Below, piece by piece: positions 1 through 64,000 of a stretch of 64,000 nucleotides of DNA (positions are counted from its first letter, which is position 1; every line of letters begins with the position of its first letter). The stretch is from Streptomyces fulvoviolaceus (GTDB taxonomy: Bacteria > Actinomycetota > Actinomycetes > Streptomycetales > Streptomycetaceae). The position numbers and the translations under genes were made by a program. The notes beneath the pieces were generated by a model, which was not told the origin of the DNA, did not search any database, and was given only the letters and a program-made list of their open reading frames with translations. The DNA lies in the NCBI RefSeq assembly GCF_000718165.1, contig NZ_JOEY01000056.1, positions 1 to 64,000 of the forward strand, read 5' to 3'.

Positions 1-99
1 GACGAACTCGGCGGCGCCGCGGTCTTCCTCACCTCGGACGCCTCCCGCTTCGTCACCGGGACGACGCTCACCGTGGACGGAGGCTGGACCGCCCGGTGA
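1..99 (+). CDS. SDR-family oxidoreductase, C-terminal fragment (cut by window start)
   Basis: Frame 1 is open from the first base to a TGA at 97-99 and encodes 32 residues. They include the typical SDR ending: a [11 protein letters not shown] block followed by VDGGW. This is the last strand-helix region of a classical short-chain dehydrogenase; the Rossmann motif and catalytic YxxxK lie outside the window, so the substrate cannot be judged. The next gene points toward it on the other strand. Confidence 0.8.
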
Positions 100-161
100 A
101 GGGTGCCTTCCCGGCGGCGGACTGCGCCAGGTCGGCGCGGTGGCCGCCGGGGCCCGCCCCG

Positions 162-983
162 TCACCCCACCGCGTCCGGAATGTCCCGGCGGTAGGGCTG
201 CGGTGTACCGAAGAGTTCCTCGGACACGGTGCGCACGGCCTTGACCACCAAGGGAGCGACGAGTTCCAGCGGGGAGCTGCCGTCGCCGACGACCGAGATC
301 GCACCCACGGGCCCCTCGGGCCCGCGCAACGCGAGGCCGACGCACCCGAGGTCGGGAAAGCACTCTCCCCGGTCGATCGCCAGCCCGCCTCGGCGGCGGA
401 TGGTCCGCAGCTCCCGGTGCAGGTGGTCGAGCCGGCCGATGCTGTGCGTGGTGCGCTGCTCGATCGGCTGCTCGTACCGTGCGTCGATCTCCTCGGGGCT
501 CAGCCAGGCCAGCATGGCCTTGCCGAGCCCGGTACAGTGCGCCACCGCGCGTCCTCCGACCCGCGACGGGATGTCCACCGCAGCTCGGCCGCCCACCTTG
601 TCGAGGTAGTAGATCTCCGGCCCGTCGAGGACGGCGAGGTGGACGACCATCTTGGTGCGTACGGCGAGGTCCAGGAGTTGGGGTGCGGCGGCGGCGCGTA
701 GTGCGCTGTGGCCGATCTCGCGCCCGCCCAGGCCGAGCGCCCGTGGCCCGAGCCGGTATCCGGCCACGGTGTGCTGGAGCCAGTCCAGCCGGACCAGCTG
801 GTCGAGTATGCGGTGGGTGGTCGACCGCGGCAGGTGAGTGCGGCGGGAGACCGTTTCGAGCGTCAGGTGCGTCTGCGGTCGCTCGAAGAGCTCCATGATC
901 AGGGTGACGCGCTCCATCATCGACGGCGGCAGCGCGCCGGAGTCGACCTCGGATCGCGGGTCCAGGCGAAGGGCAGACGTCAT
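162..983 (-). CDS. IclR-family transcriptional regulator
   Basis: 273-aa IclR-type regulator. An N-terminal winged helix (about residues 20-80, with a LPRSTTHRILDQL recognition region) is followed by an IclR effector-binding domain containing the typical GLGKAMLAWLSPEEI segment and a C-terminal SVVGD segment. The ATG at 983 is chosen because AAAGG lies about 9 nt upstream; a TTG at 1004 is the longer alternative. It sits downstream of the hsaG-hsaF-hsaE-like operon on the same strand but is separated by a strong hairpin. IclR proteins often control aromatic and meta-cleavage pathways, so regulation of the adjacent aldolase genes is a reasonable inference. A 20-bp inverted repeat just upstream suggests autoregulation. 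Confidence 0.88.
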   Translation of the reverse strand: MTSALRLDPRSEVDSGALPPSMMERVTLIMELFERPQTHLTLETVSRRTHLPRSTTHRILDQLVRLDWLQHTVAGYRLGPRALGLGGREIGHSALRAAAAPQLLDLAVRTKMVVHLAVLDGPEIYYLDKVGGRAAVDIPSRVGGRAVAHCTGLGKAMLAWLSPEEIDARYEQPIEQRTTHSIGRLDHLHRELRTIRRRGGLAIDRGECFPDLGCVGLALRGPEGPVGAISVVGDGSSPLELVAPLVVKAVRTVSEELFGTPQPYRRDIPDAVG

Positions 984-1003
984 CGTCGGTGCCTTTCTGC
1001 TCA

Positions 1004-1023
1004 AACTGAAATCAATTCTAGTT
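1004..1023. promoter_or_regulatory. Inverted repeat upstream of the IclR gene (candidate operator)
   Basis: Two 9-nt arms, AACTGAAAT and ATTCTAGTT, are separated by CA and are complementary except at two positions. The site lies 20-40 nt upstream of the chosen IclR start, where an autoregulatory operator would be expected. It is AT-rich compared with its surroundings. Which protein binds it is not shown by the sequence. Confidence 0.4.
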
Positions 1024-1124
1024 CGGCGCCGACGTCAAGGTATCAATGCCTCTGTCCGGAGAGAAAGAGTCGTGCACGCATTTATTGGGGCGTCCGGTCC
1101 ATTGTTCGGCCGACGCAAAAACGA

Positions 1125-1155
1125 GCCGCTCCCCGGAGACCCTCCGGGGAGCGGC
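1125..1155 (-). terminator. Hairpin terminator after the aldolase gene
   Basis: Perfect 14-bp GC-rich stem (arms 1125-1138 and 1142-1155) with a 3-nt loop, 15 bases past the stop codon of the aldolase gene on the minus strand. There is no long U tract, as is usual in Streptomyces. It separates the hsaE-hsaG-hsaF-like operon from the IclR gene. Confidence 0.75.
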
Positions 1156-1169
1156 TTCGACGCTGGTGG

Positions 1170-2183
1170 TCAGCCGTGGGTGAGGTCCAGGGCGATGTCC
1201 ACGATCATGTCCTCCTGCCCGCCGACGAGGCCGCGCCTGCCGACCTCCTCCAAGATGGTGCGGGCGTCCAGGCCGTATTGCTCGGCCGCGGCCTCGGCGT
1301 GGCGCAGGAAGCTGGAGTAGGCGCCGGCGTAGCCAAGGGTGAGAGTCTCCCGGTCGACGCGCACCGGTCGGTCCTGGAGGGGACGGACCAGGTCCTCGGC
1401 GGCGTCCTGGAGGGCGAAGAGGTCGCAGTCGTGCTTCCAGCCGTAGAGGTTGGCCACGGCGATGAACGGCTCGATCGGGCAGTTCCCCGCGCCCGCGCCC
1501 TGTCCGGCGAGCGACGCGTCCACCCGGGTCACCCCTTCTTCCACCGCCACCACGGAGTTGGCCACCGAGAGGGAGAGGTTCTCGTGCGCGTGGATGCCGA
1601 TCTGGGTCTCCGGGTCGAGTACGTGCCGGTAGGCGCGGATGCGGTCGCGTACGCCGTCCATGGTGAGCCGGCCGCCGGAATCGGTGACGTACACGCAGTG
1701 TGCCCCGTAGGACTCCATCAGCTTGGCCTGCTGGGCTAGGGCTTCCGGGGGCGCCATGTGGGCCATCATCAGGAATCCCGAGACGTCCATGCCGAGTTCG
1801 CGGGCGGTGGAGATGTGCTGGGCCGCGACGTCCGCCTCGGTGCAGTGGGTGGCGATGCGCACCGAGCGGACCCCGAGGGCGTAGGCCCGCTTGAGTTCGA
1901 CGATGGTGCCGATGCCGGGCAGGAGCAGGGAGGTGAGGACCGCGCGGTCGATGGCGTCCGCGGCCGCCTCGATCCACTCCCAGTCGGTGTTGCTGCCCGG
2001 CCCGTAGTTGAGGCTGCCGCCGGCCAGGCCGTCGCCGTGGGCGACCTCGATCGCGTCCACGCCCGCCTGGTCGAGGGCGGCCGAGATCTTGCCCACGAAC
2101 TCGGGCGTGATCCGGTGCCGTATGGCGTGCATGCCGTCCCGGAGGGTGACGTCCTGCACGTAGAGCCTGCGGGTGGCGGTCAC
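1170..2183 (-). CDS. hsaF: 4-hydroxy-2-oxovalerate/4-hydroxy-2-oxohexanoate aldolase
   Basis: 337-aa class II pyruvate aldolase that splits 4-hydroxy-2-oxoacids into pyruvate and an aldehyde (propanal in the steroid pathway). The N-terminal [11 protein letters not shown] motif carries the metal-binding Asp and catalytic Arg of the DRE-TIM family, and [10 protein letters not shown] supplies the HxH metal ligands. Length is normal. It starts at a GTG overlapping the stop of the dehydrogenase gene (GTGA), which fits the physical channelling complex these two enzymes form. Third gene of the hydratase-dehydrogenase-aldolase operon. The general mhpE/bphI family is indistinguishable by motif; the hsa assignment rests on kstD, hsaC and hsaD neighbours. 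Confidence 0.92.
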
Positions 2184-3142
2184 TTGGTCACCTCGGTGGA
2201 GACTCGCTGGGCGATGCGCTCGGCGACGCGCAGGGCGGCCGAGGTCATGATGTCGAGGTTGCCCGCGTAGGCGGGCAGGTAGTGTGCGGCGCCCTCGACT
2301 TCGAGGAAGACGGAGACCTTGGTGGTCGGCGTCTCGGTCGTGCCTTCGGGCAGCAGCGTGTGGATCGGGTCCCCCGTGGGGACCGGGGTGAACTGGACCT
2401 TCTGCTTGAGCCGGTAGCCGGGCACGTACTCGGCGACCGCGGCCACCATCTCCTCGACGGAGGCCCTGATCGCGTCGTGGTCCGCGTCGCCGATCAGGCA
2501 GTACACCGTGTCCCGCATGATCAGGGGCGGCTCGGCCGGGTTCAGGACGATGATCGCCTTGCCTCGCCGGGCGCCACCCACCCGCTCGATCGCACCGGAG
2601 GTGGTCTCGGTGAACTCGTCGATGTTGGCCCGGGTGCCGGGTCCGGCCGACTTCGAGGAGATCGAGGCGACGATCTCGGCGTAGGGCACGGGGGTGATCC
2701 GGCTGACGGCGTGAACGATCGGGATGGTGGCCTGGCCGCCGCAGGTGACCATGTTGAAGTTGTCGACAGCGTTGTCCGCGCCCTCCAGGTGCTCGTCCAG
2801 GTTCACCGGCGGCACCACGTACGGGCCGAGGGCCGCCGGGGTGAGGTCGACCAGGCGTTTGCCGTACGGGGCGAGCTTCTTGGCGTTCTCGACGTGCGCC
2901 TTCGCCGACGTGGCGTCGAAGACGATGGCGATGTCGTCGAAGCCGTCCATGGCGATCAGGCCGTCCACGCCCTTGTGCGTGGTGGGGATCTTGAGGCGGG
3001 CGGCCCGCGCCAGACCGTCCGAGTCCGGGTCGATGCCGACCATCGCGGCCATCTCCAGGGTGTCGGACAGGCGCAGCACCTTGATCATCAGGTCGGTGCC
3101 GATGTTGCCGGAGCCGATTACGGCCACCTTGGTCTTCGTCAT
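2180..3142 (-). CDS. hsaG: Acetaldehyde/propanal dehydrogenase (CoA-acylating)
   Basis: 320-aa acylating aldehyde dehydrogenase that oxidises the aldehyde released by the aldolase to acyl-CoA using NAD+ and CoA. It has an N-terminal Rossmann motif ([13 protein letters not shown], residues 6-18), the catalytic Cys134 in MVTCGGQA, and the family-typical NPAEPP and MRDT segments. The ATG at 3142 overlaps the stop of the upstream hydratase (ATGA), and its own stop overlaps the aldolase start, so translation is probably coupled. Propionyl-CoA would be the product if the substrate is the steroid ring-A fragment. Confidence 0.92.
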
Positions 3143-3978
3143 CCGTCTTCCTTGAGGTCCTTGGGGGAGAAGGTCGCTGTCACCGAACCCAGGCCCGACA
3201 TCTCGGCCCGTACGGTGGTGCCTGGCGGGGTGGGGACGAGCGGGCCCAGGGCGCCGGAGAGCACGACCTGGCCGGCGCGCAGCGGGTCGCCGAACTCGCG
3301 GGCGGTGCGGGCCAACCACAGCAGCGCGGAGAGGGGGTCGCCCAGACAGGCGGCGCCGCTGCCCTCGGACGCGAGCTCGCCGTCGGCGTACAACCGCATG
3401 GTCACGTCCCGGGGTTCGAACGCGTCGAGCCCGACCGGCTGTTGGCCGAGGACGAACAGGCCGCTGGAGGCGTTGTCGGCGACCGTGTCCGTGATCGCGA
3501 TGTCCCAGTCGGCCACCCGGCTGTCCACGATCTCCAGCGCGGCGACCGCGTGTCCGACGGCCGCCCTGACCCGCTCGACGTCGAGGTCGTCGTGGTCCAG
3601 ATCGGACGCGAGCACGAACGCGATCTCCGCCTCGACCCTGGGTTGCAGCAGCCGGTCGCTCGGGACGGCCGACAGCCCGGTGACGTCCATGTCTTCCAGC
3701 AGGACGCCGAAGTCGGGCCGGTCGACGCCCACTTGGCGCTGCACCGACTCGGACGTGAGCCCGATCTTGCGGCCGACGACGCGCGCTCCGGCAGCGATCC
3801 GGTCACCGATGACGCGCTGCTGGACGGCGTACGCGAGGCTGATGTCGGTCGGGCCGAGCAGGTCCCGCACGGGTGCGCAGGGCTTGTGGTCATGGGCTGC
3901 CCGGGTGAGCCGTGCGGCCGCCTCGGCAACGGCCGTCTCACGGTTCGCGACGGCCGTCGGTTCCCAAACGTCTGTCAT
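3139..3978 (-). CDS. hsaE: 2-keto-4-pentenoate / 2-hydroxyhexa-2,4-dienoate hydratase
   Basis: 279-aa hydratase of the MhpD/fumarylacetoacetate-hydrolase-like fold, adding water to 2-hydroxydienoates to give the 4-hydroxy-2-oxoacid used by the aldolase. Segments typical of the family are KIGLTSE, the PEAEI-like VEAEIAFVL and the IVDSR motif. The ATG at 3978 is preferred because GAGG ends 6 nt upstream; ATG 3984 and TTG 3990 are in frame but worse placed. First gene of the three-gene operon, divergent from the kstD-like gene. Confidence 0.88.
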
Positions 3979-4080
3979 TGCCATCCTCAACTCGTGCCGA
4001 CCTCCAGCGTGAGCTGCGGTGCGCCGCGGCAGCCCGGAGCGTTCCGCTCACCGGGACTCGGGGACCGGGGATCGGGCGGG

Positions 4081-4095
4081 TCTCGCTGAGCGAGA
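4081..4095. promoter_or_regulatory. 15-bp palindrome in the hsaE/kstD divergent promoter region
   Basis: TCTCGCTGAGCGAGA is a perfect palindrome around a central G, in the 257-bp region between the divergent hydratase and kstD-like genes. Position and symmetry fit an operator for a dimeric regulator such as the nearby IclR or TetR protein, but it was not found at the other hsa promoters here. The GTATAC-type box of the central cluster is absent from this promoter region. Confidence 0.35.
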
Positions 4096-4235
4096 TGGCT
4101 CAAGGGCGGGCCCACGCCGCCTCGTTACCTTCGCTGTGGCCGTACGGGGGTGCTCCCTGCCTGTCCTCATGGAACGCGGTCTCCCCTCCACCCCCACACC
4201 CCACCAAGAACGTCAGCACTCATGAGGAGGTTCGG

Positions 4236-5834
4236 ATGAGCATCAACGAGGATGCCTACGACGTGGTGGTCGTAGGGTCTGGCGGAGGTCTGGTCGGGGC
4301 GTACGTGGCGGCGGCGCGCGGTCTGCGCACGCTCGTCATCGAGAAGACCGACCGGGTGGGCGGCACGACCGCCTACTCCGGTGCCGGGCTCTGGTTTCCG
4401 GGCTCCGCACCGCTGCGGCGGGCCGGCGTCGACGGTGTCGGGGACGCCCGGACGTATCTGCGCAGTGTCGTCGACGACAGTTCCCGGGAGCCGCTCCAGG
4501 AGGCCTATCTGCGGGCCGGCGCACAGCTGATCGACGAGCTCGAGCAGAACGAGTGGTTCCAGTCGTTCGTGCACGGCCCCGTGCCGGAGTACTACGCGGA
4601 GGTCCCCGGCTTCTCCCCCGCGGGGCACACCATCTTCCCGCCGCCGGTGACCGTCGCCGAGCTCGGAGAGCAGGCCCGGCTGGTCCGCAACTGCCTCCCC
4701 ACCGAGCGGTGGGGCCACGACGAAGGCCCGGTCCTGAGCGGTGGCCGCGCGTTGATCGGCAGGGCCTTGAAGGCGTTCCTGGAGACCGGTAACGGTTCGC
4801 TCCGCCTCAACACCGCGTTGGAGAGCCTCGTCGTCGAGGACGGCAGGGTCGTCGGTGTGGAGGCGGTGAGTGACGGTGAACGGGTCACGATTCGCGCCCG
4901 GCGCGGCGTCATCCTCGCCGCCGGCGGCTTCGAGCGCAACCACGAACTGCGCGAGAAGTACCAGCCGTTTCCACGCGCCAGTGAGTGGACCCACGGCGCC
5001 CCGGGCAACACGGGCGACGCGCTCCAGGCCGGCATCGCGATCGGTGCCGCCACCGACCTGCTCGACGCGGCCTGGTACACGCCGGGACTCGTGTGGCCGG
5101 ACGGTCTCCCCCTCTTCCACACGGGCACCCGAGGCGGGGTCTGGGTCAACGCCGCGGGCGAACGATTCATCAACGAGACCCGTCCCTACGACCAGGCCGG
5201 GAGCGAGATAGTCCGCCTGCACACGACCTCGGGCGTCTCGCACATCCCCGCCCACTGGGTGTTCGACCAGCGGCAGCTCGACCGGGACAGCTTCGGCGGC
5301 CCGGCCGAGCAGCCCGTCCGCCCCGAGTGGTTCGAATCGGGCGCGCTGAAGAAGGCGGACACCCTCGAGGAACTGGCGGAGCTGATCGACGTACCGCTCG
5401 AAGCGCTGCGCAAGACCATCGAGGAGTTCAACGGCTACGCGAAGACCGGGGTCGACGAGAAGTTCCATCGTGGCGAGACACCCTGGGACCAGATCGCCCA
5501 CCATGTGCTGGGCTACCCCGGCCTGCCCGAGCTGAACTACGCGGCACCGCCCACGCCCGACTGGCCGAACCCGCTGCTGCTTCCGATCGACACCCCGCCG
5601 TACTACGTCGCAACCATCCTCCCGGCCGACATCGGCACCAAGGGTGGCCTGAAGACCGACGAACACGCGCGGGTGCTGCGGCCGGACGGCAGCCCGATCG
5701 GCGGGCTCTACGCGAGCGGGAACACCATGGCCGCGATGTCCGGACGCGTGTACCCGGGCGCGGGGACGCCGATCGGTTCGAGTACGGCCTTCTCGTACCT
5801 GGCGGTGCTGGACATCGCCGGCGCGACGGACTGA
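4236..5834 (+). CDS. kstD: 3-ketosteroid-delta1-dehydrogenase-like flavoprotein
   Basis: 532-aa FAD enzyme of the KstD/fumarate-reductase superfamily, which introduces the delta-1 double bond into ring A of 3-ketosteroids. An N-terminal dinucleotide-binding motif (VVGSGGGLVG, from residue 12) is followed by VIEKTDRVGGTTAYSG. Tyr119/Tyr120 lie where KstD has an active-site Tyr, and the C-terminal YPGAGTPIGSS places Tyr506 and Gly510 with the 4-residue spacing of the KstD catalytic pair. Length matches KstDs (about 510-560 aa). The start is fixed by GAGGAGG just upstream. Delta-4-5-alpha or other ketosteroid dehydrogenases of the same fold cannot be excluded. Confidence 0.82.
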   Translation: MSINEDAYDVVVVGSGGGLVGAYVAAARGLRTLVIEKTDRVGGTTAYSGAGLWFPGSAPLRRAGVDGVGDARTYLRSVVDDSSREPLQEAYLRAGAQLIDELEQNEWFQSFVHGPVPEYYAEVPGFSPAGHTIFPPPVTVAELGEQARLVRNCLPTERWGHDEGPVLSGGRALIGRALKAFLETGNGSLRLNTALESLVVEDGRVVGVEAVSDGERVTIRARRGVILAAGGFERNHELREKYQPFPRASEWTHGAPGNTGDALQAGIAIGAATDLLDAAWYTPGLVWPDGLPLFHTGTRGGVWVNAAGERFINETRPYDQAGSEIVRLHTTSGVSHIPAHWVFDQRQLDRDSFGGPAEQPVRPEWFESGALKKADTLEELAELIDVPLEALRKTIEEFNGYAKTGVDEKFHRGETPWDQIAHHVLGYPGLPELNYAAPPTPDWPNPLLLPIDTPPYYVATILPADIGTKGGLKTDEHARVLRPDGSPIGGLYASGNTMAAMSGRVYPGAGTPIGSSTAFSYLAVLDIAGATD

Positions 5835-5841
5835 CCGCACG

Positions 5842-5876
5842 ACTGTGCCCGGGACACCAGGTGTCCCGGGCACAGT
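5842..5876. terminator. Bidirectional terminator between kstD-like and TetR genes
   Basis: Two perfectly complementary 17-nt arms flank a single central base, starting 7 nt after the kstD-like stop and ending 9 nt before the TetR stop on the other strand. Perfect symmetry lets it work for both convergent units. Confidence 0.85.
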
Positions 5877-5885
5877 GCTGCGCGT

Positions 5886-6530
5886 TCAGGGTGCGGCGAT
5901 CAGCCGCACGGCAAGGCGCAGGTCCGCCTCCGCCTGCTCGGTGGTGATCTCCTCGGTCAGCATGGCCACGAACAGACCCCACCAGCTGTAGACGAGCAGC
6001 CGCACCCTGCTGCGCTCGGTCTCCGCGTCCCCGCGGCCTCTGAGCAGGTGCAGGAGCCGCTGTCCCAAGGCCCTCTCGACGATGTCGAACCGGGTCGGGA
6101 CGACGCTCGCGTACTCCGCGAACGACGACAGCGCCACCGCCGAGGCCAGCAGAGGGCTGGCCAGCAACTTCTCGCTCAGCGCGATGAGCGTCTGAGCCAC
6201 CTCCGTCGCGGGGTCGTACTCCTCGTCGACGGGGGAACCACCGTTCCGGCCCCCGATGAACTGCTCGATGTGCCATTCGAGGACGGCGAGGAACAGATAG
6301 GGCTTGGACGGGAAGTAGCGGTACAGCGTGCCGATCGCGACGCCGGCCTCCTTGGCCACGTCGTGCATCTGCACGCCGGCGAGCCCCTCGCGCGCACCGA
6401 GTTCGGAGGCGGCGCTCAGGATGCGGACCCGGCGAGCGGCCTGGCGGCTCGACATCGGAGCGGCGGGTCGCCGTATCTCTGCCACTCTCGCCACGCCGCC
6501 GTCCCCCGTGTCGTCGGGTGCTCCCGCCAT
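5886..6530 (-). CDS. TetR-family transcriptional regulator
   Basis: About 214 aa, with an N-terminal TetR helix-turn-helix: VAKEAGVAIGTLYRYFPSKPYL is split across the HTH and is very similar to steroid-regulon repressors of the KstR type. The C-terminal ligand domain is less conserved and contains WWGLF. The GTG at 6536 immediately follows the hydrolase stop; the ATG at 6530 is two codons later, and either could be used. It is co-transcribed with the hsaD-like hydrolase, so it probably senses a steroid or ring-cleavage metabolite. Identity with KstR or KstR2 cannot be claimed from the sequence alone. Confidence 0.85.
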   Translation of the reverse strand: MAGAPDDTGDGGVARVAEIRRPAAPMSSRQAARRVRILSAASELGAREGLAGVQMHDVAKEAGVAIGTLYRYFPSKPYLFLAVLEWHIEQFIGGRNGGSPVDEEYDPATEVAQTLIALSEKLLASPLLASAVALSSFAEYASVVPTRFDIVERALGQRLLHLLRGRGDAETERSRVRLLVYSWWGLFVAMLTEEITTEQAEADLRLAVRLIAAP

Positions 6531-6536
6531 CGCCAC

Positions 6537-7397
6537 TCAGGAAGTCTCCGGGCGGGTCAGGAAGGCCAACACCGCGCTCTCCCAGGCTTCCTTCTGCTCG
6601 ATCATCGCCCAGTGCCCGCAGTCCGGCAGGACGTGCAGTTCGGCCTTGGGGATCGTCCGCATGGGCAGCAGCGCGCTCTCCAGGGGCGTGACCCTGTCGT
6701 CCCGGCCCCAGGTCAGCAGCGTGGGCGCGGTGACCTTGTGGAGTGCGGCCCAGATGGGCTGGTCGGACTGGGACTGGGCGGCCTGGATCGCGGCCATCGC
6801 CTGCCGGCCGTAGATCCGGCGGGACGCCTCCAGCGTCGCCGGCTCGGTGGCGCTCGCCCAGCGCTCCTCGATCAGCTCCTCCGTGAGCAGGGCCGGGTCG
6901 TGGACCATCGCGCGCAGCCACTGGACGAGGTTGTCGCGGGTGGGGTTCTCGGCGAACTCCACCAGCAGGTTGAGCCCTTCGCTGGGCCCCGGGGACAGGA
7001 TGTTGCGGCCCACGCCGCCGATGGTCACGATCCGGCGGAACAGGTCCTTGTGGGCGACCGCGAGTCCCACGGCCACGAAACCGCCCATGGAGTTGCCGAT
7101 GACGTCGACGCGGTCCAGGCCGAGGCCGTCGAGGAAGCGCAGGACGGCCTTGGGGCCCGCCACCATCGGGTTCTCGGCGGTCGGGTCGCTCACTCCGAAG
7201 CCGGGGAACTCCAGGGCAAGGCAGCGGAAGTGCTTGGCGAGCACGGGGAGGTTGCCCCGGAAGTTGCGCCAGCCGGTCACGCCCGGTCCCGACCCGTGCA
7301 GCAGGAGCAGAGGCGGTCCGTCGCCCGCCTCGTGGTAACGCAACGTGCCCTCGTCGGTGGGAAGTTCGCGCAGGGTGTCCTCGTAGCTGAGTGTCAT
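6537..7397 (-). CDS. hsaD: HsaD-like meta-cleavage product hydrolase (alpha/beta hydrolase)
   Basis: 286-aa alpha/beta hydrolase of the C-C bond (MCP) hydrolase family. The oxyanion region HGSGPGVTGWRNF is diagnostic of MCP hydrolases. The nucleophile elbow GNSMGG places Ser103, and Asp234 and His262 complete the triad. It is expected to cleave the product of the extradiol dioxygenase encoded divergently next door, giving a 2-hydroxydienoate plus the remaining ring fragment. The ATG at 7397 is chosen by homology of the N-terminus; upstream in-frame codons give a longer but non-conserved start. BphD-type substrates are possible, but context favours HsaD. Confidence 0.88.
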   Translation of the reverse strand: MTLSYEDTLRELPTDEGTLRYHEAGDGPPLLLLHGSGPGVTGWRNFRGNLPVLAKHFRCLALEFPGFGVSDPTAENPMVAGPKAVLRFLDGLGLDRVDVIGNSMGGFVAVGLAVAHKDLFRRIVTIGGVGRNILSPGPSEGLNLLVEFAENPTRDNLVQWLRAMVHDPALLTEELIEERWASATEPATLEASRRIYGRQAMAAIQAAQSQSDQPIWAALHKVTAPTLLTWGRDDRVTPLESALLPMRTIPKAELHVLPDCGHWAMIEQKEAWESAVLAFLTRPETS

Positions 7398-7559
7398 GAC
7401 GGTCACCGTCCCACCCGGAGGATGCCTGTCGTCCCGCATCTCCCGATCAGTGGGACGGTTCCGGCGGCAGGCGTGCCGGGCTGTCTACGGTCGCGGAAGT
7501 AGCGATACCGGGGACCCTCGGGCCGCCCGGACCTGACCAAATTGCGAGGGGAGGACCTG

Positions 7560-8432
7560 ATGGGTGTTCGCTCACTCGGGTACCTGCGTCTTGAATCCAA
7601 CGACATCGACAAGTGGAAGGCCTTCGGGGGCGACTTCCTCGGTCTGATGCCCGTCGAGGGCGGTGATCCCGAGTCGCTCCACTTCAGGATGGACGACTAT
7701 CCGGCCCGTATCGTGGTCTCCCCGGGGGCACAGCCCGGGATGACGGCGCTGGGCTTCGAGGTCCTCGACGAGCGGGAGCTGGCGGGGCTGGTCGCGGACG
7801 TCGAGAAGGCCGGGATCAAGGTGACCGTCGGCACCGAGGCGGAGGCCGCGGCGCGGAAGGTCACGGGCTTCGTCAAGTTCAACGACCCGGGTGGGAACCC
7901 GGTCGAGCTGTTCTACGGCACGACCCTGGACCATGTGCCGGTGCAGACCCCGCTGGTGTCGAAGTTCGTCACCGGTGACATGGGCTTCGGACACGCCATC
8001 ATCTCCGCCGAGGACGCGCGGACCACCTTCGAGTTCTACGTCAACGTCCTGGGCTTCATCGAGCGGAACACGATGCGCTCACCGGGCGGCACGACCTGGT
8101 TCATGGGGTGCAACCCCCGGCACCACACCCTCGGGGTGACGCCGATGCCGGGTCCGGGGCGCCTGCTGCACTTCATGGTGGAGGGGGCGACGCTGGACGA
8201 CGTGGGGCGCGCTCTCGACCGGGCCGCCAAGTACGAGGTGCCGATGATGCACTCGCTCGGCAAGCACACGAACGACCACATGGTGTCGTTCTACGTCTGG
8301 TCGCCGGAGAACTACGCCGTCGAGTTCGGCTGGAACGGCCTGAAGGTGCCGGAGCCCGTCCCGGTCTACGAGATCACGGACGGCGCGTTCTGGGGCCACC
8401 GCTTCACACCGCCGCCGCAGCCGGCCGGCTGA
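7560..8432 (+). CDS. hsaC: HsaC-like extradiol ring-cleavage dioxygenase
   Basis: 290-aa type I extradiol dioxygenase of two tandem vicinal-oxygen-chelate modules. The C-terminal module carries the Fe(II) ligands His145, His204 and Glu255, with the acid/base His240 and Tyr246 where BphC-type enzymes have them. It opens catecholic ring A meta to the hydroxyls (3,4-DHSA in the steroid pathway). Start ATG 7560 is supported by GGGGAGG 6 nt upstream. Divergent from the hydrolase gene across about 160 bp, in which no GTATAC-type operator was found. Slightly shorter than typical HsaC (about 300 aa). Confidence 0.87.
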   Translation: MGVRSLGYLRLESNDIDKWKAFGGDFLGLMPVEGGDPESLHFRMDDYPARIVVSPGAQPGMTALGFEVLDERELAGLVADVEKAGIKVTVGTEAEAAARKVTGFVKFNDPGGNPVELFYGTTLDHVPVQTPLVSKFVTGDMGFGHAIISAEDARTTFEFYVNVLGFIERNTMRSPGGTTWFMGCNPRHHTLGVTPMPGPGRLLHFMVEGATLDDVGRALDRAAKYEVPMMHSLGKHTNDHMVSFYVWSPENYAVEFGWNGLKVPEPVPVYEITDGAFWGHRFTPPPQPAG

Positions 8433-8437
8433 GCCAA

Positions 8438-8560
8438 GCGCTCCGCTGTAGATGCCGCGATGTGCCGTCGTTCGTCTGCGGCGCCATCGTGGCTGGTCGC
8501 GCCCACGCGGCGGAGCCGCATATCGATACAGCCCCGCGCCCCTTCAGGGCGCTGCCGAAC
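8438..8560. repeat. Streptomyces-type intergenic repeat, copy A
   Basis: Begins 5 nt after the hsaC stop. A 52-base block (8491-8542) is identical to 35395-35446, and the 5' flank shares GCGCTCCGCTG with copy B. It contains an inner GCGGC/GCCGC stem. Both copies lie directly after a gene's stop codon, which suggests a mobile or terminator-like repeat element. No coding function is likely. Confidence 0.75.
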
Positions 8561-8595
8561 CGCAGTTGACTTCGCCGAGGCCGCTTGGCGGACAT

Positions 8596-8632
8596 GACAG
8601 ATCCCCACGACCCGAGGTCGTGGGGATCTGTC
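8596..8632. terminator. Bidirectional terminator between hsaC and ferredoxin genes
   Basis: Perfect 17-bp stem (8596-8612 with 8616-8632) and a 3-nt loop, ending 3 nt before the ferredoxin stop codon on the minus strand. It serves the converging hsaC-like and ferredoxin transcripts. Confidence 0.85.
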
Positions 8633-8635
8633 GTG

Positions 8636-8824
8636 TCACTCGACGGTGATCGCCCGTTCCGGGCAGGCCGACTCCCCGTCACGGGCGGCCTGTTCGAGGC
8701 CTTCGGGGACCTCCCCGTCGAAGGGCAGCGCATATCCGTCGTCGTCGAGGCGGAAGAGCCCGGGTGCCGCCGCCGCGCACCGCGCGTGCCCGGAGCATGA
8801 CGAGGTGTCGATGCTGATCTTCAT
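8636..8824 (-). CDS. [3Fe-4S]-type ferredoxin for a P450
   Basis: 62-aa ferredoxin of the short actinobacterial type that feeds electrons to cytochromes P450. Cysteines are at positions 10, 16 and 54 (CSGHARC and ACPERAI); the second cysteine of a classic 4Fe-4S motif is replaced by His13, the usual sign of a 3Fe-4S cluster. Last gene of a four-gene minus-strand unit, 15 bp after the SDR stop. Two steroid-region P450s in the window (19184-20425 and 30698-31897) lack an adjacent ferredoxin, so this protein may serve them. Confidence 0.9.
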   Translation of the reverse strand: MKISIDTSSCSGHARCAAAAPGLFRLDDDGYALPFDGEVPEGLEQAARDGESACPERAITVE

Positions 8825-8839
8825 TCAACCGACTCCGTT

Positions 8840-9652
8840 CTACGGCTTGTTAGTCGACCCCGCGTCGACGGTGAACTGCAGGCCCGTGACGTACCGAGCC
8901 TCTTCCGAGGCGAGGAACAGGACGGCGTTCGACACGTCCCGCGGCTCGACGTACGGAGCGAGGGGGTTCATCGCGGCGAGGGCGAACAGCGGTTCCCGCG
9001 CGGCGAGTTCCTCGATGGGCACGCCGACGGTGATGCCCGTGTCACTGACCCCGGTGGGGTGGACGGTGTTCACCCGTATCCGGTGCGGGGCGAGTTCGTT
9101 GGAGAGCGCCTTCATCAGGCCGACCACACCGTGCTTGGCCGCCACGTAGTGGGCGTACGGCACATGGCCGCGGATGCCGGCGGCCGAGCTGGTGATGACG
9201 ATCGAGCCGCCCTCCCCCGCTTCGATCATCCAGGGGATCGCCGCCCGCACCGTGTTCCATGCGCCCTTGAGGTTGACGTCCACGACGACGTCCCAAGCCT
9301 CCTCGGACAACTCCCAGGCGGGACCGATGCTCATGACGCCGGCGTTGGCGACGACCACGTCGAGCCGCCCGAACTCCGTTCTCGCCGCGTCGACGGCGGC
9401 CCGCACCTCGGCCACCGAGCGGACGTCGGCCTGTACGGCGACGCACCGCTGCCCGGCCGCCCTGACCAACTCGGCCGTCTCCTCCAGTTGTTCCTTCGAC
9501 GCCAGCGAGTACGGCAGCTCGTCGCTGATGTCGTGACAGACGTCGGTGACGACGACGTCCGCGCCCTCCTCGGCCAGCCGCACCGCATGAGAGCGGCCCT
9601 GACCTCGGGCCGCTCCCGTGATGAGCGCAACCTTGCCCTGCACACGCCCCAT
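8840..9652 (-). CDS. Mycofactocin-coupled SDR family oxidoreductase
   Basis: 270-aa short-chain dehydrogenase with the N-terminal GRVxGKVxLITGAARGQGRSHA signature and the insertion around residues 38-55 typical of SDRs that keep a bound nicotinamide and pass electrons to mycofactocin. The catalytic Tyr-Lys is in the AHYVAAKHG segment, and NAGVMS is the NNAG equivalent. It probably oxidises a hydroxysteroid or side-chain alcohol. Third in the amidohydrolase-coiled coil-SDR-ferredoxin unit; a close paralogue with the same N-terminus is at 11202-12065. Confidence 0.88.
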   Translation of the reverse strand: MGRVQGKVALITGAARGQGRSHAVRLAEEGADVVVTDVCHDISDELPYSLASKEQLEETAELVRAAGQRCVAVQADVRSVAEVRAAVDAARTEFGRLDVVVANAGVMSIGPAWELSEEAWDVVVDVNLKGAWNTVRAAIPWMIEAGEGGSIVITSSAAGIRGHVPYAHYVAAKHGVVGLMKALSNELAPHRIRVNTVHPTGVSDTGITVGVPIEELAAREPLFALAAMNPLAPYVEPRDVSNAVLFLASEEARYVTGLQFTVDAGSTNKP

Positions 9653-9659
9653 GGCAGCC

Positions 9660-9881
9660 TCAGTTCTTCTTCGAGTGGTCGATCAGGTCCTCGGCGGCCT
9701 CACGCAGGGCACGCAGCCGGGACTGGAGGAGTTCACGCTCGGCCTGGTCGGACTCTCCGAGTTCGGACAGGCGTACGTCCGTCTCGGCGATCTCGGCGAG
9801 GAGACGGCCATGTGCCTCCTCTCGGGTCAGCAGGTCCAGGTCGGTCCAGTCGGACCGCTCGGACTCCGGGCGCCTGCTCAT
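9660..9881 (-). CDS. Small charged coiled-coil protein, unknown function
   Basis: 73 aa, rich in Glu, Leu and Arg, with heptad-like spacing over residues 20-68, so it is probably one long helix or helical hairpin. Start ATG 9881 overlaps the stop of the amidohydrolase gene (ATGA) and the stop lies 7 bp before the SDR start, so it is translated within the operon. No enzymatic motif is visible. It may be a small accessory or assembly protein for one of its neighbours; this is a guess from position only. Confidence 0.72.
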   Translation of the reverse strand: MSRRPESERSDWTDLDLLTREEAHGRLLAEIAETDVRLSELGESDQAERELLQSRLRALREAAEDLIDHSKKN

Positions 9882-11023
9882 GCGGGGAGGTTGTAGAGAC
9901 GGCGGGTGTTCAACTCCACGATCTGATGCACCTCTTCGTCCGGTACGTCGGCGAGGACCTCGGCCGCGTAGGCCCGGCTCTTGGGCCAGTACGAGTCGGA
10001 GTGCGGGTAGTCGCACTCCCAGGTGATCTTGTCGATGCCGACGTGGTGGCGTACCTCGACACCGAACCGGTCGTCGATGAAGCAGCCGTGGAAGTGCTTG
10101 TGGAACAGCTCCGAGGGCCGCACGCTCTGGTTGACGTTCTGGTAGAAGCGGTGCCGCTCCCAGGTGCCGTCGCTGCGCTCCAGCAGGTACGGGATCCAGC
10201 CGATGCCGCCCTCGGACAGACCGATCTTCAGCTTGGGGTGCTTGTGGAGCACCGGGGAGAAGAGCAGGTCCGCGGTGGCGTACATGGCGTTGCAGCCGAA
10301 CAGGGCGATGGTCACGGCGAACGGGGCCTCGGGGGCCGTTTTCGGCGCCTGGCCCGAGGTGCCGAAGTGGAGACACAGAGGCATGTCGGTCTCCTCGGCC
10401 GCCGAGAACATGGGATCCCAGTAGTCGGTGTGGAAGGACGGCAGGCCGCGCGGGGAGGGGTTCTCCGGGAAGGAGATCGCCTTCGCGCCCTTGGCCGCGG
10501 TCCGGTGGATCTCGGCGACACAGGCCTCGACGTCCCACATCGGCATGATGACCAGCGGGATGAGCCGGCCCGGCGCGGTGGCGCACCACTCGTCCAGGAC
10601 GAAGTCGTTCCACGCCTGCACGCACAGGAGCGCCAGCTCCCGGTCCTTGCCGTCCAGGAAGACGTGGCCGGAGAACCCCGGGAAGGACGGGAAGCACAGG
10701 GCGCCCCACACCCCGTCCAGGTCCATGTCACGAATGCGGGCCTTCGGGTCGTAGCAGCCCGGGATCATCTCGTCGTAGCGCGTCGGTTCGAGGCCGAACT
10801 CCTCGGGCTTCTTGCCCGCGACGGCGTTGAGGCCGATGTAGGGGTAGACCCGGTCCTCGTAGACCCACACCTCGGCGGGTGCCTGTCCCTCTCCCCGTGG
10901 CTGCTCCACGATGCGCGGCCCGGCCTCCCGGAACTTCGCCGGCAGGCGGTCCGACCACAGTCGTGGGGGCTCGATCAGATGGTCGTCGGTCGACAGCAAC
11001 TTCATCCATGGCTGCAACGGCAT
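9878..11023 (-). CDS. Amidohydrolase-family (ACMSD-like) protein
   Basis: 381-aa metal-dependent hydrolase of the amidohydrolase-2 fold. It starts with STDDHLIEP, a D-x-H metal pair in strand 1; CLHFGTSG supplies a further His and WECDYPHSD the C-terminal Asp region. Relatives include ACMSD-type decarboxylases and many uncharacterised actinobacterial enzymes near catabolic clusters. Substrate unknown; hydrolysis or decarboxylation of a ring-derived intermediate is possible. First gene of a four-gene unit; a divergent promoter faces the SDR at 11202. Another distant family member lies at 40276-41550. Confidence 0.85.
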   Translation of the reverse strand: MPLQPWMKLLSTDDHLIEPPRLWSDRLPAKFREAGPRIVEQPRGEGQAPAEVWVYEDRVYPYIGLNAVAGKKPEEFGLEPTRYDEMIPGCYDPKARIRDMDLDGVWGALCFPSFPGFSGHVFLDGKDRELALLCVQAWNDFVLDEWCATAPGRLIPLVIMPMWDVEACVAEIHRTAAKGAKAISFPENPSPRGLPSFHTDYWDPMFSAAEETDMPLCLHFGTSGQAPKTAPEAPFAVTIALFGCNAMYATADLLFSPVLHKHPKLKIGLSEGGIGWIPYLLERSDGTWERHRFYQNVNQSVRPSELFHKHFHGCFIDDRFGVEVRHHVGIDKITWECDYPHSDSYWPKSRAYAAEVLADVPDEEVHQIVELNTRRLYNLPA

Positions 11024-11038
11024 CCTTGCGCTCCCTCA

Positions 11039-11051
11039 AGTCTCGGAGACT
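11039..11051. promoter_or_regulatory. 13-bp palindrome upstream of the amidohydrolase operon
   Basis: AGTCTCGGAGACT is perfectly symmetric around a central G and lies 16-28 nt upstream of the amidohydrolase start. It could be an operator or overlap the transcription start. No second copy was noticed. Confidence 0.3.
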
Positions 11052-11164
11052 CTCTAGCACCCGGCACATTGTGTGCACTGATCGTGTCCCACTCAGCGGA
11101 AGGGGACGCCAACACCCTGTGCTTCTCATGGATCATGGGTGACGAGCCAGTCCCACGCATCGAT

Positions 11165-11180
11165 ATTCAGGCTACTCTTT
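11165..11180. promoter_or_regulatory. GTATAC-family box, degenerate (site 13)
   Basis: ATTCAGGCTACTCTTT, 22 nt upstream of the SDR start at 11202. It matches the ATTnAGTATACTnAAT consensus in the left arm and the TACT core but not at the centre. It marks the left limit of the box-bearing region and overlaps a plausible -10 position. Confidence 0.35.
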
Positions 11181-11201
11181 TATTCGACGGAAGGAGACCC
11201 C

Positions 11202-12065
11202 ATGGGTCGAGTGCAGGACAAGGTCGTCTTCATCACCGGAGCCGCGCGCGGCCAGGGCCGGGCCCAGGCGGTTCTGCTCGCCGCGGAGGGCGCCGACATC
11301 ATCGCCGTCGACCTCTGCGAGGACATCGCCACCAACGGCTACCCGCTGGCCACCGAGGATGACCTCGACGAGACGGTGCGGGAGGTCGAGAAGCTCGGCC
11401 GCCGCATCGTGGCCCGCAAGGCCGACGTACGGGATCCGGCGGCGCTCAAGGCGGCCGTGGCCGAGGGGGTGGCCGAGCTGGGGCGGCTCGACGCGGTCGT
11501 GGCCCAGGCCGGCATCTGCCCGATCGGGGCCGGGAAGAGCGCCCAGGCCTTCCTGGACGCCGTCACGGTCGACTTCAACGGCGTCGTGCACACGGTCGAC
11601 GCCGCTCTGCCCCATCTGCCCGACGGCGCCTCGATCATCGCGACCGGGTCGATCGCCGGGCTGATACCGGCGACCACGGACAACCCGGCCAACGGGCCCG
11701 GCGGGCTGGGCTATTCGTTCGCCAAGCGCCAAGTGGCCTCTTTCGTCCATGACTTGGCGACGGTCCTCGCATCCCGCCAGATCCGGGTCAACGCGCTCCA
11801 CCCCACCAACGTCAACACGGACATGCTCAACAGCGACGTCATGTACCGCACGTTCCGGCCCGACCTGGAGAACCCCAGCCGCGAGGACGCGCTGCCCTCC
11901 TTCCCCGCGACGACCGGCTTCGGCATCCCCTACGTGGAGCCGGAGGACATCGCCGAGACGGTGCTCTTCCTCGTCTCCGACGCGTCCCGCTACGTCACCG
12001 GCATGCAGATGCGCGTGGACGCCGCCGGTTACGTCAAGCGGCGTCCCCAACTGCCCACGTTCTGA
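11202..12065 (+). CDS. Mycofactocin-coupled SDR family oxidoreductase
   Basis: 287-aa paralogue of the 8840-9652 protein with the same GRVQxKVxxITGAARGQGR N-terminus, the mycofactocin-type insertion and a LGYSFAKRQ segment carrying the catalytic Tyr and Lys. The ATG at 11202 has AAGGAG about 6 nt upstream. Divergently transcribed from the amidohydrolase unit and single in its transcription unit. It probably oxidises a secondary alcohol of the substrate, passing electrons to mycofactocin rather than to free NAD+ (family knowledge). The mycofactocin biosynthesis genes are not in the window. Confidence 0.87.
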   Translation: MGRVQDKVVFITGAARGQGRAQAVLLAAEGADIIAVDLCEDIATNGYPLATEDDLDETVREVEKLGRRIVARKADVRDPAALKAAVAEGVAELGRLDAVVAQAGICPIGAGKSAQAFLDAVTVDFNGVVHTVDAALPHLPDGASIIATGSIAGLIPATTDNPANGPGGLGYSFAKRQVASFVHDLATVLASRQIRVNALHPTNVNTDMLNSDVMYRTFRPDLENPSREDALPSFPATTGFGIPYVEPEDIAETVLFLVSDASRYVTGMQMRVDAAGYVKRRPQLPTF

Positions 12066-12072
12066 CGGGCGT

Positions 12073-13056
12073 TCACGCCTCGCCGGTCATGTCGATGACC
12101 ACCTTGCCGGTGGTGCGGCGTTCCGCCACGTCGGTCAGGGCGGAGGCCACCTCGGCGAGGGGGTGGACGCGGGAGACGAGCGGGCGCATCCCGTCCCGGA
12201 CCATCCGGGCGAGCGCCCGGTCGCCGGCGGCCACCGCGTCCGGGGCGTACTGGCGCAGCATGCGGATCTCGAAGCCCCGTATCACCGCGTCCTTGAGCAG
12301 CACGAGGTTGAGCGGGATCCGGGGAATCTTCCCGTCGGCGTATCCCACCGTGACGAACCGGCCGCCCCGCCGCAGTGCGCGCAGGGCGGCCTCCGCGTGG
12401 TCGCCGCCCACCGGGTCGATCACGAGGTGGGCGCCGTCGCCGCCGGTCGCCTCACGGATCCTTGCCTTCAGGTCCTCGCGGAGGTAGTGGATCCCGGTCT
12501 CGGCGCCGAGCTTGCGGGCCACCGCGAGCCGTTCGTCGCTGGACGCGGCCGCGACCACGCGCATTCCGAGCCTGGTCGCGATGTCCACGGCCGCGGAGCC
12601 GACCCCGCCCGCGGCACCGAGCACCGCGACCCACTCCCCCGCAGTGCCCTGTCCGACGGTGACCAGGGAGTGGTAGGCGGTCGCGTAGGTCACGTGGAAG
12701 GCGGCGGCGTGGACCATGTCGAGTCCGTCGGGGACGGGGCGCAGGCCCGTGACGGGCACCACGACCTGTTCGGCGAAGGCGCCGGTCAGCACCGCCCCGG
12801 CGACGGGCGTGCCCACCGCGGGACCGGACACGCCGGGCCCCAGTGCGGTGACGACTCCGGCGAACTCGCTGCCGGGGGTGAACGGCAGCGGCGCGGGGAC
12901 CTGGTAGCGGTTCGACACGAGCAGGACGTCCGGGAAGTTCACGGCGGCTGCGTGCACCCGGACCAGGACCTGGCCCGGGCCGGGTTCGAGGTCGTCGAGT
13001 TCGACGACCGAGAGACCGCCGGGCGGTCCGTATTCCGTGCAGCGTGCGGCTCTCAT
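12073..13056 (-). CDS. Zinc-independent quinone oxidoreductase (MDR family)
   Basis: 327-aa medium-chain dehydrogenase/reductase of the NADPH:quinone oxidoreductase branch. It lacks the catalytic and structural zinc cysteines and has the nucleotide-binding LGAAGGVGSAAVDIA motif and an N-terminal NFPDVLL segment typical of QOR. It may reduce an enoyl or quinone-like intermediate. Last gene of a four-gene minus-strand operon; its ATG overlaps the ACAD stop (ATGA). Confidence 0.85.
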   Translation of the reverse strand: MRAARCTEYGPPGGLSVVELDDLEPGPGQVLVRVHAAAVNFPDVLLVSNRYQVPAPLPFTPGSEFAGVVTALGPGVSGPAVGTPVAGAVLTGAFAEQVVVPVTGLRPVPDGLDMVHAAAFHVTYATAYHSLVTVGQGTAGEWVAVLGAAGGVGSAAVDIATRLGMRVVAAASSDERLAVARKLGAETGIHYLREDLKARIREATGGDGAHLVIDPVGGDHAEAALRALRRGGRFVTVGYADGKIPRIPLNLVLLKDAVIRGFEIRMLRQYAPDAVAAGDRALARMVRDGMRPLVSRVHPLAEVASALTDVAERRTTGKVVIDMTGEA

Positions 13057-14231
13057 CGGGCCCTCCCTGTCGTCGGCATCGCCGGGTCGCGGGGCAGGCC
13101 CAGTACCTGTTCGGCGATGGTGTTGCGCTGGATCTCGGCGGTGCCCGCCCCGATCGTCGAGGCCCGGGTGCGCAGGAAACCCCAGACCCAGCGCCCGCGT
13201 TGGACGGCGTGCGGGTCGCGCCGGCCGAGGATTCCGTACGGCCCCAGCATCTCCACGGCGAACTCGTGCAGTTCCTGTTCGAAGGTCACGATGAAGAGCC
13301 GCGAGGTCGAGGAGGCGGGTCCGGGTTCGCCCTTCGCCATGATGTCGGCGATGGTCCGCATCCCGGTGAGTCGCATGATCGACACCCGGATCTCGAAGTC
13401 CGCGAGCCGGTCGCGCACCAGGGGGTCCGCCGTCGCTCCGCGCTCGCGTGCCAGCTCGATGAGCTCGTCGAGCACGCGCCGGTACAGCGCCGCCTGATTC
13501 ATCGCGCCGGCCGCACGTTCATGGCCGAGGCTCGTGCGCACCAGCGGCCAACCGCCGTTCTCCGGGCCGACTCTGTTGGCGACCGACACCCGTACGTCGT
13601 CGAAGAAGATCTCGCAGAAGTGCGCGTCACCGGTCAGGTCGCGCAACGGGCGTACGGTCACTCCCGGGGCGTTGGCGTCGATCAGCAGGTAACTGATGCC
13701 GTCCTGCCGCGAGTCGGGAGGTCCGGTGCGGACGAGGGTGAAGAGGATGTCGGCGATGTCGGCCGAACTGTTCCACACCTTCTGCCCGTTGACGACGTAC
13801 TCCGCGCCTTCGCGACGTCCCGTCGTGCGCAGCGCGGGGAGGTCCGATCCCGCCTCCGGTTCGGAGTAGCCCTGCGCCCACACGGAGTCGCCGCGCAGCA
13901 TGGGGCGCAGGTAGCGCTCCTTCTGCTCGGGTGTGCCGTACTTGATGAGGGTGGGGGCGGCGATACCCAGTCCGGTGCCCAGCGGTCCGGGAACTCGGGC
14001 GCGCGCGTACTCCTCCTGGTAGCTGACCTGGCGGGCGAAGGACAGTTCCATGCCGCCGTACTCACGTGGCCAGCTCGGGCCGGCGTATCCGGCGTCGTAC
14101 AGCGTGGCCAGCCATTTCTTCTGCCACGCGAGGCGCTCGGCGGGATCCCGGGGACGACGGCCGGGGTGCTGCTCCGTCAGGAAGGAACGCAGCCGGTCGC
14201 GGAACTGGCCGTCGGTCTCGACCGCTGTCAC
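13053..14231 (-). CDS. Acyl-CoA dehydrogenase (FadE-type)
   Basis: 392-aa ACAD that removes hydrogens from an acyl-CoA, forming the 2-enoyl-CoA. The FAD-binding YSEPEAGSDLPAL, the VNGQKVWNSSA loop and a C-terminal IGAGTAEIQRNTIAEQVLGLPR-like segment (split here) are typical of the alpha subunits of actinobacterial steroid ACADs that form alpha2beta2 complexes. Starts at a GTG overlapping the upstream SDR stop (GTGA). The partner subunit could be the 371-aa ACAD at 29093 or the 370-aa ACAD at 50259 (inference). Confidence 0.88.
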   Translation of the reverse strand: MTAVETDGQFRDRLRSFLTEQHPGRRPRDPAERLAWQKKWLATLYDAGYAGPSWPREYGGMELSFARQVSYQEEYARARVPGPLGTGLGIAAPTLIKYGTPEQKERYLRPMLRGDSVWAQGYSEPEAGSDLPALRTTGRREGAEYVVNGQKVWNSSADIADILFTLVRTGPPDSRQDGISYLLIDANAPGVTVRPLRDLTGDAHFCEIFFDDVRVSVANRVGPENGGWPLVRTSLGHERAAGAMNQAALYRRVLDELIELARERGATADPLVRDRLADFEIRVSIMRLTGMRTIADIMAKGEPGPASSTSRLFIVTFEQELHEFAVEMLGPYGILGRRDPHAVQRGRWVWGFLRTRASTIGAGTAEIQRNTIAEQVLGLPRDPAMPTTGRAR

Positions 14232-14995
14232 CGCGGAGCCATGCGGATGGCGCCGTCGAGTCGGACCGTCTGGCCGTTCAGATAGGGGTTCTCCAGCATC
14301 TCGACGGCGAGGCGGGCGAAGTCGTCGGGCTCGCCCAGGCGCTTGGGATGGGGGACGGACGCGGCGAGTCCGTCGCGGATGTCCTCGCGCAGCCGGCCGA
14401 GCATGGGGGTGTCCATGACGCCCGGGGCGATGGTGTTCACCCGGATCTGCCAGCTGGCCAGGTCGCGGGCGGCGACGAGGGTGAGGCCGTGTACGCCGGC
14501 TTTGGCGGCGGTGTAGGAGGTCTGGCCGATCTGGCCGTCGAACGCGGCGACCGAGGCGGTGAGCACCACGGCTCCGCGGTCGCCGTCGACGACGTCGTTG
14601 CCGGAGAGGCGGGCGGCGGCCAGGCGCAGGACGTTGTACGTGCCGATCAGGTTGACCCGTACGACCTCGGCGAACGTGGTGAGTTCGCCGGGGTTGCGGT
14701 CACGGTCGATGATCCGGGTGCGGTCGCCGCCGCGGCCCGCGCAGTGCACGACGAAGCGCAGCGGGCCGAGTTCCTGGGCGGTGTCGAGGGCGGCCGTGAC
14801 CGAGGCCTCGTCGGTGACGTCGGCGCGGACGAAGCGGGCCGCGTCGCCGAGGTCGGCGATCGCCTTGACGCCCTGCTCCTCGGAGATGTCGGCGAGGACG
14901 ACACGGCCGCCGCGGTCGATGATCCGGCGGGCGGTGGCCAGACCGAGTCCGGACGCACCGCCGGTGACCAGCGCCGATGAACCGTCGATGTTCAC
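14228..14995 (-). CDS. 3-hydroxyacyl-CoA dehydrogenase-like SDR (HSD10 type)
   Basis: 255-aa SDR similar to the type II 3-hydroxyacyl-CoA dehydrogenase group: TGGASGLGLATA cofactor motif, ASVAAFDGQIGQTSYTAAKAG with catalytic Ser, Tyr and Lys, and PNPYLNGQ-like C-terminal segment. The GTG start has AAGGAG 6 nt upstream. It would oxidise the 3-hydroxyacyl-CoA after hydration. Placed between two ACAD genes. A close relative is at 51406-52176. Confidence 0.87.
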   Translation of the reverse strand: MNIDGSSALVTGGASGLGLATARRIIDRGGRVVLADISEEQGVKAIADLGDAARFVRADVTDEASVTAALDTAQELGPLRFVVHCAGRGGDRTRIIDRDRNPGELTTFAEVVRVNLIGTYNVLRLAAARLSGNDVVDGDRGAVVLTASVAAFDGQIGQTSYTAAKAGVHGLTLVAARDLASWQIRVNTIAPGVMDTPMLGRLREDIRDGLAASVPHPKRLGEPDDFARLAVEMLENPYLNGQTVRLDGAIRMAPR

Positions 14996-15005
14996 ATCAA
15001 GCTCC

Positions 15006-16154
15006 TTACAGGCCCAGGGACTTGCTGATGATGGTCTTCATGACCTCGCTGGTGCCGCCGTAGATGCGGGTCACCCTGGCGTCCGCGTACAGCCGGGCAA
15101 TCGGCGACTCGAGGATGTAGCCGTAGCCGCCGTGCAGTTGGAGGCAGCGGTCGATCACGCGGCCTTGCGTCTCGGTGCAGAACAGCTTGGTCTTGGCCGC
15201 GTCGACGGGGCTGAGTTCGCCGTCGACGAGTGCCTTGATCGCCGCGTCCAGCAGGGTCTGGGCGGCTTCCAACTCGGTTGCCATGGCGGCGAGTTCGAAC
15301 TTCGTGTTCTGGAAGTGGGCGACCGGCTTGCCGAACACGGTGCGGTCGCGGACGTAGGTGACGGTCAGGTCGATCGCGGCGCGGGCCTGGGCGACGGCGC
15401 CGACCGCGATGGCCAGCCGTTCCTGGGCCAGGTTGCGGCCGAGGTGGGTGAACGCGCCGCCTTCCTCGCCGAGGAGGTTGCCCGCGGGGACGCGCACGTC
15501 CGCGAAGGACAGTTCCACGGTGTCCTGGACGGCGAGGCCGATCTTCTCCAGCTTGCGCCCCACGGCGTACCCGGGCATGCCCTTCTCCACCACCAGCAGG
15601 GACAGGCCGGCGCGCCGGTTGTCCGGGTCGGTGGCGGTGCGGGCCACGACGATCACCAGGTCGGCGTGGTGGCCGCCGGTGATGAAGGTCTTGGCTCCGT
15701 TCAGCACGTAGTGGTCGCCGTCGCGGACCGCCTTCGTCGTGACACCGGCCAGGTCCGAGCCGGTGCCCGGTTCGCTCATCGCGATCGCGGTGTAGAGCTC
15801 GCCCGAGGCCAACCCCGGGAACCAGCGGGCCCGTTGCTCGTCATCGGCAAGGCCCGTGAAGTACGGGACGACGATGTCGAGATGGGTGCGCAGGCCGCCG
15901 AGCGTCACGCCGGCACGGGCGCACTCCTCCTGGATGACGGCGTTGAAGCGGTAGTCGTCCTGGCCGCCTCCGCCGTATTCCTCGGGGACGGCCGTGCCGA
16001 GGATGCCGAGCTTGCCCATCGAGGTGAACAGGTCGCGGGGCACGAGAGCGGCACGTCGCCAGTCCTCGTACACCGGGAGCACTTCGCGGGCGATGAAGTC
16101 CCGGACCAGGAGGCGGAAGTCCTCGTGGTCCTGTTCGAACAGGGTCCGGCGCAT
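15006..16154 (-). CDS. Acyl-CoA dehydrogenase (LCAD/FadE-type)
   Basis: 382-aa ACAD. AMSEPGTGSDLAG and LNGAKTFITGG are the FAD and substrate loops; RIYGGTSEVMK replaces the YEGT glutamate of medium-chain enzymes, so the catalytic base is probably the Glu in LAQERLAIA, as in long-chain and isovaleryl-CoA dehydrogenases. First gene of the ACAD-SDR-ACAD-QOR operon. Upstream is a near-perfect GTATAC box at 16178, 24 nt before the ATG, then the terminator of the GntR gene. Confidence 0.9.
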   Translation of the reverse strand: MRRTLFEQDHEDFRLLVRDFIAREVLPVYEDWRRAALVPRDLFTSMGKLGILGTAVPEEYGGGGQDDYRFNAVIQEECARAGVTLGGLRTHLDIVVPYFTGLADDEQRARWFPGLASGELYTAIAMSEPGTGSDLAGVTTKAVRDGDHYVLNGAKTFITGGHHADLVIVVARTATDPDNRRAGLSLLVVEKGMPGYAVGRKLEKIGLAVQDTVELSFADVRVPAGNLLGEEGGAFTHLGRNLAQERLAIAVGAVAQARAAIDLTVTYVRDRTVFGKPVAHFQNTKFELAAMATELEAAQTLLDAAIKALVDGELSPVDAAKTKLFCTETQGRVIDRCLQLHGGYGYILESPIARLYADARVTRIYGGTSEVMKTIISKSLGL

Positions 16155-16177
16155 CGGATCTCCTTCGACTCGACCCT

Positions 16178-16193
16178 ATTCAGTATACGGAAT
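16178..16193. promoter_or_regulatory. GTATAC-family operator/promoter box (site 2)
   Basis: ATTCAGTATACGGAAT, symmetric except for one base on each side of the GTATAC core. On the minus strand TATACT is correctly placed as a -10 box for the ACAD operon starting at 16154. Best-conserved member of the family, with flanking ATTC/GAAT arms that a simple -10 box would not need. Confidence 0.65.
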
Positions 16194-16216
16194 TAGAAGC
16201 CTCCAGCACAGAAGAA

Positions 16217-16248
16217 CGCCCCATGAGGCGAGAAGACCTCACGGGGCG
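16217..16248 (-). terminator. Terminator after the tandem GntR gene
   Basis: Twelve-nt arms with a single A-C mismatch around an 8-nt loop, 22 bases past the GntR stop codon on the minus strand. It separates the regulator transcript from the downstream ACAD promoter. Confidence 0.7.
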
Positions 16249-16269
16249 CAGTGAATCAGTGTCCGTAAA

Positions 16270-17742
16270 TCAGTGCCACCAGGGGATCAGGGCATCCAGG
16301 TGGCGCCGCATCCGGTGCCGGGCCACCCCGGCGTCGCCCTGCACGATCGCGTCGAGGATGCGCTGGTGGACGTGCTGGACCTCGTCGGCCGCCGTGTCAC
16401 CCGGCAACGGCCGGTCGTGGCCGGACGCGTGCCGACGGAACAACTCGGTGATGATGGCGAGGAAGAGCGACAGCACCGGGTTGTCGGACAGGGCCGCCAG
16501 CTCGGAGTGGAACAGGTCGGCCTTGCGGGCGTCGTCGGCCGGACCCTCCGTGGCCCACCGGACGGCCTTCGTCAGGCGCTCGGCGACCAGCGCATCGCCC
16601 TCGGCGTGGCGGGCGGTGACCCTGGCGACGATGCCGAGTTCGATGGCGTTGCGGACGATCCGCAGGTCGTCGGCCGTGACGCCCTGGTACTCGAGGAAGA
16701 GCGCCATGGTGTCGATGCTGGCCTGCGGCTCGGGCTCGGTGACGATCAGGCCGCCGCCGGGGCCGCGGCGCATCCGGGCGACGGCGTGGTACTCGAGGAG
16801 CCGCACGGCCTCCCGCAGGACGGCCCTGCTGACTCCGTAGCGGGCGAGGAGGTCGGTCTCCGAACCGAGCACCATGCCGATCTGCCAGCCCCGCGCGGCG
16901 ATGTCGTCGTGGATCCGGGCGGCCAGCACCTCGGCGAGCTTGGCCCTCGGCCCCTCGGCCAGTTCGGGCTCGATCACGTTCCCCGCGATCCGCTGCCCGC
17001 GGCGCACCCGGTGCTTCTCGATCCAGGCGGCCACCGACTCCAGGTGTGCGGTCAGCTCCGTCTGCGCGCGTGCGCCGTTGTCGGAGACCACGGCGTCGAC
17101 GACGGCTTTGTGCGCCTGGTGCGAGGTCTCCTTCGCCGCGTGCATCTCCGCCTTGGAGATACGGCGGGAGGTGTGCGCGTACCGGGCGGTGAGGCGCGTG
17201 AGGACGTCGATGAACAGGTGCAGCACGGGGTTGCCCGACAGCTTGCCGAGCACCGGGTGCAGTGGGTCCTGCGAGTGGACCGACGGGTCGTCCCAGTGGG
17301 CGAGTTCGCCTTCGAGAGTGGCGCGGAGGGTGGTGATCCCCTCCTCCGTGATGCGGTCGGCGGCGAGTCCCGCGGCGATCGGTTCGAGGAGCTGGCGGGC
17401 CTGGAGCAGGTCCGTGACGCTGGTGCCGACGAACTCGAGGTAGATCACCATGGCCCGGGTCGCCGGTCCGGCGTCGGGGGCGCAGACGATCAAGCCGCCG
17501 TTCGGGCCACGCCGCATCCTGGCGACCTGGTGGTGCTCGACCAGCCGCACGGCCTCGCGCAGCACCGCGCGGCTCACGCCCAGGCGCTCCCGCAGGTCCA
17601 CTTCGGAGCCCAGCGACTCCCCGACGGGCCAGCCCTGGCGGATCACGGTGGCCTCGATGCGCTGCGCGGTCTGCGCGGCCAGTTTGCCGACCGGGGTGCC
17701 GGTCTCGCCGTCGGCGGGCTCGTGGTCGACGGCAGTCGCCAT
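16270..17742 (-). CDS. Tandem-duplicated GntR/FadR-family regulator
   Basis: 490 aa made of two complete FadR-type halves in one chain. Half 1 has a winged helix at about 20-86 and an FCD effector domain at about 95-240; half 2 has a winged helix at about 268-334 and an FCD domain at about 345-480. The recognition segment GVSRAVLREAVRL is identical at 55-67 and 303-315, and the wing VARMRRGPnGGLIV repeats at 73-86 and 321-334. One polypeptide could therefore bind a full palindrome as a pseudodimer. FadR-type proteins prefer GTM-N(0-1)-KAC sites, which fits the GTATAC boxes found across this locus. Ligand probably an acyl-CoA or steroid acid (inference). Confidence 0.9.
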   Translation of the reverse strand: MATAVDHEPADGETGTPVGKLAAQTAQRIEATVIRQGWPVGESLGSEVDLRERLGVSRAVLREAVRLVEHHQVARMRRGPNGGLIVCAPDAGPATRAMVIYLEFVGTSVTDLLQARQLLEPIAAGLAADRITEEGITTLRATLEGELAHWDDPSVHSQDPLHPVLGKLSGNPVLHLFIDVLTRLTARYAHTSRRISKAEMHAAKETSHQAHKAVVDAVVSDNGARAQTELTAHLESVAAWIEKHRVRRGQRIAGNVIEPELAEGPRAKLAEVLAARIHDDIAARGWQIGMVLGSETDLLARYGVSRAVLREAVRLLEYHAVARMRRGPGGGLIVTEPEPQASIDTMALFLEYQGVTADDLRIVRNAIELGIVARVTARHAEGDALVAERLTKAVRWATEGPADDARKADLFHSELAALSDNPVLSLFLAIITELFRRHASGHDRPLPGDTAADEVQHVHQRILDAIVQGDAGVARHRMRRHLDALIPWWH

Positions 17743-17758
17743 GGGCCAACTCCTCTGA

Positions 17759-17777
17759 GGGGATATTACGGATCCCC
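17759..17777. promoter_or_regulatory. Inverted repeat in the GntR promoter
   Basis: GGGGAT and ATCCCC separated by ATTACGG, 17-35 nt upstream of the GntR start. It may be an autoregulatory site or a 5' hairpin in the GntR mRNA; it differs from the GTATAC boxes. Confidence 0.3.
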
Positions 17778-17827
17778 AGTCTATTCGGCATGAACACCCG
17801 GCACTGGCAGACGGGCCAACACCATGG

Positions 17828-17843
17828 TTAGAGTATCCTCATT
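17828..17843. promoter_or_regulatory. GTATAC-family box (site 1)
   Basis: TTAGAGTATCCTCATT between the divergent GntR and ACAD genes. The reverse strand reads AGGATACTC, the same core as sites 9 and 11. It could allow the GntR protein to control both its own gene and the ACAD-P450-ADH operon. Confidence 0.5.
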
Positions 17844-17905
17844 TCGGACCGCCTGCATGACGAGGCCGCACGACCGGGCCACATGACGACAGGGAGCCGC
17901 CTGCG

Positions 17906-19117
17906 ATGCGTCTGGAGTCCACGCCCGAACTCGAAGCGTTCCGGAGGAAAGTGCGGTCCTTCGTCGCGGAGCACGCACCCGGCGTCAAGGCGCACTCCGG
18001 CGTGCGCGCGCCCGACCCCGGTCTGATGCCGGCGATCCGGGAGTGGACCGCGAAGCTGTACGAGGCGGGCTTCCTCGGGATCGGCTGGCCGGCGGAGTAC
18101 GGCGGCCGCCCCGACGCCCATCCGCTCGAACCGTTCGTCGTCGCCGAGGAGATCGCCCGCGCCCGCACCTGGCCGCCCGTCGGCGCGGCCTCGCTGGCCT
18201 CGGCCGCTCTGATCGACTTCGGCAGCACCGAGCAGCAAGCGCGCTTCCTGCCCCGTATCCGCACCTGCGAGGACGTGTGGTGCCAGCTGTTCAGCGAGCC
18301 GGAGGCGGGCAGCGACCTGGCGGCGCTGCGCACCAGGGCGCGCCGCGAGGGCGAGGAGTTCGTCGTCGACGGCCAGAAGGTGTGGACGACCAACGGCCAG
18401 CACGCCGACATGGGTTACCTGCTCGCGCGCACCGACGGCGACGCCCCGAAGCACAAGGGCATCACGGCGTTCGCCCTGGACATGCGCTGCCCCGGCGTGG
18501 ACATCCGGCCGCTGCGCGAGATCACCGGGACCACCGACTTCAACGAGGTCTTCCTCGACGGCGTCCGGATCCCGGCCGCGAACGTGATCGGCCGGGTCAA
18601 CGACGGCTGGCAGGTGGCGATGAGCAGCCTCGGCCGGGAGCGTTCCGGCGTGGCCGCGCGGGGCGTCGAGCTGTTCGCGGTGCTGGACGACCTGCTCGGG
18701 CTCGCGGAGGAGACGCCGGTCGGCGGGCGGCCCGGGCTCGACGACTCCGCCACCCGGCAGGCGATCGGTGAGCTCGCCGCGCGGGTGCATGTGAACGCCG
18801 CGATGATCGGCCTCGCCCAGTCGCGGATGCTGCACGGCACGGAGCAGCCCGCCGACGCCCTCCTGGGCAAGATCTTCTTCAGCGAACTCAACCACGACCT
18901 GGCCGACTTCGGCCTTCGACTGCAGGGCACGGACGGGCTGCTCGTCGAGGACGACCCGGAGGCAGTGGCCGGCGGCTGGTGGCAGGACGCCCATCTGTAC
19001 TCGCGGGCCTACACGATCGCCGGCGGGGCGAACGAGGTGCTGCGCACCCAGGTCGCCGAACGAGGGCTGGGGATGCCGCGGGAGCCTCGTCGGCCTTCGC
19101 CGGACCCTAAGGCTTGA
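17906..19117 (+). CDS. Acyl-CoA dehydrogenase (FadE-type)
   Basis: 403-aa ACAD with FSEPEAGSDLAALRT (FAD site) and VDGQKVWTTNGQHAD, and a C-terminal YTIAGGANEVLRTQVAERGLGMP in the catalytic/FAD tail region (shown here in part). Most like the longer, catalytic subunit of heteromeric steroid ACADs. First gene of a plus-strand operon with a P450 and a zinc alcohol dehydrogenase. The 63-bp gap to the P450 contains a second kind of palindrome. Confidence 0.88.
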   Translation: MRLESTPELEAFRRKVRSFVAEHAPGVKAHSGVRAPDPGLMPAIREWTAKLYEAGFLGIGWPAEYGGRPDAHPLEPFVVAEEIARARTWPPVGAASLASAALIDFGSTEQQARFLPRIRTCEDVWCQLFSEPEAGSDLAALRTRARREGEEFVVDGQKVWTTNGQHADMGYLLARTDGDAPKHKGITAFALDMRCPGVDIRPLREITGTTDFNEVFLDGVRIPAANVIGRVNDGWQVAMSSLGRERSGVAARGVELFAVLDDLLGLAEETPVGGRPGLDDSATRQAIGELAARVHVNAAMIGLAQSRMLHGTEQPADALLGKIFFSELNHDLADFGLRLQGTDGLLVEDDPEAVAGGWWQDAHLYSRAYTIAGGANEVLRTQVAERGLGMPREPRRPSPDPKA

Positions 19118-19118
19118 G

Positions 19119-19132
19119 TGTACCGACCGGTC
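19119..19132. promoter_or_regulatory. TGTACCGACCGGTC element, copy 1 (candidate TetR operator)
   Basis: A 14-base sequence found identically at 41619-41632. Here it continues with GACAT so that CGACCGGTCG is a perfect 10-bp palindrome. It overlaps the end region of the ACAD gene and lies about 52 nt before the P450 start. GACCGGTC-centred palindromes are common TetR-family operators; the cognate protein is unknown. Confidence 0.45.
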
Positions 19133-19183
19133 GACATAAACTTCCGTCGTCGAACGACGAAGTCGACGAGAGGACGGGAAACC

Positions 19184-20425
19184 ATGACCGAGGACGTGGC
19201 CGGCACCGACGTCACCGACGAGTTGCCGGAGTTTCCGTCTCCCCGATCGAGCGAATGTCCGTTCGCACCGCCGCCGGGTCTGCTCAAGCTGCACGACACG
19301 GGCAAGGCCGTCGTACGCGCCAGGACGTGGGACGGCACCACCCCCTGGGTCGTCACGACCCACGCCGCCCAGCGCCAACTGCTGACCGACCCACGGCTCA
19401 GCGCCGACATCGGTGCGCCCGGATACCCGCACACGACCGAGGCCATGAAGGCGCACGCGGCCGAGATCCAGCCGTCGATCAACAACACCGACGGCGCCGA
19501 GCACATTCGGTGGCGCCGGATGCTGACGAACTCGTTCACCCGTCACCGGATGGAGAAACTCCGCCCGGAGATCCAGCAGATCACCGATGACCTCATCGAC
19601 AGGATGCTGGCCGGTCCCAACCCGACCGACCTCAACGAGGCCCTGTCCCTGCCTCTGCCGTCGCTGATGATCTGTGCGCTCCTCGGAGTGCCGTACGAGG
19701 ACCACGAGTTCTTCCAGAAGCACGCCGGAATGACCAACGCGCGGTACAAGACCCCCGAGGAGGCGGCCCGGTCGACGGCGGATCTGCGCCGCTACATCGC
19801 CGGGCTCATCGAGGCCAAGATGGACGATCCCGGTGAGGACGTCCTCTCCGACCTCGGCGCACGCGTCAAGGAAGGCGTGCTCTCCATGGAGGACGCCGCC
19901 CCGCTGGGACACATCCTGCTGGTCGCCGGCCACGACACCAGCGCCAACATGATCACGCTGGGCACCGCGCTGCTGCTGCAGAACCCCGACCAGCTCGCGG
20001 GCCTGCGCGAGCACGCCGATGACCCGAAGTACGTGACCGGTGCCGTCGAGGAGCTGCTGCGCTACCTCACCATCCCGCATCTGCTGGCGCGGCGGGCGGT
20101 GGTGGAGGACATCGAGATCGACGGTGAGACCGTCCGCGCGGGCGAGGGCGTCATCGCGTCGCTGCCGGCGGCCAACTGGGACCCGCAGGCGTTCCCCGAG
20201 CCCGGGAAGCTCGATCTCACCCGCGCCGCAGCACATCACCATGCGTTCGGCTGGGGCCCGCACCAGTGCGTCGGACAACAGCTGGCCCGCGTCGAACTGC
20301 ACGTCGTGTTCAGCACGCTGTTCCGCCGGGTGCCCACCTTGCGGCTCGCGGTCGACGTCTCGGAGCTGAAGTTCAAGGAGGACTCGCAGGCCTACGGCAT
20401 CTACGACCTGCCTGTCACCTGGTAA
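19184..20425 (+). CDS. Cytochrome P450 (CYP105-like bacterial class I)
   Basis: 413-aa soluble P450. The I-helix oxygen-binding motif AGHDTSAN, the K-helix EELLR and the heme loop FGWGPHQCVGQQLA with Cys362 as the axial ligand are all present. It needs a separate ferredoxin, for which the protein at 8636-8824 is a candidate. Second gene of the ACAD-P450-ADH operon; with the alcohol dehydrogenase downstream it probably hydroxylates the substrate and the ADH oxidises the alcohol (inference). Not clearly a CYP125/CYP142 side-chain oxidase by motif. Confidence 0.88.
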   Translation: MTEDVAGTDVTDELPEFPSPRSSECPFAPPPGLLKLHDTGKAVVRARTWDGTTPWVVTTHAAQRQLLTDPRLSADIGAPGYPHTTEAMKAHAAEIQPSINNTDGAEHIRWRRMLTNSFTRHRMEKLRPEIQQITDDLIDRMLAGPNPTDLNEALSLPLPSLMICALLGVPYEDHEFFQKHAGMTNARYKTPEEAARSTADLRRYIAGLIEAKMDDPGEDVLSDLGARVKEGVLSMEDAAPLGHILLVAGHDTSANMITLGTALLLQNPDQLAGLREHADDPKYVTGAVEELLRYLTIPHLLARRAVVEDIEIDGETVRAGEGVIASLPAANWDPQAFPEPGKLDLTRAAAHHHAFGWGPHQCVGQQLARVELHVVFSTLFRRVPTLRLAVDVSELKFKEDSQAYGIYDLPVTW

Positions 20426-20453
20426 CCAGCAGCCCGCAGAAGGAGTCACCTCG

Positions 20454-21497
20454 ATGGCCACGATGAAGTCCGTCCTGACCGACGCGAAGAACGAGGTCGA
20501 GGTGGTCGAGATCGAGCGCCCCGTGCCCGGCCCCAAGGACGCGCTGGTACGGATCCGCGCCTGCGGCATCTGCGGCACCGACACGTTCTTCGTCCAGGCG
20601 GGCGGCACCCCCTACAACCACCCCGGCTTGGTGGTGCCGCTGCCGCTCGGTCACGAACCCGCCGGCGAAGTCGTCGAGGTGGGCTCCGAGGTCTCGGACC
20701 TCAAGCCCGGGGACCGGGTGGTCGTCAACCCGCAGGCGGCGCCCTCCGGAATCATCGGCTGCGGCGGCGAGCTGGGCGGGATGAACGAGTACCTGCTCGT
20801 CGAGAACGCGGTGCTCGGCGAGAGCGTGGCCGTGTTCCCGGACACCGTGCCCTTCGACGTGGCCGCGCTCAACGAGCCGATGGCGGTGGCCCTGCACTGC
20901 GTGAACCGCTCGGAGGCCGGGCCCGCCGACAAGGTCGTCGTCTTCGGCGCCGGGCCCATCGGCCTGGGCGCGACCATCTGGCTGAAGCTGCGCGGCGTGG
21001 GGCACGTGGTCGTCGCGGACGTCATCCCCGAGCGTCTGAAGACCGCACTCGCCGTCGGCGCGGACGCCGTCATCAACTCCGCCGAGGAGGACGTCACCGC
21101 CCGGCTGACGGAGCTGCACGGTGAGGCGGCCAACGCGCTGGGCCAGCCCCGTCCGGGTACCGACATCTACATCGACGCGGCCGGCGTCGCTGCCGTCTTC
21201 AACACCACCGTCGACGCCGCCAAGTGGGGCGCCAAGCTGGTCATGGTCGGTGTGCAGAAGCCGTCCGCCGCGATCGACCTGGGCGGGATGCTGCGCAGCG
21301 AGCTCACCCTCATCGCCTCCCAGGGGTACCCCACCGAGATCTTCGAGGTGACCGCGGAACTCACGGAGCACAGGGACCGTTTCGCCGAGCTCATCAGCCA
21401 CCGCGTCCCGTTCTCCGAGGTCCACCGGGCCTTCGAGCTCGCACTGACTCCCGGGGCCGCCGAGAAGGTCATCGTCACCTTCGACGACGAGGAGTGA
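20454..21497 (+). CDS. Zinc-dependent alcohol dehydrogenase (MDR family)
   Basis: 347-aa medium-chain dehydrogenase of the threonine/sorbitol/butanediol dehydrogenase group. Catalytic zinc residues are visible in ACGICGTDTFF and LPLGHEPAGEV, and the Rossmann motif is VFGAGPIGLGA. The loop that normally holds four structural-zinc cysteines has only one, so the structural zinc is probably absent. AGGAG precedes the ATG. It likely oxidises the alcohol made by the P450 encoded 28 bp upstream. Confidence 0.88.
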   Translation: MATMKSVLTDAKNEVEVVEIERPVPGPKDALVRIRACGICGTDTFFVQAGGTPYNHPGLVVPLPLGHEPAGEVVEVGSEVSDLKPGDRVVVNPQAAPSGIIGCGGELGGMNEYLLVENAVLGESVAVFPDTVPFDVAALNEPMAVALHCVNRSEAGPADKVVVFGAGPIGLGATIWLKLRGVGHVVVADVIPERLKTALAVGADAVINSAEEDVTARLTELHGEAANALGQPRPGTDIYIDAAGVAAVFNTTVDAAKWGAKLVMVGVQKPSAAIDLGGMLRSELTLIASQGYPTEIFEVTAELTEHRDRFAELISHRVPFSEVHRAFELALTPGAAEKVIVTFDDEE

Positions 21498-21531
21498 GCG
21501 ACCACGGACACGGGCGCCGATACCGTGCCGC

Positions 21532-23184
21532 CTACTCCCCCATCCTCAGCAGCATCGCCCCCGACGGCACTCCCCCGCCCGCGGTGACCACCGCCACCCG
21601 GGCGTCCTCGACCTGGCGCCCGTGCGCGTCGCCGCGCAGTTGCAGCATGGCCTCGCGGACGAATCCGTAGCCGTGCAGGCGGCCCGCCGAAAGCTGGCCG
21701 CCGTGCGGGTTCAGCGGGAGGTCGCCGTCCAGGGCGATGGTCTTGCCGTCGGCGATGAAGTCGCTCGCCTCGCCCGGTCCGCAGAAGCCGAGGCCCTCGA
21801 TCCAGGACAGGGCGTTGAAGGTGAACCCGTCGTAGAGCAGGGCCACGTCGACGTCGGCGGGGGTCAGGTCGGTGCGTGTCCACAGGTGCGCGGAGGGGCC
21901 CTTCGACTGGGGCAGGTGGGTCAGGGTGTCCTGGTCCCAGCTGAGCCGTTCGGCGACGGCCGTGCCGACGGACTCGACCAGGACGGGCGGGCGGGGACGG
22001 TCGTACGCCGTCTCGAGTGCGGAGACGACGACGGCCACCGCGCCGTCGCAGGGGACGTCGCAGTCGTAGAGGCCGAACGGGGTCGTGATCATGCGGGCGT
22101 CGAAGTAGTCGTCGAGCGTCAGCGGGTCGCGGTGCAGGGCTTCGGGGTTGCGTGCCGCGCCCGCCCGCGCGGTGACGGCGATCGCGCCGAGTGCCTCGCG
22201 GCCGACGCCGTAACGGTGCATGTAGTGCGAGGCGTTGCAGCCGATCCACTGGGCGGCCGACATGGCCCCGAAGGGCGCGCGGAACTCGAACATGCCGGTC
22301 GCGCGGCCGCCGGACGCCTGCCACTGGCCGGAGCGGACCAGCGCGCCGTGGGAGGACTCCCACACCGTGCGGAAGCACAGGACGTGTCGGCACAGGCCGG
22401 CCGCGACGGCGAGCATGCCGGCGGTGATCGAGCCGATCTGGCCCGACACTTCGCGCGCGCCGTTGACCCAGGTGGGGTGCAGTTGCAGGGCCTCGGTGAG
22501 GGCGGTGATGCCGCCTTCGCTCATGCCGTCGGGGCTCGGCCCGGGGTAGGTGGAGAGCCCGTCGATGTCGTCGAGGTCGAGCCCTGCGTCCGCGACCGCG
22601 GCCAGGCAGGCGTCGACGGTCAGGGAGAGCGGGTCGACCATGAGCCGTCTGCCGACGCGGGACTGGCCCACGCCGGTCAGCGCTACCTTGTCCTCGTACT
22701 TCCGAGGGGAAGCCATGGGCCGTACGCGGACTTCCCGCGGCTCGGGCAGCGGGCCGGGGCCTTCGGCGGCCTCGGTCTCGGGATCCGGTTCGAACAGGGG
22801 GATGTACACGTCCTCGTGCTGCTCGATGCGCACGCGGACCCGCATGCCGATGCGTACCTCGTCCGGCTCGCAGCCGACGATGTTGGTGGTGAGGCGGGCC
22901 CGGTCGTCCTCGGCGAGGGCGACCACGGCGACGACGTACGGCGGCGGGAACCTGGGCAGCCACTTCTGGTGGTTGACGCTGAAGCCGACGACCACCGCCT
23001 TCCCCGAGACGGGGGCGAGTGCCACCGCTCGGCTGCGGCAGGAGGGGCACACCGGCAGCGGCGGGTGGAAGTGGCGATCGCAGTCGGCGCAGTGGGAGAT
23101 CCGCAGCACGCCGTCGGCGCCGGAGCTCCAGAACTCGGCGCTGGCGAGGGTGGGTTGGGGCAGGGGACGTTCGACCTGGGTCAT
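21532..23184 (-). CDS. DUF35 (OB-fold) fused to Ltp2-like thiolase-fold aldolase
   Basis: 550 aa. Residues 1-135 are a DUF35 domain with a zinc ribbon (Cys32, 35, 46, 49) and an OB fold; 160-550 is a thiolase-fold domain. The thiolase nucleophile Cys is absent (REVSGQIGSI at 244-253) and the terminal CxG motif is AGG (535-537), as in non-thiolytic Ltp2. Ltp2 is the retro-aldolase that removes the last three side-chain carbons of steroids and works with a DUF35 domain carried by ChsH2 (known). Here the two partners are one chain. The ATG overlaps the thiolase stop (ATGA); last gene of the ten-gene operon. A different aldolase substrate is possible. Confidence 0.85.
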   Translation of the reverse strand: MTQVERPLPQPTLASAEFWSSGADGVLRISHCADCDRHFHPPLPVCPSCRSRAVALAPVSGKAVVVGFSVNHQKWLPRFPPPYVVAVVALAEDDRARLTTNIVGCEPDEVRIGMRVRVRIEQHEDVYIPLFEPDPETEAAEGPGPLPEPREVRVRPMASPRKYEDKVALTGVGQSRVGRRLMVDPLSLTVDACLAAVADAGLDLDDIDGLSTYPGPSPDGMSEGGITALTEALQLHPTWVNGAREVSGQIGSITAGMLAVAAGLCRHVLCFRTVWESSHGALVRSGQWQASGGRATGMFEFRAPFGAMSAAQWIGCNASHYMHRYGVGREALGAIAVTARAGAARNPEALHRDPLTLDDYFDARMITTPFGLYDCDVPCDGAVAVVVSALETAYDRPRPPVLVESVGTAVAERLSWDQDTLTHLPQSKGPSAHLWTRTDLTPADVDVALLYDGFTFNALSWIEGLGFCGPGEASDFIADGKTIALDGDLPLNPHGGQLSAGRLHGYGFVREAMLQLRGDAHGRQVEDARVAVVTAGGGVPSGAMLLRMGE

Positions 23185-24326
23185 CGCAGCAGCTCGATGA
23201 TCGTGGCGTTCGCGGTGCCGCCGCCCTCGCACATGGTCTGGAGTCCGTACCGCAGGTTCTCGCGCCGCATCCGGGCCAGCAGTCGTGTCATCAGGATGGC
23301 GCCGGAGCCGCCGAGCGGGTGGCCGACGCCGATCGCCCCGCCCAGCGGGTTGAGCCGCTCGGGGTCGGCGCCGGTCTCGGCCAGCCAGGCCAACGGGACG
23401 GGGGCGAAGGCCTCGTTGACCTCGTAGACGCCGATGTCGTCGATGGACAGCCCGGAGCGGCTCAGCGCCTTCTCGGTCGCGGGGATCGGGCCGAGGAGCA
23501 TCGTGATCGGATCCGCGCCGCTGACCGCTCCGGAGTGGTAGCGGGCGATCGGGGTGAGGCCGAGTTCGCGGGCCCGCTCCGGGGTGGTGATGAGCAGGGC
23601 GGCCGCGCCGTCGGAGATCTGGGAGGCGTTTCCGGCGTGGATCACGCCGTCCTCCTTGAACGACGGCTTGAGGCCGGCCAGCGTCTCGACCGATGTCCCT
23701 CGCCTCAGCCCCTCGTCCACGGTGAATTTCGTACCCTCGACCTCGATCGGCACGATGTGGTCGTCGAAGACGCCCGCGTCGATCGCCGCGGCGGCCTTGG
23801 CGTGCGACTCGGCGGCGAACTCGTCGAGCCGGGTGCGGCTGAACCCCCAGCGTTCGGCGATGAGTTCGGCTCCGGTGCCCTGGCTGAACTCGACTCCGCC
23901 GTAGCGGGCCAGGGCGGCGGGGCCGTACGGCTGGCCCGTGGTCCGGTGCGAGCCGAGCGGCACCCGGCTCATGGTCTCCACACCGCCCGCCACCACCAGG
24001 TCGTACTGGCCCGCCATGACGGCGTGTGCGGCTTGGTCGACCGCCTGCTGGCTGGAGCCGCAGGCCCGGTTGACCGTGACGGCCGGGACGTGTTCGGGCC
24101 AGCCCGCGGCGAGTACGGCGAACCGGCCGACGTTGCTGGACTGGTCGCCGATCTGGGTGACGCAGCCCCAGATCACGTCGTCCACCGTGCCCGGGTCGAT
24201 GCCGGTCCGCTCCACCAGGGCGTTGAGCACCTTGGACGACAGATCCGCCGCGTGCACCGAGGCCAGCGAGCCGTTGCGCTTGCCGATGGGTGTGCGTACG
24301 GCGTCGACGATGACGGCGTCTCGCAT
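23181..24326 (-). CDS. Acetyl-CoA acetyltransferase (thiolase, FadA5-like)
   Basis: 381-aa type II thiolase with intact catalysis: nucleophile Cys89 in NRACGSSQQA, His336 in GVGHPLGGSGA and Cys366 in CEGGGTANA. It cleaves 3-oxoacyl-CoA with CoA, releasing acetyl- or propionyl-CoA. Within the operon it lies between the racemase and the Ltp2-like gene, as expected for one complete beta-oxidation round of a side chain before retro-aldol cleavage. Confidence 0.92.
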   Translation of the reverse strand: MRDAVIVDAVRTPIGKRNGSLASVHAADLSSKVLNALVERTGIDPGTVDDVIWGCVTQIGDQSSNVGRFAVLAAGWPEHVPAVTVNRACGSSQQAVDQAAHAVMAGQYDLVVAGGVETMSRVPLGSHRTTGQPYGPAALARYGGVEFSQGTGAELIAERWGFSRTRLDEFAAESHAKAAAAIDAGVFDDHIVPIEVEGTKFTVDEGLRRGTSVETLAGLKPSFKEDGVIHAGNASQISDGAAALLITTPERARELGLTPIARYHSGAVSGADPITMLLGPIPATEKALSRSGLSIDDIGVYEVNEAFAPVPLAWLAETGADPERLNPLGGAIGVGHPLGGSGAILMTRLLARMRRENLRYGLQTMCEGGGTANATIIELLR

Positions 24327-24348
24327 GAAAGCTCCTTCGTGAGTCAGG

Positions 24349-25464
24349 TCAGTCGGAGGGCCGCACGGGGACGCCCCAGTCGCGGAACACCGCGCGGGTG
24401 TCGGCGCCGACAGCCGGTGCCGCGGGGCCTGGGTTCGACGGTGTCGCCGAGAAGCGGGGCGCGGCGGCCGGCTGGACCACTCCGTCGCGGGCGATCAGGC
24501 TGCCGCGGGCGGCCAGGTGCGGGTGCGCGGCGGCCTCGGTCAGGCTCAGGACGGGCGCCACGCAGGCGTCGGTCCCCTCGAACAGCGCGGCCCACTCGTC
24601 CCGGGTGCGCTCCGCGAACCGTTTCTCGAGCAGCTGCCGCAGCTGTGGCCAGGTCGACTGGTCGTGCTGCCGGTCCGGATCCACGTCGAGGTCGAGCAGC
24701 TCGATCAGGCGCCGGTAGAACTTGGGCTCCAGCGCGCCGACGGCCACGTGGCGGCCGTCCTTCGTGCCGTACACGGCGTAGAAGGGCCAGCCGCCGTCGA
24801 ACCGGTTGATCCCCCGCTCGTCGCTCCACTCGCCGCGCCCGAGCTTGGCGAAGGTGCTGGCGAGGAGGTGGGCGGTGCCGTCGACGATGGCCGCGTCGAC
24901 GACCTGACCGCGGCCGGTGCGTGCGACGGTGTGCAGGGCGGCCAGCACACCGATCACCAGGTAGCAGCCGCCGCCCCCGAAGTCGCCCACGAGGTTGAGC
25001 GGGATCTGGGGCGGGCCGTCCGCGTCCCCGATGGCACCGAGGGCACCGGTCAGCGCGATGTAGGTGATGTCGTGTCCGGCCGCGGCGGCGAGGGGTCCGT
25101 CCTGGCCCCAGCCGGTCATCCGGCCGTAGACCAGGCGGGGATTGCGGGCCAGGCAGTCGTGCGGTCCGATCCCGAGGCGTTCGGTGACGCCGGGGCGGAA
25201 TCCCTCGATCAACACGTCGGCACGCTCTACAAGTTGGAGGAGGGCGGCGGGTCCGGACGGGTGCTTGAGGTCGAGTACGACCGACCGCTTGCCTCGGTTG
25301 AGTACGTCCGCCGGGCCGCCCGCGTCCGATTCCTGCGCCCGCTCGGCCCGGTCCACGCGGACGACCTCCGCCCCGAGGTCGGCGAGCAGCATCCCGGCGA
25401 ACGGTCCCGGACCGATGCCGCCCAGCTCGACCACTCGGACGTCGGCGAGGGGCCCTGTCGTCAT
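24349..25464 (-). CDS. Alpha-methylacyl-CoA racemase (CaiB/BaiF family)
   Basis: 371 aa. Family III CoA-transferase fold with the racemase signatures GRMTGWGQDGPLA and GHDITYIALTGAL, carrying the active-site His of AMACR/Mcr-type enzymes, and FGGGGCYLVIGVLAAL. It would epimerise the 2-methyl centre of the activated side chain (for example C25 of a sterol acid) so that the stereospecific ACAD can act. ATG 25464 starts 2 nt after the crotonase stop; the longer frame upstream is not conserved. Confidence 0.87.
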   Translation of the reverse strand: MTTGPLADVRVVELGGIGPGPFAGMLLADLGAEVVRVDRAERAQESDAGGPADVLNRGKRSVVLDLKHPSGPAALLQLVERADVLIEGFRPGVTERLGIGPHDCLARNPRLVYGRMTGWGQDGPLAAAAGHDITYIALTGALGAIGDADGPPQIPLNLVGDFGGGGCYLVIGVLAALHTVARTGRGQVVDAAIVDGTAHLLASTFAKLGRGEWSDERGINRFDGGWPFYAVYGTKDGRHVAVGALEPKFYRRLIELLDLDVDPDRQHDQSTWPQLRQLLEKRFAERTRDEWAALFEGTDACVAPVLSLTEAAAHPHLAARGSLIARDGVVQPAAAPRFSATPSNPGPAAPAVGADTRAVFRDWGVPVRPSD

Positions 25465-25466
25465 GG

Positions 25467-26231
25467 TCAGCGGCCCTTCCAGACCGGCGCCCGCTTCTCG
25501 GCGAACGCGGCGGCCCCTTCGCGCGCGTCCTGTGACTGGAACACGGGCTCGGCGATGTCGAACTGTTTGCCCCACGCCTCGTCCAGCGTCCAGTCGGCGG
25601 TGGAGCGGGCGATCTGCTTCGTCGCCGCGACCGCCAGGGGGCCGTTCGCCGCGATGGTCTCGGCGAGCTTCAACGCGCCGTCGAGCGCACCGCCCTCGTC
25701 GGTGAGCCGGTTCACCAGGCCGTACGCGGCGGCCCGTTCGGCGTCGATGGCTTCACCGGTGAGCAGCAGTTCCAGGGCGATGGCGTACGGAACCCGCCTC
25801 GGCAGGTGCAGGGCGGCACCCGCACGGGCGACCAGCGACCGGGTCACCTCGGGCACGCCGAGCCGCGCGGTGCGGGAGGCGACGACGAGGTCGCAGGCCA
25901 GCAGCAGCTCGAACCCGCCGGCCAGGGCCCAGCCCTCGACGGCGGCGATCAGCGGCTTGCGCGGCGGCGTGATGCTGATCCCGCACAGCCCACGGCCCTC
26001 GATCGCCGGCGTCTCGCCGCGCAGCCACGCCTTGAGGTCCATTCCCGCCGAGAACGTGCCGCCCGCCCCCGTCAGTACGCCCGCCCGCAGCTCGTCCGAC
26101 TCGTCGAGCTCGTCCACCGCGGCCGCCACCCCTGCGGCCACTCCCGCGTCCAGGGCGTTCTTCACCTTGGGGCGGTTGATCGTGATGACCTGGACCGCGC
26201 CTCGGCGCTCCACCAGTACCTCGTCCGACAC
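25467..26231 (-). CDS. Enoyl-CoA hydratase/isomerase (crotonase)
   Basis: 254-aa crotonase-fold protein: oxyanion-hole segments AGMDLKAWLRG and GWALAGGFELLLACD are present, and GVPEVTRSL follows. The GTG at 26231 is chosen because AGGAGG sits 6 nt upstream; the ATG at 26258 overlaps the preceding gene and lacks a ribosome site. The expected acid Glu in the AGGFE region is present. It is one hydration step in the operon's beta-oxidation. Confidence 0.88.
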   Translation of the reverse strand: MSDEVLVERRGAVQVITINRPKVKNALDAGVAAGVAAAVDELDESDELRAGVLTGAGGTFSAGMDLKAWLRGETPAIEGRGLCGISITPPRKPLIAAVEGWALAGGFELLLACDLVVASRTARLGVPEVTRSLVARAGAALHLPRRVPYAIALELLLTGEAIDAERAAAYGLVNRLTDEGGALDGALKLAETIAANGPLAVAATKQIARSTADWTLDEAWGKQFDIAEPVFQSQDAREGAAAFAEKRAPVWKGR

Positions 26232-26244
26232 GTATACCTCCTGG

Positions 26245-26260
26245 ATTCGTACACTCAATT
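26245..26260. promoter_or_regulatory. GTATAC-family-like box inside the operon (site 12)
   Basis: ATTCGTACACTCAATT overlaps the stop of the dehydratase gene and lies 14-29 nt upstream of the crotonase start. It resembles site 8 but is one base shorter in the left spacer. It may be an internal promoter or a chance match. Confidence 0.25.
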
Positions 26261-27505
26261 GACGGCGAACCGGGCCAGTTCATGGGCGACCATGCCGTCC
26301 AGGTCCTCGGCGGGCGGCGACGGGAGTTCGACCGCGCGGTCTCGGGTCGGCAGCAGGACGACCGCCGTACCGGGAGTGGTGATCTCACCCCGCTGGTTCT
26401 CGCACCGCACCTCGACGTGCACCTCGGCCCGCCCATCCACCTGCCGCTTGTCGACGACCGTGCCGCGCACCCACGTGGTGTCGCCGTGGTAGTTGAACTT
26501 CCGGTGCTCGCAGCGCAGTTGCCACAGCCAGCCGTCATCGCCGATCCAGTCGGTGAGCAGATGGCACAGCCAGGTCTCGCGCATGCCGCCGTAGTCGTAC
26601 GGGCCCGGCAGGCCGAGTTCCCTCGCCCGCTCGGGTTCCCAGTGCAGGCGTTGCACGGTGTCCGGGATGTTCAGCGGGTTCGGCGGATAGAGGCCGGGGG
26701 CCCTGCGCCGTACCTTCGCGGCGATCCCGAAGGCGCCGGGCGGGGTGAGCTGCATGCCCCAGCCCAGGTGCCAGACGACCACGTCCGTGGTGGTCAGCGG
26801 CCCCTTCACCCGGGGCTGGAGCTCCTCGCCTATCTCGACGTCCTCCCAGTAGCGGGGCTCGGCTCCGCGCCGGGTCTCGGCCGCGTACGCGGCGTCGATC
26901 TCCGCGAGCTGCTCGGCCGTGTAGGGCTCCTGCGCCAGCTGCTCCTTGGCCCGCTTCTTCGAGGTGTGGCGTTCGGCGTTGATCCAGGTGCCCCGCCGCA
27001 GCGCGTGCATCTCGCCGCGTCCGTTGGCGTAGAGGTAGTCACGGACGACGTGTGCGGTGCGCCCGCCGAAGCTGCTGCGCTTGAGGTGGACGCCGACCTG
27101 GGTCTGCAACACCCGGCAGCGGTCGCCGAGTTGGAGTGGGCGCCACCATTCGAACTCCATCACCGCCTGGTAGGACCCGAGTCCGGCGAAGGGGTCGCCC
27201 TTCAGCAGTGCCTTGGTCTCGGGGTCGGGCTTCGGGGCGGCGTCCTCCCCCATCGTGTAGAGGAAGGTGGGCGGTGCGACGAGCGAGCCCCAGCGGGTGC
27301 CGGCCGCGTGGTCCGGGTCGCAGTACAGGGGGTTGTCGTCGCCGTAGCCGTACGCGAAGTGGCGTACGCCGTCCCAGGTCACCTCGTAGTTGTGCGGGGG
27401 GTTGCGCTGCGGCTGGGGAACGCCGAGCCGCCGGCGGGAGCGCTCGACGGCCTCTTCGGTCAGCACGCCGAAGTGCTCGGCGGCCTTCTCCTGGGTGTCC
27501 GTCAT
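26255..27505 (-). CDS. Double-hotdog MaoC/FAS1-type dehydratase
   Basis: 416 aa. N-terminal hotdog domain (about 10-190, FAS1-DH-like, with YGYGDDNPLYCD, the equivalent of the MaoC D-x-N-P-x-H region) and a second hotdog domain (about 225-405). It probably hydrates enoyl-CoA. In classic cholesterol clusters this job is done by the ChsH1-ChsH2 heteromer, where ChsH2 also carries DUF35; here two hotdog domains share one chain and DUF35 has moved to the aldolase. ATG 27505 overlaps the ligase stop (ATGA). Confidence 0.8.
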   Translation of the reverse strand: MTDTQEKAAEHFGVLTEEAVERSRRRLGVPQPQRNPPHNYEVTWDGVRHFAYGYGDDNPLYCDPDHAAGTRWGSLVAPPTFLYTMGEDAAPKPDPETKALLKGDPFAGLGSYQAVMEFEWWRPLQLGDRCRVLQTQVGVHLKRSSFGGRTAHVVRDYLYANGRGEMHALRRGTWINAERHTSKKRAKEQLAQEPYTAEQLAEIDAAYAAETRRGAEPRYWEDVEIGEELQPRVKGPLTTTDVVVWHLGWGMQLTPPGAFGIAAKVRRRAPGLYPPNPLNIPDTVQRLHWEPERARELGLPGPYDYGGMRETWLCHLLTDWIGDDGWLWQLRCEHRKFNYHGDTTWVRGTVVDKRQVDGRAEVHVEVRCENQRGEITTPGTAVVLLPTRDRAVELPSPPAEDLDGMVAHELARFAVN

Positions 27506-28998
27506 CGCTGGTCCTCCCTGATGAGCCCGGCACGGACGAGGTCGATGAGCTCCACACGGCTGACCTTGCTCGACGGGGTCCGGGGCAGTGCGTCGAGGAC
27601 GACGATGTGCGCCGGCACCTCGTAGGGGGTGAGCTCCGCCCGGCAGAGGGCGACCAGCTCGGCGGTGTCCGGCGCAGGCCGTCCCGGCTCGATCTCGACC
27701 GCCGCGACGGGCACCTCGCCGAGCCGCGGGTCCGGCAACCCGGCCACGGCCGCCTCCCGCACGGCCGGATGGGACTCCAACACCTTCTTGACCGTCTCCG
27801 GCTGCACCTTGAAGCCACCGCGGATGATGGCGTCGTCCGCCCGTCCCTCGATCCACACGAACCGGTCGGCGTCGATCCGGGCCAGATCGCTGGTCCGCAC
27901 CCATGTCCGGCCGCCCCGGGTGCTCTGCTCGGTACGGACCTCCAGTCGGCCGGTCCTGCCGACGGGCAGCTCGGCGCCGTCCTCGCCGGTCACCCTCAAC
28001 TCGACGCCGTCGAAGGCGCGTCCGGCGCTGCCCGCCTTCCGCTGCCACCACCGCTCGTGCAGGGGCAGTGTCCAGCCGACCACCGCTCCGGCGAACTCGG
28101 TGGCGCCGTAGGTCATGAGCACGGGGATGCCGTAGGTGCGGAAGAACGCGTCGGCGAGTTCCGCCGGGCAGGGCGCGGTGCCGGAGGTGATGACCTGCAA
28201 GGCGGCCAGCCGTTCCTTCGACACGCCCGCGTCGAGCACGGCTCGGATGGCCGCGGGCACCAGGCTCGCCGCCCGCAGGCCGTGGCGTTCCACGGCGCTC
28301 ACCCACGGTTCGACCGCGAACTTGGGCAGGAGGAGCATGCGGCGCCCGGTCGCGAGGCAGGCGAGCGCCCGCCACAGGCCGCCGATGTGCACGAGCGGTG
28401 TGGCCACCAGCGACGCCGACGGCGACAGCAGTCGCGCGGACTTCGGGGTCTGCCCGCCGGAGACGAGTGCCTGGTCGAGCTGGCCGATGCGCAGATGGAC
28501 GCGTTTCGGGGGGCCGGTCGTGCCCGAGGTGAGCATCTCCACCGCAACGCCGGGGTTGGCGGGCGACTCGGCGGGGGCCGTGCCGCCGACGGCTCGGAGG
28601 GTGCCGTCGGCGCCCAGTTCCAGGGCCGCGCCGTGGCCGGTCACCGCGCTCAGGACGCCCTCGCGTGCCAGGGCCTCGGCGCCTGAGACGACGACGGGCA
28701 GCTCGCAGCGGGCGATGTCGGCCGCGAGGCGCGCGGCGGGCTGCAACGGGCTGAGCATCACCAGGCACCGCCCGGAGGCGATCACCGCGGCGACGACGGC
28801 GACGTGTTCGGGTCGGTTCTCCAGTACGACGCCGATGCGGGCGCCTTCCTGCAGGCGCGCCGCGTCGAGCGCGTCGACGACGCCTTGTGCGGTCTTCTGG
28901 ACCTGGCCCCAGGTCCACCAGTCCCCGTGGTGCTCGATCGCCTCGGCGTCGGCGGGAGCTTCGGCCAGCAGCAGGGACAGGCGATCGCGAATTCCCAC
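27502..28998 (-). CDS. AMP-forming acyl-CoA synthetase (FadD-like)
   Basis: 498-aa ANL-superfamily ligase: P-loop LTSGTTGPPKR (about residue 160), YGATEFAG core motif, WVRTSDLARIDADRF, and the catalytic Lys in TPSSKVSRVEL near the C-terminus. It activates a carboxylic acid, probably the oxidised side chain, to acyl-CoA. It starts at a GTG with AAAGG upstream; 94 bp with short direct repeats separate it from the ACAD. Confidence 0.9.
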   Translation of the reverse strand: MGIRDRLSLLLAEAPADAEAIEHHGDWWTWGQVQKTAQGVVDALDAARLQEGARIGVVLENRPEHVAVVAAVIASGRCLVMLSPLQPAARLAADIARCELPVVVSGAEALAREGVLSAVTGHGAALELGADGTLRAVGGTAPAESPANPGVAVEMLTSGTTGPPKRVHLRIGQLDQALVSGGQTPKSARLLSPSASLVATPLVHIGGLWRALACLATGRRMLLLPKFAVEPWVSAVERHGLRAASLVPAAIRAVLDAGVSKERLAALQVITSGTAPCPAELADAFFRTYGIPVLMTYGATEFAGAVVGWTLPLHERWWQRKAGSAGRAFDGVELRVTGEDGAELPVGRTGRLEVRTEQSTRGGRTWVRTSDLARIDADRFVWIEGRADDAIIRGGFKVQPETVKKVLESHPAVREAAVAGLPDPRLGEVPVAAVEIEPGRPAPDTAELVALCRAELTPYEVPAHIVVLDALPRTPSSKVSRVELIDLVRAGLIREDQR

Positions 28999-29021
28999 GT
29001 GAGCAACCTTTCGTCATCGGT

Positions 29022-29077
29022 GTCCTGAGGAGTCCTGTGACGTGCTGAGATGTTCCATGACGTCCTGAGGCGTCCTG
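29022..29077. repeat. Short direct repeats between ACAD and ligase genes
   Basis: GTCCTGAGGAGTCCTG at 29022 and GTCCTGAGGCGTCCTG at 29062 are 40 bases apart, with a related GTGCTGAG between them. Probably slippage-derived sequence in the only larger gap (94 bp) of the operon; it could shape mRNA processing. Confidence 0.45.
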
Positions 29078-29092
29078 ATACGGCGACGGTTC

Positions 29093-30208
29093 TCAGATCC
29101 CCACCAGGTCGGCCAACCGCGCCCGGTGCGTCGCCGGGCTCCCGAAGAGCTGCTCGGACGACTTCGCGCGCTTCAGGTAGAGGTGCGCGTCGTGCTCCCA
29201 CGTGTAGCCGATGCCACCGTGGATCTGGATGTTCTCCTTGGCCGCGTGGGTGAAGGCGGCCGAGCAGTACGCCGCGGCGAGCGCGGCGGACACCGGCAAC
29301 TCGCCCGAGCCCTCGGCCGCCACGGACATCGCGTGGTACGCCGCCGACCGGGCCGCCTCGACCTGGAGCAGCATGTCGGCACACTTGTGCTTGACGGCCT
29401 GGAAGGACCCGATGGGACGGCCGAACTGCACCCGCACCTTCGCGTACTCCACCGCCGCGTCCAGACAGGCCTGCGCACCGCCGACCTGTTCGGCCGCCAG
29501 TGCCACGGCCGCGAGGTCGAGCACGGTACGCAGGTACGCGGAGGCGTCCCCGTCCGGGCCCACCCGCACGGCCACCGCGCGGTCGAGGTCGATCCGCGCC
29601 AGCCGCCGGGTCGGGTCGAGCGTCTCCAGTCGGGTGCGGGTCACCCCGGAGGCGTCTCCGTCCACGGCGAAGAGCCCAAGTCCCGTGTCATCGCGTGCCG
29701 TTACGAGGAGCAGGTCGGCGGTGTGCCCGTCGACGACGAACATCTTGGTGCCGGACACGGTCCAGCCGCCGTCGTCGCGCGTGGCCGCGGCCCCCATGTC
29801 CTCCGGCCGCCACGATCCGTTCGCCTCGGCCATCGCCAGCGTGGCGGTGAGCGAACCGTCGGCGATCGCGGGCAGCCATCGTGCCTTCGCCGTGCCGTCG
29901 CCGGAGGCCGCGAGGGCCTGGCCGGCGAGGGCCACGGTGGCGAAATACGGCGACGGCAGGAGCACGCGCCCCAGTTCCTCCAGCACGATCCCCAACTCGA
30001 CCGGGCCACCGCCGAATCCGCCGTACTCCTCCGGCAAGGCCAGGCCGTGCAGCCCGAGTTGACCGGCCATCTGCCGCCACAACGCCGGATCATGGCCATC
30101 GTCGGACTCCATCCAGCGTCGTACGGCCGCGCTCGGCGCCTTTTCCGTGAGGAAGCGGCGCAGTGTCGCGCGGAGTTCCTCCTGCTCGTCGGTGAGCGTC
30201 AGTGCCAC
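29093..30208 (-). CDS. Acyl-CoA dehydrogenase, beta-subunit type
   Basis: 371 aa. It lacks the classical SEPxxGSD motif (ATLAMAEANGSW instead) and ends with IQIHGGIGYTWEHDAHLYLKRA followed by ATHRARL (shown as separate parts), the pattern of the non-catalytic partner subunits FadE27/FadE28 of steroid alpha2beta2 ACADs. It therefore likely needs a catalytic ACAD partner such as those at 13053 or 17906. GTG start with GGAGG upstream. Similar in form to the protein at 50259. Confidence 0.85.
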   Translation of the reverse strand: MALTLTDEQEELRATLRRFLTEKAPSAAVRRWMESDDGHDPALWRQMAGQLGLHGLALPEEYGGFGGGPVELGIVLEELGRVLLPSPYFATVALAGQALAASGDGTAKARWLPAIADGSLTATLAMAEANGSWRPEDMGAAATRDDGGWTVSGTKMFVVDGHTADLLLVTARDDTGLGLFAVDGDASGVTRTRLETLDPTRRLARIDLDRAVAVRVGPDGDASAYLRTVLDLAAVALAAEQVGGAQACLDAAVEYAKVRVQFGRPIGSFQAVKHKCADMLLQVEAARSAAYHAMSVAAEGSGELPVSAALAAAYCSAAFTHAAKENIQIHGGIGYTWEHDAHLYLKRAKSSEQLFGSPATHRARLADLVGI

Positions 30209-30221
30209 TCTTCCTCCACCG

Positions 30222-30689
30222 TCACCGGGGTGTCTTCGAGAGCAGGTAGGCGGAGAAGTCGGGCATCCGCGCCCGGTCCACGATCTCGATCCGCACGCCG
30301 GAGGGGTCCAGGTGGTAGGCGAAGATCGACAGAGCTCCGTCGACGATCGCGCACGCCTCCAGCGGGAATCCCGCCTCCTCCAGCCCCTTCGACGTCGTCT
30401 GCAGGTCGTCGCAGAAGTAGCCGAGGTGGTGCGTCGCCATGCGTTCGCCCGCGGTCCACGGTGTTCCGGGGATCTCCTGCACGAGTTCGATGTGCGGGGC
30501 GTCGAGCGAGTAGGCGAAGCGCAGTTGGAGGGGGCGTACGCCGTCCGCCAGTCGGACCTGCACCTCGCCGGTCATGGTCTCGGTCCACCGGTGGCCCGCG
30601 ACCTCGGTCATCCGGGCCTTCCAGGCTTCGATGTCCGGGACCACGATCCCGGTGTGGTACAGATCCGCCGCTGCGAGGGGATGCGTCAT
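30222..30689 (-). CDS. VOC-superfamily (glyoxalase/bleomycin-resistance fold) protein
   Basis: 155-aa vicinal-oxygen-chelate protein. DLYHTGIVVPDIEAW near the N-terminus and ATHHLGYFCDDL in the second half carry the usual metal-binding His residues, and IEIVDRARMP provides a Glu. Such proteins include methylmalonyl-CoA epimerases and enoyl/ketosteroid-related lyases. Substrate unknown. In the operon it lies 8 bp after the P450 and 13 bp before the ACAD. Confidence 0.8.
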   Translation of the reverse strand: MTHPLAAADLYHTGIVVPDIEAWKARMTEVAGHRWTETMTGEVQVRLADGVRPLQLRFAYSLDAPHIELVQEIPGTPWTAGERMATHHLGYFCDDLQTTSKGLEEAGFPLEACAIVDGALSIFAYHLDPSGVRIEIVDRARMPDFSAYLLSKTPR

Positions 30690-30697
30690 GGTGCCCC

Positions 30698-31897
30698 TCA
30701 CCACTCCAGGCGGAGCGACTTGATGCCGTACATGTTGCCGTGCTGCCAGAGCTCCTGGCCGGGTGCGATCCGGTAGTCGGGGATGCGCCGGTGCCATTCC
30801 TCGACGGCCACGTTGAGCTCGAGGCGGGCGAGGTGCGAGCCGAGGCAGCGGTGCGGGCCCGAGCCGAACGCGATGTGGTTGGTGGCCTTGCGGTGCAGGT
30901 CCACCTCGAGGGGGTTGTCGTACCGCTCGGGATCGCGGTTGGTGACCGCCAGCGGAAGCATCACCATCTCGCCCGCCTTGACCGGGCAGCCGCCGACCTC
31001 CACGTCCTTCGTGGCCTTGCGGGCCGGGACGACGAACGAGTACACGCGGAGGGTCTCCTCCACGGCGGTGGGGATGAGCGACGGGTCGGCGAGGATCTCC
31101 GCGCGCTGCTCCGGATGCGTGGCGAAGTGGTACAGCGCCCAGCCGATGGAGATCGGGACCGTGTCGAAGCCGGCCTGGAACAGCAGGATGCAGAACGCGT
31201 GCATGTCCCGGTCGCTGATCGCTTCGCCGTCGATGGTCCAGGTCATGGCGTGGGAGAGCAGGTCGTCGCGCGGGCTCTTGCGGCGCAGGGCGATCTGTTC
31301 CTCGAAGTACGCCGAGACGGCCAGCATGGCGGCCATCTGCCTCTTGCCCTCGGGGTCCTCACCGTGGGAGAGGTGCAGCAGCTCGTGGACCCAGTCCAGG
31401 AAGATCGGCAGATCCTCCTCGGGCAGGCCCATCAGGCGCATGAAGATCAGGGTCGGGAAGCGGCGCGCGAACTCGTCGAGCACGTCGGCGCCGTCGTGCT
31501 CCTTCAGTGCGTCGATCAGCCCGGCCGCGACCTCGCGCACCTCCGGCTCGCGGGCGGCGACGGTGTTCGGGGAGAAGTAGCGGCCCAGCAGGCGCCGCCA
31601 CACGGTGTGCACCGGCGGATCGAGCATCTCGGGGATCCACAGGAACTTCGGATCCGGTTCGAGCGCCGTCACCGACTTGTTGGAGAAGGTCTGCCAGTCC
31701 TGCAGGGCCTGCTGCACCGCCGGGCCGTCCGTGACGACCCAGAAACCACGGGCGACGGTGCTGCGGAACCCGCTGTGGGTGCCGGCCATCTCGTCCCACC
31801 GCTCGTGGTGGCTGAGGACCGGGCCGCCGAGCCGGTTGTCGAAGGGGTAGGCGGGCACGCCGTCGTGGGTTCCGTCGGGTTCGAGCGTCGTACTCAT
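30698..31897 (-). CDS. Cytochrome P450
   Basis: 399-aa P450 with I-helix FQAGFDTVPI, K-helix EETLR and heme loop FGSGPHRCLGSHLA (Cys351). In an operon for side-chain activation and beta-oxidation, so terminal oxidation or hydroxylation of the side chain is the likely role; it looks like actinobacterial terpene- and steroid-associated CYPs but cannot be placed in CYP125 or CYP142 by eye. The encoded protein starts at ATG 31897, 26 bp downstream of the CoA-transferase stop. Confidence 0.87.
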   Translation of the reverse strand: MSTTLEPDGTHDGVPAYPFDNRLGGPVLSHHERWDEMAGTHSGFRSTVARGFWVVTDGPAVQQALQDWQTFSNKSVTALEPDPKFLWIPEMLDPPVHTVWRRLLGRYFSPNTVAAREPEVREVAAGLIDALKEHDGADVLDEFARRFPTLIFMRLMGLPEEDLPIFLDWVHELLHLSHGEDPEGKRQMAAMLAVSAYFEEQIALRRKSPRDDLLSHAMTWTIDGEAISDRDMHAFCILLFQAGFDTVPISIGWALYHFATHPEQRAEILADPSLIPTAVEETLRVYSFVVPARKATKDVEVGGCPVKAGEMVMLPLAVTNRDPERYDNPLEVDLHRKATNHIAFGSGPHRCLGSHLARLELNVAVEEWHRRIPDYRIAPGQELWQHGNMYGIKSLRLEW

Positions 31898-31923
31898 TCA
31901 CGGCTCCTTTCGTCGTACGTCCG

Positions 31924-33156
31924 TCACGTCGCCGCGCCGTCGATCTTGAGCGCGATCAGCTCGTCCTCGCCGAGGCCCAGCTCGAGCAGGACCTCGTCGG
32001 TGTGTTCCGCGAACTGCGGTGCCCTGGTCAGGTCGGCCGGGGTCTCGTCGAACTGGACGGGGTTGGCGACCAGTTCGCGGTCGACGCCGTCGGCGTCCAC
32101 GAGGGGAGCGATCAGACCGTTGGCGCGCAGGGCGGGGTCCTGGCCGACCTCCCAGGCGTTCTGTACGGCCGCCCACTGGCCCTCGCCCCGGGAGAGGATC
32201 TCGACCCACTCCGCGTAGGGGCGGGACGCGATGAGGTCGGCGACGATCTCGGCCGCCTCGGCGGCGTTGGCCATCAACTTCTCGGTGCTGTCGAAGCGTT
32301 CGTCGCCGCTCAGTTCGTCGCGGCCGGCCAGCTTGCAGAACTCCGACCAGTACCGGCCGGGTTGGAGCATCGACAGTTCGATCCAGCGGCCGTCCGAGGT
32401 GCGGTAGGCCCCGATGAGCGGATTGGTGGCCGAGCCGTGCCGGGGCGGGGTGTTCACCGGGAGCGGGCCGCCGGTCAGCAGCGCGAGGTTGACCGTGAAC
32501 TGGGTCGCCCAGGCACCGACGCCGACCAGCGACACGTCCACGACGGACGGTTCACCGGTGGTGGCGCGGGAGTAGAGAGCGGCGGCTATGCCTCCGGCGA
32601 TGGTCATGCCGCCCATCGAGTCGCCGTAGGCGCCGGCGGGCATCCGGGTCATCCGGTCCGCGCCGGGCGGGGTGACACCGGCGGCGCTTCCCCCGCGCGC
32701 CCAGAAAGCGGTGCTGTCGTAGCCGCCCTTGCCCGCCTCCTCACCGCGGGCGCCGAAGCCGCTGCCGCGGACGTAGATGATGTCGGGGTTGATCGCCCGC
32801 ACGTCCTCGACGTCGATGCGCAGCTTCGCCCGCGCCTCCGGCAGGAAGTTCGTGAGGAACACGTCGCTGTTGCGGATCAGTTCCTCCAGCACCGGGCGCG
32901 CGGACGGCTTCTCCAGGGCGAGGCCGACGCTGCGTTTCCCGCGGTTGGGCCCCTCCATGATCGGGAAGAACGACGACCCCTTGCTGGCCGCCTCGTAGCC
33001 GAGCACCCGCACCAACCCCCGCTGGGCGTCGCCGCGTTCGGCGTGCTCGATCTTGATCACGTCGGCGCCCCAGTCCGCGAGCACCGCGCCCGCCGCCGGG
33101 ACGAAGGTGAACTGCGCGACCTCGAGCACCCGCACGCCCTCCATGGGCCTCTGCAT
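31924..33156 (-). CDS. Family III CoA-transferase (CaiB/BaiF)
   Basis: 410 aa from the ATG at 33156, which has GGAGGGG 8 nt upstream; an ATG at 33180 would give 418 aa without a good ribosome site. Contains LADWGADVIKIEH and the GGYDSTAFWARGG segment holding the catalytic Asp that forms the acyl anhydride, and lacks the racemase GWGQDGP signature of its paralogue at 24349. It would move CoA between acids, possibly recycling CoA onto incoming substrate. First gene of the ten-gene operon. Confidence 0.88.
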   Translation of the reverse strand: MQRPMEGVRVLEVAQFTFVPAAGAVLADWGADVIKIEHAERGDAQRGLVRVLGYEAASKGSSFFPIMEGPNRGKRSVGLALEKPSARPVLEELIRNSDVFLTNFLPEARAKLRIDVEDVRAINPDIIYVRGSGFGARGEEAGKGGYDSTAFWARGGSAAGVTPPGADRMTRMPAGAYGDSMGGMTIAGGIAAALYSRATTGEPSVVDVSLVGVGAWATQFTVNLALLTGGPLPVNTPPRHGSATNPLIGAYRTSDGRWIELSMLQPGRYWSEFCKLAGRDELSGDERFDSTEKLMANAAEAAEIVADLIASRPYAEWVEILSRGEGQWAAVQNAWEVGQDPALRANGLIAPLVDADGVDRELVANPVQFDETPADLTRAPQFAEHTDEVLLELGLGEDELIALKIDGAAT

Positions 33157-33184
33157 CAGACCAACCCCTCCGCGGCTCATCCCT

Positions 33185-33200
33185 ATTGCGCATACCTAAT
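33185..33200. promoter_or_regulatory. GTATAC-family box (site 4)
   Basis: ATTGCGCATACCTAAT, with ATT/AAT arms around a degenerate core, 29-44 nt upstream of the CoA-transferase ATG and therefore at the promoter of the ten-gene operon. Site 3 lies 53 bp away for the opposite direction. Confidence 0.5.
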
Positions 33201-33237
33201 GCGGCAAGTCTGGCTCCGAGTATGGACCGAGGGACCT

Positions 33238-33253
33238 AAAAAGTATACTGTTT
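33238..33253 (+). promoter_or_regulatory. GTATAC-family box (site 3), probable leaderless promoter
   Basis: AAAAAGTATACTGTTT. TATACT at 33244-33249 is a near-consensus -10 hexamer and the ATG of the ACAD11-like gene starts 9 nt after it, leaving no room for a ribosome site. The first 12 bases are identical to site 5. Confidence 0.65.
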
Positions 33254-33258
33254 TCGTC

Positions 33259-34578
33259 ATGCTGGATTTCTCGATCGACCCCGATTTCCAGGCCAAGCTC
33301 GACTGGGCGGCGGCCTTCGTACGCGAGGAGGTCGAGCCTCTCGACCTCCTGTTCCCGCACGGCGGTGACCCGTACGACACCCGCAACGAGAAGGCCCGCG
33401 CGATTCTGCGGCCTCTCCAGGACCAGGTCCGGGAACAGGGTCTGTGGGCCTGCCATCTCGGCCCCGACCTGGACGGACCGGGCTACGGCCAGGTGAAGCT
33501 CGCCCTCCTCAACGAGATCCTCGGCCGCTCCTACTGGGCCCCGACGGTGTTCGGCACCGCGGCCCCGGACACCGGCAACGCCGAGATCCTCGCCATGTTC
33601 GGCACCGAGGAGCAGAAGGACCGCTATCTGCGGCCCCTGCTCGACGGCGAGATCGTCTCCACGTTCTCGATGACCGAGCCGCAGGCGGGCGCCGATCCCA
33701 AGGAGTTCGTGTGCCGCGCCTGGCGCGACGGGGACGAGTGGGTGATCGACGGGGAGAAGTGGTTCTCCTCCAACGCCCGGTACGCGGCCTTCCTCATCGT
33801 CATGGCCGTCACCGATCAGGAGGCGCCGCCGCATCAGCGGATGTCGATGTTCATCGTCCCGGCCGAGACGCCCGGTATCGAGATCAAGCGCAACGTCGGT
33901 GCGATGGACGAGCGGGAGTCCCTCGAGGAGGGCATCCACGCCTATATCCGCTACCACCAGGTCCGGGTGCCGCTCGACGCCATGCTCGGCGGCCCGGGCG
34001 AGGGCTTCAAGGTCGCCCAGGCCCGCCTCGGCGGCGGCCGTGTGCACCACGCCATGCGCACGGTGGGCAAGTGCACCCGTGCCTTCGACATGATGTGCGA
34101 GCGCGCGCTGTCCCGCCGTACGCAGGGCACCCTGCTCGCCGAGAAGCAGGCGGCGCAGCAGTTCATCGCGGACTCCTGGGTGGAGTTGCAGCAGTTCCGG
34201 CTGCTCGTCCTGCACACGGCCTGGATCATCGACACCCAGCCGCACGGCGCCGCGCGCACCCAGATCGCGATGTGCAAGGTCCAGACGGCCAAGGTGCTGC
34301 ACGACATCATCCAGCGGGCGGTGCACCTGCACGGCTCGCTCGGCACGACGGGCGAACTCCCGCTCGCCAAGTGGTGGATGGCCGCGCCCAACCTCGCCCT
34401 GGCCGACGGTCCGACCGAGGTGCACCGCACCACGATCGCCAAGCAGCTGCTGAAGAAGTACCAGCCGGCCGAGGGGCTGTTCCCGAGCGAGCACATCCCG
34501 CCGAAGCTGGACGCCGCCCGCAAGCGGTACGCGCACATCATCGAGGACGACGGGCTCGCCGGACGGGTGGACGGATGA
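33259..34578 (+). CDS. ACAD10/11-like acyl-CoA dehydrogenase (LvaC-like)
   Basis: 439-aa dehydrogenase, longer than the other ACADs here. FSMTEPQAGADPKEF and VIDGEKWFSSNARYA are the flavin loops; the C-terminus LADGPTEVHRTTIAKQLL is of the ACAD11 type. In ACAD10/11 and in LvaC this dehydrogenase acts with an APH-type kinase that phosphorylates a 4-hydroxyacyl-CoA, after which phosphate is lost. Such a kinase gene converges on this unit at 35306-36433. The start 9 nt after a -10-like TATACT suggests a leaderless mRNA. Confidence 0.85.
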   Translation: MLDFSIDPDFQAKLDWAAAFVREEVEPLDLLFPHGGDPYDTRNEKARAILRPLQDQVREQGLWACHLGPDLDGPGYGQVKLALLNEILGRSYWAPTVFGTAAPDTGNAEILAMFGTEEQKDRYLRPLLDGEIVSTFSMTEPQAGADPKEFVCRAWRDGDEWVIDGEKWFSSNARYAAFLIVMAVTDQEAPPHQRMSMFIVPAETPGIEIKRNVGAMDERESLEEGIHAYIRYHQVRVPLDAMLGGPGEGFKVAQARLGGGRVHHAMRTVGKCTRAFDMMCERALSRRTQGTLLAEKQAAQQFIADSWVELQQFRLLVLHTAWIIDTQPHGAARTQIAMCKVQTAKVLHDIIQRAVHLHGSLGTTGELPLAKWWMAAPNLALADGPTEVHRTTIAKQLLKKYQPAEGLFPSEHIPPKLDAARKRYAHIIEDDGLAGRVDG

Positions 34579-35351
34579 CCGACGGTCGCAACGCCAAGTC
34601 CATCGCCCCGGCCGACCTGTTCGACCTGTCCGGCAAGGTCGCGCTCGTCACCGGTGGCAGCCGGGGCCTGGGCCTGGAGATGGTGCGCGCCTTCGCCACC
34701 GCGGGCGCCGACGTGGTGATCGCCAGCCGCAAGCTCGACGCGTGCGAAACAGTCGCCGCCGAGGTCCGCGACCTGGGCCGGCGCGCCCTGCCTGTCGCTG
34801 CGCACGTGGGCCGCTGGGACGACCTCGGCCGGCTGGTCGACACGGCGTACGAGGAGTTCGGGAAGATCGACGTCCTCGTCAACAACGCCGGCATGTCACC
34901 GGTGGCGCCCTCGTCGGCAGAGACCAGCGAGGAACTGTTCGACAAGGTGATCGGGGTCAACTTCAAGGGCCCGTTCCGGCTCGCCTCGCTGATCGGGCAG
35001 CGGATGGCGGACGGGGACGGCGGCTCCATCATCAACGTCTCCTCCTCGGGAGCGCTGATGCCGCAGCCACGGTTCGGGCCCTACGCCGGTGCGAAGGCCG
35101 CGCTCAACGCGCTGACCACCGTCTTCGCCCTGGAGTACGGCCCGAAGGTGCGGGTCAACACCCTCTCGGCGGGTCCCTTTCTCACCGACATCTCCAAGGC
35201 CTGGTCGGAGGAGAAACGGCAGACCACGCGCAGCGCGCTCGGCCGGCCCGGGCGGCCGGAGGAGGTCATCAGCACGGCGCTGTACTTGGCGAGCGACGCG
35301 TCCAGTTATACGACGGGGGCGCTGATCCGGGTGGATGGCGGCCTGTACTGA
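34575..35351 (+). CDS. SDR-family oxidoreductase (LvaD-like position)
   Basis: 258-aa classical SDR: TGGSRGLGLEM cofactor motif, NNAGMS, catalytic Ser in SSSGALM and Tyr/Lys in FGPYAGAKAAL. ATG overlaps the ACAD stop (ATGA), so the pair is coupled. By analogy with the levulinate pathway it could interconvert a 4-oxo and 4-hydroxyacyl-CoA, but ordinary 3-hydroxyacyl oxidation is equally compatible. Its 3' end overlaps the end of the convergent kinase gene by 46 bases. Confidence 0.85.
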   Translation: MTDGRNAKSIAPADLFDLSGKVALVTGGSRGLGLEMVRAFATAGADVVIASRKLDACETVAAEVRDLGRRALPVAAHVGRWDDLGRLVDTAYEEFGKIDVLVNNAGMSPVAPSSAETSEELFDKVIGVNFKGPFRLASLIGQRMADGDGGSIINVSSSGALMPQPRFGPYAGAKAALNALTTVFALEYGPKVRVNTLSAGPFLTDISKAWSEEKRQTTRSALGRPGRPEEVISTALYLASDASSYTTGALIRVDGGLY

Positions 35352-36433
35352 GCGCTCCGCTGGTTATGCGGTTCGTTTGCCGCGGGCCGGTGGGGGCTGG
35401 TCGCGCCCACGCGGCGGAGCCGCATATCGATACAGCCCCGCGCCCCCAGTGCGGGCAGCATGCGCCGGTGCATGTCGGTCAGTTCCCCCGCCTTCCGTCC
35501 GCGTTTGATGAGCAGCGCGGTCGCCGCGGACTCCTTGTACTTGGTGAGCGCCTCGAACCAGGCCAGGTCGTGCAGCGGCTCGCCCCGGACCTCCTGGTAG
35601 GTGTCGAGCAGTTCGGCCTTGCCGGGCATCCCGGTCGGCTCGTCCGACAGGGATGCCGGGTGGCGGGCCTCGTCGGTGAAGAAGGTCAGCCAGGTCAGGT
35701 CGACCCGGGGGTCGCCGAGCGACCAGATCTCCCAGTCGATGACCGCGTTGACCGAGTCCGCGTCGCACAGCGTGTTGCCGAGCCGGTAGTCGCCGTGGGT
35801 GAACACCGGCATCATCGCCGCGGGCACGGTGGCGTGCAGGCGCTCCGCGACCGCCTCGTGGCCGGTGCGCAGGTCCTCCGGGACGGTCGTGAACGCCCGG
35901 GTCCAGCGGTCGATCTCGGCGCGGAGCGTGACAACAGGCTCCATCGCCAGGGGAGTTCGCTTGGGATCCACCCGGTGCAGCTGCGCGAGCATCCGCGCCG
36001 CGTCGAGGGCACGGGACCTGACCTGTCCGGCGGGAAGCGTTCCGCGTGGTACCAGCACCGGCTCCACGCACTCCCCGGGCACCAGCTCCATGGCCACGAA
36101 CGGCTGGACTGCCGGTGGTGCGCCCTTGTCGCTGAACAGCACTTTCGGCACCCGGACCCCGTGCACTCCGGACAGCACCTGCATGAGCCGCGCCTGCCGC
36201 AGCACGTCCCGGTTGCGGACGGGTTCCAGGCCGGGCGGGGCCACCTTGAGGACGATGCGCTCGTACTCGGCCGGGACACCCGACAGGACGGCCACGTAGG
36301 TCAGGCTGGACGTGCCGCCGGCGAGCGGCTCGACCGCGTCCACCGTGGCCCCGGGAGCCCAGCCGCGGAGCACCGCGGCCGTACGCTCCGTCAGCTCCGG
36401 GAGCAGACTCGTACTGTTCACGACGGTGCTCAT
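35306..36433 (-). CDS. APH-type kinase (LvaA / ACAD10-kinase-like) with repeat-derived tail
   Basis: 375-aa aminoglycoside-phosphotransferase-fold kinase. ATP-binding Lys63 (VLKVAPP), catalytic loop HGDYRLGN (Asp215, Asn220) and the metal Asp233 in IDWE. This subfamily includes LvaA and the kinase half of ACAD10/11, which phosphorylate 4-hydroxyacyl-CoA rather than drugs. The fold appears to end near residue 329; residues 330-375 are read from intergenic repeat copy B and the antisense end of the SDR gene. ATG 36433 overlaps the ligase stop (ATGA). Antibiotic resistance is unlikely given the neighbours. Confidence 0.85.
   Translation of the reverse strand: MSTVVNSTSLLPELTERTAAVLRGWAPGATVDAVEPLAGGTSSLTYVAVLSGVPAEYERIVLKVAPPGLEPVRNRDVLRQARLMQVLSGVHGVRVPKVLFSDKGAPPAVQPFVAMELVPGECVEPVLVPRGTLPAGQVRSRALDAARMLAQLHRVDPKRTPLAMEPVVTLRAEIDRWTRAFTTVPEDLRTGHEAVAERLHATVPAAMMPVFTHGDYRLGNTLCDADSVNAVIDWEIWSLGDPRVDLTWLTFFTDEARHPASLSDEPTGMPGKAELLDTYQEVRGEPLHDLAWFEALTKYKESAATALLIKRGRKAGELTDMHRRMLPALGARGCIDMRLRRVGATSPHRPAANEPHNQRSAQYRPPSTRISAPVV
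35352..35450. repeat. Streptomyces-type intergenic repeat, copy B
   Basis: Starts at the base after the SDR stop with GCGCTCCGCTG; bases 35395-35446 are identical to copy A. A GGGGCTG/CAGCCCC outer stem encloses a GCGGC/GCCGC stem, so it may terminate the SDR transcript. On the other strand it is read through as the C-terminal tail of the kinase. Confidence 0.75.
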
Positions 36434-37935
36434 GGCTTCGTCCGTTCCGAGGTCAGGGCCGCGACGATGTCACGGCGTACGAGCTTGCCCGTCGCGGTGC
36501 GGGGCAGTTCGGGCCAGGAGGTGATGTGGTCCGGGGTCTTCGAGCCGCGCAGGGTGTCGCGGACCGCGGCGCGCAGGGCCGTGCCGTCGACCTCCGCGCC
36601 GTCCCGGGTCACGACCACGGCCTCGATCCGCTGGCCCCATTCCTCGTCGGGAACCCCGACGACGACCGCGTCGAGCACGTCCGGGTGCCGCAGCAGGACG
36701 TCCTCGATCTCGGCGGGCGCGATGTTCTCGGCACCGCGGATGATCGTGTCGTCGACCCTGCCCTCGATGTGGAGGTAGCCGTCGGCGTCGACGCGGCCCC
36801 GGTCGCGGGTGTGGAAGAAGCCCCGCTCGTCGACCGCGGAGCCCTGGCCGGCGTACTCGCCCGAGACCTGTTCGCCGCGCACCCAGATCTGCCCGGTCTC
36901 CCCCGGGGCGACGGCCTCGCCGGTCACGTCGCGGACCTCCAGTTCGATGCCCGGCACCGGCAGGCCCGCCGAGCCGAGCCGGGCCCGCACCGCGGGATCG
37001 TCGCTCGCGACGGCCGTCCGGTGTTCCTGCGGGCCCAGGACGGTGATGGTGGACGAGGTCTCGGTGAGCCCGTAGGCGTTCACGAAGTCCACGTGCGGCC
37101 ACGCGCGCAGGGCGGCCTCGATCACCCGCACCGGCATCCGGGCCCCGCCGTAGGCGAGTGCGCGCAGCGAGGGCACCGACCGGTCGACTGCGTCCGTGTC
37201 CATGACGCGGGCGAGCATCGTCGGCACCACCATCGCGTTGGTGATCCGCTGCTCCCGTACGAGGCCGAGCCAGCCCTCCGGCGTGAACTGGTCGAGGGTC
37301 AGCGCGCGGCGGCCCGCGTACAGGTTCGTCAGCACGTTCGACACGGCGGCGATGTGGTACGGCGGGACGCTCACCAGGGCCGCCTCGTCGGGGTCGGCTG
37401 CGGCGAACTCCACCGTGCCGAGGACGTACGACACCAGGTTGTGGTGGCGCAGGACGACGCCCTTCGGCGTGGAGGTCGTCCCACTCGTGTAGATGAGGAC
37501 GGCCGGGGAGTCGGGCTGCGCCGGAACGTCGTCGGCGGGAAGGCCGGTGTGGTCCGCGGCCTCGGCGAGCCACTCGGCCGGGCTCAGCACCGGGAGCCCG
37601 GCGCGGCGCAGTGCCTCGCCGTGTTCCGGGTCGGCGATACCCAGTGCGCGGGGGTGGTTGGCGAGCAGGACGTCGAGTTGTTCGTCGCCCAGCCGGTAAT
37701 TGACCGGAACCAGGGGGACTCCGGCGCGGGCCGCGGCGAACAGCGCGACGGGGAGGGCCGGGCCGTTCACCGCCAGGTACACGATCGCGTCGGCGCCCCT
37801 CCCGTGGACGACGCGCGCCCCGCCGTCGGACAGCTCGCTCAACCGCCGCGCGCTCAGCCCACCGTCCGTGCGCCCGATCACGACCCGGTCGCCGAAGCCC
37901 TCGGCGGCCATGTCCAGAAGCATCGATATGTTCAT
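36430..37935 (-). CDS. AMP-forming acyl-CoA synthetase (LvaE-like position)
   Basis: 501-aa ANL ligase: IYTSGTTSTPKGV P-loop, YGLTETSST core motif, HTRDRGRVDADGYLHIEGR hinge and catalytic Lys in RTATGKLVRRD. It activates a carboxylic acid for the kinase/dehydrogenase module. It sits between the 103-aa protein gene (17 bp upstream) and the kinase (4-bp overlap), the same set of partners as LvaE with LvaA and LvaB. The ligase at 27502-28998 is a distinct paralogue. Confidence 0.9.
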   Translation of the reverse strand: MNISMLLDMAAEGFGDRVVIGRTDGGLSARRLSELSDGGARVVHGRGADAIVYLAVNGPALPVALFAAARAGVPLVPVNYRLGDEQLDVLLANHPRALGIADPEHGEALRRAGLPVLSPAEWLAEAADHTGLPADDVPAQPDSPAVLIYTSGTTSTPKGVVLRHHNLVSYVLGTVEFAAADPDEAALVSVPPYHIAAVSNVLTNLYAGRRALTLDQFTPEGWLGLVREQRITNAMVVPTMLARVMDTDAVDRSVPSLRALAYGGARMPVRVIEAALRAWPHVDFVNAYGLTETSSTITVLGPQEHRTAVASDDPAVRARLGSAGLPVPGIELEVRDVTGEAVAPGETGQIWVRGEQVSGEYAGQGSAVDERGFFHTRDRGRVDADGYLHIEGRVDDTIIRGAENIAPAEIEDVLLRHPDVLDAVVVGVPDEEWGQRIEAVVVTRDGAEVDGTALRAAVRDTLRGSKTPDHITSWPELPRTATGKLVRRDIVAALTSERTKP

Positions 37936-37952
37936 GTGCCCGCCCCGTCCCC

Positions 37953-38264
37953 TCAGTCCGAGGCCGGCAGCGGCTTGGCGCTCTTCACGGGCAGCGGCAC
38001 GCCGTTCACGGCGATCGTGCCCGGCCCGGGCTTGGTGCAGAGCAGTTCCACGCCCAGGTCCTCGTCGGCGTACCGCTTGCCGAGCAGCGAACCGCCCATC
38101 AGGTCGGGGTGGGGGGCGCCGGTGGTGGCGGACCCGGGCCCGTTCCCCTCGGTCATGGCCGCCCCACCGCAGGTGATCTCCAACTCGCCGTCGGGGCACC
38201 GGACGACGATCACCGCCGTCGTATCGACCGTACTGGCGAGCATCTGCCCCACGCGTGGCCTCAT
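37953..38264 (-). CDS. Small conserved-type protein (LvaB-like position), unknown fold
   Basis: 103 aa from ATG 38264, with GGAGG 8 nt upstream; the frame is open further upstream without a better start. Contains VIVVRCPDGELEITCGGAAM (20 residues, around 17-36) with two Cys, then a Gly-rich linker and GKRYADEDLGVELLCTKPG. No signal peptide or membrane segment. LvaB is a protein of about 12 kDa of unknown fold needed for LvaA kinase activity and found beside lvaA (known); size and neighbourhood match, direct homology is not proven here. Confidence 0.72.
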   Translation of the reverse strand: MRPRVGQMLASTVDTTAVIVVRCPDGELEITCGGAAMTEGNGPGSATTGAPHPDLMGGSLLGKRYADEDLGVELLCTKPGPGTIAVNGVPLPVKSAKPLPASD

Positions 38265-38318
38265 CGCAACGTCCTCCGCGGCTCTTGTGATCCCGAGCAA
38301 CTGTGCTGAGTAACCAGA

Positions 38319-38334
38319 AAAAAGTATACTACTT
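38319..38334 (+). promoter_or_regulatory. GTATAC-family box (site 5)
   Basis: AAAAAGTATACTACTT; the first 12 bases equal site 3. TATACT at 38325-38330 is placed as a -10 for the crotonase at 38366 and lies 55 nt upstream of the divergent small-protein/ligase/kinase operon. Confidence 0.65.
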
Positions 38335-38365
38335 ACCTCGATCGCGTCGAGAACGGAGTTGCCGG

Positions 38366-39139
38366 ATGGATCTCGAGACCGTCCTGTTCGAGGTGACCGA
38401 CCACGTCGCCACGATCACACTGAACCGGCCCCAGGCCATGAACGGCTTCAACCAGCGGATGCTGGAGGAGTTCTCCGACATCTGGCAGACCGTCAAGACC
38501 GACGACGACGTGCATGTCGTCGTGCTGCGCGGCGCCGGTGAGAAGGCGTTCTGTACGGGCATGGACGTGAAGGAGGGGATCGACCGCCACCCCAACGTCT
38601 GGTCGCAGACCGACCCCGGCGAGTACCTCTCGCCGAAGCTCAACCAGGTGTGGAAACCCGTGGTGTGCGCGGTGCACGGCATGGCCGCCGGCGGCGCCTT
38701 CTACTGGCTCAACGAGGCCGACATCCTCATCTGCTCCGAGGAAGCCACGTTCTTCGACCCGCACGTCAGCTACGGGCTCACCGCGGCCCTGGAGCCGATC
38801 GGACTCGCCCGTCGCATCCCGCTCGGCGAGGCGCTGCGCATCGCGCTGCTCGGCCTGGACGAGCGCGTGTCGGCGGCGCGCGCCCTGCAGATCGGCCTGG
38901 TCAGCGAGGTGCTCCCGCGCAATCAACTGTGGGACCGGGCCGACGAGATCGCCCGGATCATCGCCGCCAAACCCCCGGCCGCGATCCAGGGAACCGTCCG
39001 GGCGATCTGGGAGTCGCTCGACGCCACGCGCACCCAGGCACTGCGCACCGGACTGTCGTACACACAGATCGGCAACCCGATCGGGAAGGCGGAGATCGAC
39101 CGCTCCGCGGTGCCTCGGGGGCGGTGGACACTGCGCTGA
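38366..39139 (+). CDS. Enoyl-CoA hydratase/isomerase (crotonase)
   Basis: 257-aa crotonase with oxyanion segments FCTGMDVKEGI and AVHGMAAGGAFYWLNEADI. The usual AGGGxE glutamate position is replaced by AGGAFYW, so it may be an isomerase or unusual hydratase rather than a standard hydratase. Start supported by GGAG 8 nt upstream. Followed by an LLM gene with its own box-type promoter. Confidence 0.87.
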   Translation: MDLETVLFEVTDHVATITLNRPQAMNGFNQRMLEEFSDIWQTVKTDDDVHVVVLRGAGEKAFCTGMDVKEGIDRHPNVWSQTDPGEYLSPKLNQVWKPVVCAVHGMAAGGAFYWLNEADILICSEEATFFDPHVSYGLTAALEPIGLARRIPLGEALRIALLGLDERVSAARALQIGLVSEVLPRNQLWDRADEIARIIAAKPPAAIQGTVRAIWESLDATRTQALRTGLSYTQIGNPIGKAEIDRSAVPRGRWTLR

Positions 39140-39159
39140 CACTCCCCTACCCTCTCCTA

Positions 39160-39175
39160 ATTAAGTGTACTTTTT
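39160..39175 (+). promoter_or_regulatory. GTATAC-family box (site 6)
   Basis: ATTAAGTGTACTTTTT, with a GTGTAC core, 37 nt upstream of the LLM gene ATG. TGTACT can serve as the -10. It lies in the 72-bp gap after the crotonase gene, showing that this gap is a promoter rather than a terminator. Confidence 0.55.
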
Positions 39176-39211
39176 TACCGATCGCATCACAGATTCCAAC
39201 GGGAGGCGCTC

Positions 39212-40210
39212 ATGCGGTTCGGCATGCCCTGGCCCGGCCGGGACGTCGCACGTGAGGCCGAACAGGCCGGCGTCGGCGCCTTCTGCGCCGGGGAGTTCGT
39301 CGACCACGACGCCTATCTCACCGTGGCCGACATCGTGGCGAACACCGAGCACGCCTTGGCGGGCCCCGCCATCGCCTACGCGTTCGCCCGCACCCCGTAC
39401 GCGCACGCCACCGCCCTGCGCCAGTTGCACGCCCAGGCGCCGGGCCGGCTGTTCCTCGGCCTGGGCAGCGCCGCGTTCCGGATCAACCGCGACTGGCTGG
39501 GCGTGCCCGCCGACCGTCCCGTGGACCGGATCGCCGAGACCGTCGGTGCCGTGCGGGCCTGGCTGCACGCGGAGAACGGCGAACAGGTCCGCTACTCGGG
39601 CGAGTTCTACTCGCTCGACGCCGACGTCCGCGCCCCGGTGCTCGGCCGGCTGGACATCCCTGTCCTGCTCGCCGCGTTCAACACCCGCATGGCCGCCACC
39701 GCGGGCCGGGTCGCCGACGGGGTCATCGGGCACGGCCTGTTCACCGCCCCCTGGTGGAACGACGTCGTACGGCCGTCCGTCGAGCGCGGCCGCGAAGGAG
39801 CCGCGCGTCCGCTCGAACACGGCTGGATCATCACAGCGGTCGACGACGCCGCACCCGAGCGCGCCATCGCCGACGCCCGGCGGATGATCGCCTTCTACCT
39901 CACGGTGAAGACGTACGACCCTTATGTCGCCCGCCACGGCTGGGAGGAGCCGATCGCACGGCTCCGGGCCGCGTTCAGAGCCGGTGACACGGATGAGATG
40001 GCGAAGGCGGTGACCGACGAGATGGTCACCGCGATCGCCGTGTGCGGGACGACCGCCGACGCCAAGGACGCCCTCGCTCGCCGCGCCGGCTCGCTCCCCC
40101 GCGACGTCGGCTACTTCGCGCCTCCGAGCTTCATGGTGAGCCGCAGGCGCAGGGCCGCCTACGCCCAGGCATCCCTCGCGCTCATCGGTGCCGTACCGGA
40201 TCCGGTCTGA
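39212..40210 (+). CDS. LLM-class (F420-type) flavin-dependent oxidoreductase
   Basis: 332-aa luciferase-like monooxygenase fold: GxFCAGEFVDHDAY near the N-terminus, GRLFLGLGSA and a central region with PVLLAAFNTRM are typical of actinobacterial F420-dependent enzymes. It probably reduces or oxidises a ketone or enoyl group using F420 (family-level inference). GGGAGG precedes the ATG. Transcribed from its own box-bearing promoter and ended by a shared hairpin. Confidence 0.85.
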   Translation: MRFGMPWPGRDVAREAEQAGVGAFCAGEFVDHDAYLTVADIVANTEHALAGPAIAYAFARTPYAHATALRQLHAQAPGRLFLGLGSAAFRINRDWLGVPADRPVDRIAETVGAVRAWLHAENGEQVRYSGEFYSLDADVRAPVLGRLDIPVLLAAFNTRMAATAGRVADGVIGHGLFTAPWWNDVVRPSVERGREGAARPLEHGWIITAVDDAAPERAIADARRMIAFYLTVKTYDPYVARHGWEEPIARLRAAFRAGDTDEMAKAVTDEMVTAIAVCGTTADAKDALARRAGSLPRDVGYFAPPSFMVSRRRRAAYAQASLALIGAVPDPV

Positions 40211-40221
40211 CCCCGCACACC

Positions 40222-40259
40222 GCATCGGCCCCGGAGCGGTCTCGCTCCGGAGCCGATGC
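40222..40259. terminator. Bidirectional terminator between LLM and amidohydrolase genes
   Basis: Two 8-bp stem blocks with one internal mismatch (40222-40229/40252-40259 and 40231-40238/40243-40250) around a 4-nt loop, between the two convergent stop codons at 40210 and 40276. Confidence 0.8.
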
Positions 40260-40275
40260 ACAGCTCGGCCGCGGG

Positions 40276-41550
40276 TCAGGCGTTCTCGGTGACGGGGGCG
40301 AGCTTCTTGCTCTTGTCGAAGTGCACGACGTCGGCCAGCGTGCCGCCCAGGATGGCCGCGCGGTCCTCGTCGGAGACCGTGTCGTCGAAGTTCTCGGCGA
40401 TGCACTCGGCACTGTTGCGGAAGGTGCCCTCCGCGTGGGGGTAGTCGTTGCCCCACATCACGGTCGACAGCCCGGTGATGTGACGGGCCTTGACGGCCGT
40501 CGGATCGTCCGCGAACTGCACGTGGATCTGCCGCTGGATGTACTCGCTGGGCTTGAGCGGGTAGGGCCACTTGTCGTTGATGGTGAAGAGCCGGCCCATG
40601 GCGGGCTGGTCCTTCGCATCGCGACTGTCGTCCCAGAAGCCGAGCCACCAGTCGGGGTCCTGCCCGGTGCCGGTCTTCCAGGCCTTGTCGATGTAGCCCA
40701 TGAAGGAGACCAGCCAGCCGGCGCCGTACTCGATGAGGTTGAAGTGCAGGTCGGGGAAGCGCTCACAGACGCCACCGCCGACCAGCTGCGCGATGATGCG
40801 GCGCGGGCCGCCGTCCCCGCCTCCGCCGGCCAGGAGCCGGCCCGACACCATGTCGTCGGTCAGCTGGCCCTTGCCCATGTTGACGGCCGTCATCATGCCC
40901 CGGACCGTGGCCGCCGTCTCGGACTGGGCCTCCCTGACACTCACCCCGCCGGTGGCGACGTGGATGAACACCGGCATCCCGTGCGCCTGGGCGGCCGCCC
41001 ACACCGGGTCGTACATCGGGGAGTAGTACGGCGCCGGCGCCGTCTCCGGCAGCAGGATCGCGCCCAGCCCCATACGTGCGCACCGCTCGATCTCGGCGAC
41101 CGCCTCGGGAATGTCGGTGAGCGGGATCGCCGCCGTCGGGCGCAGTCGCTCCTTGTACGGCAGGAAACGCTCCGCGATGTAGTCGTTCCACACGCGCGCG
41201 TGCGCCATCGACAGCTCGTGGTCGTCGGTGAACAGCACGAACAGCGACAGGTTGGGGAACATCACCGAGGCGTCGACGCCGTCGAGGTTCATGTCCCGGA
41301 TGATGTGCTCCGGTACGCCGTCCGGGGTCTCGCCGCCGAACTGCCGGTACTTGGAGATGGTCCAGCCGTCGAACCCGATCGTGTGGAGTTTCTTGAACTC
41401 GGTGTGCCCGCCCTCGACGATCGGCTCGTCGAGCGTGAACTCCTCTTCCCAGAGGGCCCGGTCGCGCAGCTGCTTCGGCAGCCGATCCCTGAAGAGATCT
41501 GCCGGCTCGATGATGTGCGAATCGCCGGAAACCACGAATTCCTTGAACAC
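40276..41550 (-). CDS. Amidohydrolase-family (ACMSD-like) protein
   Basis: 424-aa amidohydrolase-2 family member. SGDSHIIEP gives the strand-1 metal residues, VFIHVATGG a His and MWGNDYPHAEGTF the C-terminal Asp/His region. The GTG start has GAGG 9 nt upstream. Substrate unknown; the family includes decarboxylases and ring or lactone hydrolases. Its 244-bp upstream region carries both a GTATAC box and the TGTACCGACCGGTC element, so two regulators may act. Distant paralogue of 9878-11023. Confidence 0.87.
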   Translation of the reverse strand: MFKEFVVSGDSHIIEPADLFRDRLPKQLRDRALWEEEFTLDEPIVEGGHTEFKKLHTIGFDGWTISKYRQFGGETPDGVPEHIIRDMNLDGVDASVMFPNLSLFVLFTDDHELSMAHARVWNDYIAERFLPYKERLRPTAAIPLTDIPEAVAEIERCARMGLGAILLPETAPAPYYSPMYDPVWAAAQAHGMPVFIHVATGGVSVREAQSETAATVRGMMTAVNMGKGQLTDDMVSGRLLAGGGGDGGPRRIIAQLVGGGVCERFPDLHFNLIEYGAGWLVSFMGYIDKAWKTGTGQDPDWWLGFWDDSRDAKDQPAMGRLFTINDKWPYPLKPSEYIQRQIHVQFADDPTAVKARHITGLSTVMWGNDYPHAEGTFRNSAECIAENFDDTVSDEDRAAILGGTLADVVHFDKSKKLAPVTENA

Positions 41551-41618
41551 AGGCGGTACCTCTTTCGAACCTCGTTGTCCGTGCTAGAACCCACCCTGCA
41601 GATGCCGCCGAAGTTACC

Positions 41619-41632
41619 TGTACCGACCGGTC
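41619..41632. promoter_or_regulatory. TGTACCGACCGGTC element, copy 2 (candidate TetR operator)
   Basis: Identical 14 bases to 19119-19132, centred on GACCGGTC. It lies between the GTATAC box at 41642 and the amidohydrolase start, so a bound repressor would block elongation of that transcript. A weaker relative, CCGACCGGT, is at 56124-56132 downstream of hsaB. Confidence 0.45.
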
Positions 41633-41641
41633 CAGTCAACG

Positions 41642-41657
41642 ATTCAGCATACGGAAT
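41642..41657. promoter_or_regulatory. GTATAC-family box (site 7)
   Basis: ATTCAGCATACGGAAT differs from site 2 by a single base. The minus strand reads TATGCT as a possible -10, giving a leader of about 85 nt for the amidohydrolase mRNA. Confidence 0.6.
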
Positions 41658-41736
41658 CGCAAAAGTCAGGAACGACCCGAAAGCTGACAGGTAGCTGACA
41701 CTTGATCGACGACACACCCCTTCCCGGCCAACCAGA

Positions 41737-41752
41737 ATTCAGTACACTCAAA
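41737..41752 (+). promoter_or_regulatory. GTATAC-family box (site 8)
   Basis: ATTCAGTACACTCAAA, 43 nt upstream of the aldehyde dehydrogenase start; TACACT is a usable -10. The left arm is identical to sites 2 and 7. Confidence 0.55.
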
Positions 41753-41794
41753 TTAACGGACGTGGCGTAACGCAGGGCGATCAGGAGACCGCAC

Positions 41795-43273
41795 ATGACG
41801 ACGGCGTACTCGTTCTCTTCACAGCTCTACATCGACGGGCGCCGGACCGACGGGCGGTCGGACAGCCCGATCCTCGTCCGCAACCCGGCGACCGAGGAGA
41901 CGGTGGCGGAGGTACCGGGCTCGTCGCTCGCGGACGTGCGCCAGGCGGTCGAGGCGGCCCGGCGTGCCTTCGACGAGGGCCCATGGCCACGGATGAAGCC
42001 CGCGGAGCGGGCCGCCGCCCTGTTGCGCATGGCCGAGGAGATGGAGCGCAGGCTGCCCGAACTCGTGGCCGTCAACATGGCCGAGGCGGGCTCGGTCCGC
42101 GCGCTGGCCGAGACCCTGCAGACCCGGGTCCCGGTGGCGCACCTGCGCGACATGGCCGAGCGGGTGATGCCGGCCTTCGCCTGGGAACGCCCGATGGACC
42201 CGACGATCGCCCCGGGCATCGGCATCTCCCAAGGGGTGCTGCGCCGTGAGGCGTTCGGTGTGTGCGCACTGATCTCCGCCTACAACTTCCCCTTCTTCCT
42301 CAGCATGATGAAGGTGATCCCGGCGCTCGCCGCCGGCTGCACCGCCGTACTGAAACCGGCGCCCGCGACTCCCCTGGAGTCCCTGCTGATCGGCGATTTC
42401 GCGGACGCGGCCGGCCTGCCTCCGGGCGTGCTGAACATCGTGACCGGTGACATCGAGGCCGGCCGGGAGCTGACCACCCACCCCATGGTGGACCTCGTCA
42501 GCTTCACCGGGTCGGACACCGTCGGGCGCACGGTCTACGCCCAGGCCGCGGCCTCCCTGAAGAAGGTCGTCCTCGAACTCGGCGGCAAGTCGGCCAACAT
42601 CGTCCGCGCCGACGGCGACCTCGACGGTGCCGTGCGGTCCGCACTGACGGGCATCACCACCCATGCCGGACAGGGCTGTTCCCTGCTGACCCGCACCCTC
42701 GTGCACGAGTCCGTCCACGACGAGCTGGTCTCCCGGCTGAGCGCGGCCCTCGCCGCCGTCCAGGTCGGCGACCCCGCGGACCCGTCCACCACCATGGGCC
42801 CGCTGATCAGCGAGGCGCAGCGGGACAAGGTCGAGAAGCTGATCCGCGTGGGTGAGGAAGAAGGGGCGCGCATCGTCTTCGGCGGCAAACGCCCGGCGGG
42901 TCTCGAACGGGGTTACTTCGTGGAACCCACCCTGTTCGCCGGCGTCGACAACGACATGACCATCGCGCGTACGGAGTTCTTCGGGCCGGTCGGCGTCGTC
43001 ATCCCGTTCCGCACCGACGAGGAGGCGGTACGGATCGCGAACGACAGCCCGTACGGCCTCGCCGGCGCCGTCTGGAGCGCCGACACCGTGGCCGCACACG
43101 AGATGGCGTCCCGCATCCGGGCCGGCGGTGTCACGATCAACGGCGGCAGTGCCGGAGTGAACCCGCGGGCGGCGTTCGGCGGGTACAAGCAGAGCGGACT
43201 CGGCCGGGAGTGGGGCGAGTTCGGGCTCGACGAGTACCTGCAGACGAAGACGGTCAGCTGGGCGGCACGCTGA
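41795..43273 (+). CDS. NAD(P)+-dependent aldehyde dehydrogenase
   Basis: 492-aa ALDH superfamily member: general base Glu in LELGGKSANIV, nucleophile Cys in HAGQGCSLLTRT, and the EEIFGPV equivalent is TEFFGPVGVV. AGGAGA lies upstream of the ATG. It converts an aldehyde, for example from side-chain or ring cleavage, to an acid. Alone in its unit, under a GTATAC box, and convergent with the solute-binding protein gene 24 bp away. Confidence 0.92.
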   Translation: MTTAYSFSSQLYIDGRRTDGRSDSPILVRNPATEETVAEVPGSSLADVRQAVEAARRAFDEGPWPRMKPAERAAALLRMAEEMERRLPELVAVNMAEAGSVRALAETLQTRVPVAHLRDMAERVMPAFAWERPMDPTIAPGIGISQGVLRREAFGVCALISAYNFPFFLSMMKVIPALAAGCTAVLKPAPATPLESLLIGDFADAAGLPPGVLNIVTGDIEAGRELTTHPMVDLVSFTGSDTVGRTVYAQAAASLKKVVLELGGKSANIVRADGDLDGAVRSALTGITTHAGQGCSLLTRTLVHESVHDELVSRLSAALAAVQVGDPADPSTTMGPLISEAQRDKVEKLIRVGEEEGARIVFGGKRPAGLERGYFVEPTLFAGVDNDMTIARTEFFGPVGVVIPFRTDEEAVRIANDSPYGLAGAVWSADTVAAHEMASRIRAGGVTINGGSAGVNPRAAFGGYKQSGLGREWGEFGLDEYLQTKTVSWAAR

Positions 43274-43297
43274 TCCGCGTGGCCGCCCAGCGGTCGC

Positions 43298-44548
43298 CTA
43301 CTTGACGGACACCTTCACGCCGGGGATCTGCTCCCCGCAGGCCGGCGCCCCCTGCGGGTCCGGCACGAACTTCTCGCCCTTCAGGAGGGAGACGAAGGTG
43401 CAGTCGCCCGGGCCGCCGACCGAGTAGGACCCCTTGTTCTCGAAGTCGGCCGGCTGCGGGAACAGTCCTCCGGCGGTCCAGGTCTTGTCGGCCCGCAACG
43501 CGGCCATCAGCTTGTCCTGGCTCGCGGTGCAGCCGGCCTTCTCCAGCCCGTGCAGGAGCAGGTCCGCGCTGATCCAGCCGACCGCCTGCGAGAACGACGG
43601 AATGCCGGACGTGGACTTGGCGTACTTCTTGAGCGCCGTGGACCAGGTGCGGGTCGCCTCGGTGTTCTTCTCCACCGGTGAGTAGGACGTCATGAAGCCC
43701 ACCCCCTGCGCCACTTTCAGCGTGGGCGGCGACTTCAGGAGGTCCGCTCCGTAACCGGTGGCCAGCAGGATCGACTTCATCTCGACGCCGGCCCGGCGCA
43801 GTCCGGTCGCGAGCGCGAACCCGGTCTCGGGGATCACCGGGGCGTACAGCACATCCGCGCCGGACTTCTTGATGCCCAGGACGATCGGGCCGACGTCGCT
43901 GGTGCCGAACGGGACGCGCTCGTTGACGTAGCCGCGTTCCAGTCCGGCGTGTTCCGCCGAGACCGCGGCTCCCTCGCCGGCCTTCGCGGCGCTCGGCGTG
44001 TTGTAGGCGACCACGGCCACCTTGGTCCCGCCGAGCTTCTTCCAGTACGTGCCGAGGGTCGTCGCGGCCTTGTCGTAGTCGGTGCCGGACATCGCCGGGA
44101 AGAGGTTGTCGTACTTCGGGTTGAACCACTGCTCGCCGCCGTCGAACGCGCCGCCGAGGAACGGTGTGCCGCCGGCCTGCGTGCCGGCGTACTGCCCGGC
44201 GCCGAAGAAGTACGTGCTCACCGGCAGGACGGCGTACACCTGCTCCTGCCGCACCAGGCGCTGGGCCGCGGTGAGCGCGCCCTGCGGTGTGGACTGGTCG
44301 TCGCCCATGACCACGTCGAAGCCGCGTGAGGCGCACTTTCCGCCCGCGGCCTTGTAGGCCGCGAACCGGGCCTTCACCCCGCTCTCGGTGCCGGCGTAGT
44401 GCGCACCGGCCGCGCCGCTCAACGATGTCAGGACACCGACCTTGACCGGCCCACTCGTGTTGTCCGCGCCGGCGGAGCCGCCGCCGCATGCGGCAAGTAC
44501 GAGTACCGCGGCGCTCGTCCAGGTCGCGATGGTTCCGACTCTCCCCAT
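43298..44548 (-). CDS. Liv-type ABC transporter substrate-binding lipoprotein
   Basis: 416 aa from the ATG at 44548 (GGAGGAGA upstream). N-terminal signal with lipobox VLVLAAC, so the mature protein is anchored outside the membrane by a lipidated Cys. The rest is a type I periplasmic-binding fold of the branched-chain amino acid class (VKVGVLTSLSGAAG at the start). In catabolic clusters such proteins bind aromatic acids, steroids or other non-amino-acid ligands. Divergent from the permease/ATPase genes across a region with one GTATAC box. Confidence 0.9.
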   Translation of the reverse strand: MGRVGTIATWTSAAVLVLAACGGGSAGADNTSGPVKVGVLTSLSGAAGAHYAGTESGVKARFAAYKAAGGKCASRGFDVVMGDDQSTPQGALTAAQRLVRQEQVYAVLPVSTYFFGAGQYAGTQAGGTPFLGGAFDGGEQWFNPKYDNLFPAMSGTDYDKAATTLGTYWKKLGGTKVAVVAYNTPSAAKAGEGAAVSAEHAGLERGYVNERVPFGTSDVGPIVLGIKKSGADVLYAPVIPETGFALATGLRRAGVEMKSILLATGYGADLLKSPPTLKVAQGVGFMTSYSPVEKNTEATRTWSTALKKYAKSTSGIPSFSQAVGWISADLLLHGLEKAGCTASQDKLMAALRADKTWTAGGLFPQPADFENKGSYSVGGPGDCTFVSLLKGEKFVPDPQGAPACGEQIPGVKVSVK

Positions 44549-44628
44549 CCGCTCTCCTCCGTCCCGTACCGCCCTCGGCCCGTCGGGCGACGGTTCCGGC
44601 AGGTGGTCCGCGAGGCACAGTGGAGCAT

Positions 44629-44644
44629 ATTGAGTATCCTTTGT
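44629..44644. promoter_or_regulatory. GTATAC-family box (site 9)
   Basis: ATTGAGTATCCTTTGT between the divergent binding-protein and permease genes; the reverse strand reads AGGATACTCAAT. It could control import of the substrate in both directions. Confidence 0.55.
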
Positions 44645-44753
44645 CACCGGTCGAGGCAGGAGAAATCCGTCCACAGGGTTGACTGAGCTCGCTTATGAGC
44701 GCACTTTAATCCGTACCCGCTCTCACGAGCACCGTCCTTCCAGGAGGCCGTCG

Positions 44754-46676
44754 TTGCTCTCCTACGTCGTCGCCGGCCTCGCTCTCGGGGCCATCTACGC
44801 GATCGCCGCCGCCTCGCTGGTCGTCACCCACGTGTCGTCCGGCGTCTTCAACTTCGCCTTCGGGGCCATGGCGTTCGCCGTGGCCCGCTTCTACTACTTC
44901 CTGTACGTCGAGCACGGGTGGCCGCTTCCGCTCGCGGCCGTCGTCGCCATCGGACTGTTCGGCCCGGGGCTGGGCGTGCTGCTCTACGCGGTGCTCTTCC
45001 GCCATCTGCGGCTGCGCTCTCCGCTGGTCAGGATCGTCGCAACGATCGGCCTGTCGGTCGCGCTGCCGCCGCTCGTCAACCTGGTGCTCGGGCAGCTGGT
45101 GAACGTCACCGCTCCGGGCCTCGCGCCTCAACCGGTCGCGGTGTTCCGGCCGTTCGGGACCGTCGTCGACATGAACCAGCTGATCATCTACGCGGCGCTG
45201 AGCGTGGTCCTGGTCGTCGGCACGGGCCTGCTGCGGTACACCGACACCGGACTGAAGGTCCGCGCACTGGTCGACTCGGAGGCCCTGACCGCGATGTCGG
45301 GTGTCAGCCCCACGCGCGTCTCCCTCGGGGTATGGGCGTTCAGCGCACTGCTGGCCGGACTCGCCGGCGTGCTCGTGGCGCCCACCGCCGGTCTGTCGGT
45401 GGACGGCATGACCTTCCTGATGGCGGCCGCCTTCGCGGCGGTGGTGGCGGCGCGGCTGCGCAACCTGCCGACGGCCGTCGCGGTCGCACTCGCCATGGGC
45501 GTCGTCACCAGCGTGATCCAGCGCTACCTCGATGCGGACAGCGCGCTGTCGGCCCAGATCGTCCCCAGCGTCCCGTTCCTGTTCATGCTCGTCTTCCTCA
45601 TCGCCCATGCCCTGCGCGGACGGGCCGGTGACGCGCCGGCGGGCGGGGCACTGGACCGTGCCATCCGCGCGGAGGCCGCGGGCGCGCCGACCGCGACGAA
45701 CCGTTCCGGGTTCGTCGCTCCCCTGGTGACACTCGGCGTCGTCGCCTGTCTGCCCCTGGTCCTCGACGACTTCTGGACCGGGCTGACGGGCACGGGCATC
45801 GCCCTGGCGACGGCACTGCTGTCCTGCACGCTCGTCACCGGCGAGGGCGGCATGATCTGGCTGTGCCAGATCACCTTCGCGGGCTTCGGCGCCCTGCTCG
45901 CCGCCGACCTCACCGCGAACTCCGGGTGGCCCCCGCTGGCGGCGGTCCTGGTGAGCGCGCTGTGCGTCGTCCCCGTGGGGGTGGCGCTCGGTCTGCTGAC
46001 GATCCGTCTGGGCAACCTGTACGTCGCCCTGGTGACGCTCACCTTCGGACTCCTCGCGCAGAACCTCGTCTTCCTGCGGGACCGCTTCTACAACTCGGGC
46101 CAGGGCATCTACATGCCCCGTCCCGAATGGGCCCTGGACAACCGGACCTTCGCCCTGCTCGCGCTGGCGGTGTTCGCCGTACTGGGCCTGTTCGTCGTGA
46201 ACCTGCGGCGCTCGACCGCCGGGCTGGCGGTGACCGCGGTCCGCTGGAGCGAGGCCGGATCCCGCACGCTGGGCCTGGGCATCGTGCCGGTCAAGGTGCT
46301 CGTGTCCGCGGTCGCCACCTTCGTCGCCGCGGTCGGGGGCGGCTTCCTCGCGCTCGCCTACCAGTCGGCGCTGCCCGACTCGTTCAATCCGTTCACCGGG
46401 CTGGTCTGGCTGGCGGTCCTGGTCACCGTGGGGGCGCGGCCGGTCGTTGGCGCGCTCGTCGCCGGTGTGGCGTTCGCCGTGCTGCCCAGCGTGTTCCAGA
46501 CGTATCTGCCGACGCGATGGGCCGAAGTCCCCGTCATCCTCTTCGGGTTCGGCGCGGTCATGCTCGCCCGCAACCCCGAGGGCATCATCGCCATGCACGC
46601 CCGACAGTTGCGTGATCTCAGCCGGTGGCGGCAGAGCCGTCGGGAGCCTGCGATCGCTCAGGGAGACCTCGCATGA
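44754..46676 (+). CDS. Fused LivH-LivM ABC transporter permease
   Basis: 640 aa from a TTG at 44754 with AGGAGG 6 nt upstream; a TTG at 44679 is in frame but lacks a ribosome site. Two permease units in one chain: residues about 1-290 are LivH-like (GAIYAIAAASLVVTH) and 320-620 LivM-like, together with about 15-17 hydrophobic segments. Usually these are separate genes. The ATG of the ATPase gene overlaps its stop. Confidence 0.9.
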   Translation: MLSYVVAGLALGAIYAIAAASLVVTHVSSGVFNFAFGAMAFAVARFYYFLYVEHGWPLPLAAVVAIGLFGPGLGVLLYAVLFRHLRLRSPLVRIVATIGLSVALPPLVNLVLGQLVNVTAPGLAPQPVAVFRPFGTVVDMNQLIIYAALSVVLVVGTGLLRYTDTGLKVRALVDSEALTAMSGVSPTRVSLGVWAFSALLAGLAGVLVAPTAGLSVDGMTFLMAAAFAAVVAARLRNLPTAVAVALAMGVVTSVIQRYLDADSALSAQIVPSVPFLFMLVFLIAHALRGRAGDAPAGGALDRAIRAEAAGAPTATNRSGFVAPLVTLGVVACLPLVLDDFWTGLTGTGIALATALLSCTLVTGEGGMIWLCQITFAGFGALLAADLTANSGWPPLAAVLVSALCVVPVGVALGLLTIRLGNLYVALVTLTFGLLAQNLVFLRDRFYNSGQGIYMPRPEWALDNRTFALLALAVFAVLGLFVVNLRRSTAGLAVTAVRWSEAGSRTLGLGIVPVKVLVSAVATFVAAVGGGFLALAYQSALPDSFNPFTGLVWLAVLVTVGARPVVGALVAGVAFAVLPSVFQTYLPTRWAEVPVILFGFGAVMLARNPEGIIAMHARQLRDLSRWRQSRREPAIAQGDLA

Positions 46677-47485
46677 GCGCCACTTCGGGTACGACATCCC
46701 CGCGCATCGAGGCCAGGGGTGTCACCGTCCGCTTCGGCGGTCTCGTCGCCCTGGACCAGGTCGATCTGTCGGTGCCGCCGGCCTCGGTCGTCGGGCTGGT
46801 GGGCCCCAACGGGGCGGGCAAGAGCACGCTGTTCGCCGTACTGTCCGGGCTGCTCGCGCCCAGCAAGGGGACGGTCCTGATGGACGGTCAGGACGTCACG
46901 GGAGCGAGTGCGCAGGCGCGGGCCAGACGGGGTCTCGCGCGCACCTTCCAGCATCCGGAGCTGTTCCCGGGGCTGACCGTCCGCGAGCACGTGGTGCTGG
47001 CGTACCGGCTGCGGCACACGCGCCATCGGATCTGGACCGATCTCGTCACCGCGGGCGGCTTCCGGCGGGCGCCCGTCGACGAGGACCGGCGCACCGACGC
47101 GCTGCTCGCCGCGCTGCGGCTGACCGCGCACGCCCATCGGCCGGTCTCCGGACTTCCCCTGGGCACCAGCCGTCTGCTGGAGATCGCCCGGGCGCTCGCC
47201 GTCGATCCGGGCGTACTACTGCTGGACGAGCCGTCGTCGGGGCTCGACGCACGGGAGACCGACGAACTCGCCACGACGCTCACCGGTGTCGTGGCCGACC
47301 ACGGGGTGTCTCTGCTCCTGGTCGAGCACGACGTCGAGCTCGTCCTCGGGATGAGCGACGTCGTCCATGTCCTCGACTTCGGCGTCAAGATCAGCGAAGG
47401 CTCCCCGGCCGAGGTCCGGGCGGACCCTGCCGTACGCGCCGCCTACCTGGGTGCGGACCACGGCGAGGAAAGGACTTCCGCATGA
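46673..47485 (+). CDS. Liv-type ABC transporter ATP-binding protein (LivG-like)
   Basis: 270-aa ABC ATPase: Walker A GPNGAGKST, Walker B VLLLDEPSSGLD, and a LPLGTSRLLEIARAL segment in place of the LSGGQ signature, as in actinobacterial LivG relatives. The LivG-type insertion between Walker A and the signature is present (HRIWTDLVTAGGF). ATGA overlaps on both sides couple it to permease and LivF genes. Confidence 0.92.
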   Translation: MSATSGTTSPRIEARGVTVRFGGLVALDQVDLSVPPASVVGLVGPNGAGKSTLFAVLSGLLAPSKGTVLMDGQDVTGASAQARARRGLARTFQHPELFPGLTVREHVVLAYRLRHTRHRIWTDLVTAGGFRRAPVDEDRRTDALLAALRLTAHAHRPVSGLPLGTSRLLEIARALAVDPGVLLLDEPSSGLDARETDELATTLTGVVADHGVSLLLVEHDVELVLGMSDVVHVLDFGVKISEGSPAEVRADPAVRAAYLGADHGEERTSA

Positions 47486-48207
47486 CCGTCACGGCGCCTC
47501 CCCTGCTCGCCGTCCGCGACCTGACCGTCCGCTACGGCGCCGCTCACGCGCTGCGGGACGTGACCTTCGACGTGCCGCCGAACAGTGCGCTCGCCGTGCT
47601 CGGACCGAACGGAGCCGGCAAGAGCACGCTGGCCAGAGCCCTCTCGGGGCTCGTCCCGCCGGTCGCCGGAACCGTCGTATTCGAAGGCCGTGACGTCACC
47701 GGGAGCACGCCCGACGCGATCCGCCGGGCCGGTCTCGTCCATCTCCCCGAGGGGCGCGGTGTGTTCCCCTCGTTGACGGTCATGGAGAACCTGCGCATGG
47801 CCACCGCGTGCGACCGGCGCCGCCGGGCCGCGGCCGTCGACAGGGCCTTCGAGATCTTTCCCGCGCTGCGGGAGCGGCAGCGCCAGGCGGCGGGGACGCT
47901 CTCCGGCGGCGAGCAGCAGATGCTGTCCCTCGCCCGGGCCCTGATGGTCGACCCGCGGCTCGTGATCGCCGACGAGTTGTCCCTCGGCCTCGCGCCGAAG
48001 ATGGTCGACGTGGTGTTCGAGAGCCTGCGCCGGGCCCGGGCCGCCGGCGTCGCCGTGCTCATGATCGAGCAGTTCGCGAGTCGGGCGCTCGGCTTCGCCG
48101 ACCACTGCCTCGTCCTCCAGCGCGGTCGGATCGCGTGGTCGGGCGGCACCGACGAGGCCGGTCCGGAACTGCTGAGCCGCTACCTCGGGGACGCCACGGC
48201 AGCCTGA
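47482..48207 (+). CDS. Liv-type ABC transporter ATP-binding protein (LivF-like)
   Basis: 241-aa ABC ATPase with Walker A GPNGAGKST, signature LSGGEQQMLSLARAL and Walker B LVIADELSLGLAP, the standard LivF pattern. Second nucleotide-binding subunit of the importer and last gene of the permease-ATPase-ATPase unit; converges on the crotonase gene 12 bp downstream with no clear hairpin. Confidence 0.92.
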   Translation: MTVTAPPLLAVRDLTVRYGAAHALRDVTFDVPPNSALAVLGPNGAGKSTLARALSGLVPPVAGTVVFEGRDVTGSTPDAIRRAGLVHLPEGRGVFPSLTVMENLRMATACDRRRRAAAVDRAFEIFPALRERQRQAAGTLSGGEQQMLSLARALMVDPRLVIADELSLGLAPKMVDVVFESLRRARAAGVAVLMIEQFASRALGFADHCLVLQRGRIAWSGGTDEAGPELLSRYLGDATAA

Positions 48208-48219
48208 CTCCCCATCGCC

Positions 48220-48981
48220 TTAGGGCCGGTCCGTGCGCGCGGCGAACCGTCGCGCCACGTCGGCCACATCGGGACGGCGCCGCAGCTTCGCCTCCGCCTC
48301 CAGCGTGAGGGCGTGGGCGAGGCTGGTGCCCTCACCGGCGGCGAGCAGTCCGAGGGTCTCCGCGACGGCCCCGGGATGGGCGGCTCGTATCAGGTCCGCA
48401 ATCTCGCGCGCGCGGTCGAGCAGACAGTCGTGCGGTACGACCTCGGTCACCAGGCCCGCCGTGAGCGCCCGTTCCGCGTCGACGGGTTCGCCGGTGAGCA
48501 TCATCCGGCGTGCCAGGCGGCCTCCGACCGCGCGGGGCAGCAGGGCGCTCATCCCCCAGCCCGCCGTGAGGCCGATCGCGGCGTGGGTGTCGGCGAACCG
48601 GGCCCGCTCGGAGGCGATGAGGAACGAGCAGGACAGCGCCAGCTCCAACGCCCCCGTGTAGCAAAGCCCGTTGACCACCCCGAGCACCGGTGTCCGGGAC
48701 GCACGCACCACCTCCGCCGGGTCGGTGCGCGCTCCGCGAGGGGAGCCCGTGCCGTTTCCCAGCGCCTCCTTCAGGTCGATCCCGGCCGAGAACGCGGGGT
48801 CGGAGCCCGTGAGGACTACCAGCCGGGTCTCCGCGTCGGCGTCGGCCGCTCGCACCGCCTCGATCAGTCCCCGCCGCATCGCGATCGTCATCGCGTTGCG
48901 CGCCTGCGGGCGGGCGAGCGTCAGCCACAGCACGCCGTCCGCCCAGTGACTCTCCAGTCCCTCGACTCCGACCTGGATCAC
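48220..48981 (-). CDS. Enoyl-CoA hydratase/isomerase (crotonase)
   Basis: 253-aa crotonase: FSAGIDLKEAL and VVNGLCYTGALELALSC are the oxyanion segments and Glu in GALEL is the expected catalytic position. GTG start 6 bp after the thiolase stop, so the two are one operon. Confidence 0.88.
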   Translation of the reverse strand: MIQVGVEGLESHWADGVLWLTLARPQARNAMTIAMRRGLIEAVRAADADAETRLVVLTGSDPAFSAGIDLKEALGNGTGSPRGARTDPAEVVRASRTPVLGVVNGLCYTGALELALSCSFLIASERARFADTHAAIGLTAGWGMSALLPRAVGGRLARRMMLTGEPVDAERALTAGLVTEVVPHDCLLDRAREIADLIRAAHPGAVAETLGLLAAGEGTSLAHALTLEAEAKLRRRPDVADVARRFAARTDRP

Positions 48982-48987
48982 GGTCGT

Positions 48988-50160
48988 TCAGACCGTCAGG
49001 ACCATCGCCGAGCCCATGCCGCCACCGGCGCACATGGCCGCGACTGCGGTTCCCCCGCCGCGTCGGCGCAGCTCGTGCGCCAGGGTGACGACCATGCGGG
49101 TGCCGGTGGTCGCGATCGGGTGGCCGAGGCTGCATCCGCTGCCGAAGGGGTTGACCCGCTCCGGGTCGAGGCCCAGTTCACGGGTGGTGGCCACGGCCAC
49201 GGCGGCGAAGGCCTCGTTGACCTCGAACAGGTCCACGTCGTCGATGCCGAGCCCGGCCCGGTCGAGCGCCTTGCGGATCGCGGCGATCGGCGCCAGCCCC
49301 GTCTCGACGGGGTCGACACCCACGCTCGCCCAGGCCCGCACGGTCGCGAGGGGTGTGAGCCCGTGCGCGGCGGCGAGGTCCGACCCGGCGACGACGACCG
49401 CGGCCGCACCGTCGTTGACGCCGCTGGAGTTGCCGGCCGTGATGGAGAAGCCCTCGATCTCCGGGTGCAGCGGCTTCAGCGCCGCGAGCCTCTCCCTGCT
49501 GGTGTCGCGCCGCGGATGCTCGTCGGTGTCGAAGACCGAGGTCGCGCCGTCCCGGCCGGTGACCTTGACGGGCACGATCTCGTCGGTGAACCGGCCCTCG
49601 TCGATGGCTCGTACGGCCCGCTCGTGGGAGCGCAGCGCCCAGGCGTCCATCTCCTCGCGGGTGAGACCGGCCAGCCGGGCCGTGTTCCAGGCGACGAGAA
49701 CACCCATGTCGTTGTTGGGTGCTTCGGGCGTCGGGACGTGGGTCGGCGACATCCAGGGGTCCTGCCAGTCGTCGGTGCCCGGAATCCGCCGCCGGGCCAC
49801 CGGTGCCGTGGACGAGGACTGCGTACCGCCCGCGACGACCGCGCGGTCCATTCCGGCGCGCACGCTCGCGGCGGCGGTCGCCACGCTGGCGAGACCGGAG
49901 GCACAGTGCCGGTTGTGCGCCAGACCCGGGACGTGCGTCAGCCCCGCCTCGATCGCCGCGTACCGGGCGATGTCGCCGCCTCCGGCCAGGGATTCACCGA
50001 GGACGAGGTCATCGATCGCCTCCGAGGGCAACCCGCCGCGCTGTACGGCCTCGCGCACGACCAGGGTGGCGAGGTCGAAGGCGCTGGTGTCCCGCAGGGT
50101 GCCCCGTCGGGCGGTTCCGATCGCGGTGCGGCAAGCGGAGAGGAGTACGGCATCAACCAT
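48988..50160 (-). CDS. Acetyl-CoA acetyltransferase (thiolase)
   Basis: 390-aa thiolase: Cys86 in NRHCASGLAS, His in GCSLGHPIATTG and Cys377 in CAGGGMGSA, so thiolysis should be intact. It starts at ATG 50160 with no ribosome site; a GTACTCT -10-like element ends 7 nt upstream, so the mRNA is probably leaderless. Paralogue of 23181-24326, with which it shares the overall fold but not the NRACGSSQ motif. Confidence 0.92.
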   Translation of the reverse strand: MVDAVLLSACRTAIGTARRGTLRDTSAFDLATLVVREAVQRGGLPSEAIDDLVLGESLAGGGDIARYAAIEAGLTHVPGLAHNRHCASGLASVATAAASVRAGMDRAVVAGGTQSSSTAPVARRRIPGTDDWQDPWMSPTHVPTPEAPNNDMGVLVAWNTARLAGLTREEMDAWALRSHERAVRAIDEGRFTDEIVPVKVTGRDGATSVFDTDEHPRRDTSRERLAALKPLHPEIEGFSITAGNSSGVNDGAAAVVVAGSDLAAAHGLTPLATVRAWASVGVDPVETGLAPIAAIRKALDRAGLGIDDVDLFEVNEAFAAVAVATTRELGLDPERVNPFGSGCSLGHPIATTGTRMVVTLAHELRRRGGGTAVAAMCAGGGMGSAMVLTV

Positions 50161-50163
50161 GAA

Positions 50164-50179
50164 ATTCAGAGTACTTAAC
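50164..50179. promoter_or_regulatory. GTATAC-family box (site 10)
   Basis: ATTCAGAGTACTTAAC, ending only 4 nt from the thiolase start codon. The core is shifted (AGTACT), but the left arm matches sites 2, 7 and 8. Confidence 0.45.
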
Positions 50180-50238
50180 AGGGCCATCGGTCGAAAGACC
50201 TCCAGTGAAACTGGCTCGATACCTCGACCCGATAGCAA

Positions 50239-50254
50239 ATAGAGGATACTTTGT
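50239..50254 (+). promoter_or_regulatory. GTATAC-family box (site 11), probable leaderless promoter
   Basis: ATAGAGGATACTTTGT. GATACT at 50245-50250 precedes the GTG of the ACAD by 8 nt, the spacing of a -10 box to a leaderless start. The AGGATACT core equals the reverse strands of sites 1 and 9. Confidence 0.55.
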
Positions 50255-50258
50255 TCCG

Positions 50259-51371
50259 GTGAACTTCGAGCTCAGCGAGGAGCAGGCCATGTTGCGCGAC
50301 GCGTCGCGCGATCTGCTGGCGGACCGGGCCCCGATCGAGCGCGTACGGGCGTGGCTGGACGGCGACGAAGACGTCGACCCCGAGGTGTGGCGGCTCATGG
50401 CCGAACTCGGGTGGCCCGGGCTGGGCCTGCCCGAGGAGTACGACGGTGCCGGACAGGGCGTGGTGGAACTCGCGCTCGTCGCCGAGGAGTTGGGGCGCGC
50501 GCTCGGGCGGGGTCCGTTCGTGCCCACCGCGATCGTCGGCCGGGCACTCGCGGCAAGCGGATCGTCCCGGCTGCGGGCCGAGACCCTGCCCGCGCTCGCC
50601 GCGGGATCGGGCTGGGCGACCTGGGCCTTCGCAGAACCGCACGCACCATGGACCCTCGACGGCGTCCACACCACCGCGGACGCCTTTGTCCTCGACGGAG
50701 TCAAGACCGCGGTGCAGGATGCCGGCGGCGCCCGATGGCTGCTCGTCACGGCACGGCACGACGGCGTCCCGGCGTTGTTCCTCGTCGACCGCGACGCTCC
50801 GGGAATCACCATCCGGCGCCAGCGAGTCCTCGATCAGACCCGGGCGTTCTACGAGGTCAGGTTCGAGGGCGTACGCGTCCCGCACGAACGCCGCCTCGAC
50901 GCCGGGCCCGAGGAGATCCAGCGACTGCTCGACGAGGCATCGGTGCTGCGGTGCGCCGACGCGCTCGGGGTGATGGAGCGCATGCTGGAGCTGACGGTCG
51001 AACACACCACGGCGCGCGTGCAGTTCGAGCGGCCCATCGGTTCCTTCCAGGCCGTCAAGCACGCGTCCGCCGACATGGCCCTGCTCGTCCACGGCACCCG
51101 CGCCGCCACCTACTACGCGGCGATGGCGGCCGACGCGGGCGCCGACGACTCCGCCCGAGCGGCCTGCGCCGCGGCCTCGTACGCCTCGGCGGGGGCCGGC
51201 GAGGTCGCGGCCCGGGCGCTCCAGCTGCACGGCGGTATCGGGTTCACCTGGGAGCACGACCTCCATCTCCACCTGCGCCGCGCCAGGGCCGACAGCGTGC
51301 TGTACGGCGACGCCGCCGTGCACCGCGACCGGCTGTGCGGCCTCCTGCGGCCATCTCCCGCGTCCGCCTGA
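50259..51371 (+). CDS. Acyl-CoA dehydrogenase, beta-subunit type
   Basis: 370 aa from a GTG (VNFELSEEQAML). Like 29093-30208 it lacks SEPxxGSD and ends with LQLHGGIGFTWEHDLHLHLR then HRDRL, the mark of the non-catalytic subunit of steroid alpha2beta2 ACADs. An ATG at 50205 would add 18 unconserved residues and would place the -10-like box inside the gene. First gene of an ACAD-SDR-SDR unit. Confidence 0.85.
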   Translation: MNFELSEEQAMLRDASRDLLADRAPIERVRAWLDGDEDVDPEVWRLMAELGWPGLGLPEEYDGAGQGVVELALVAEELGRALGRGPFVPTAIVGRALAASGSSRLRAETLPALAAGSGWATWAFAEPHAPWTLDGVHTTADAFVLDGVKTAVQDAGGARWLLVTARHDGVPALFLVDRDAPGITIRRQRVLDQTRAFYEVRFEGVRVPHERRLDAGPEEIQRLLDEASVLRCADALGVMERMLELTVEHTTARVQFERPIGSFQAVKHASADMALLVHGTRAATYYAAMAADAGADDSARAACAAASYASAGAGEVAARALQLHGGIGFTWEHDLHLHLRRARADSVLYGDAAVHRDRLCGLLRPSPASA

Positions 51372-51405
51372 GCGAACAGATCCGAAAAGATCCGAAAGGT
51401 TCCCG

Positions 51406-52176
51406 ATGGAGATCAAGGGCAAGAAGGCCGTGGTGTTCGGCGGCGCCTCCGGCATGGGCCGGGCCACCGCAGAGCTGCTCGCGGCCCGCGGCGCCGACGT
51501 CGCCGTACTGGACCGTCCGGTGTCGGCGGGCGCCGAGGTCGCCGCCGCGCTCGGCGGGAGTTTCCACCCCGTCGACGTGACCGACTTCGCGGCGACCGAG
51601 GAGGCTCTGGCCACCGCCGTGGAGGCCCTCGGCGGACTGCATGTGTCGGTCACCACCGCGGGCGGCGGCAGTGTGAAGCGCACGCTCGGCAAGGACGGTC
51701 CGCACGACCTCGACTCCTTCCGCCGGGTGCTCGACCTCAACGCCGTCGCCACCTTCAACATCAGCCGCCTGGCCGCCGTGCACATGAGCCGCAACGAGCC
51801 CGAGGATCCCGAGACCACCGGCGAACGCGGCGTCATCGTCAACACGTCGTCGATCGCCGCCTTCGAGGGACAGATCGGCCAGGTCGCCTACTCGGCCGCC
51901 AAGGCGGCCATCGCCGGGATGAGCCTCACCATGGCTCGCGACCTCGGCTCGCTCGGCATCCGTGTCGTCGCCATCGCGCCCAGCCTCTTCGAGACGGGCG
52001 CCACCGAGAAGATCCCCGCCGAGAGGCTGGCCTCACTGGTCAAGGACGCCGCGTTCCCGCGTCGGCTGGGCCGCCCGGAGGAGTACGCCAAGCTCGCCCT
52101 GGCCGTCATCGACAACCCGATGCTGAACGGCCAGTGCCTGCGGCTGGACGCCGGCCAGCGGTTCGGCCCGAAGTGA
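51406..52176 (+). CDS. 3-hydroxyacyl-CoA dehydrogenase-like SDR (HSD10 type)
   Basis: 256-aa SDR with FGGASGMGRAT cofactor motif and SSIAAFEGQIGQVAYSAAKAA carrying Ser, Tyr and Lys, plus PMLNGQCLRLDAG at the end. Same subgroup as 14228-14995. It probably oxidises 3-hydroxyacyl-CoA. AAAGG precedes the ATG. Confidence 0.88.
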   Translation: MEIKGKKAVVFGGASGMGRATAELLAARGADVAVLDRPVSAGAEVAAALGGSFHPVDVTDFAATEEALATAVEALGGLHVSVTTAGGGSVKRTLGKDGPHDLDSFRRVLDLNAVATFNISRLAAVHMSRNEPEDPETTGERGVIVNTSSIAAFEGQIGQVAYSAAKAAIAGMSLTMARDLGSLGIRVVAIAPSLFETGATEKIPAERLASLVKDAAFPRRLGRPEEYAKLALAVIDNPMLNGQCLRLDAGQRFGPK

Positions 52177-52186
52177 GGATGTACTG

Positions 52187-52933
52187 ATGGAACATCACGG
52201 CAGAGTGGCGCTGATCACCGGCGGCGGCCGCGGCTTCGGCAAGGCGTTCGGCGAGGCGCTGTCGGCCTTGGGCGCGCATGTCGTGCTCGCCGACATCGAC
52301 GGCGACGCGGCGGCCGAGGCCGCGGCGGAACTGACGGCACAGGGCCGGCAGGCGACCGGAGTGGCCTGCGACGTGGCCGACGAGGCCGCTGTCGGCGCGG
52401 TCGTGGACGCGATCACCGAACGCCACGGTGGCCTCGACATCCTGGTCAACAACGCGGGCCTGCACGCCGCCTACAACAAGCCGTTCACCGAGCTCGGCCT
52501 CGACAACGTGCGGCGGGTGCTCGACGTCAACGTCATGGGTGTCGTCATCTGCTCGCTCGCCGCCCGGGAGGCCATGAAGGGCCGCGTCGGCGCCGCCATC
52601 GTCAACATCTCGTCGTCGGCGGCGTATGCCAACCGCAGCATCTACGGCGTCTCCAAGCTCGCCGTGCGCGGTCTGACGGTGTCGTTCGCGCGCGAGTTCG
52701 CCGCCGACGGGATCCGGGTCAACGCGATCGCGCCGGGCCTGATCCTCACCGACACCGTGCGGGCGCAGCTGTCCCCCGCGGAGGAGGAGCGCGTCATCGG
52801 GGAGCAGATCCTGTCGCGTGCGGGCGAGGAGCGGGACATCGTCGAGGCGCTGCTCTACCTGGTCTCGTCGAAGTCGTCCTTCATCACCGGTGAAACGCTG
52901 CGCGTGACGGGCGGGTTCGCGTTGTCCGTCTAG
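52187..52933 (+). CDS. SDR-family oxidoreductase (3-oxoacyl reductase-like)
   Basis: 248-aa classical SDR: TGGGRGFGKAF, NNAGLH, SSSAAYANRSIYGVSKLA with Ser/Tyr/Lys, and a C-terminal TGETLRVTGG. GAGG lies before the ATG. The stop TAG is part of the CTAG that was duplicated by the adjacent insertion sequence, so the protein end is native. Last gene of the ACAD-SDR-SDR unit. Confidence 0.88.
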   Translation: MEHHGRVALITGGGRGFGKAFGEALSALGAHVVLADIDGDAAAEAAAELTAQGRQATGVACDVADEAAVGAVVDAITERHGGLDILVNNAGLHAAYNKPFTELGLDNVRRVLDVNVMGVVICSLAAREAMKGRVGAAIVNISSSAAYANRSIYGVSKLAVRGLTVSFAREFAADGIRVNAIAPGLILTDTVRAQLSPAEEERVIGEQILSRAGEERDIVEALLYLVSSKSSFITGETLRVTGGFALSV

Positions 52934-53762
52934 GGCCTGTCTCCTTGGTCGGCGTCGGGTCCAGGTGAGGATGCCGGCGAGGTGGAGTGCGGCCTCGTAG
53001 GCGATAGCAAGCTTGGCGGTTCGTGTGGCCAGGCCGCGCCACTGCTTGAGGCGGTCGATGCACCGCTCGACGGTGTTCCGCTGCTTGTAGGCCTCGCTGT
53101 CGAAGCCGGAGGACGGCCACGGAGTCGGCCTCGCTGCGGCTGGCGCGTGAGGAATACGCGCGGTCGGCCAGAACGGCCAGAGGCCTGCCCGGGCCCCCGC
53201 GGGGCACGCGGATGCGGGACATCACCGTCGCGAAGGCCGGTGCATCACCTGCCTGGCCTGCGGTGACGGTGAAGGAGAGGGGCCGGGCGCGGCCGTCTGC
53301 GGCCAGGTGGACCTTGGTGCTCAGCCCGCCGCGGGAGCGTCCGAGCGCGTGATCGGCGGGCTCACCGGAGTGGGCCGCCCCCTCTTGAGTGCTCCGGCAG
53401 CGTGATGGTGGGCCCGCACGACCGTGGAGTCCACCGAAACCGTCCAGTCGATGTCGTCTTCGGCGTCCGCCGCCGCCAGGACGGCGGCGAGGATCATCTC
53501 CCAGGTGCCGTCGACAGCCCATCTGATCAGCCGCTTGTGAGCGGTCTGGAATGAGCCGAGCTCGTCGGGAAGGTCCCGCCAGGGCGAGTTGGTGCGGTAC
53601 TTCCACGCGATGGCCTCAAGAGTGCGGCGGTGGTCGGCCCATCGCCACCCGCGAACCGGATCCGCCGGCATCAGCGGCTCGATCCTGCTCCACATCGCTT
53701 CAGTGATCACTGATCGGACGGACACATCCGATCGACTGACCAACCCATCGAAGAGACACGCG
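52934..53762 (-). mobile_element. IS5-family insertion sequence, decayed
   Basis: 829-bp element bounded by imperfect inverted repeats (GGCCTGTCTCCTTGG at the left, CGCGTGTCTCTTCGA read inward from the right). CTAG at 52930-52933 and 53763-53766 is the target duplication. CTAG supplies TAG stops for both flanking convergent genes, so the insertion broke neither. Transposase damaged by two frame changes, an internal deletion and loss of its stop codon. Confidence 0.82.
52949..53743 (-). pseudogene. IS5-family transposase, frameshifted and internally deleted
   Basis: The first part (53743 to about 53350) encodes the N-terminal domain MWSRIEPLMPADPV and the first catalytic Asp (WTVSVDSTVV). One base appears missing near 53360, moving the reading to the ADHALGRSRGGLSTKVHLA frame, which could also be a programmed shift. 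After ADRAYSSRA (about 53150) roughly 40 residues normally present are missing and the frame changes again; the C-terminal part with YKQRNTVERCIDRLKQW is in the third frame. The normal TGA has become CGA at 52949-52951. Confidence 0.82.
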
Positions 53763-55130
53763 CTAGAGGCCGACCCCGGCCCGGGAACGGTTCCGGGGGC
53801 GGACGGTCATCCGCAGGGTGCGCGGCCGTACGGTGAGCCGGGCAACCTGGCGGATGACCTGGCCCTCGGCGAGTTCCAGCCGTACCGAACGCAGCATCGT
53901 CGCGATCGCCGTGACCATCTCGGTGAGGGCGAGACGGTCCCCCATGCACTTGTGCTTGCCGTCCCCGAAGGGCAGGAACGCGCCCGGCGGAGGCTCCTGC
54001 GCGGGGTCGGTCCACCGGTCCGGGTCGAAGGTGAGCGGGTCGGGGAAGCGCTCGGGGTCGCGGTGCAGGGCGTGCTGGCAGTAGGCCAGTTCAGTGCCGG
54101 CGGGCAGCGTCCACGCGCCGAGCCGGGTCTCCTGGGTGGTGCGGCGGGTGACCAGCCAGCCGGGGTGGTGCAGCCGCAGGGTCTCGGTGATCACCCGGTT
54201 CAGGTACGGCAGCCGGGTCACGTGGTCGAAGGCGACCGGCTGTTCGCCGAGGACCTCGTCCAGCTCGGCCAGGACCCGAGCCTCGATGGCGGGGTGGCGG
54301 GCGAGTTCGTACAGGGTCCAGGACAGCACCGACGCGGTGGTCTCGGTGCCCGCCACGGCCAGGGTGAGGATCTCGGAGCAGATCTGATGCCCGGTCAGCG
54401 GCTCGCCGGTCTCCTCGTCGACGGCGCGCAGCAGCATGGAGAGCATGTCCCCGGTGTCGTGCCCGGAGGCCTGCAGTTCGTCGACGGCGGTGTTGATGGT
54501 GGCGCGTACGCCGGCCTGAGCCCGGTCGAACCGGCGGTTGAAGGGCAGCGGCAGGCGCTCGGCCCAGTCCGGCAGCATGATGCGCACACCGACGTCGTTC
54601 AACACCACCGACAGGTCGCTGCGCAGCCGGCGGAAGACCGCGTCGTCGAGGCTGCCGGCGAACACTGTCTTGGCCAGCATGTCGAGGCTGAGCCCGACCA
54701 TCGCCTCGCGTACGTCAAGGGTCCGCCCGGGCTCCCAGCCGGCGACCGTGGCCGTCACCTCGGCGCGCATGAGGTCGACGTACCGGCTGATCTCGGTGTG
54801 GGCGAACGCCGGTTGCAGCTGGCGGCGTTTGCGTACGTGGTTCCGACCGATGGCGGTGACGACACTGTCGCCCAGCAGCTGGCCCAGCTTGTCGTAGAGC
54901 CGGCCCTTGTCGAGGGTGGGCCCCAGGGCCTTGAGCATCTGGTGGATCAGGGCCGGGTCCTGGACCACGACGGTGCGCGTCCCGGGTTGCAGGACGATCT
55001 CGACGAGTGGTTCCCGTGTATCGCGCAGCGAGTCGATGAAGCCGAGGTTGTCGCGCATTTTCAGAGCGTGGCCGATGAGCGGAAACGATCCTGCGGCTCG
55101 GGGTATCGGAGGAGGCGCAGTGGAGGTCAC
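53763..55130 (-). CDS. Cytochrome P450 (terpene-oxygenase type)
   Basis: 455-aa P450: I-helix AGTETTASVL, K-helix ETLRLHHP, PDRW (FDPDRWTD) and heme loop FGDGKHKCMGDRLAL with Cys395. The eukaryote-like PERW/PDRW and FLPFGDGKHKC pattern is typical of Streptomyces sesquiterpene oxygenases (PtlI-like). GTG start. It has no ferredoxin or terpene cyclase beside it and lies between two inverted IS ends, so it may be a remnant of a terpene locus or an imported gene. The TAG stop lies in the CTAG duplication. Confidence 0.87.
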   Translation of the reverse strand: MTSTAPPPIPRAAGSFPLIGHALKMRDNLGFIDSLRDTREPLVEIVLQPGTRTVVVQDPALIHQMLKALGPTLDKGRLYDKLGQLLGDSVVTAIGRNHVRKRRQLQPAFAHTEISRYVDLMRAEVTATVAGWEPGRTLDVREAMVGLSLDMLAKTVFAGSLDDAVFRRLRSDLSVVLNDVGVRIMLPDWAERLPLPFNRRFDRAQAGVRATINTAVDELQASGHDTGDMLSMLLRAVDEETGEPLTGHQICSEILTLAVAGTETTASVLSWTLYELARHPAIEARVLAELDEVLGEQPVAFDHVTRLPYLNRVITETLRLHHPGWLVTRRTTQETRLGAWTLPAGTELAYCQHALHRDPERFPDPLTFDPDRWTDPAQEPPPGAFLPFGDGKHKCMGDRLALTEMVTAIATMLRSVRLELAEGQVIRQVARLTVRPRTLRMTVRPRNRSRAGVGL

Positions 55131-55238
55131 GGGTCATCCCTTCACGGCAATCATGGGCGCCCCTATGACTTCCCTGAACTTTCCCCAACGTAATCCTGTC
55201 ATGAACGTGTCCTGCGCCACGTGGGACGAGCTGGTTGG

Positions 55239-55304
55239 GAGGCCGCACTCCACCTCGCCGGCATCCTCATCCGGACCCGACGCTGACCAAGGAGACAGGC
55301 CCTG
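55239..55304 (+). mobile_element. Solo end fragment of the same IS5-family element
   Basis: About 66 bases nearly identical to the reverse complement of 52931-52996, that is the transposase C-terminus, its intact TGA stop and the inverted repeat. No transposase body is attached. It is in the opposite orientation to the larger copy, and the P450 gene lies between them. Confidence 0.78.
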
Positions 55305-55312
55305 GCCCCGAG

Positions 55313-55356
55313 AACGCCCGTGGCCCCGCGACGACTGTCGCGGGGCCACGGGCGTT
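55313..55356. terminator. Strong hairpin terminator after the membrane protein gene
   Basis: Perfect 20-bp stem with a 4-nt loop, 9 bases past the stop codon of the minus-strand membrane protein gene and 8 bases after the IS fragment. It ends the hsaA-hsaB-membrane protein unit. Confidence 0.88.
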
Positions 55357-55365
55357 GCGGCTGTC

Positions 55366-56106
55366 CTACACGGTCACCGGTTCGGCCTCCGGCTTCGCGG
55401 CCAGCTCCTTCTCCTCGTTCGTGATCGCTTTCAGCAGCACATACGGCGTGGCGATCTTCCACAAGGCGTACGCGATCGAGGGGATCACGTTCGCGAGAAG
55501 TCCGTTCCAGGCGAGCGGCCCGGTCTGGTTGAGGAAGACGAAGGCGCCCGGGATGAGCGTCACTCCCAGCACGATGCTGAGCCAGCCGTACCAGCGCGGG
55601 AAGAGCGGCTTCGCCCGGGTGTGGTCGATGAACGCGGCGTATCCGATCGACCAGACCTGGAGGACGAAGATGCAGGCGTTGCCCACGAACATGAGCCAGA
55701 AGGTGTCGACCATCGCGGTCAGGACGTCGACGGAGTGGTTCTCCGGTCGGTAGGCCGCGGCGGCGAGGATCGCGAGCGGGAAGAAGAATCCGATCGGGGC
55801 CACCACGCCCGTGGTGAGCTGGATCATGGAGAGCAGCCCCCAGCCGCCCTCGACCCGGCGCAGCTGCATGCTCGTCACGACGACGTACGGGTACTCGAAC
55901 GGGACGAGCAGAACCATCAGGGCGACGCAGGTGAGGATCCCGGTGCGGTGGTCCTTGAGGAAGGCGACGACGTCCTCGGGGCTCTCCGTCGGGCTCATCG
56001 GCGGAATGAGATGGCCCACGGCGTACGCGGCCAGGAATCCCACGAAGAGGATGACGCCGCACCACGCCGATATGCGTTGCAGTCTTATGTAGAGGTCTTT
56101 CTTCAT
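55366..56106 (-). CDS. Integral membrane protein, unknown function (DUF4386-like)
   Basis: 246 aa with about six hydrophobic segments (near residues 15-35, 57-80, 90-118, 130-155, 168-190 and 200-220). No transporter or enzyme motif was recognised; the arrangement resembles DUF4386-type proteins. AGGGAG precedes the ATG. Last gene of the hsaA-hsaB unit, 29 bp after hsaB, so a role in uptake or handling of the hydrophobic substrate is possible but unproven. Confidence 0.78.
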   Translation of the reverse strand: MKKDLYIRLQRISAWCGVILFVGFLAAYAVGHLIPPMSPTESPEDVVAFLKDHRTGILTCVALMVLLVPFEYPYVVVTSMQLRRVEGGWGLLSMIQLTTGVVAPIGFFFPLAILAAAAYRPENHSVDVLTAMVDTFWLMFVGNACIFVLQVWSIGYAAFIDHTRAKPLFPRWYGWLSIVLGVTLIPGAFVFLNQTGPLAWNGLLANVIPSIAYALWKIATPYVLLKAITNEEKELAAKPEAEPVTV

Positions 56107-56135
56107 CTACGGCTCCCTTTTCTGCCGACCGGTGT

Positions 56136-56696
56136 CTACCGACCGATCTCGTGCCAGCCCACGAGGCTGTCGAGCAGCTGTCCCGCGCTCGACAGGTAGT
56201 CGCCGTACCCGCCCCGGAAGAACAGCAGCGGGGTCTTCAACGACTCGACGCGCAGGTCATGGACCCGCCCGACAACCAACAGGTGATCTCCGATCTCGAC
56301 GACCTGTTCCACCCCGCAGTCGACCCACGCGACGATTCCGTCCAGGACGGGATTGCCCAGCGGTGACGTCTGCCAGGTGGCGCCTTCGAACCGTTGCCCG
56401 GCCGGACCCGTCGCCAGCTTCCGCGACAGCCGTTCCTGGTTCCCCGCCAGGGCGTTGGCGCAGAAACGGCCAGCGGCCCTGATGGTCCGCAGGGTCGTGG
56501 AGGAGCGGTCCGCCAGGAAGGACACCAGCGGCGGGTCCAGGGACACGGACGTGAAGGTTCCGACCACCATTCCGTGCGGACGCTGTTCGTCGTCCGCGGT
56601 GGTGATCGCGACCACGCTCGTGGGGAAGTTGCCCAGGACGTCGCGGAATTGGCGCCCGTCGATCGCGTCCGCCGGGCGCACGGACCTGTCGCTCAT
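56136..56696 (-). CDS. hsaB: Flavin reductase of the HSA monooxygenase (HsaB-like)
   Basis: 186-aa flavin reductase (FMN-binding split-barrel): GNFPTSVVAITT, GMVVGTFTSVSLDPPLVSF and GRFCANALAGNQ are the family signatures. It supplies reduced flavin to the oxygenase encoded 9 bp upstream. GAGGAG precedes the ATG. HpaC-type reductases for other monooxygenases look the same; the partner gene decides. Confidence 0.87.
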   Translation of the reverse strand: MSDRSVRPADAIDGRQFRDVLGNFPTSVVAITTADDEQRPHGMVVGTFTSVSLDPPLVSFLADRSSTTLRTIRAAGRFCANALAGNQERLSRKLATGPAGQRFEGATWQTSPLGNPVLDGIVAWVDCGVEQVVEIGDHLLVVGRVHDLRVESLKTPLLFFRGGYGDYLSSAGQLLDSLVGWHEIGR

Positions 56697-56705
56697 ACGG
56701 GCTCC

Positions 56706-57887
56706 TCAGATCAGGATGCGCATCGACTCGGGCAGCTCCAGCCCCATCTGCGCCAGGGCGTTCCCGTGGTACGCCGCGCCGGGGACGTGGATCATGTGGC
56801 TGAGTCCGGCGTGCGCGTCCCGCCAGTACCGCTGGATCGGGTTGGTGCGCCGCATCGCGTTCCCGCCGGACCGCGCGAAGATCTCGTCCAGGGCGGAGAC
56901 GGCCCGCCAGGCACAGCGGACCTGGTTGCGCCGTACGTTCGCCCGGTCCTCGATCGTGATCGGCTTTCCGGCCTCGACCTGGTCGTACAACCGGCTGATG
57001 CCGTCGATGAGTTGGACCCGGGATGCGGCGATCTCCGCCGCGGCCTCCCCGGCGGCGTAGAGCACGTACGGGTCGTCGCGCACCTGGACGCCGGTCACGG
57101 CGACGCGGTCGCGCTGCTGGGCCAGGTGCACCGCAAGCGCTCCCTCACAGATGCCGACGACCGCCGCGGTGATCCCGAGCGGGAACATCGAGCTGAAGGG
57201 CAGCTTGTACAGGGTGTCGGTCAGCCCGACGGCCTCGGCGGCGGCGCCGTCCTGGACCGCCTCCTGCCTGATGACACGGTGTTCGGGGATGAACGCCTTG
57301 TCGACGACGACGTCCTTGCTGCCGGTGCCCGACAGTCCCATGACGTCCCAGGTGCCGTCGATGATCTCGTAGTCCGAGCGGGGCAGCACGACGTGGAGCA
57401 CCGTGATGGGCCCGGCGGGTTTCCCCTTGCCGTCCCCGAGGAATGCGCCGAGGAAGTCCCAGCGGCAGTGGTCGCTGCCTGAGGAGAACGGCCAGCGCCC
57501 GCTGAGGACGTAGCCGCCGTCCACCGGCTCGGCGATGCCGTTGGGCATGTAGGGCGAGGCGATCCAGGTGTCCGGATCGTCGTCCCAGACCTCGTGCGCG
57601 AGCCGGGTGTCCATCTGGGCCAGCTCCCACGGGTGCACCCCGACGACGCCGCACACCCAGCCCGCGGCCCCGTCGTGCCGCGCGACCTCCATCACCGCTT
57701 CGGCGAAGTCCCGGGGGTGGGCACCGAATCCGCCGAACTCCTTGGGCTGCAGAAGCCGGATCACCCCAGCGGAACGGAGCATTTCAACGGTCCGGTCACT
57801 CAACTTGCCGAGCGACTCGTTCTCGTCGGCGAGTGCGGCCAGTTCGGAACCGAGCTCCTCGACACGGCCGACCACTTCATGCGTCAC
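56706..57887 (-). CDS. hsaA: 3-HSA 4-monooxygenase oxygenase subunit (HsaA-like)
   Basis: 393-aa flavin-dependent monooxygenase with an acyl-CoA dehydrogenase fold, the length of HsaA. It lacks ACAD catalytic motifs and has RLLQPKEFGGFGAHPRDF, AAGWVCGVVGVHPWELA and a terminal HMIHVPGAAYHGNALAQMG-like region. It hydroxylates the phenolic ring A of the seco-steroid to a catechol for HsaC. The GTG at 57887 has GGAGG 8 nt upstream. It lies about 49 kb from hsaC, unlike the compact arrangement of Mycobacterium and Rhodococcus. Confidence 0.87.
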   Translation of the reverse strand: MTHEVVGRVEELGSELAALADENESLGKLSDRTVEMLRSAGVIRLLQPKEFGGFGAHPRDFAEAVMEVARHDGAAGWVCGVVGVHPWELAQMDTRLAHEVWDDDPDTWIASPYMPNGIAEPVDGGYVLSGRWPFSSGSDHCRWDFLGAFLGDGKGKPAGPITVLHVVLPRSDYEIIDGTWDVMGLSGTGSKDVVVDKAFIPEHRVIRQEAVQDGAAAEAVGLTDTLYKLPFSSMFPLGITAAVVGICEGALAVHLAQQRDRVAVTGVQVRDDPYVLYAAGEAAAEIAASRVQLIDGISRLYDQVEAGKPITIEDRANVRRNQVRCAWRAVSALDEIFARSGGNAMRRTNPIQRYWRDAHAGLSHMIHVPGAAYHGNALAQMGLELPESMRILI

Positions 57888-58096
57888 GCCGCACACCTCC
57901 TGATGACTGATCCATCGCCTGTGCCGCGCGTCGCCGGCGGCGGGATGCCTCAGTGTCGTTTCGTGGGCCGAACGCCCGCAGTGAGCTTTCCGCTGACCGG
58001 GACAGGGGCGGCTGCGGCGGGTGGCGTGGGGCCGCGGCGCCGGCGGCCACCAGTGAACGGGCCGGCAGCGCGGCGGGGCAGCCGGGCGCCCACTGG

Positions 58097-58169
58097 TAAA
58101 ATGGGGGCACGCTTCGACACCGCAGGGGCCCGTACCGAGGGGTACGGGCCCCGGCGCGTTCCGGGGCCC
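58097..58169 (+). promoter_or_regulatory. Promoter and attenuator-like leader of the helicase gene
   Basis: The 302-bp gap 57888-58189 contains no gene. TAAAAT at 58097-58102 is a -10 candidate. Downstream, a 12-bp stem (58125-58136/58141-58152) and a 9-bp stem (58146-58154/58161-58169) share bases 58146-58152 and so exclude each other, just before AGGAAGG and the ATG. Between 57888 and about 58090 only GC-rich sequence without a clear motif is seen; no GTATAC box. Confidence 0.55.
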
Positions 58170-58189
58170 CAGATCAGGAAGGTTCCCCC

Positions 58190-59608
58190 ATGAACGCGAA
58201 GCCGTCGGCCTCCGGACTCCCCCGCGCCGGCAAACCGCAGCGGGCGACAGCGCCCCACGGCGAACTCTCGACACCCGAGACCGTGTCCCCGGGCCTGCCG
58301 CCGGCCGCGTCCTTCGACGCGCTCGGGCTGCCGCCGGAGCTGATGAAGACGATGCTCGGCCTCGGGGTGACGGAGCCGTTCCCGATCCAGGCGGCGACCC
58401 TGCCCAACGCACTGGCCGGCCGCGATGTCCTCGGCCGCGCGCGGACCGGCTCCGGCAAGACGCTGGCCTTCGGGCTGGCGCTGCTCGTCCGGACGGCAGG
58501 CCTGCGAGCGGAGTCGAAGCGGCCGCTCGCTCTGGTCCTGGTGCCGACCCGGGAACTCGCACAGCAGGTGAGCGACGCGCTGGCCCCGTACGCGCGGACA
58601 CTGAACGTGCGACTGGCGACGGTGGTCGGCGGGCTGTCGATCAACCGGCAGCAGGCGTCGCTGAGGACCGGTGCCGAGGTGCTCATCGCGACGCCGGGGC
58701 GGCTGACCGACCTGGTGTCGCGCCGGGACTGCCTCCTGAACCACGTACGGATCACGGTGCTGGACGAGGCGGACCAGATGTGCGACCTGGGTTTCCTGCC
58801 GCAGGTCTCGGACCTCCTGGACCAGGTGCCCTCCGACGGTCAGCGGCTGCTGTTCTCGGCCACGCTCGACCGCAACGTCGACCAGCTCGTGCAGAGCTAT
58901 CTGCACGACCCGGTTCTCGCTTCGGTCGACCGGCTGGCGGCCTCGGTCACCACGATGGAACACCATGTGCTGAACATCCACGCCGCCGACAAGTACGCGA
59001 CCGCGACCGAGATCGCCGCGCGGGACGGCCGGGTCCTGATGTTCCTGGACACCAAGGCCGGCGTCGACCAGTTCACCCGTCACCTGCGGGCCAGCGGTAT
59101 TCGGGCCAGTGCCCTGCACAGCGGGAAGTCGCAGCCGCAGCGCACCCACACGCTCGGCCAGTTCAAGGACGGTGAGATCACCGTGCTGGTGGCCACCAAC
59201 GTCGCCGCGCGGGGCATTCACATCGACACGCTCGACCTCGTCGTCAACGTCGACCCGCCGGCGGACGCCAAGGACTACCTGCACCGTGGCGGGCGCACGG
59301 CGCGCGCCGGGGAGTCCGGGACCGTGGTCACCCTGGTCACCCCCAACCAGCGGCGCGATGTGAACCGGATGATGTCCGAGGCCGGGATCCGGCCGACGGT
59401 CACCCAGGTGCGCTCCGGCGAGGAGAAGCTGACCACCATCACCGGGGCGAAACGCCCGCCGGCCGGGACGAAGACCAGCAGCGGCAACGCACCCTTCCGC
59501 GGCCTCGGCACCCGTCCGGGCCGCCCCGCGAAGGAGTCCCGCAAAACCGCCGAGGCCCGCAAGGCCGCGGAAGCCCGCGCGGCGGCCCGGGTGCGCAAGG
59601 GCCGCTGA
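58190..59608 (+). CDS. DEAD-box RNA helicase
   Basis: 472-aa helicase: ARTGSGKT (motif I), PTRELA (Ia), VLDEAD (II), SAT (III) and HRGGRTARAG (VI) in the normal order, then a basic Arg/Ala/Lys-rich tail (about 420-472) for RNA binding. Cold-shock or ribosome assembly roles are usual. The attenuator-like leader suggests post-transcriptional control. Start ATG has AGGAAGG 7 nt upstream. Confidence 0.93.
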   Translation: MNAKPSASGLPRAGKPQRATAPHGELSTPETVSPGLPPAASFDALGLPPELMKTMLGLGVTEPFPIQAATLPNALAGRDVLGRARTGSGKTLAFGLALLVRTAGLRAESKRPLALVLVPTRELAQQVSDALAPYARTLNVRLATVVGGLSINRQQASLRTGAEVLIATPGRLTDLVSRRDCLLNHVRITVLDEADQMCDLGFLPQVSDLLDQVPSDGQRLLFSATLDRNVDQLVQSYLHDPVLASVDRLAASVTTMEHHVLNIHAADKYATATEIAARDGRVLMFLDTKAGVDQFTRHLRASGIRASALHSGKSQPQRTHTLGQFKDGEITVLVATNVAARGIHIDTLDLVVNVDPPADAKDYLHRGGRTARAGESGTVVTLVTPNQRRDVNRMMSEAGIRPTVTQVRSGEEKLTTITGAKRPPAGTKTSSGNAPFRGLGTRPGRPAKESRKTAEARKAAEARAAARVRKGR

Positions 59609-59703
59609 CGCCGGACGCCGCCCATGCACTCGCTTCGCTGTCAGGAGATCACGACATCCGGGGCTGGTGAGAACCTTCCGCTGGAGCGAGGGCCGCGTGC
59701 CGC

Positions 59704-60399
59704 GTGGAGCTGGGACCGGCCGAGCGCCGCGCGCTCGCGACGGACCCCGACCCGAAGGTCCGGCCGGCCGTATCTGTCCACCCCGCACTGAGCGAGGAGG
59801 AACGAGCCCGGATCGACTACGAAGCCCCCATGGACCATGCCTTCGGCTTCCACCCCACGCCCGAGGTACCCCGGGATCCCGAGACCGTCCGCCGGAACGC
59901 CCTCTCCAACCACCCGCTGCCGCGCAGGCAGGCGGCCAGGGGCCACCTGCTGCCACCGGACCTCGTGGCACGCCTGGCCGCCCACGACGATCTCGGCGTA
60001 CGCGTCCTGCTGGCCCAGAACCATCCGGACGCCCCCGCGTCACTACTGCTGCGCAGCTTCCTCGAATACACCGGCCCCGAGCGCACCCACCTCACCACCC
60101 GGCCGAACTTCCCGGCCAAGGGACTGGCCGCCTTCGCCGACCACGACGACCCCGAGGTACGGGCCCTGGCCACACGCGACCCCGAAACCGAGCCTGCAGC
60201 CGTTGAGCGGCTCACCCATGACCCGAGCCCTGCCGTGAGGGCTGCGGCGACGCGCCACCCGAATCTTCCTCAGTCCCGGCCGGCGGAACTCCTCGACGAC
60301 GACGAGTTGGCCCACGCCGCCGCGAACCCGGCACTGGATTCGGACACGATCCACTGGCTGGTGAAGACGGACGGCCGACAGGCACGGCCGACGGCGTAG
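59704..60399 (+). CDS. Leucine-rich-repeat-variant (LRV) protein, probably 5'-truncated
   Basis: 231 aa of Ala/Pro/Asp-rich short helical repeats (LSEEERARIDYEAP, HPLPRRQAARG, DDPEVRALATRDP), as in Streptomyces LRV/HEAT-like proteins of unknown function. Those proteins are usually longer at the N-terminus; here the frame opens at a GTG without a clear ribosome site only 95 bp after the helicase. It may be a truncated remnant or a short form. Confidence 0.65.
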   Translation: MELGPAERRALATDPDPKVRPAVSVHPALSEEERARIDYEAPMDHAFGFHPTPEVPRDPETVRRNALSNHPLPRRQAARGHLLPPDLVARLAAHDDLGVRVLLAQNHPDAPASLLLRSFLEYTGPERTHLTTRPNFPAKGLAAFADHDDPEVRALATRDPETEPAAVERLTHDPSPAVRAAATRHPNLPQSRPAELLDDDELAHAAANPALDSDTIHWLVKTDGRQARPTA

Positions 60400-60484
60400 A
60401 AGAACCCTACGATCACGGGCACCAACGCACCATGATTGGCTGACCCCTGCCACCACACCCGCAATGCAGGAGGACACCGCAGCC

Positions 60485-60700
60485 ATGAGCCAGGCCTACA
60501 CCTACGAGTACAAGGTCGTCACCTTCAGGGAATCGCTGATCGGTGACGCACTGGACAGCGACAAGCTGGAGAAGGTCCTCAACAAGCATGCCGCGGACGG
60601 CTGGGGACTCAAGGCGATCACCTCCGCCGACGTCAAGGGCCGCATAGGGCCCGGTGCGGTCGAGGGCCTGCTCCTCACCTTCGAACGCCCCCGCGCGTAA
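60485..60700 (+). CDS. DUF4177-domain small protein
   Basis: 71 aa with the DUF4177 pattern: YEYKVVTF at the start, a LEKVLNKHAADGWGLKAIT core and a final LLLTFERP strand. AGGAGG lies about 11 nt before the ATG at 60485; an ATG at 60464 is further upstream. Function unknown; widespread small cytoplasmic protein. Confidence 0.85.
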   Translation: MSQAYTYEYKVVTFRESLIGDALDSDKLEKVLNKHAADGWGLKAITSADVKGRIGPGAVEGLLLTFERPRA

Positions 60701-60718
60701 CACCCGTCGGCCCGGAGG

Positions 60719-61603
60719 TCACGGCTCCGATGTCTCGGATTCGAGCGAGGCCCGGGTCGCCGCACCGTAGACGCCCGGCTCGTCATCGAGGACGACGCGG
60801 GTGAGCTGGTACCCGCGGACCGCGCTCTCGACCTCGCGGTCGTACTCGCCGTCGGCGTCCGCGTCGTAGAACCCGATCTGCCGTAGACGCAGCTGGAGTT
60901 CGACGACCTCGGGTCCCTTGTCGCCGAAGCTGAGGACCGGGGCCTGCCCGTCCGACGTGCTCGGCGCCGGGGCAGCCGTACCGGTGGCCCCGGGCGGGGC
61001 CCCGGTGGCGGCATCGGAGCCGGTGGGGTTGACCGGGCTCGTGGGCGGGGCCGTATCGGGCGAGGAAGCCGGTACATCGGGCGACTGTGAAGAAGAGGAC
61101 GCCGTCCGGGACGGGCCCGCTGACGAGGGGGCGTTCCCGGACGACTCCTCCGGCACGCCCGCCCGTACGCCGCCGGTCACGGAGCCGTCCCGCAACGGGC
61201 CCTTGTACGAGAAGAGTCCCGCGACGAATCCTCCCGTCACCAGGACGGCCGCGGCAGCCAGCCCGGTGGTGAGCAACACTCGCCGCCGTCGAGGGACCTG
61301 AGCACCGTCAGTCGGGGACTCGGTGGGCGGCTCGTGAGGGTCAGCCGTGGGGATGCCGCCCAAGTCCGGTAAGGAGATCGGCTGTTGTGGCTCCTCGGCG
61401 TCCTCCGAGGTGTCGGCCGGTTCGCCGACCTCGACGAACGGCCGTATGCGCACCGGATCGAAGTCCTCCGCTGCCGCCGCCTCAGCCGTACGCGCCTCCC
61501 GGTGGGCATCCGACGCGCGACGCGCGCAGGAGCAGGCTGGAGTGCTGTCGGCCGCCCGGGGCACACCACACTCCGGGCAGACGGGAGACGTCCCTTCACC
61601 CAC
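60719..61603 (-). CDS. Membrane-anchored peptidoglycan-binding protein with zinc ribbon
   Basis: 294 aa. N-terminal zinc ribbon (CPECG then CSC), a central membrane segment (about 114-136, RRRVLLTTGLAAAAVLVTG), a Ser/Pro/Thr-rich linker, and a C-terminal peptidoglycan-binding domain (LSFGDKGPEVVELQLRLRQ). The GTG at 61603 is preferred (GGAGAGG 8 nt upstream); an ATG at 61657 would add 18 residues. The order suggests a cytoplasmic N-terminus and an extracytoplasmic wall-binding tail. Confidence 0.82.
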   Translation of the reverse strand: MGEGTSPVCPECGVPRAADSTPACSCARRASDAHREARTAEAAAAEDFDPVRIRPFVEVGEPADTSEDAEEPQQPISLPDLGGIPTADPHEPPTESPTDGAQVPRRRRVLLTTGLAAAAVLVTGGFVAGLFSYKGPLRDGSVTGGVRAGVPEESSGNAPSSAGPSRTASSSSQSPDVPASSPDTAPPTSPVNPTGSDAATGAPPGATGTAAPAPSTSDGQAPVLSFGDKGPEVVELQLRLRQIGFYDADADGEYDREVESAVRGYQLTRVVLDDEPGVYGAATRASLESETSEP

Positions 61604-61738
61604 GCGCGCATCCTCTCCAGGCGGTCTCCAGAGTTTAGACAGAATTGCCGCACGCATACTCCACAAGGTCCCGAAGACTGGAACCGTGACGTCCGCACCA
61701 TCGAGAACCAGCCGCTGCACGAAGAGACTCACATGCGA

Positions 61739-61780
61739 AGAGGGCGCCCGGCCCGGGCTCATGCCCGCCAGACGCCCTCG
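61739..61780 (-). terminator. Hairpin downstream of the amylase gene
   Basis: GAGGGCG and CGCCCTC arms enclose a second GC-rich hairpin, 18-60 nt beyond the amylase stop on the minus strand. Probably the amylase terminator. Confidence 0.55.
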
Positions 61781-61797
61781 CTGCACAGCCGTGGGTG

Positions 61798-64000
61798 CTA
61801 CTTCAGATAGGGACCCGTGTCGCCGATCTTGCCGGGCCCGTTCAGCACATACACCCGGAGGTTGCCCTTGCCCGGGGCCGCGACCGACAGTGTGCCGCTG
61901 GAGACGGTCTTCGTGTCGCCCGTGACGGCGTCGGTGTAGGTGCCGTTCGGGATGCCGGTGAAGGTGGCGTCGCCGGTGACGGTGACGAGTGCGAAGCTGT
62001 CCGTACTTCCGCTGGTGTAGCGGCGTTTGAAGGCCATCTGGCCGCTGATGCCGTCGGTGGAGTACTGGCCCATCTGGAGGGCCGGGATCGCCCGGCGGAT
62101 CTGGTTGAGCCGCTGGAGGTGCTGGACGAGGGGCTGGGCGAGGGTCGTGGCGACCTCGCCGCTCGCGGAGCCGACCTTGCCGAAGTCCGTGGCCGTGACG
62201 GATCCCGCCAAGTGGTCGCCGTAGTAGGCGCGTCCGGTCGAGGCGAGCGGGCAGCTCGGGCCGCAGTCGATCTGCTTGCCCTTCTGGAACTCGATCTCGG
62301 AGCCGTAGTACAGGGTCGGGATGCCACGGAAGGTCCACATCAGGGATGTGTTCTCCGCCCAGGCGTCGGTACCGCCGCTGTAGCGGGTGCTCGACTTGTT
62401 GGGGCCGTAGTCGTGGCTGTCGACATAGACCACGTTGTAGGTGGCGTCGTTGACGCTGTCGTCGGAGTCCTTGCCGTTGCTGTAGGCGTTCTGCGCGTCG
62501 CTGAAGTTCATGTGCATGCGCATGTCGATGATGTTCATGCCGGAGAACTGGCTGCGGTCCGGCGTGTGGTAACTGTTGCCGTTCAGGAAGGCGTTGGCGG
62601 AGGTCGGCTGGTTTCCGGTGCCCAGGTTGTTCTCGTAGGTGAACTGCTCGATGGCCGCCGTCTCGTCGTCGGCGCTGTACTCCTTGCGTTCCTTCCAGGT
62701 GAAGAACTGCGCGGAGTGGTTCACCGATCCGCGGTTCCACTTGTCGTTGACGAAGGCGCCGACCTCACCGAAGACGAAGAAGTTCTGCGCCGCGTCCGTG
62801 CCGAACTTCTGGGTCACGCGGTCGTAGATGGCGGGCAGGAAACGGCGGTTCCAGGTGACTCGCGGAATGTGTACGGCCGTGTCGACGCGGAATCCGTCCA
62901 CGCCCATGTCGATGTACTTGTCGTAAGCGCCGATCAGGTAGTTCTGGACCGTGGTGTTCTCGGTGTTGAAGTCGGCGAGATCCTCGTGCAGCCAGCACGA
63001 ACGCGAGTCCTCCCCCTCCCAGTTGCCGATCCAGCACTGGTGGTAGTACGCCTTGGGGAACATGCCCGAAGTGGGGCTCGGCCACTGGCAGTTGTAGAGG
63101 GTGTAGCCCTCGGAGCTCTTCCCACCCGTGGGCGTACCCCAGTTGACACAGGTGTTTCCGGTCGGTTCGGCCGTGGACCACAGGTCGCCGTTGTAGTATG
63201 ACTTCCCGGACTTGGACTCGACGGTCAGGCCGTCGTACTCGAAGCCCTCGTTCTTCTCGTCGTAGTACCAGCTCCACTCGGAGTCGCGGACGCCGTACAC
63301 GGTCGGCGTGTACAGGCCTTTGGCGCCCCAGCGGGAGCTGTGGTTGTAGACCACGTCCTGATAGATCTTCATGCCCTTGGCGTGGGCCGCGTTGATCAGG
63401 TCCTGGTAGGAGGCGCCGGCGGACTCCAGGCGGGGGTCGACCTTGTAGAAGTCGTAGCCGTGATAGCCGTGGTAGTCGTAGTCCGAGCGGTTGAGGACCA
63501 CCGGCGTGACCCAGACCGCCGAGAAGCCGAGGGCCTTGATGTAGTCGAGTTTGTCGACCAGGCCCTTGAAGTCGCCGCGGAACATGGGGTCGTTGTTCGC
63601 CGCGTTGCCGGACTTGGTGTGCTGGCTGCCGCCGCGGTTGTTGCTCGTGTCACCGTCGTAGAAGCGGGCGGTGAGGACGAAGTAGATCGGGTCCTTGCGC
63701 GGGTCGGTGCCCAGCGGTGTGCCGGAGGCCGCCTCGGGAGCCGCCTCTCCGGTCGTCGCGGAGGCCTCGGCGGAGGCGGGCGAGGTGTTCCCGGCCGCGT
63801 CGACGGCCTTCACGGTGTAGGTGTAGGCGGTGTTCTCCTCGAGTCCCGTGTCGGAGTAGACCGTGGAGCCGACGTCGGTGACGACCGTGCCCTTGGTGCC
63901 TCCGGTGCGGGTGAGCTGGTACTTCGTCACCGCCGTGTTGTCGGTCGCCGCGTCCCAACTCACCACGATGGACGTGTTGGTGGCGCTCGCGGTGATCTCG
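61798..64000 (-). CDS. GH13 alpha-amylase-type glycosidase with Fn3 domain, 5' end outside window
   Basis: 734 codons to the window edge, no start seen. A fibronectin type III domain (DAATDNTAVTKYQLTR) precedes a GH13 catalytic domain: DVVYNHSS (region I), GFRVDTAVH with the nucleophile Asp (II), FVFGEVGAF with the acid Glu (III) and YVDSHDYG (IV), followed by a C-terminal beta domain. Repeated Cys suggests secretion. It acts on starch-like glucans; unrelated to the steroid region. Confidence 0.9.
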   Translation of the reverse strand, partial: EITASATNTSIVVSWDAATDNTAVTKYQLTRTGGTKGTVVTDVGSTVYSDTGLEENTAYTYTVKAVDAAGNTSPASAEASATTGEAAPEAASGTPLGTDPRKDPIYFVLTARFYDGDTSNNRGGSQHTKSGNAANNDPMFRGDFKGLVDKLDYIKALGFSAVWVTPVVLNRSDYDYHGYHGYDFYKVDPRLESAGASYQDLINAAHAKGMKIYQDVVYNHSSRWGAKGLYTPTVYGVRDSEWSWYYDEKNEGFEYDGLTVESKSGKSYYNGDLWSTAEPTGNTCVNWGTPTGGKSSEGYTLYNCQWPSPTSGMFPKAYYHQCWIGNWEGEDSRSCWLHEDLADFNTENTTVQNYLIGAYDKYIDMGVDGFRVDTAVHIPRVTWNRRFLPAIYDRVTQKFGTDAAQNFFVFGEVGAFVNDKWNRGSVNHSAQFFTWKERKEYSADDETAAIEQFTYENNLGTGNQPTSANAFLNGNSYHTPDRSQFSGMNIIDMRMHMNFSDAQNAYSNGKDSDDSVNDATYNVVYVDSHDYGPNKSSTRYSGGTDAWAENTSLMWTFRGIPTLYYGSEIEFQKGKQIDCGPSCPLASTGRAYYGDHLAGSVTATDFGKVGSASGEVATTLAQPLVQHLQRLNQIRRAIPALQMGQYSTDGISGQMAFKRRYTSGSTDSFALVTVTGDATFTGIPNGTYTDAVTGDTKTVSSGTLSVAAPGKGNLRVYVLNGPGKIGDTGPYLK

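Follow-up and report, generated by a model that had tools for sequence, protein, structure and literature searches.

Results

The segment at positions 33,259 to 38,264 of the window, the 64,000-nucleotide stretch of Streptomyces fulvoviolaceus DNA that was analyzed, probably makes up a single co-regulated module, of the ACAD10/11 type, for 4-hydroxyacyl-CoA. Two gene units with the same palindromic box at their promoters encode a dehydrogenase carrying the ACAD11 signature residues, an APH-fold kinase, an SDR, an acyl-CoA ligase and a 103-aa protein that is associated with the ligase rather than with the kinase.

Gene organization

The five adjacent genes proposed in an earlier sequence-only reading were all found to be real open reading frames. 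On the plus strand, an ACAD10/11- (LvaC-) type acyl-CoA dehydrogenase (33259-34578, 439 aa), assigned by PDB relatives and signature residues, is followed by an SDR oxidoreductase (34575-35351, 258 aa; PF13561/PF00106), whose start overlaps the dehydrogenase stop. On the minus strand, the gene for the 103-aa small protein (37953-38264), a predicted ligase partner by neighborhood, co-occurrence and predicted fold, is followed by those for an AMP-binding acyl-CoA ligase of a distinct subfamily (36430-37935, 501 aa; PF00501 and PF13193) and an APH-fold kinase (35306-36433, 375 aa; PF01636, E = 3.2e-32). The coordinates and strands bear out the proposed convergence of the two units, with kinase and SDR genes overlapping by 46 nt. 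Divergent from the small-protein gene are an enoyl-CoA hydratase/isomerase (crotonase) gene (38366-39139, plus strand; PF00378) and, beyond it, a luciferase-like monooxygenase gene (39212-40210, plus strand), and ring-cleavage genes related to HsaC-HsaG are located within the same cluster. In neighborhood comparisons, the dehydrogenase-SDR pair recurred in relatives, and the co-occurrence check suggested with the original reading returned nine five-gene loci, with the crotonase gene in the same position in eight of these (the exception was L080).

As had been claimed, the two outer promoters share an identical box. Palindromes consisting of AAAAAGTATACT and a near-perfect mirror are present at 33238-33253, upstream of the dehydrogenase-SDR unit, and at 38319-38334, between the small-protein (minus strand) and crotonase (plus strand) genes, with exact copies of AAAAAGTATACT at 33238-33249 and 38319-38330. 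A copy with one mismatch (39164-39175, minus strand) lies upstream of the luciferase-like monooxygenase gene. When up to two mismatches were allowed, the window contained seven matches at five places (0.03 expected); with up to one mismatch, the 11.58 Mb genome contained three distinct places, every one in this cluster, and a control pattern gave one match in the same genome-wide scan. The box core was kept at both promoters in all eight of the closest loci examined, and AAAAAGTATACT could serve as a marker defining the regulon of the module.

Dehydrogenase, kinase, SDR and ligase

The best PDB relatives of the dehydrogenase were 4hr3 (270 bits) and three entries of ACAD11 (255-246 bits), followed by 4u83 (149 bits). 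Equivalents of R626, H634, R637 and D753 are all present in the alignment, giving the catalytic Asp and R/H/R phosphate-binding residues of LvaC-type enzymes and likewise the ACAD10/11 domain signature, while the full set is absent from each of five conventional acyl-CoA dehydrogenases taken from the window. Together with the PDB ranking, these residues establish the enzyme as ACAD11-like, as first read. PMC12440821 links the same residues to the handling of 4-phosphoacyl-CoA, and the dehydrogenase is predicted from its sequence to eliminate phosphate from such a substrate. An APH kinase gene lies beside each of the five ACAD11-like genes in the genome (E ≤ 1e-40), in the window with the SDR gene in between. 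Of 172 plasmid records with relatives of the ACAD10/11-type gene, three were inspected (from Cupriavidus, Comamonas and Variovorax); no annotated kinase gene was beside the dehydrogenase gene in these, nor was one for DUF6285 (PF19802), a kinase-adjacent family that we take to be the family of LvaB.

The PF01636 match also upheld the placing of an APH-type kinase next to the ACAD11-like enzyme. The kinase contains the catalytic motifs HGDYRLGN and DWE and shows weak similarity to the ACAD11 kinase (E = 2.2e-8); when aligned to ACAD11, the canonical alpha-C Glu beside R86 was replaced by Gln in 12 of 12 kinases of the window type, the window's own included. In a kinase tree built without P. putida LvaA, the window kinase fell outside the group of DUF6285-linked kinases, and for this reason a small kinase subunit need not be expected. 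Its motifs make it a candidate 4-hydroxyacyl-CoA kinase. PMC11342911 describes a bacterial ACAD10-like kinase that was substituted for the ACAD10 kinase domain.

Family-model matches of the SDR and ligase were generic: among the best 25 matches for each, a single subfamily cut-off was passed by the SDR (NF005559), and no ligase match reached such a cut-off. The SDR would by its context occupy the LvaD position. The ligase subfamily has three copies in the genome (1093, 619 and 574 bits, with the next protein at 219). Equating the five genes with the lva set stood for the LvaC-type dehydrogenase, extended for the kinase to its APH fold and catalytic motifs, failed for the 103-aa protein, which has no profile relation to the presumed LvaB family, and was left generic for the SDR and ligase.

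The 103-aa protein

The small protein belongs to a family for which 2,794 members were found. It and the ligase gene were on the same strand and no more than 100 bp apart in 63 of 80 loci (ligase downstream in 61, upstream in two). By the same neighborhood count, just 10 of the 80 loci had a strong kinase match (>300 bits) no farther than 2.6 kb away. The ligase gene also adjoined the small-protein gene in all seven plasmid loci inspected, of 18 records found; out of 296 Actinomycetota genomes, 12 encoded the small protein and the same 12 encoded the ligase subfamily, and the S. fulvoviolaceus genome encodes three copies of each. At five loci the ligase gene was not adjacent and the upstream gene read as an aldehyde dehydrogenase. 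Seven long open frames were inspected for fusions that would join the small protein with a further domain, and none was convincing.

For the window protein, no match came from Pfam at E ≤ 1 or from NCBIfam at E ≤ 0.1. The 87 members that were compared gave scattered weak Pfam matches only, among them a zinc-ribbon match (PF23548, E = 0.00073) for one member and weak Desulfoferrod_N matches for four. The predicted structure is all-beta and confident, with a pLDDT of 90.5. Its N-terminal half aligned to desulforedoxin (1dxg) over 36 residues with an rmsd of 1.1 Å; when the C-terminal half was modeled alone, 1dxg was the top match (Foldseek probability 0.91, TMt 0.83, rmsd 1.5 Å), and five of the seven remaining matches were desulfoferrodoxins or superoxide reductases. 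The fold search with the whole chain returned nothing at E ≤ 0.001 (pyruvate kinases ranked highest, with E above 1), a profile search of solved structures gave no match at E ≤ 1, and sequence support for an internal repeat was suggestive only. At columns 11, 14, 32 and 33, which we assume to correspond to the Cys ligand positions of desulforedoxin, 51 of 87 rows had a single Cys, 34 had two and two had three, with no row keeping all four, so that the four-Cys metal site of the desulforedoxin family was not found. In the second half of the window protein, none of the four positions is Cys. The models suggest that the protein is likely, though not proven, to consist of two fused desulforedoxin-like folds that have lost most metal-binding Cys residues; the fold-match scores are weak.

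Discussion

We consider it reasonably likely that the segment forms a single regulon made up of two functional pairs, the ligase with its 103-aa partner and a kinase/ACAD11-type route with the SDR and crotonase. The ligase, together with an obligate small partner, would form the CoA thioester of a carboxylic acid, the SDR would set the 4-oxo/4-hydroxy state, and the kinase would phosphorylate the 4-hydroxyacyl-CoA. Elimination of the phosphate by the ACAD11-type flavoenzyme would then leave a 2-enoyl-CoA, to be hydrated by the crotonase for entry into beta-oxidation. We infer the substrate, each reaction and the regulator of the module. The small protein, which would contact the ligase physically, most likely acts by binding, which may help the ligase to assemble, keep it stable or activate it, and not through redox reactions, because most of the metal ligands are lost. 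It is probably an obligate, non-redox ligase partner, by analogy with MbtH and adenylation domains. A wider proposal is that a large unnamed family of tandem desulforedoxin-like domains without metal sites is strictly required, across Actinomycetota and sphingomonads, to activate or chaperone the members of one subfamily of acyl-CoA ligases. This would be an arrangement like that of MbtH, derived from a repurposed electron-transfer fold, and we give it an even chance.

The original assignment of the 103-aa protein as the LvaB counterpart, a subunit required by the kinase, was rejected on Pfam/NCBIfam and genome searches, profile comparison, neighborhoods and the kinase tree, and we regard it as very improbable. 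The two proteins are similar in size, ligase and kinase genes follow in the same direction and order in 9 of 80 loci, and PMC6692424 describes P. putida LvaB as a 12-kDa binding partner of LvaA that is required alongside it. Against this, strong kinase matches are nearby in only 10 of the 80 loci whereas the ligase gene is adjacent in 63, the window kinase lies outside the DUF6285-linked group, and the predicted fold is all-beta, while DUF6285 proteins beside APH kinases looked helical by eye. Neither a Pfam search of the small protein nor a search of the genome gave a DUF6285 match. The suggested profile comparison with LvaB, which was run against DUF6285 as its presumed family, gave a probability of 0.1%, and a PDB profile search with DUF6285 returned four matches, none convincing (best E = 0.32).

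That the small protein is instead a metal or redox carrier, in desulforedoxin-like electron transfer or thiol sensing for acid/aldehyde metabolism, with its ligase linkage secondary, appears unlikely. The predicted fold, the two or three Cys kept in 36 of 87 homolog rows, the zinc-ribbon and Desulfoferrod_N matches and the five loci with an upstream aldehyde dehydrogenase-like gene are in its favor, but one Cys of four is left in the first half in 51 rows, the window protein lacks all four in its second half, and co-occurrence is with one ligase subfamily. It is less improbable, though still doubtful, that the phosphorylation/elimination route acts on another hydroxyacyl-CoA, or on a bulky acid derived from a ring, that the steroid-like cluster around it produces. 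The HsaC-HsaG-related genes fit this alternative, as does a kinase subfamily unlike the DUF6285-linked kinases and unlike that of ACAD11 at the alpha-C position; every residue tied to binding of the 4-phospho group is nonetheless kept in the dehydrogenase.

A tempting LvaB misassignment is thereby corrected, and the small protein emerges as a conserved family whose distribution follows that of a single CoA ligase subfamily. Producing these ligases in a heterologous host would call for the small protein as well, should their activity depend on it. In addition, the module would extend the ACAD10/11-type 4-hydroxyacyl-CoA route to a breakdown cluster of a soil actinomycete (Actinomycetota), without an LvaB subunit. 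Searches of the open-licence literature gave no match for desulforedoxin with acyl-CoA synthetase, desulforedoxin-like with acyl-CoA, desulforedoxin with actinobacteria, or 4-hydroxy acid with ACAD11 and Actinobacteria. No paper on the small-protein/ligase pair was found there, nor among MbtH-related titles and the opening lines of their abstracts.

Like lvaABCDE of Pseudomonas putida, the window module brings together a ligase, an SDR, an APH kinase and an LvaC-type dehydrogenase with the same predicted chemistry, but it lacks an LvaB-like (DUF6285) protein, is arranged as two convergent units under one box, has a kinase outside the DUF6285-linked group and ties its small protein to the ligase. 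With mammalian ACAD10 and ACAD11 it shares the R626/H634/R637/D753 set and a kinase partner without LvaB; however, kinase and dehydrogenase are encoded by separate genes on opposite strands, not as one fused chain, and the kinase differs from that of ACAD11 in its low similarity (E = 2.2e-8) and Gln for the alpha-C Glu. Each half of the small protein is likely to share, in its predicted structure, the fold of desulforedoxin and of the desulfoferrodoxin N-terminal domain, covering all 36 residues of 1dxg with weak scores, but the two halves form one chain, most metal-binding cysteines are gone and the linkage is to an acyl-CoA ligase. MbtH-like proteins are small partners of NRPS adenylation domains. 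The resemblance to them is one of role, with no homology claimed: in both cases a small protein is encoded beside, and co-occurs with, one class of adenylate-forming enzyme, which in the window is a stand-alone CoA ligase.

Gene arrangement and promoter box

All five genes named in the sequence-only reading are present in the 11.58 Mb host genome, with ORFs within the span it had given: an acyl-CoA dehydrogenase (ACAD, 33259–34578) and an SDR (34575–35351) on the forward strand, and an APH kinase (35306–36433, PF01636), an AMP-binding ligase (36430–37935) and a 103-aa small protein (37953–38264, start consistent with its homologues) on the reverse strand. A crotonase gene lies at 38366–39139 (+). 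Co-occurrence of the five genes in other genomes was checked, and the same convergent arrangement was found at 9 of the best 80 of at least 561 confirmed small-protein loci (by record name, six Streptomyces, two Nocardia and one "Actinobacteria bacterium"), with extra genes interposed at loci L072, L065 and L069.

The two outer promoters do carry the identical box reported for them, with exact copies of AAAAAGTATACT at 33238 and 38319. Allowing ≤2 mismatches, the window contained 7 matches spread over 5 places, the expectation from shuffles being 0.03. With ≤1 mismatch, the whole genome contained 4 matches at 3 distinct places (33238/33242, 38319 and 39164), every one inside this cluster, while the reversed pattern, used as control, gave 1 match. 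The box core, AGTATACT, is a perfect palindrome that includes TATACT, so it could serve as an operator, as a −10 element or as both. Both the ACAD promoter and the gap between the crotonase and small-protein genes carried it at 8/8 loci examined (L064–L069, L076 and, on a Streptomyces plasmid, L009), and the exact core was absent throughout the stretch in both Nocardia loci examined (L072 and L080). Because the box is rare, is confined to the cluster and keeps its core at those eight loci, the five genes are very probably co-regulated.

Positions 1170–8432 encode a FAD_binding_2 flavoprotein (the Pfam domain of KstD), 4-hydroxy-2-oxovalerate aldolase, acetaldehyde dehydrogenase, and a hydratase, HsaD-like hydrolase and HsaC/BphC-like extradiol dioxygenase that all score under equivalog cut-offs; by gene content this is a predicted aromatic-ring-cleavage set, kin to steroid degradation. 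Since the flavoprotein is joined by HsaC-, HsaD-, HsaE-, HsaF- and HsaG-like enzymes, the first three under NCBIfam equivalog cut-offs, the earlier description of a steroid-type cluster is fair but unproven. A 490-aa regulator at 16270–17742 (−) matches FCD over two stretches and GntR mid-protein, and is apparently a tandem GntR-FCD fusion.

Dehydrogenase and kinase

The best solved relatives of the window ACAD were 4hr3 (270 bits) and ACAD11 (255, 253 and 246 bits), the next entry scoring 149. PMC12440821 describes R626, H634 and R637 as absent from conventional ACADs and, with the catalytic D753, as common to ACAD10/11 and LvaC. Equivalents of all four were found in the window ACAD, and the full set in 0/5 conventional ACADs picked from the window. 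Five ACADs of this genome match the window ACAD at E ≤ 1e-40, each accompanied by an APH kinase (direct neighbour in four, with the SDR intervening in the window). In the ACAD on contig C52, Tyr replaces the diagnostic H634.

The window kinase has intact HGDYRLGN and DWE motifs. Its alpha-C Glu is replaced by Gln, a change seen in 12/12 aligned window-type kinases. It matched solved ACAD11 weakly (E 2.2e-8), the top PDB match being 3dxp (E 2.8e-11). A midpoint-rooted tree was built from 36 APH proteins, sampling 14/26 loci linked to DUF6285 (PF19802, a kinase-adjacent family) and two plasmid loci, without P. putida LvaA; the outside set was four own-genome APH proteins, one very long-branched. 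Sixteen DUF6285-adjacent kinases formed one group (support 99/96) and 12 window-type kinases a separate group (99/94), with the genome's other ACAD11-linked kinases on the window side. At 375 aa, the window kinase exceeds five close relatives (340–343 aa) by ~34 residues; the extra residues (35306–35410) are probably C-terminal, creating the 46-nt overlap with the SDR, and perhaps arose via loss of the original stop.

The small protein

Searches with the small protein returned 0 Pfam families at E ≤ 1 and 0 NCBIfam families at E ≤ 0.1. DUF6285, which we take to be the family of LvaB, as its kinase linkage supports, was found in 25/296 Actinomycetota genomes. A kinase-like ORF shared the ~3-kb locus in 26 of 29 DUF6285 loci (two locus pairs being pieces of one gene each); of the other three, two were short (1.7–1.8 kb) and the third was a match under the family cut-off. 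The order is kinase-DUF6285-ACAD on a Variovorax plasmid and ACAD-kinase-DUF6285 on a Thermus plasmid, where the ACAD has LvaC-type residues. On the Variovorax plasmid a conventional Glu-type ACAD comes right behind DUF6285 (L062, 6294–7433), so an LvaC-type enzyme does not invariably come after the kinase-DUF6285 pair. The window's genome gave no DUF6285 match; its contigs C6, C28, C52 and C54 (L153–L156) hold four more kinase/ACAD11-type pairs. Profile comparison of the small-protein family with DUF6285, the presumed family of LvaB, gave 0.1% probability, which, with the ligase linkage, argues strongly against the proposed LvaB counterpart.

Small-protein homologues numbered 2,794. Among the 80 loci, a same-strand ligase lay ≤100 bp away at 63 (61 downstream, 2 upstream) and a strong kinase match (>300 bits) inside 2.6 kb at 10. 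Ligase fragments were alongside at L078 and L143 at a looser threshold, and at 5/17 loci without an adjoining ligase (L095, L099, L100, L122 and L142) the immediate upstream gene looks by eye like an aldehyde dehydrogenase. The small protein (E ≤ 1e-3) and the ligase subfamily (E ≤ 1e-100) occurred in the identical 12/296 genomes, from 7 genera (≤16 and ≤5 first-look candidates scored per genome, respectively). Non-adjacent pairs were ~24 kb apart in genome G023 and ~11 kb apart for the second pair in G050; in G091 a single ligase accompanies two small proteins. The window's genome has three of each, two pairs adjacent and the third separated by ~16.5 kb on one contig. On plasmids, a ligase gene adjoined the small protein in 7/7 loci opened, of 18 records, with a kinase next after the ligase in 1/7. 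The small protein is thus apparently an obligate, unnamed partner of one CoA ligase subfamily.

Proposed route and comparison with known systems

The ligase and its small-protein partner would form the acyl-CoA, the SDR would interconvert 4-oxo and 4-hydroxy forms, the kinase would phosphorylate the 4-hydroxy intermediate, the ACAD would eliminate phosphate, and the crotonase would lead onward to beta-oxidation. The parts are seen in the sequence, which supports their co-regulation; all the reactions are inferred.

According to PMC11342911, LvaA is 29% identical to ACAD10/11 kinase domains, to which other bacterial kinases are closer, and ACAD10 domains can be replaced by bacterial orthologues; a kinase without an LvaB subunit therefore has precedent. 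Of the phosphorylation-elimination module with LvaB that had been proposed, the frame, of ACAD10/11 type, remains likely, and the LvaB counterpart does not hold up; the novelty lies instead in an apparently obligate small ligase partner.
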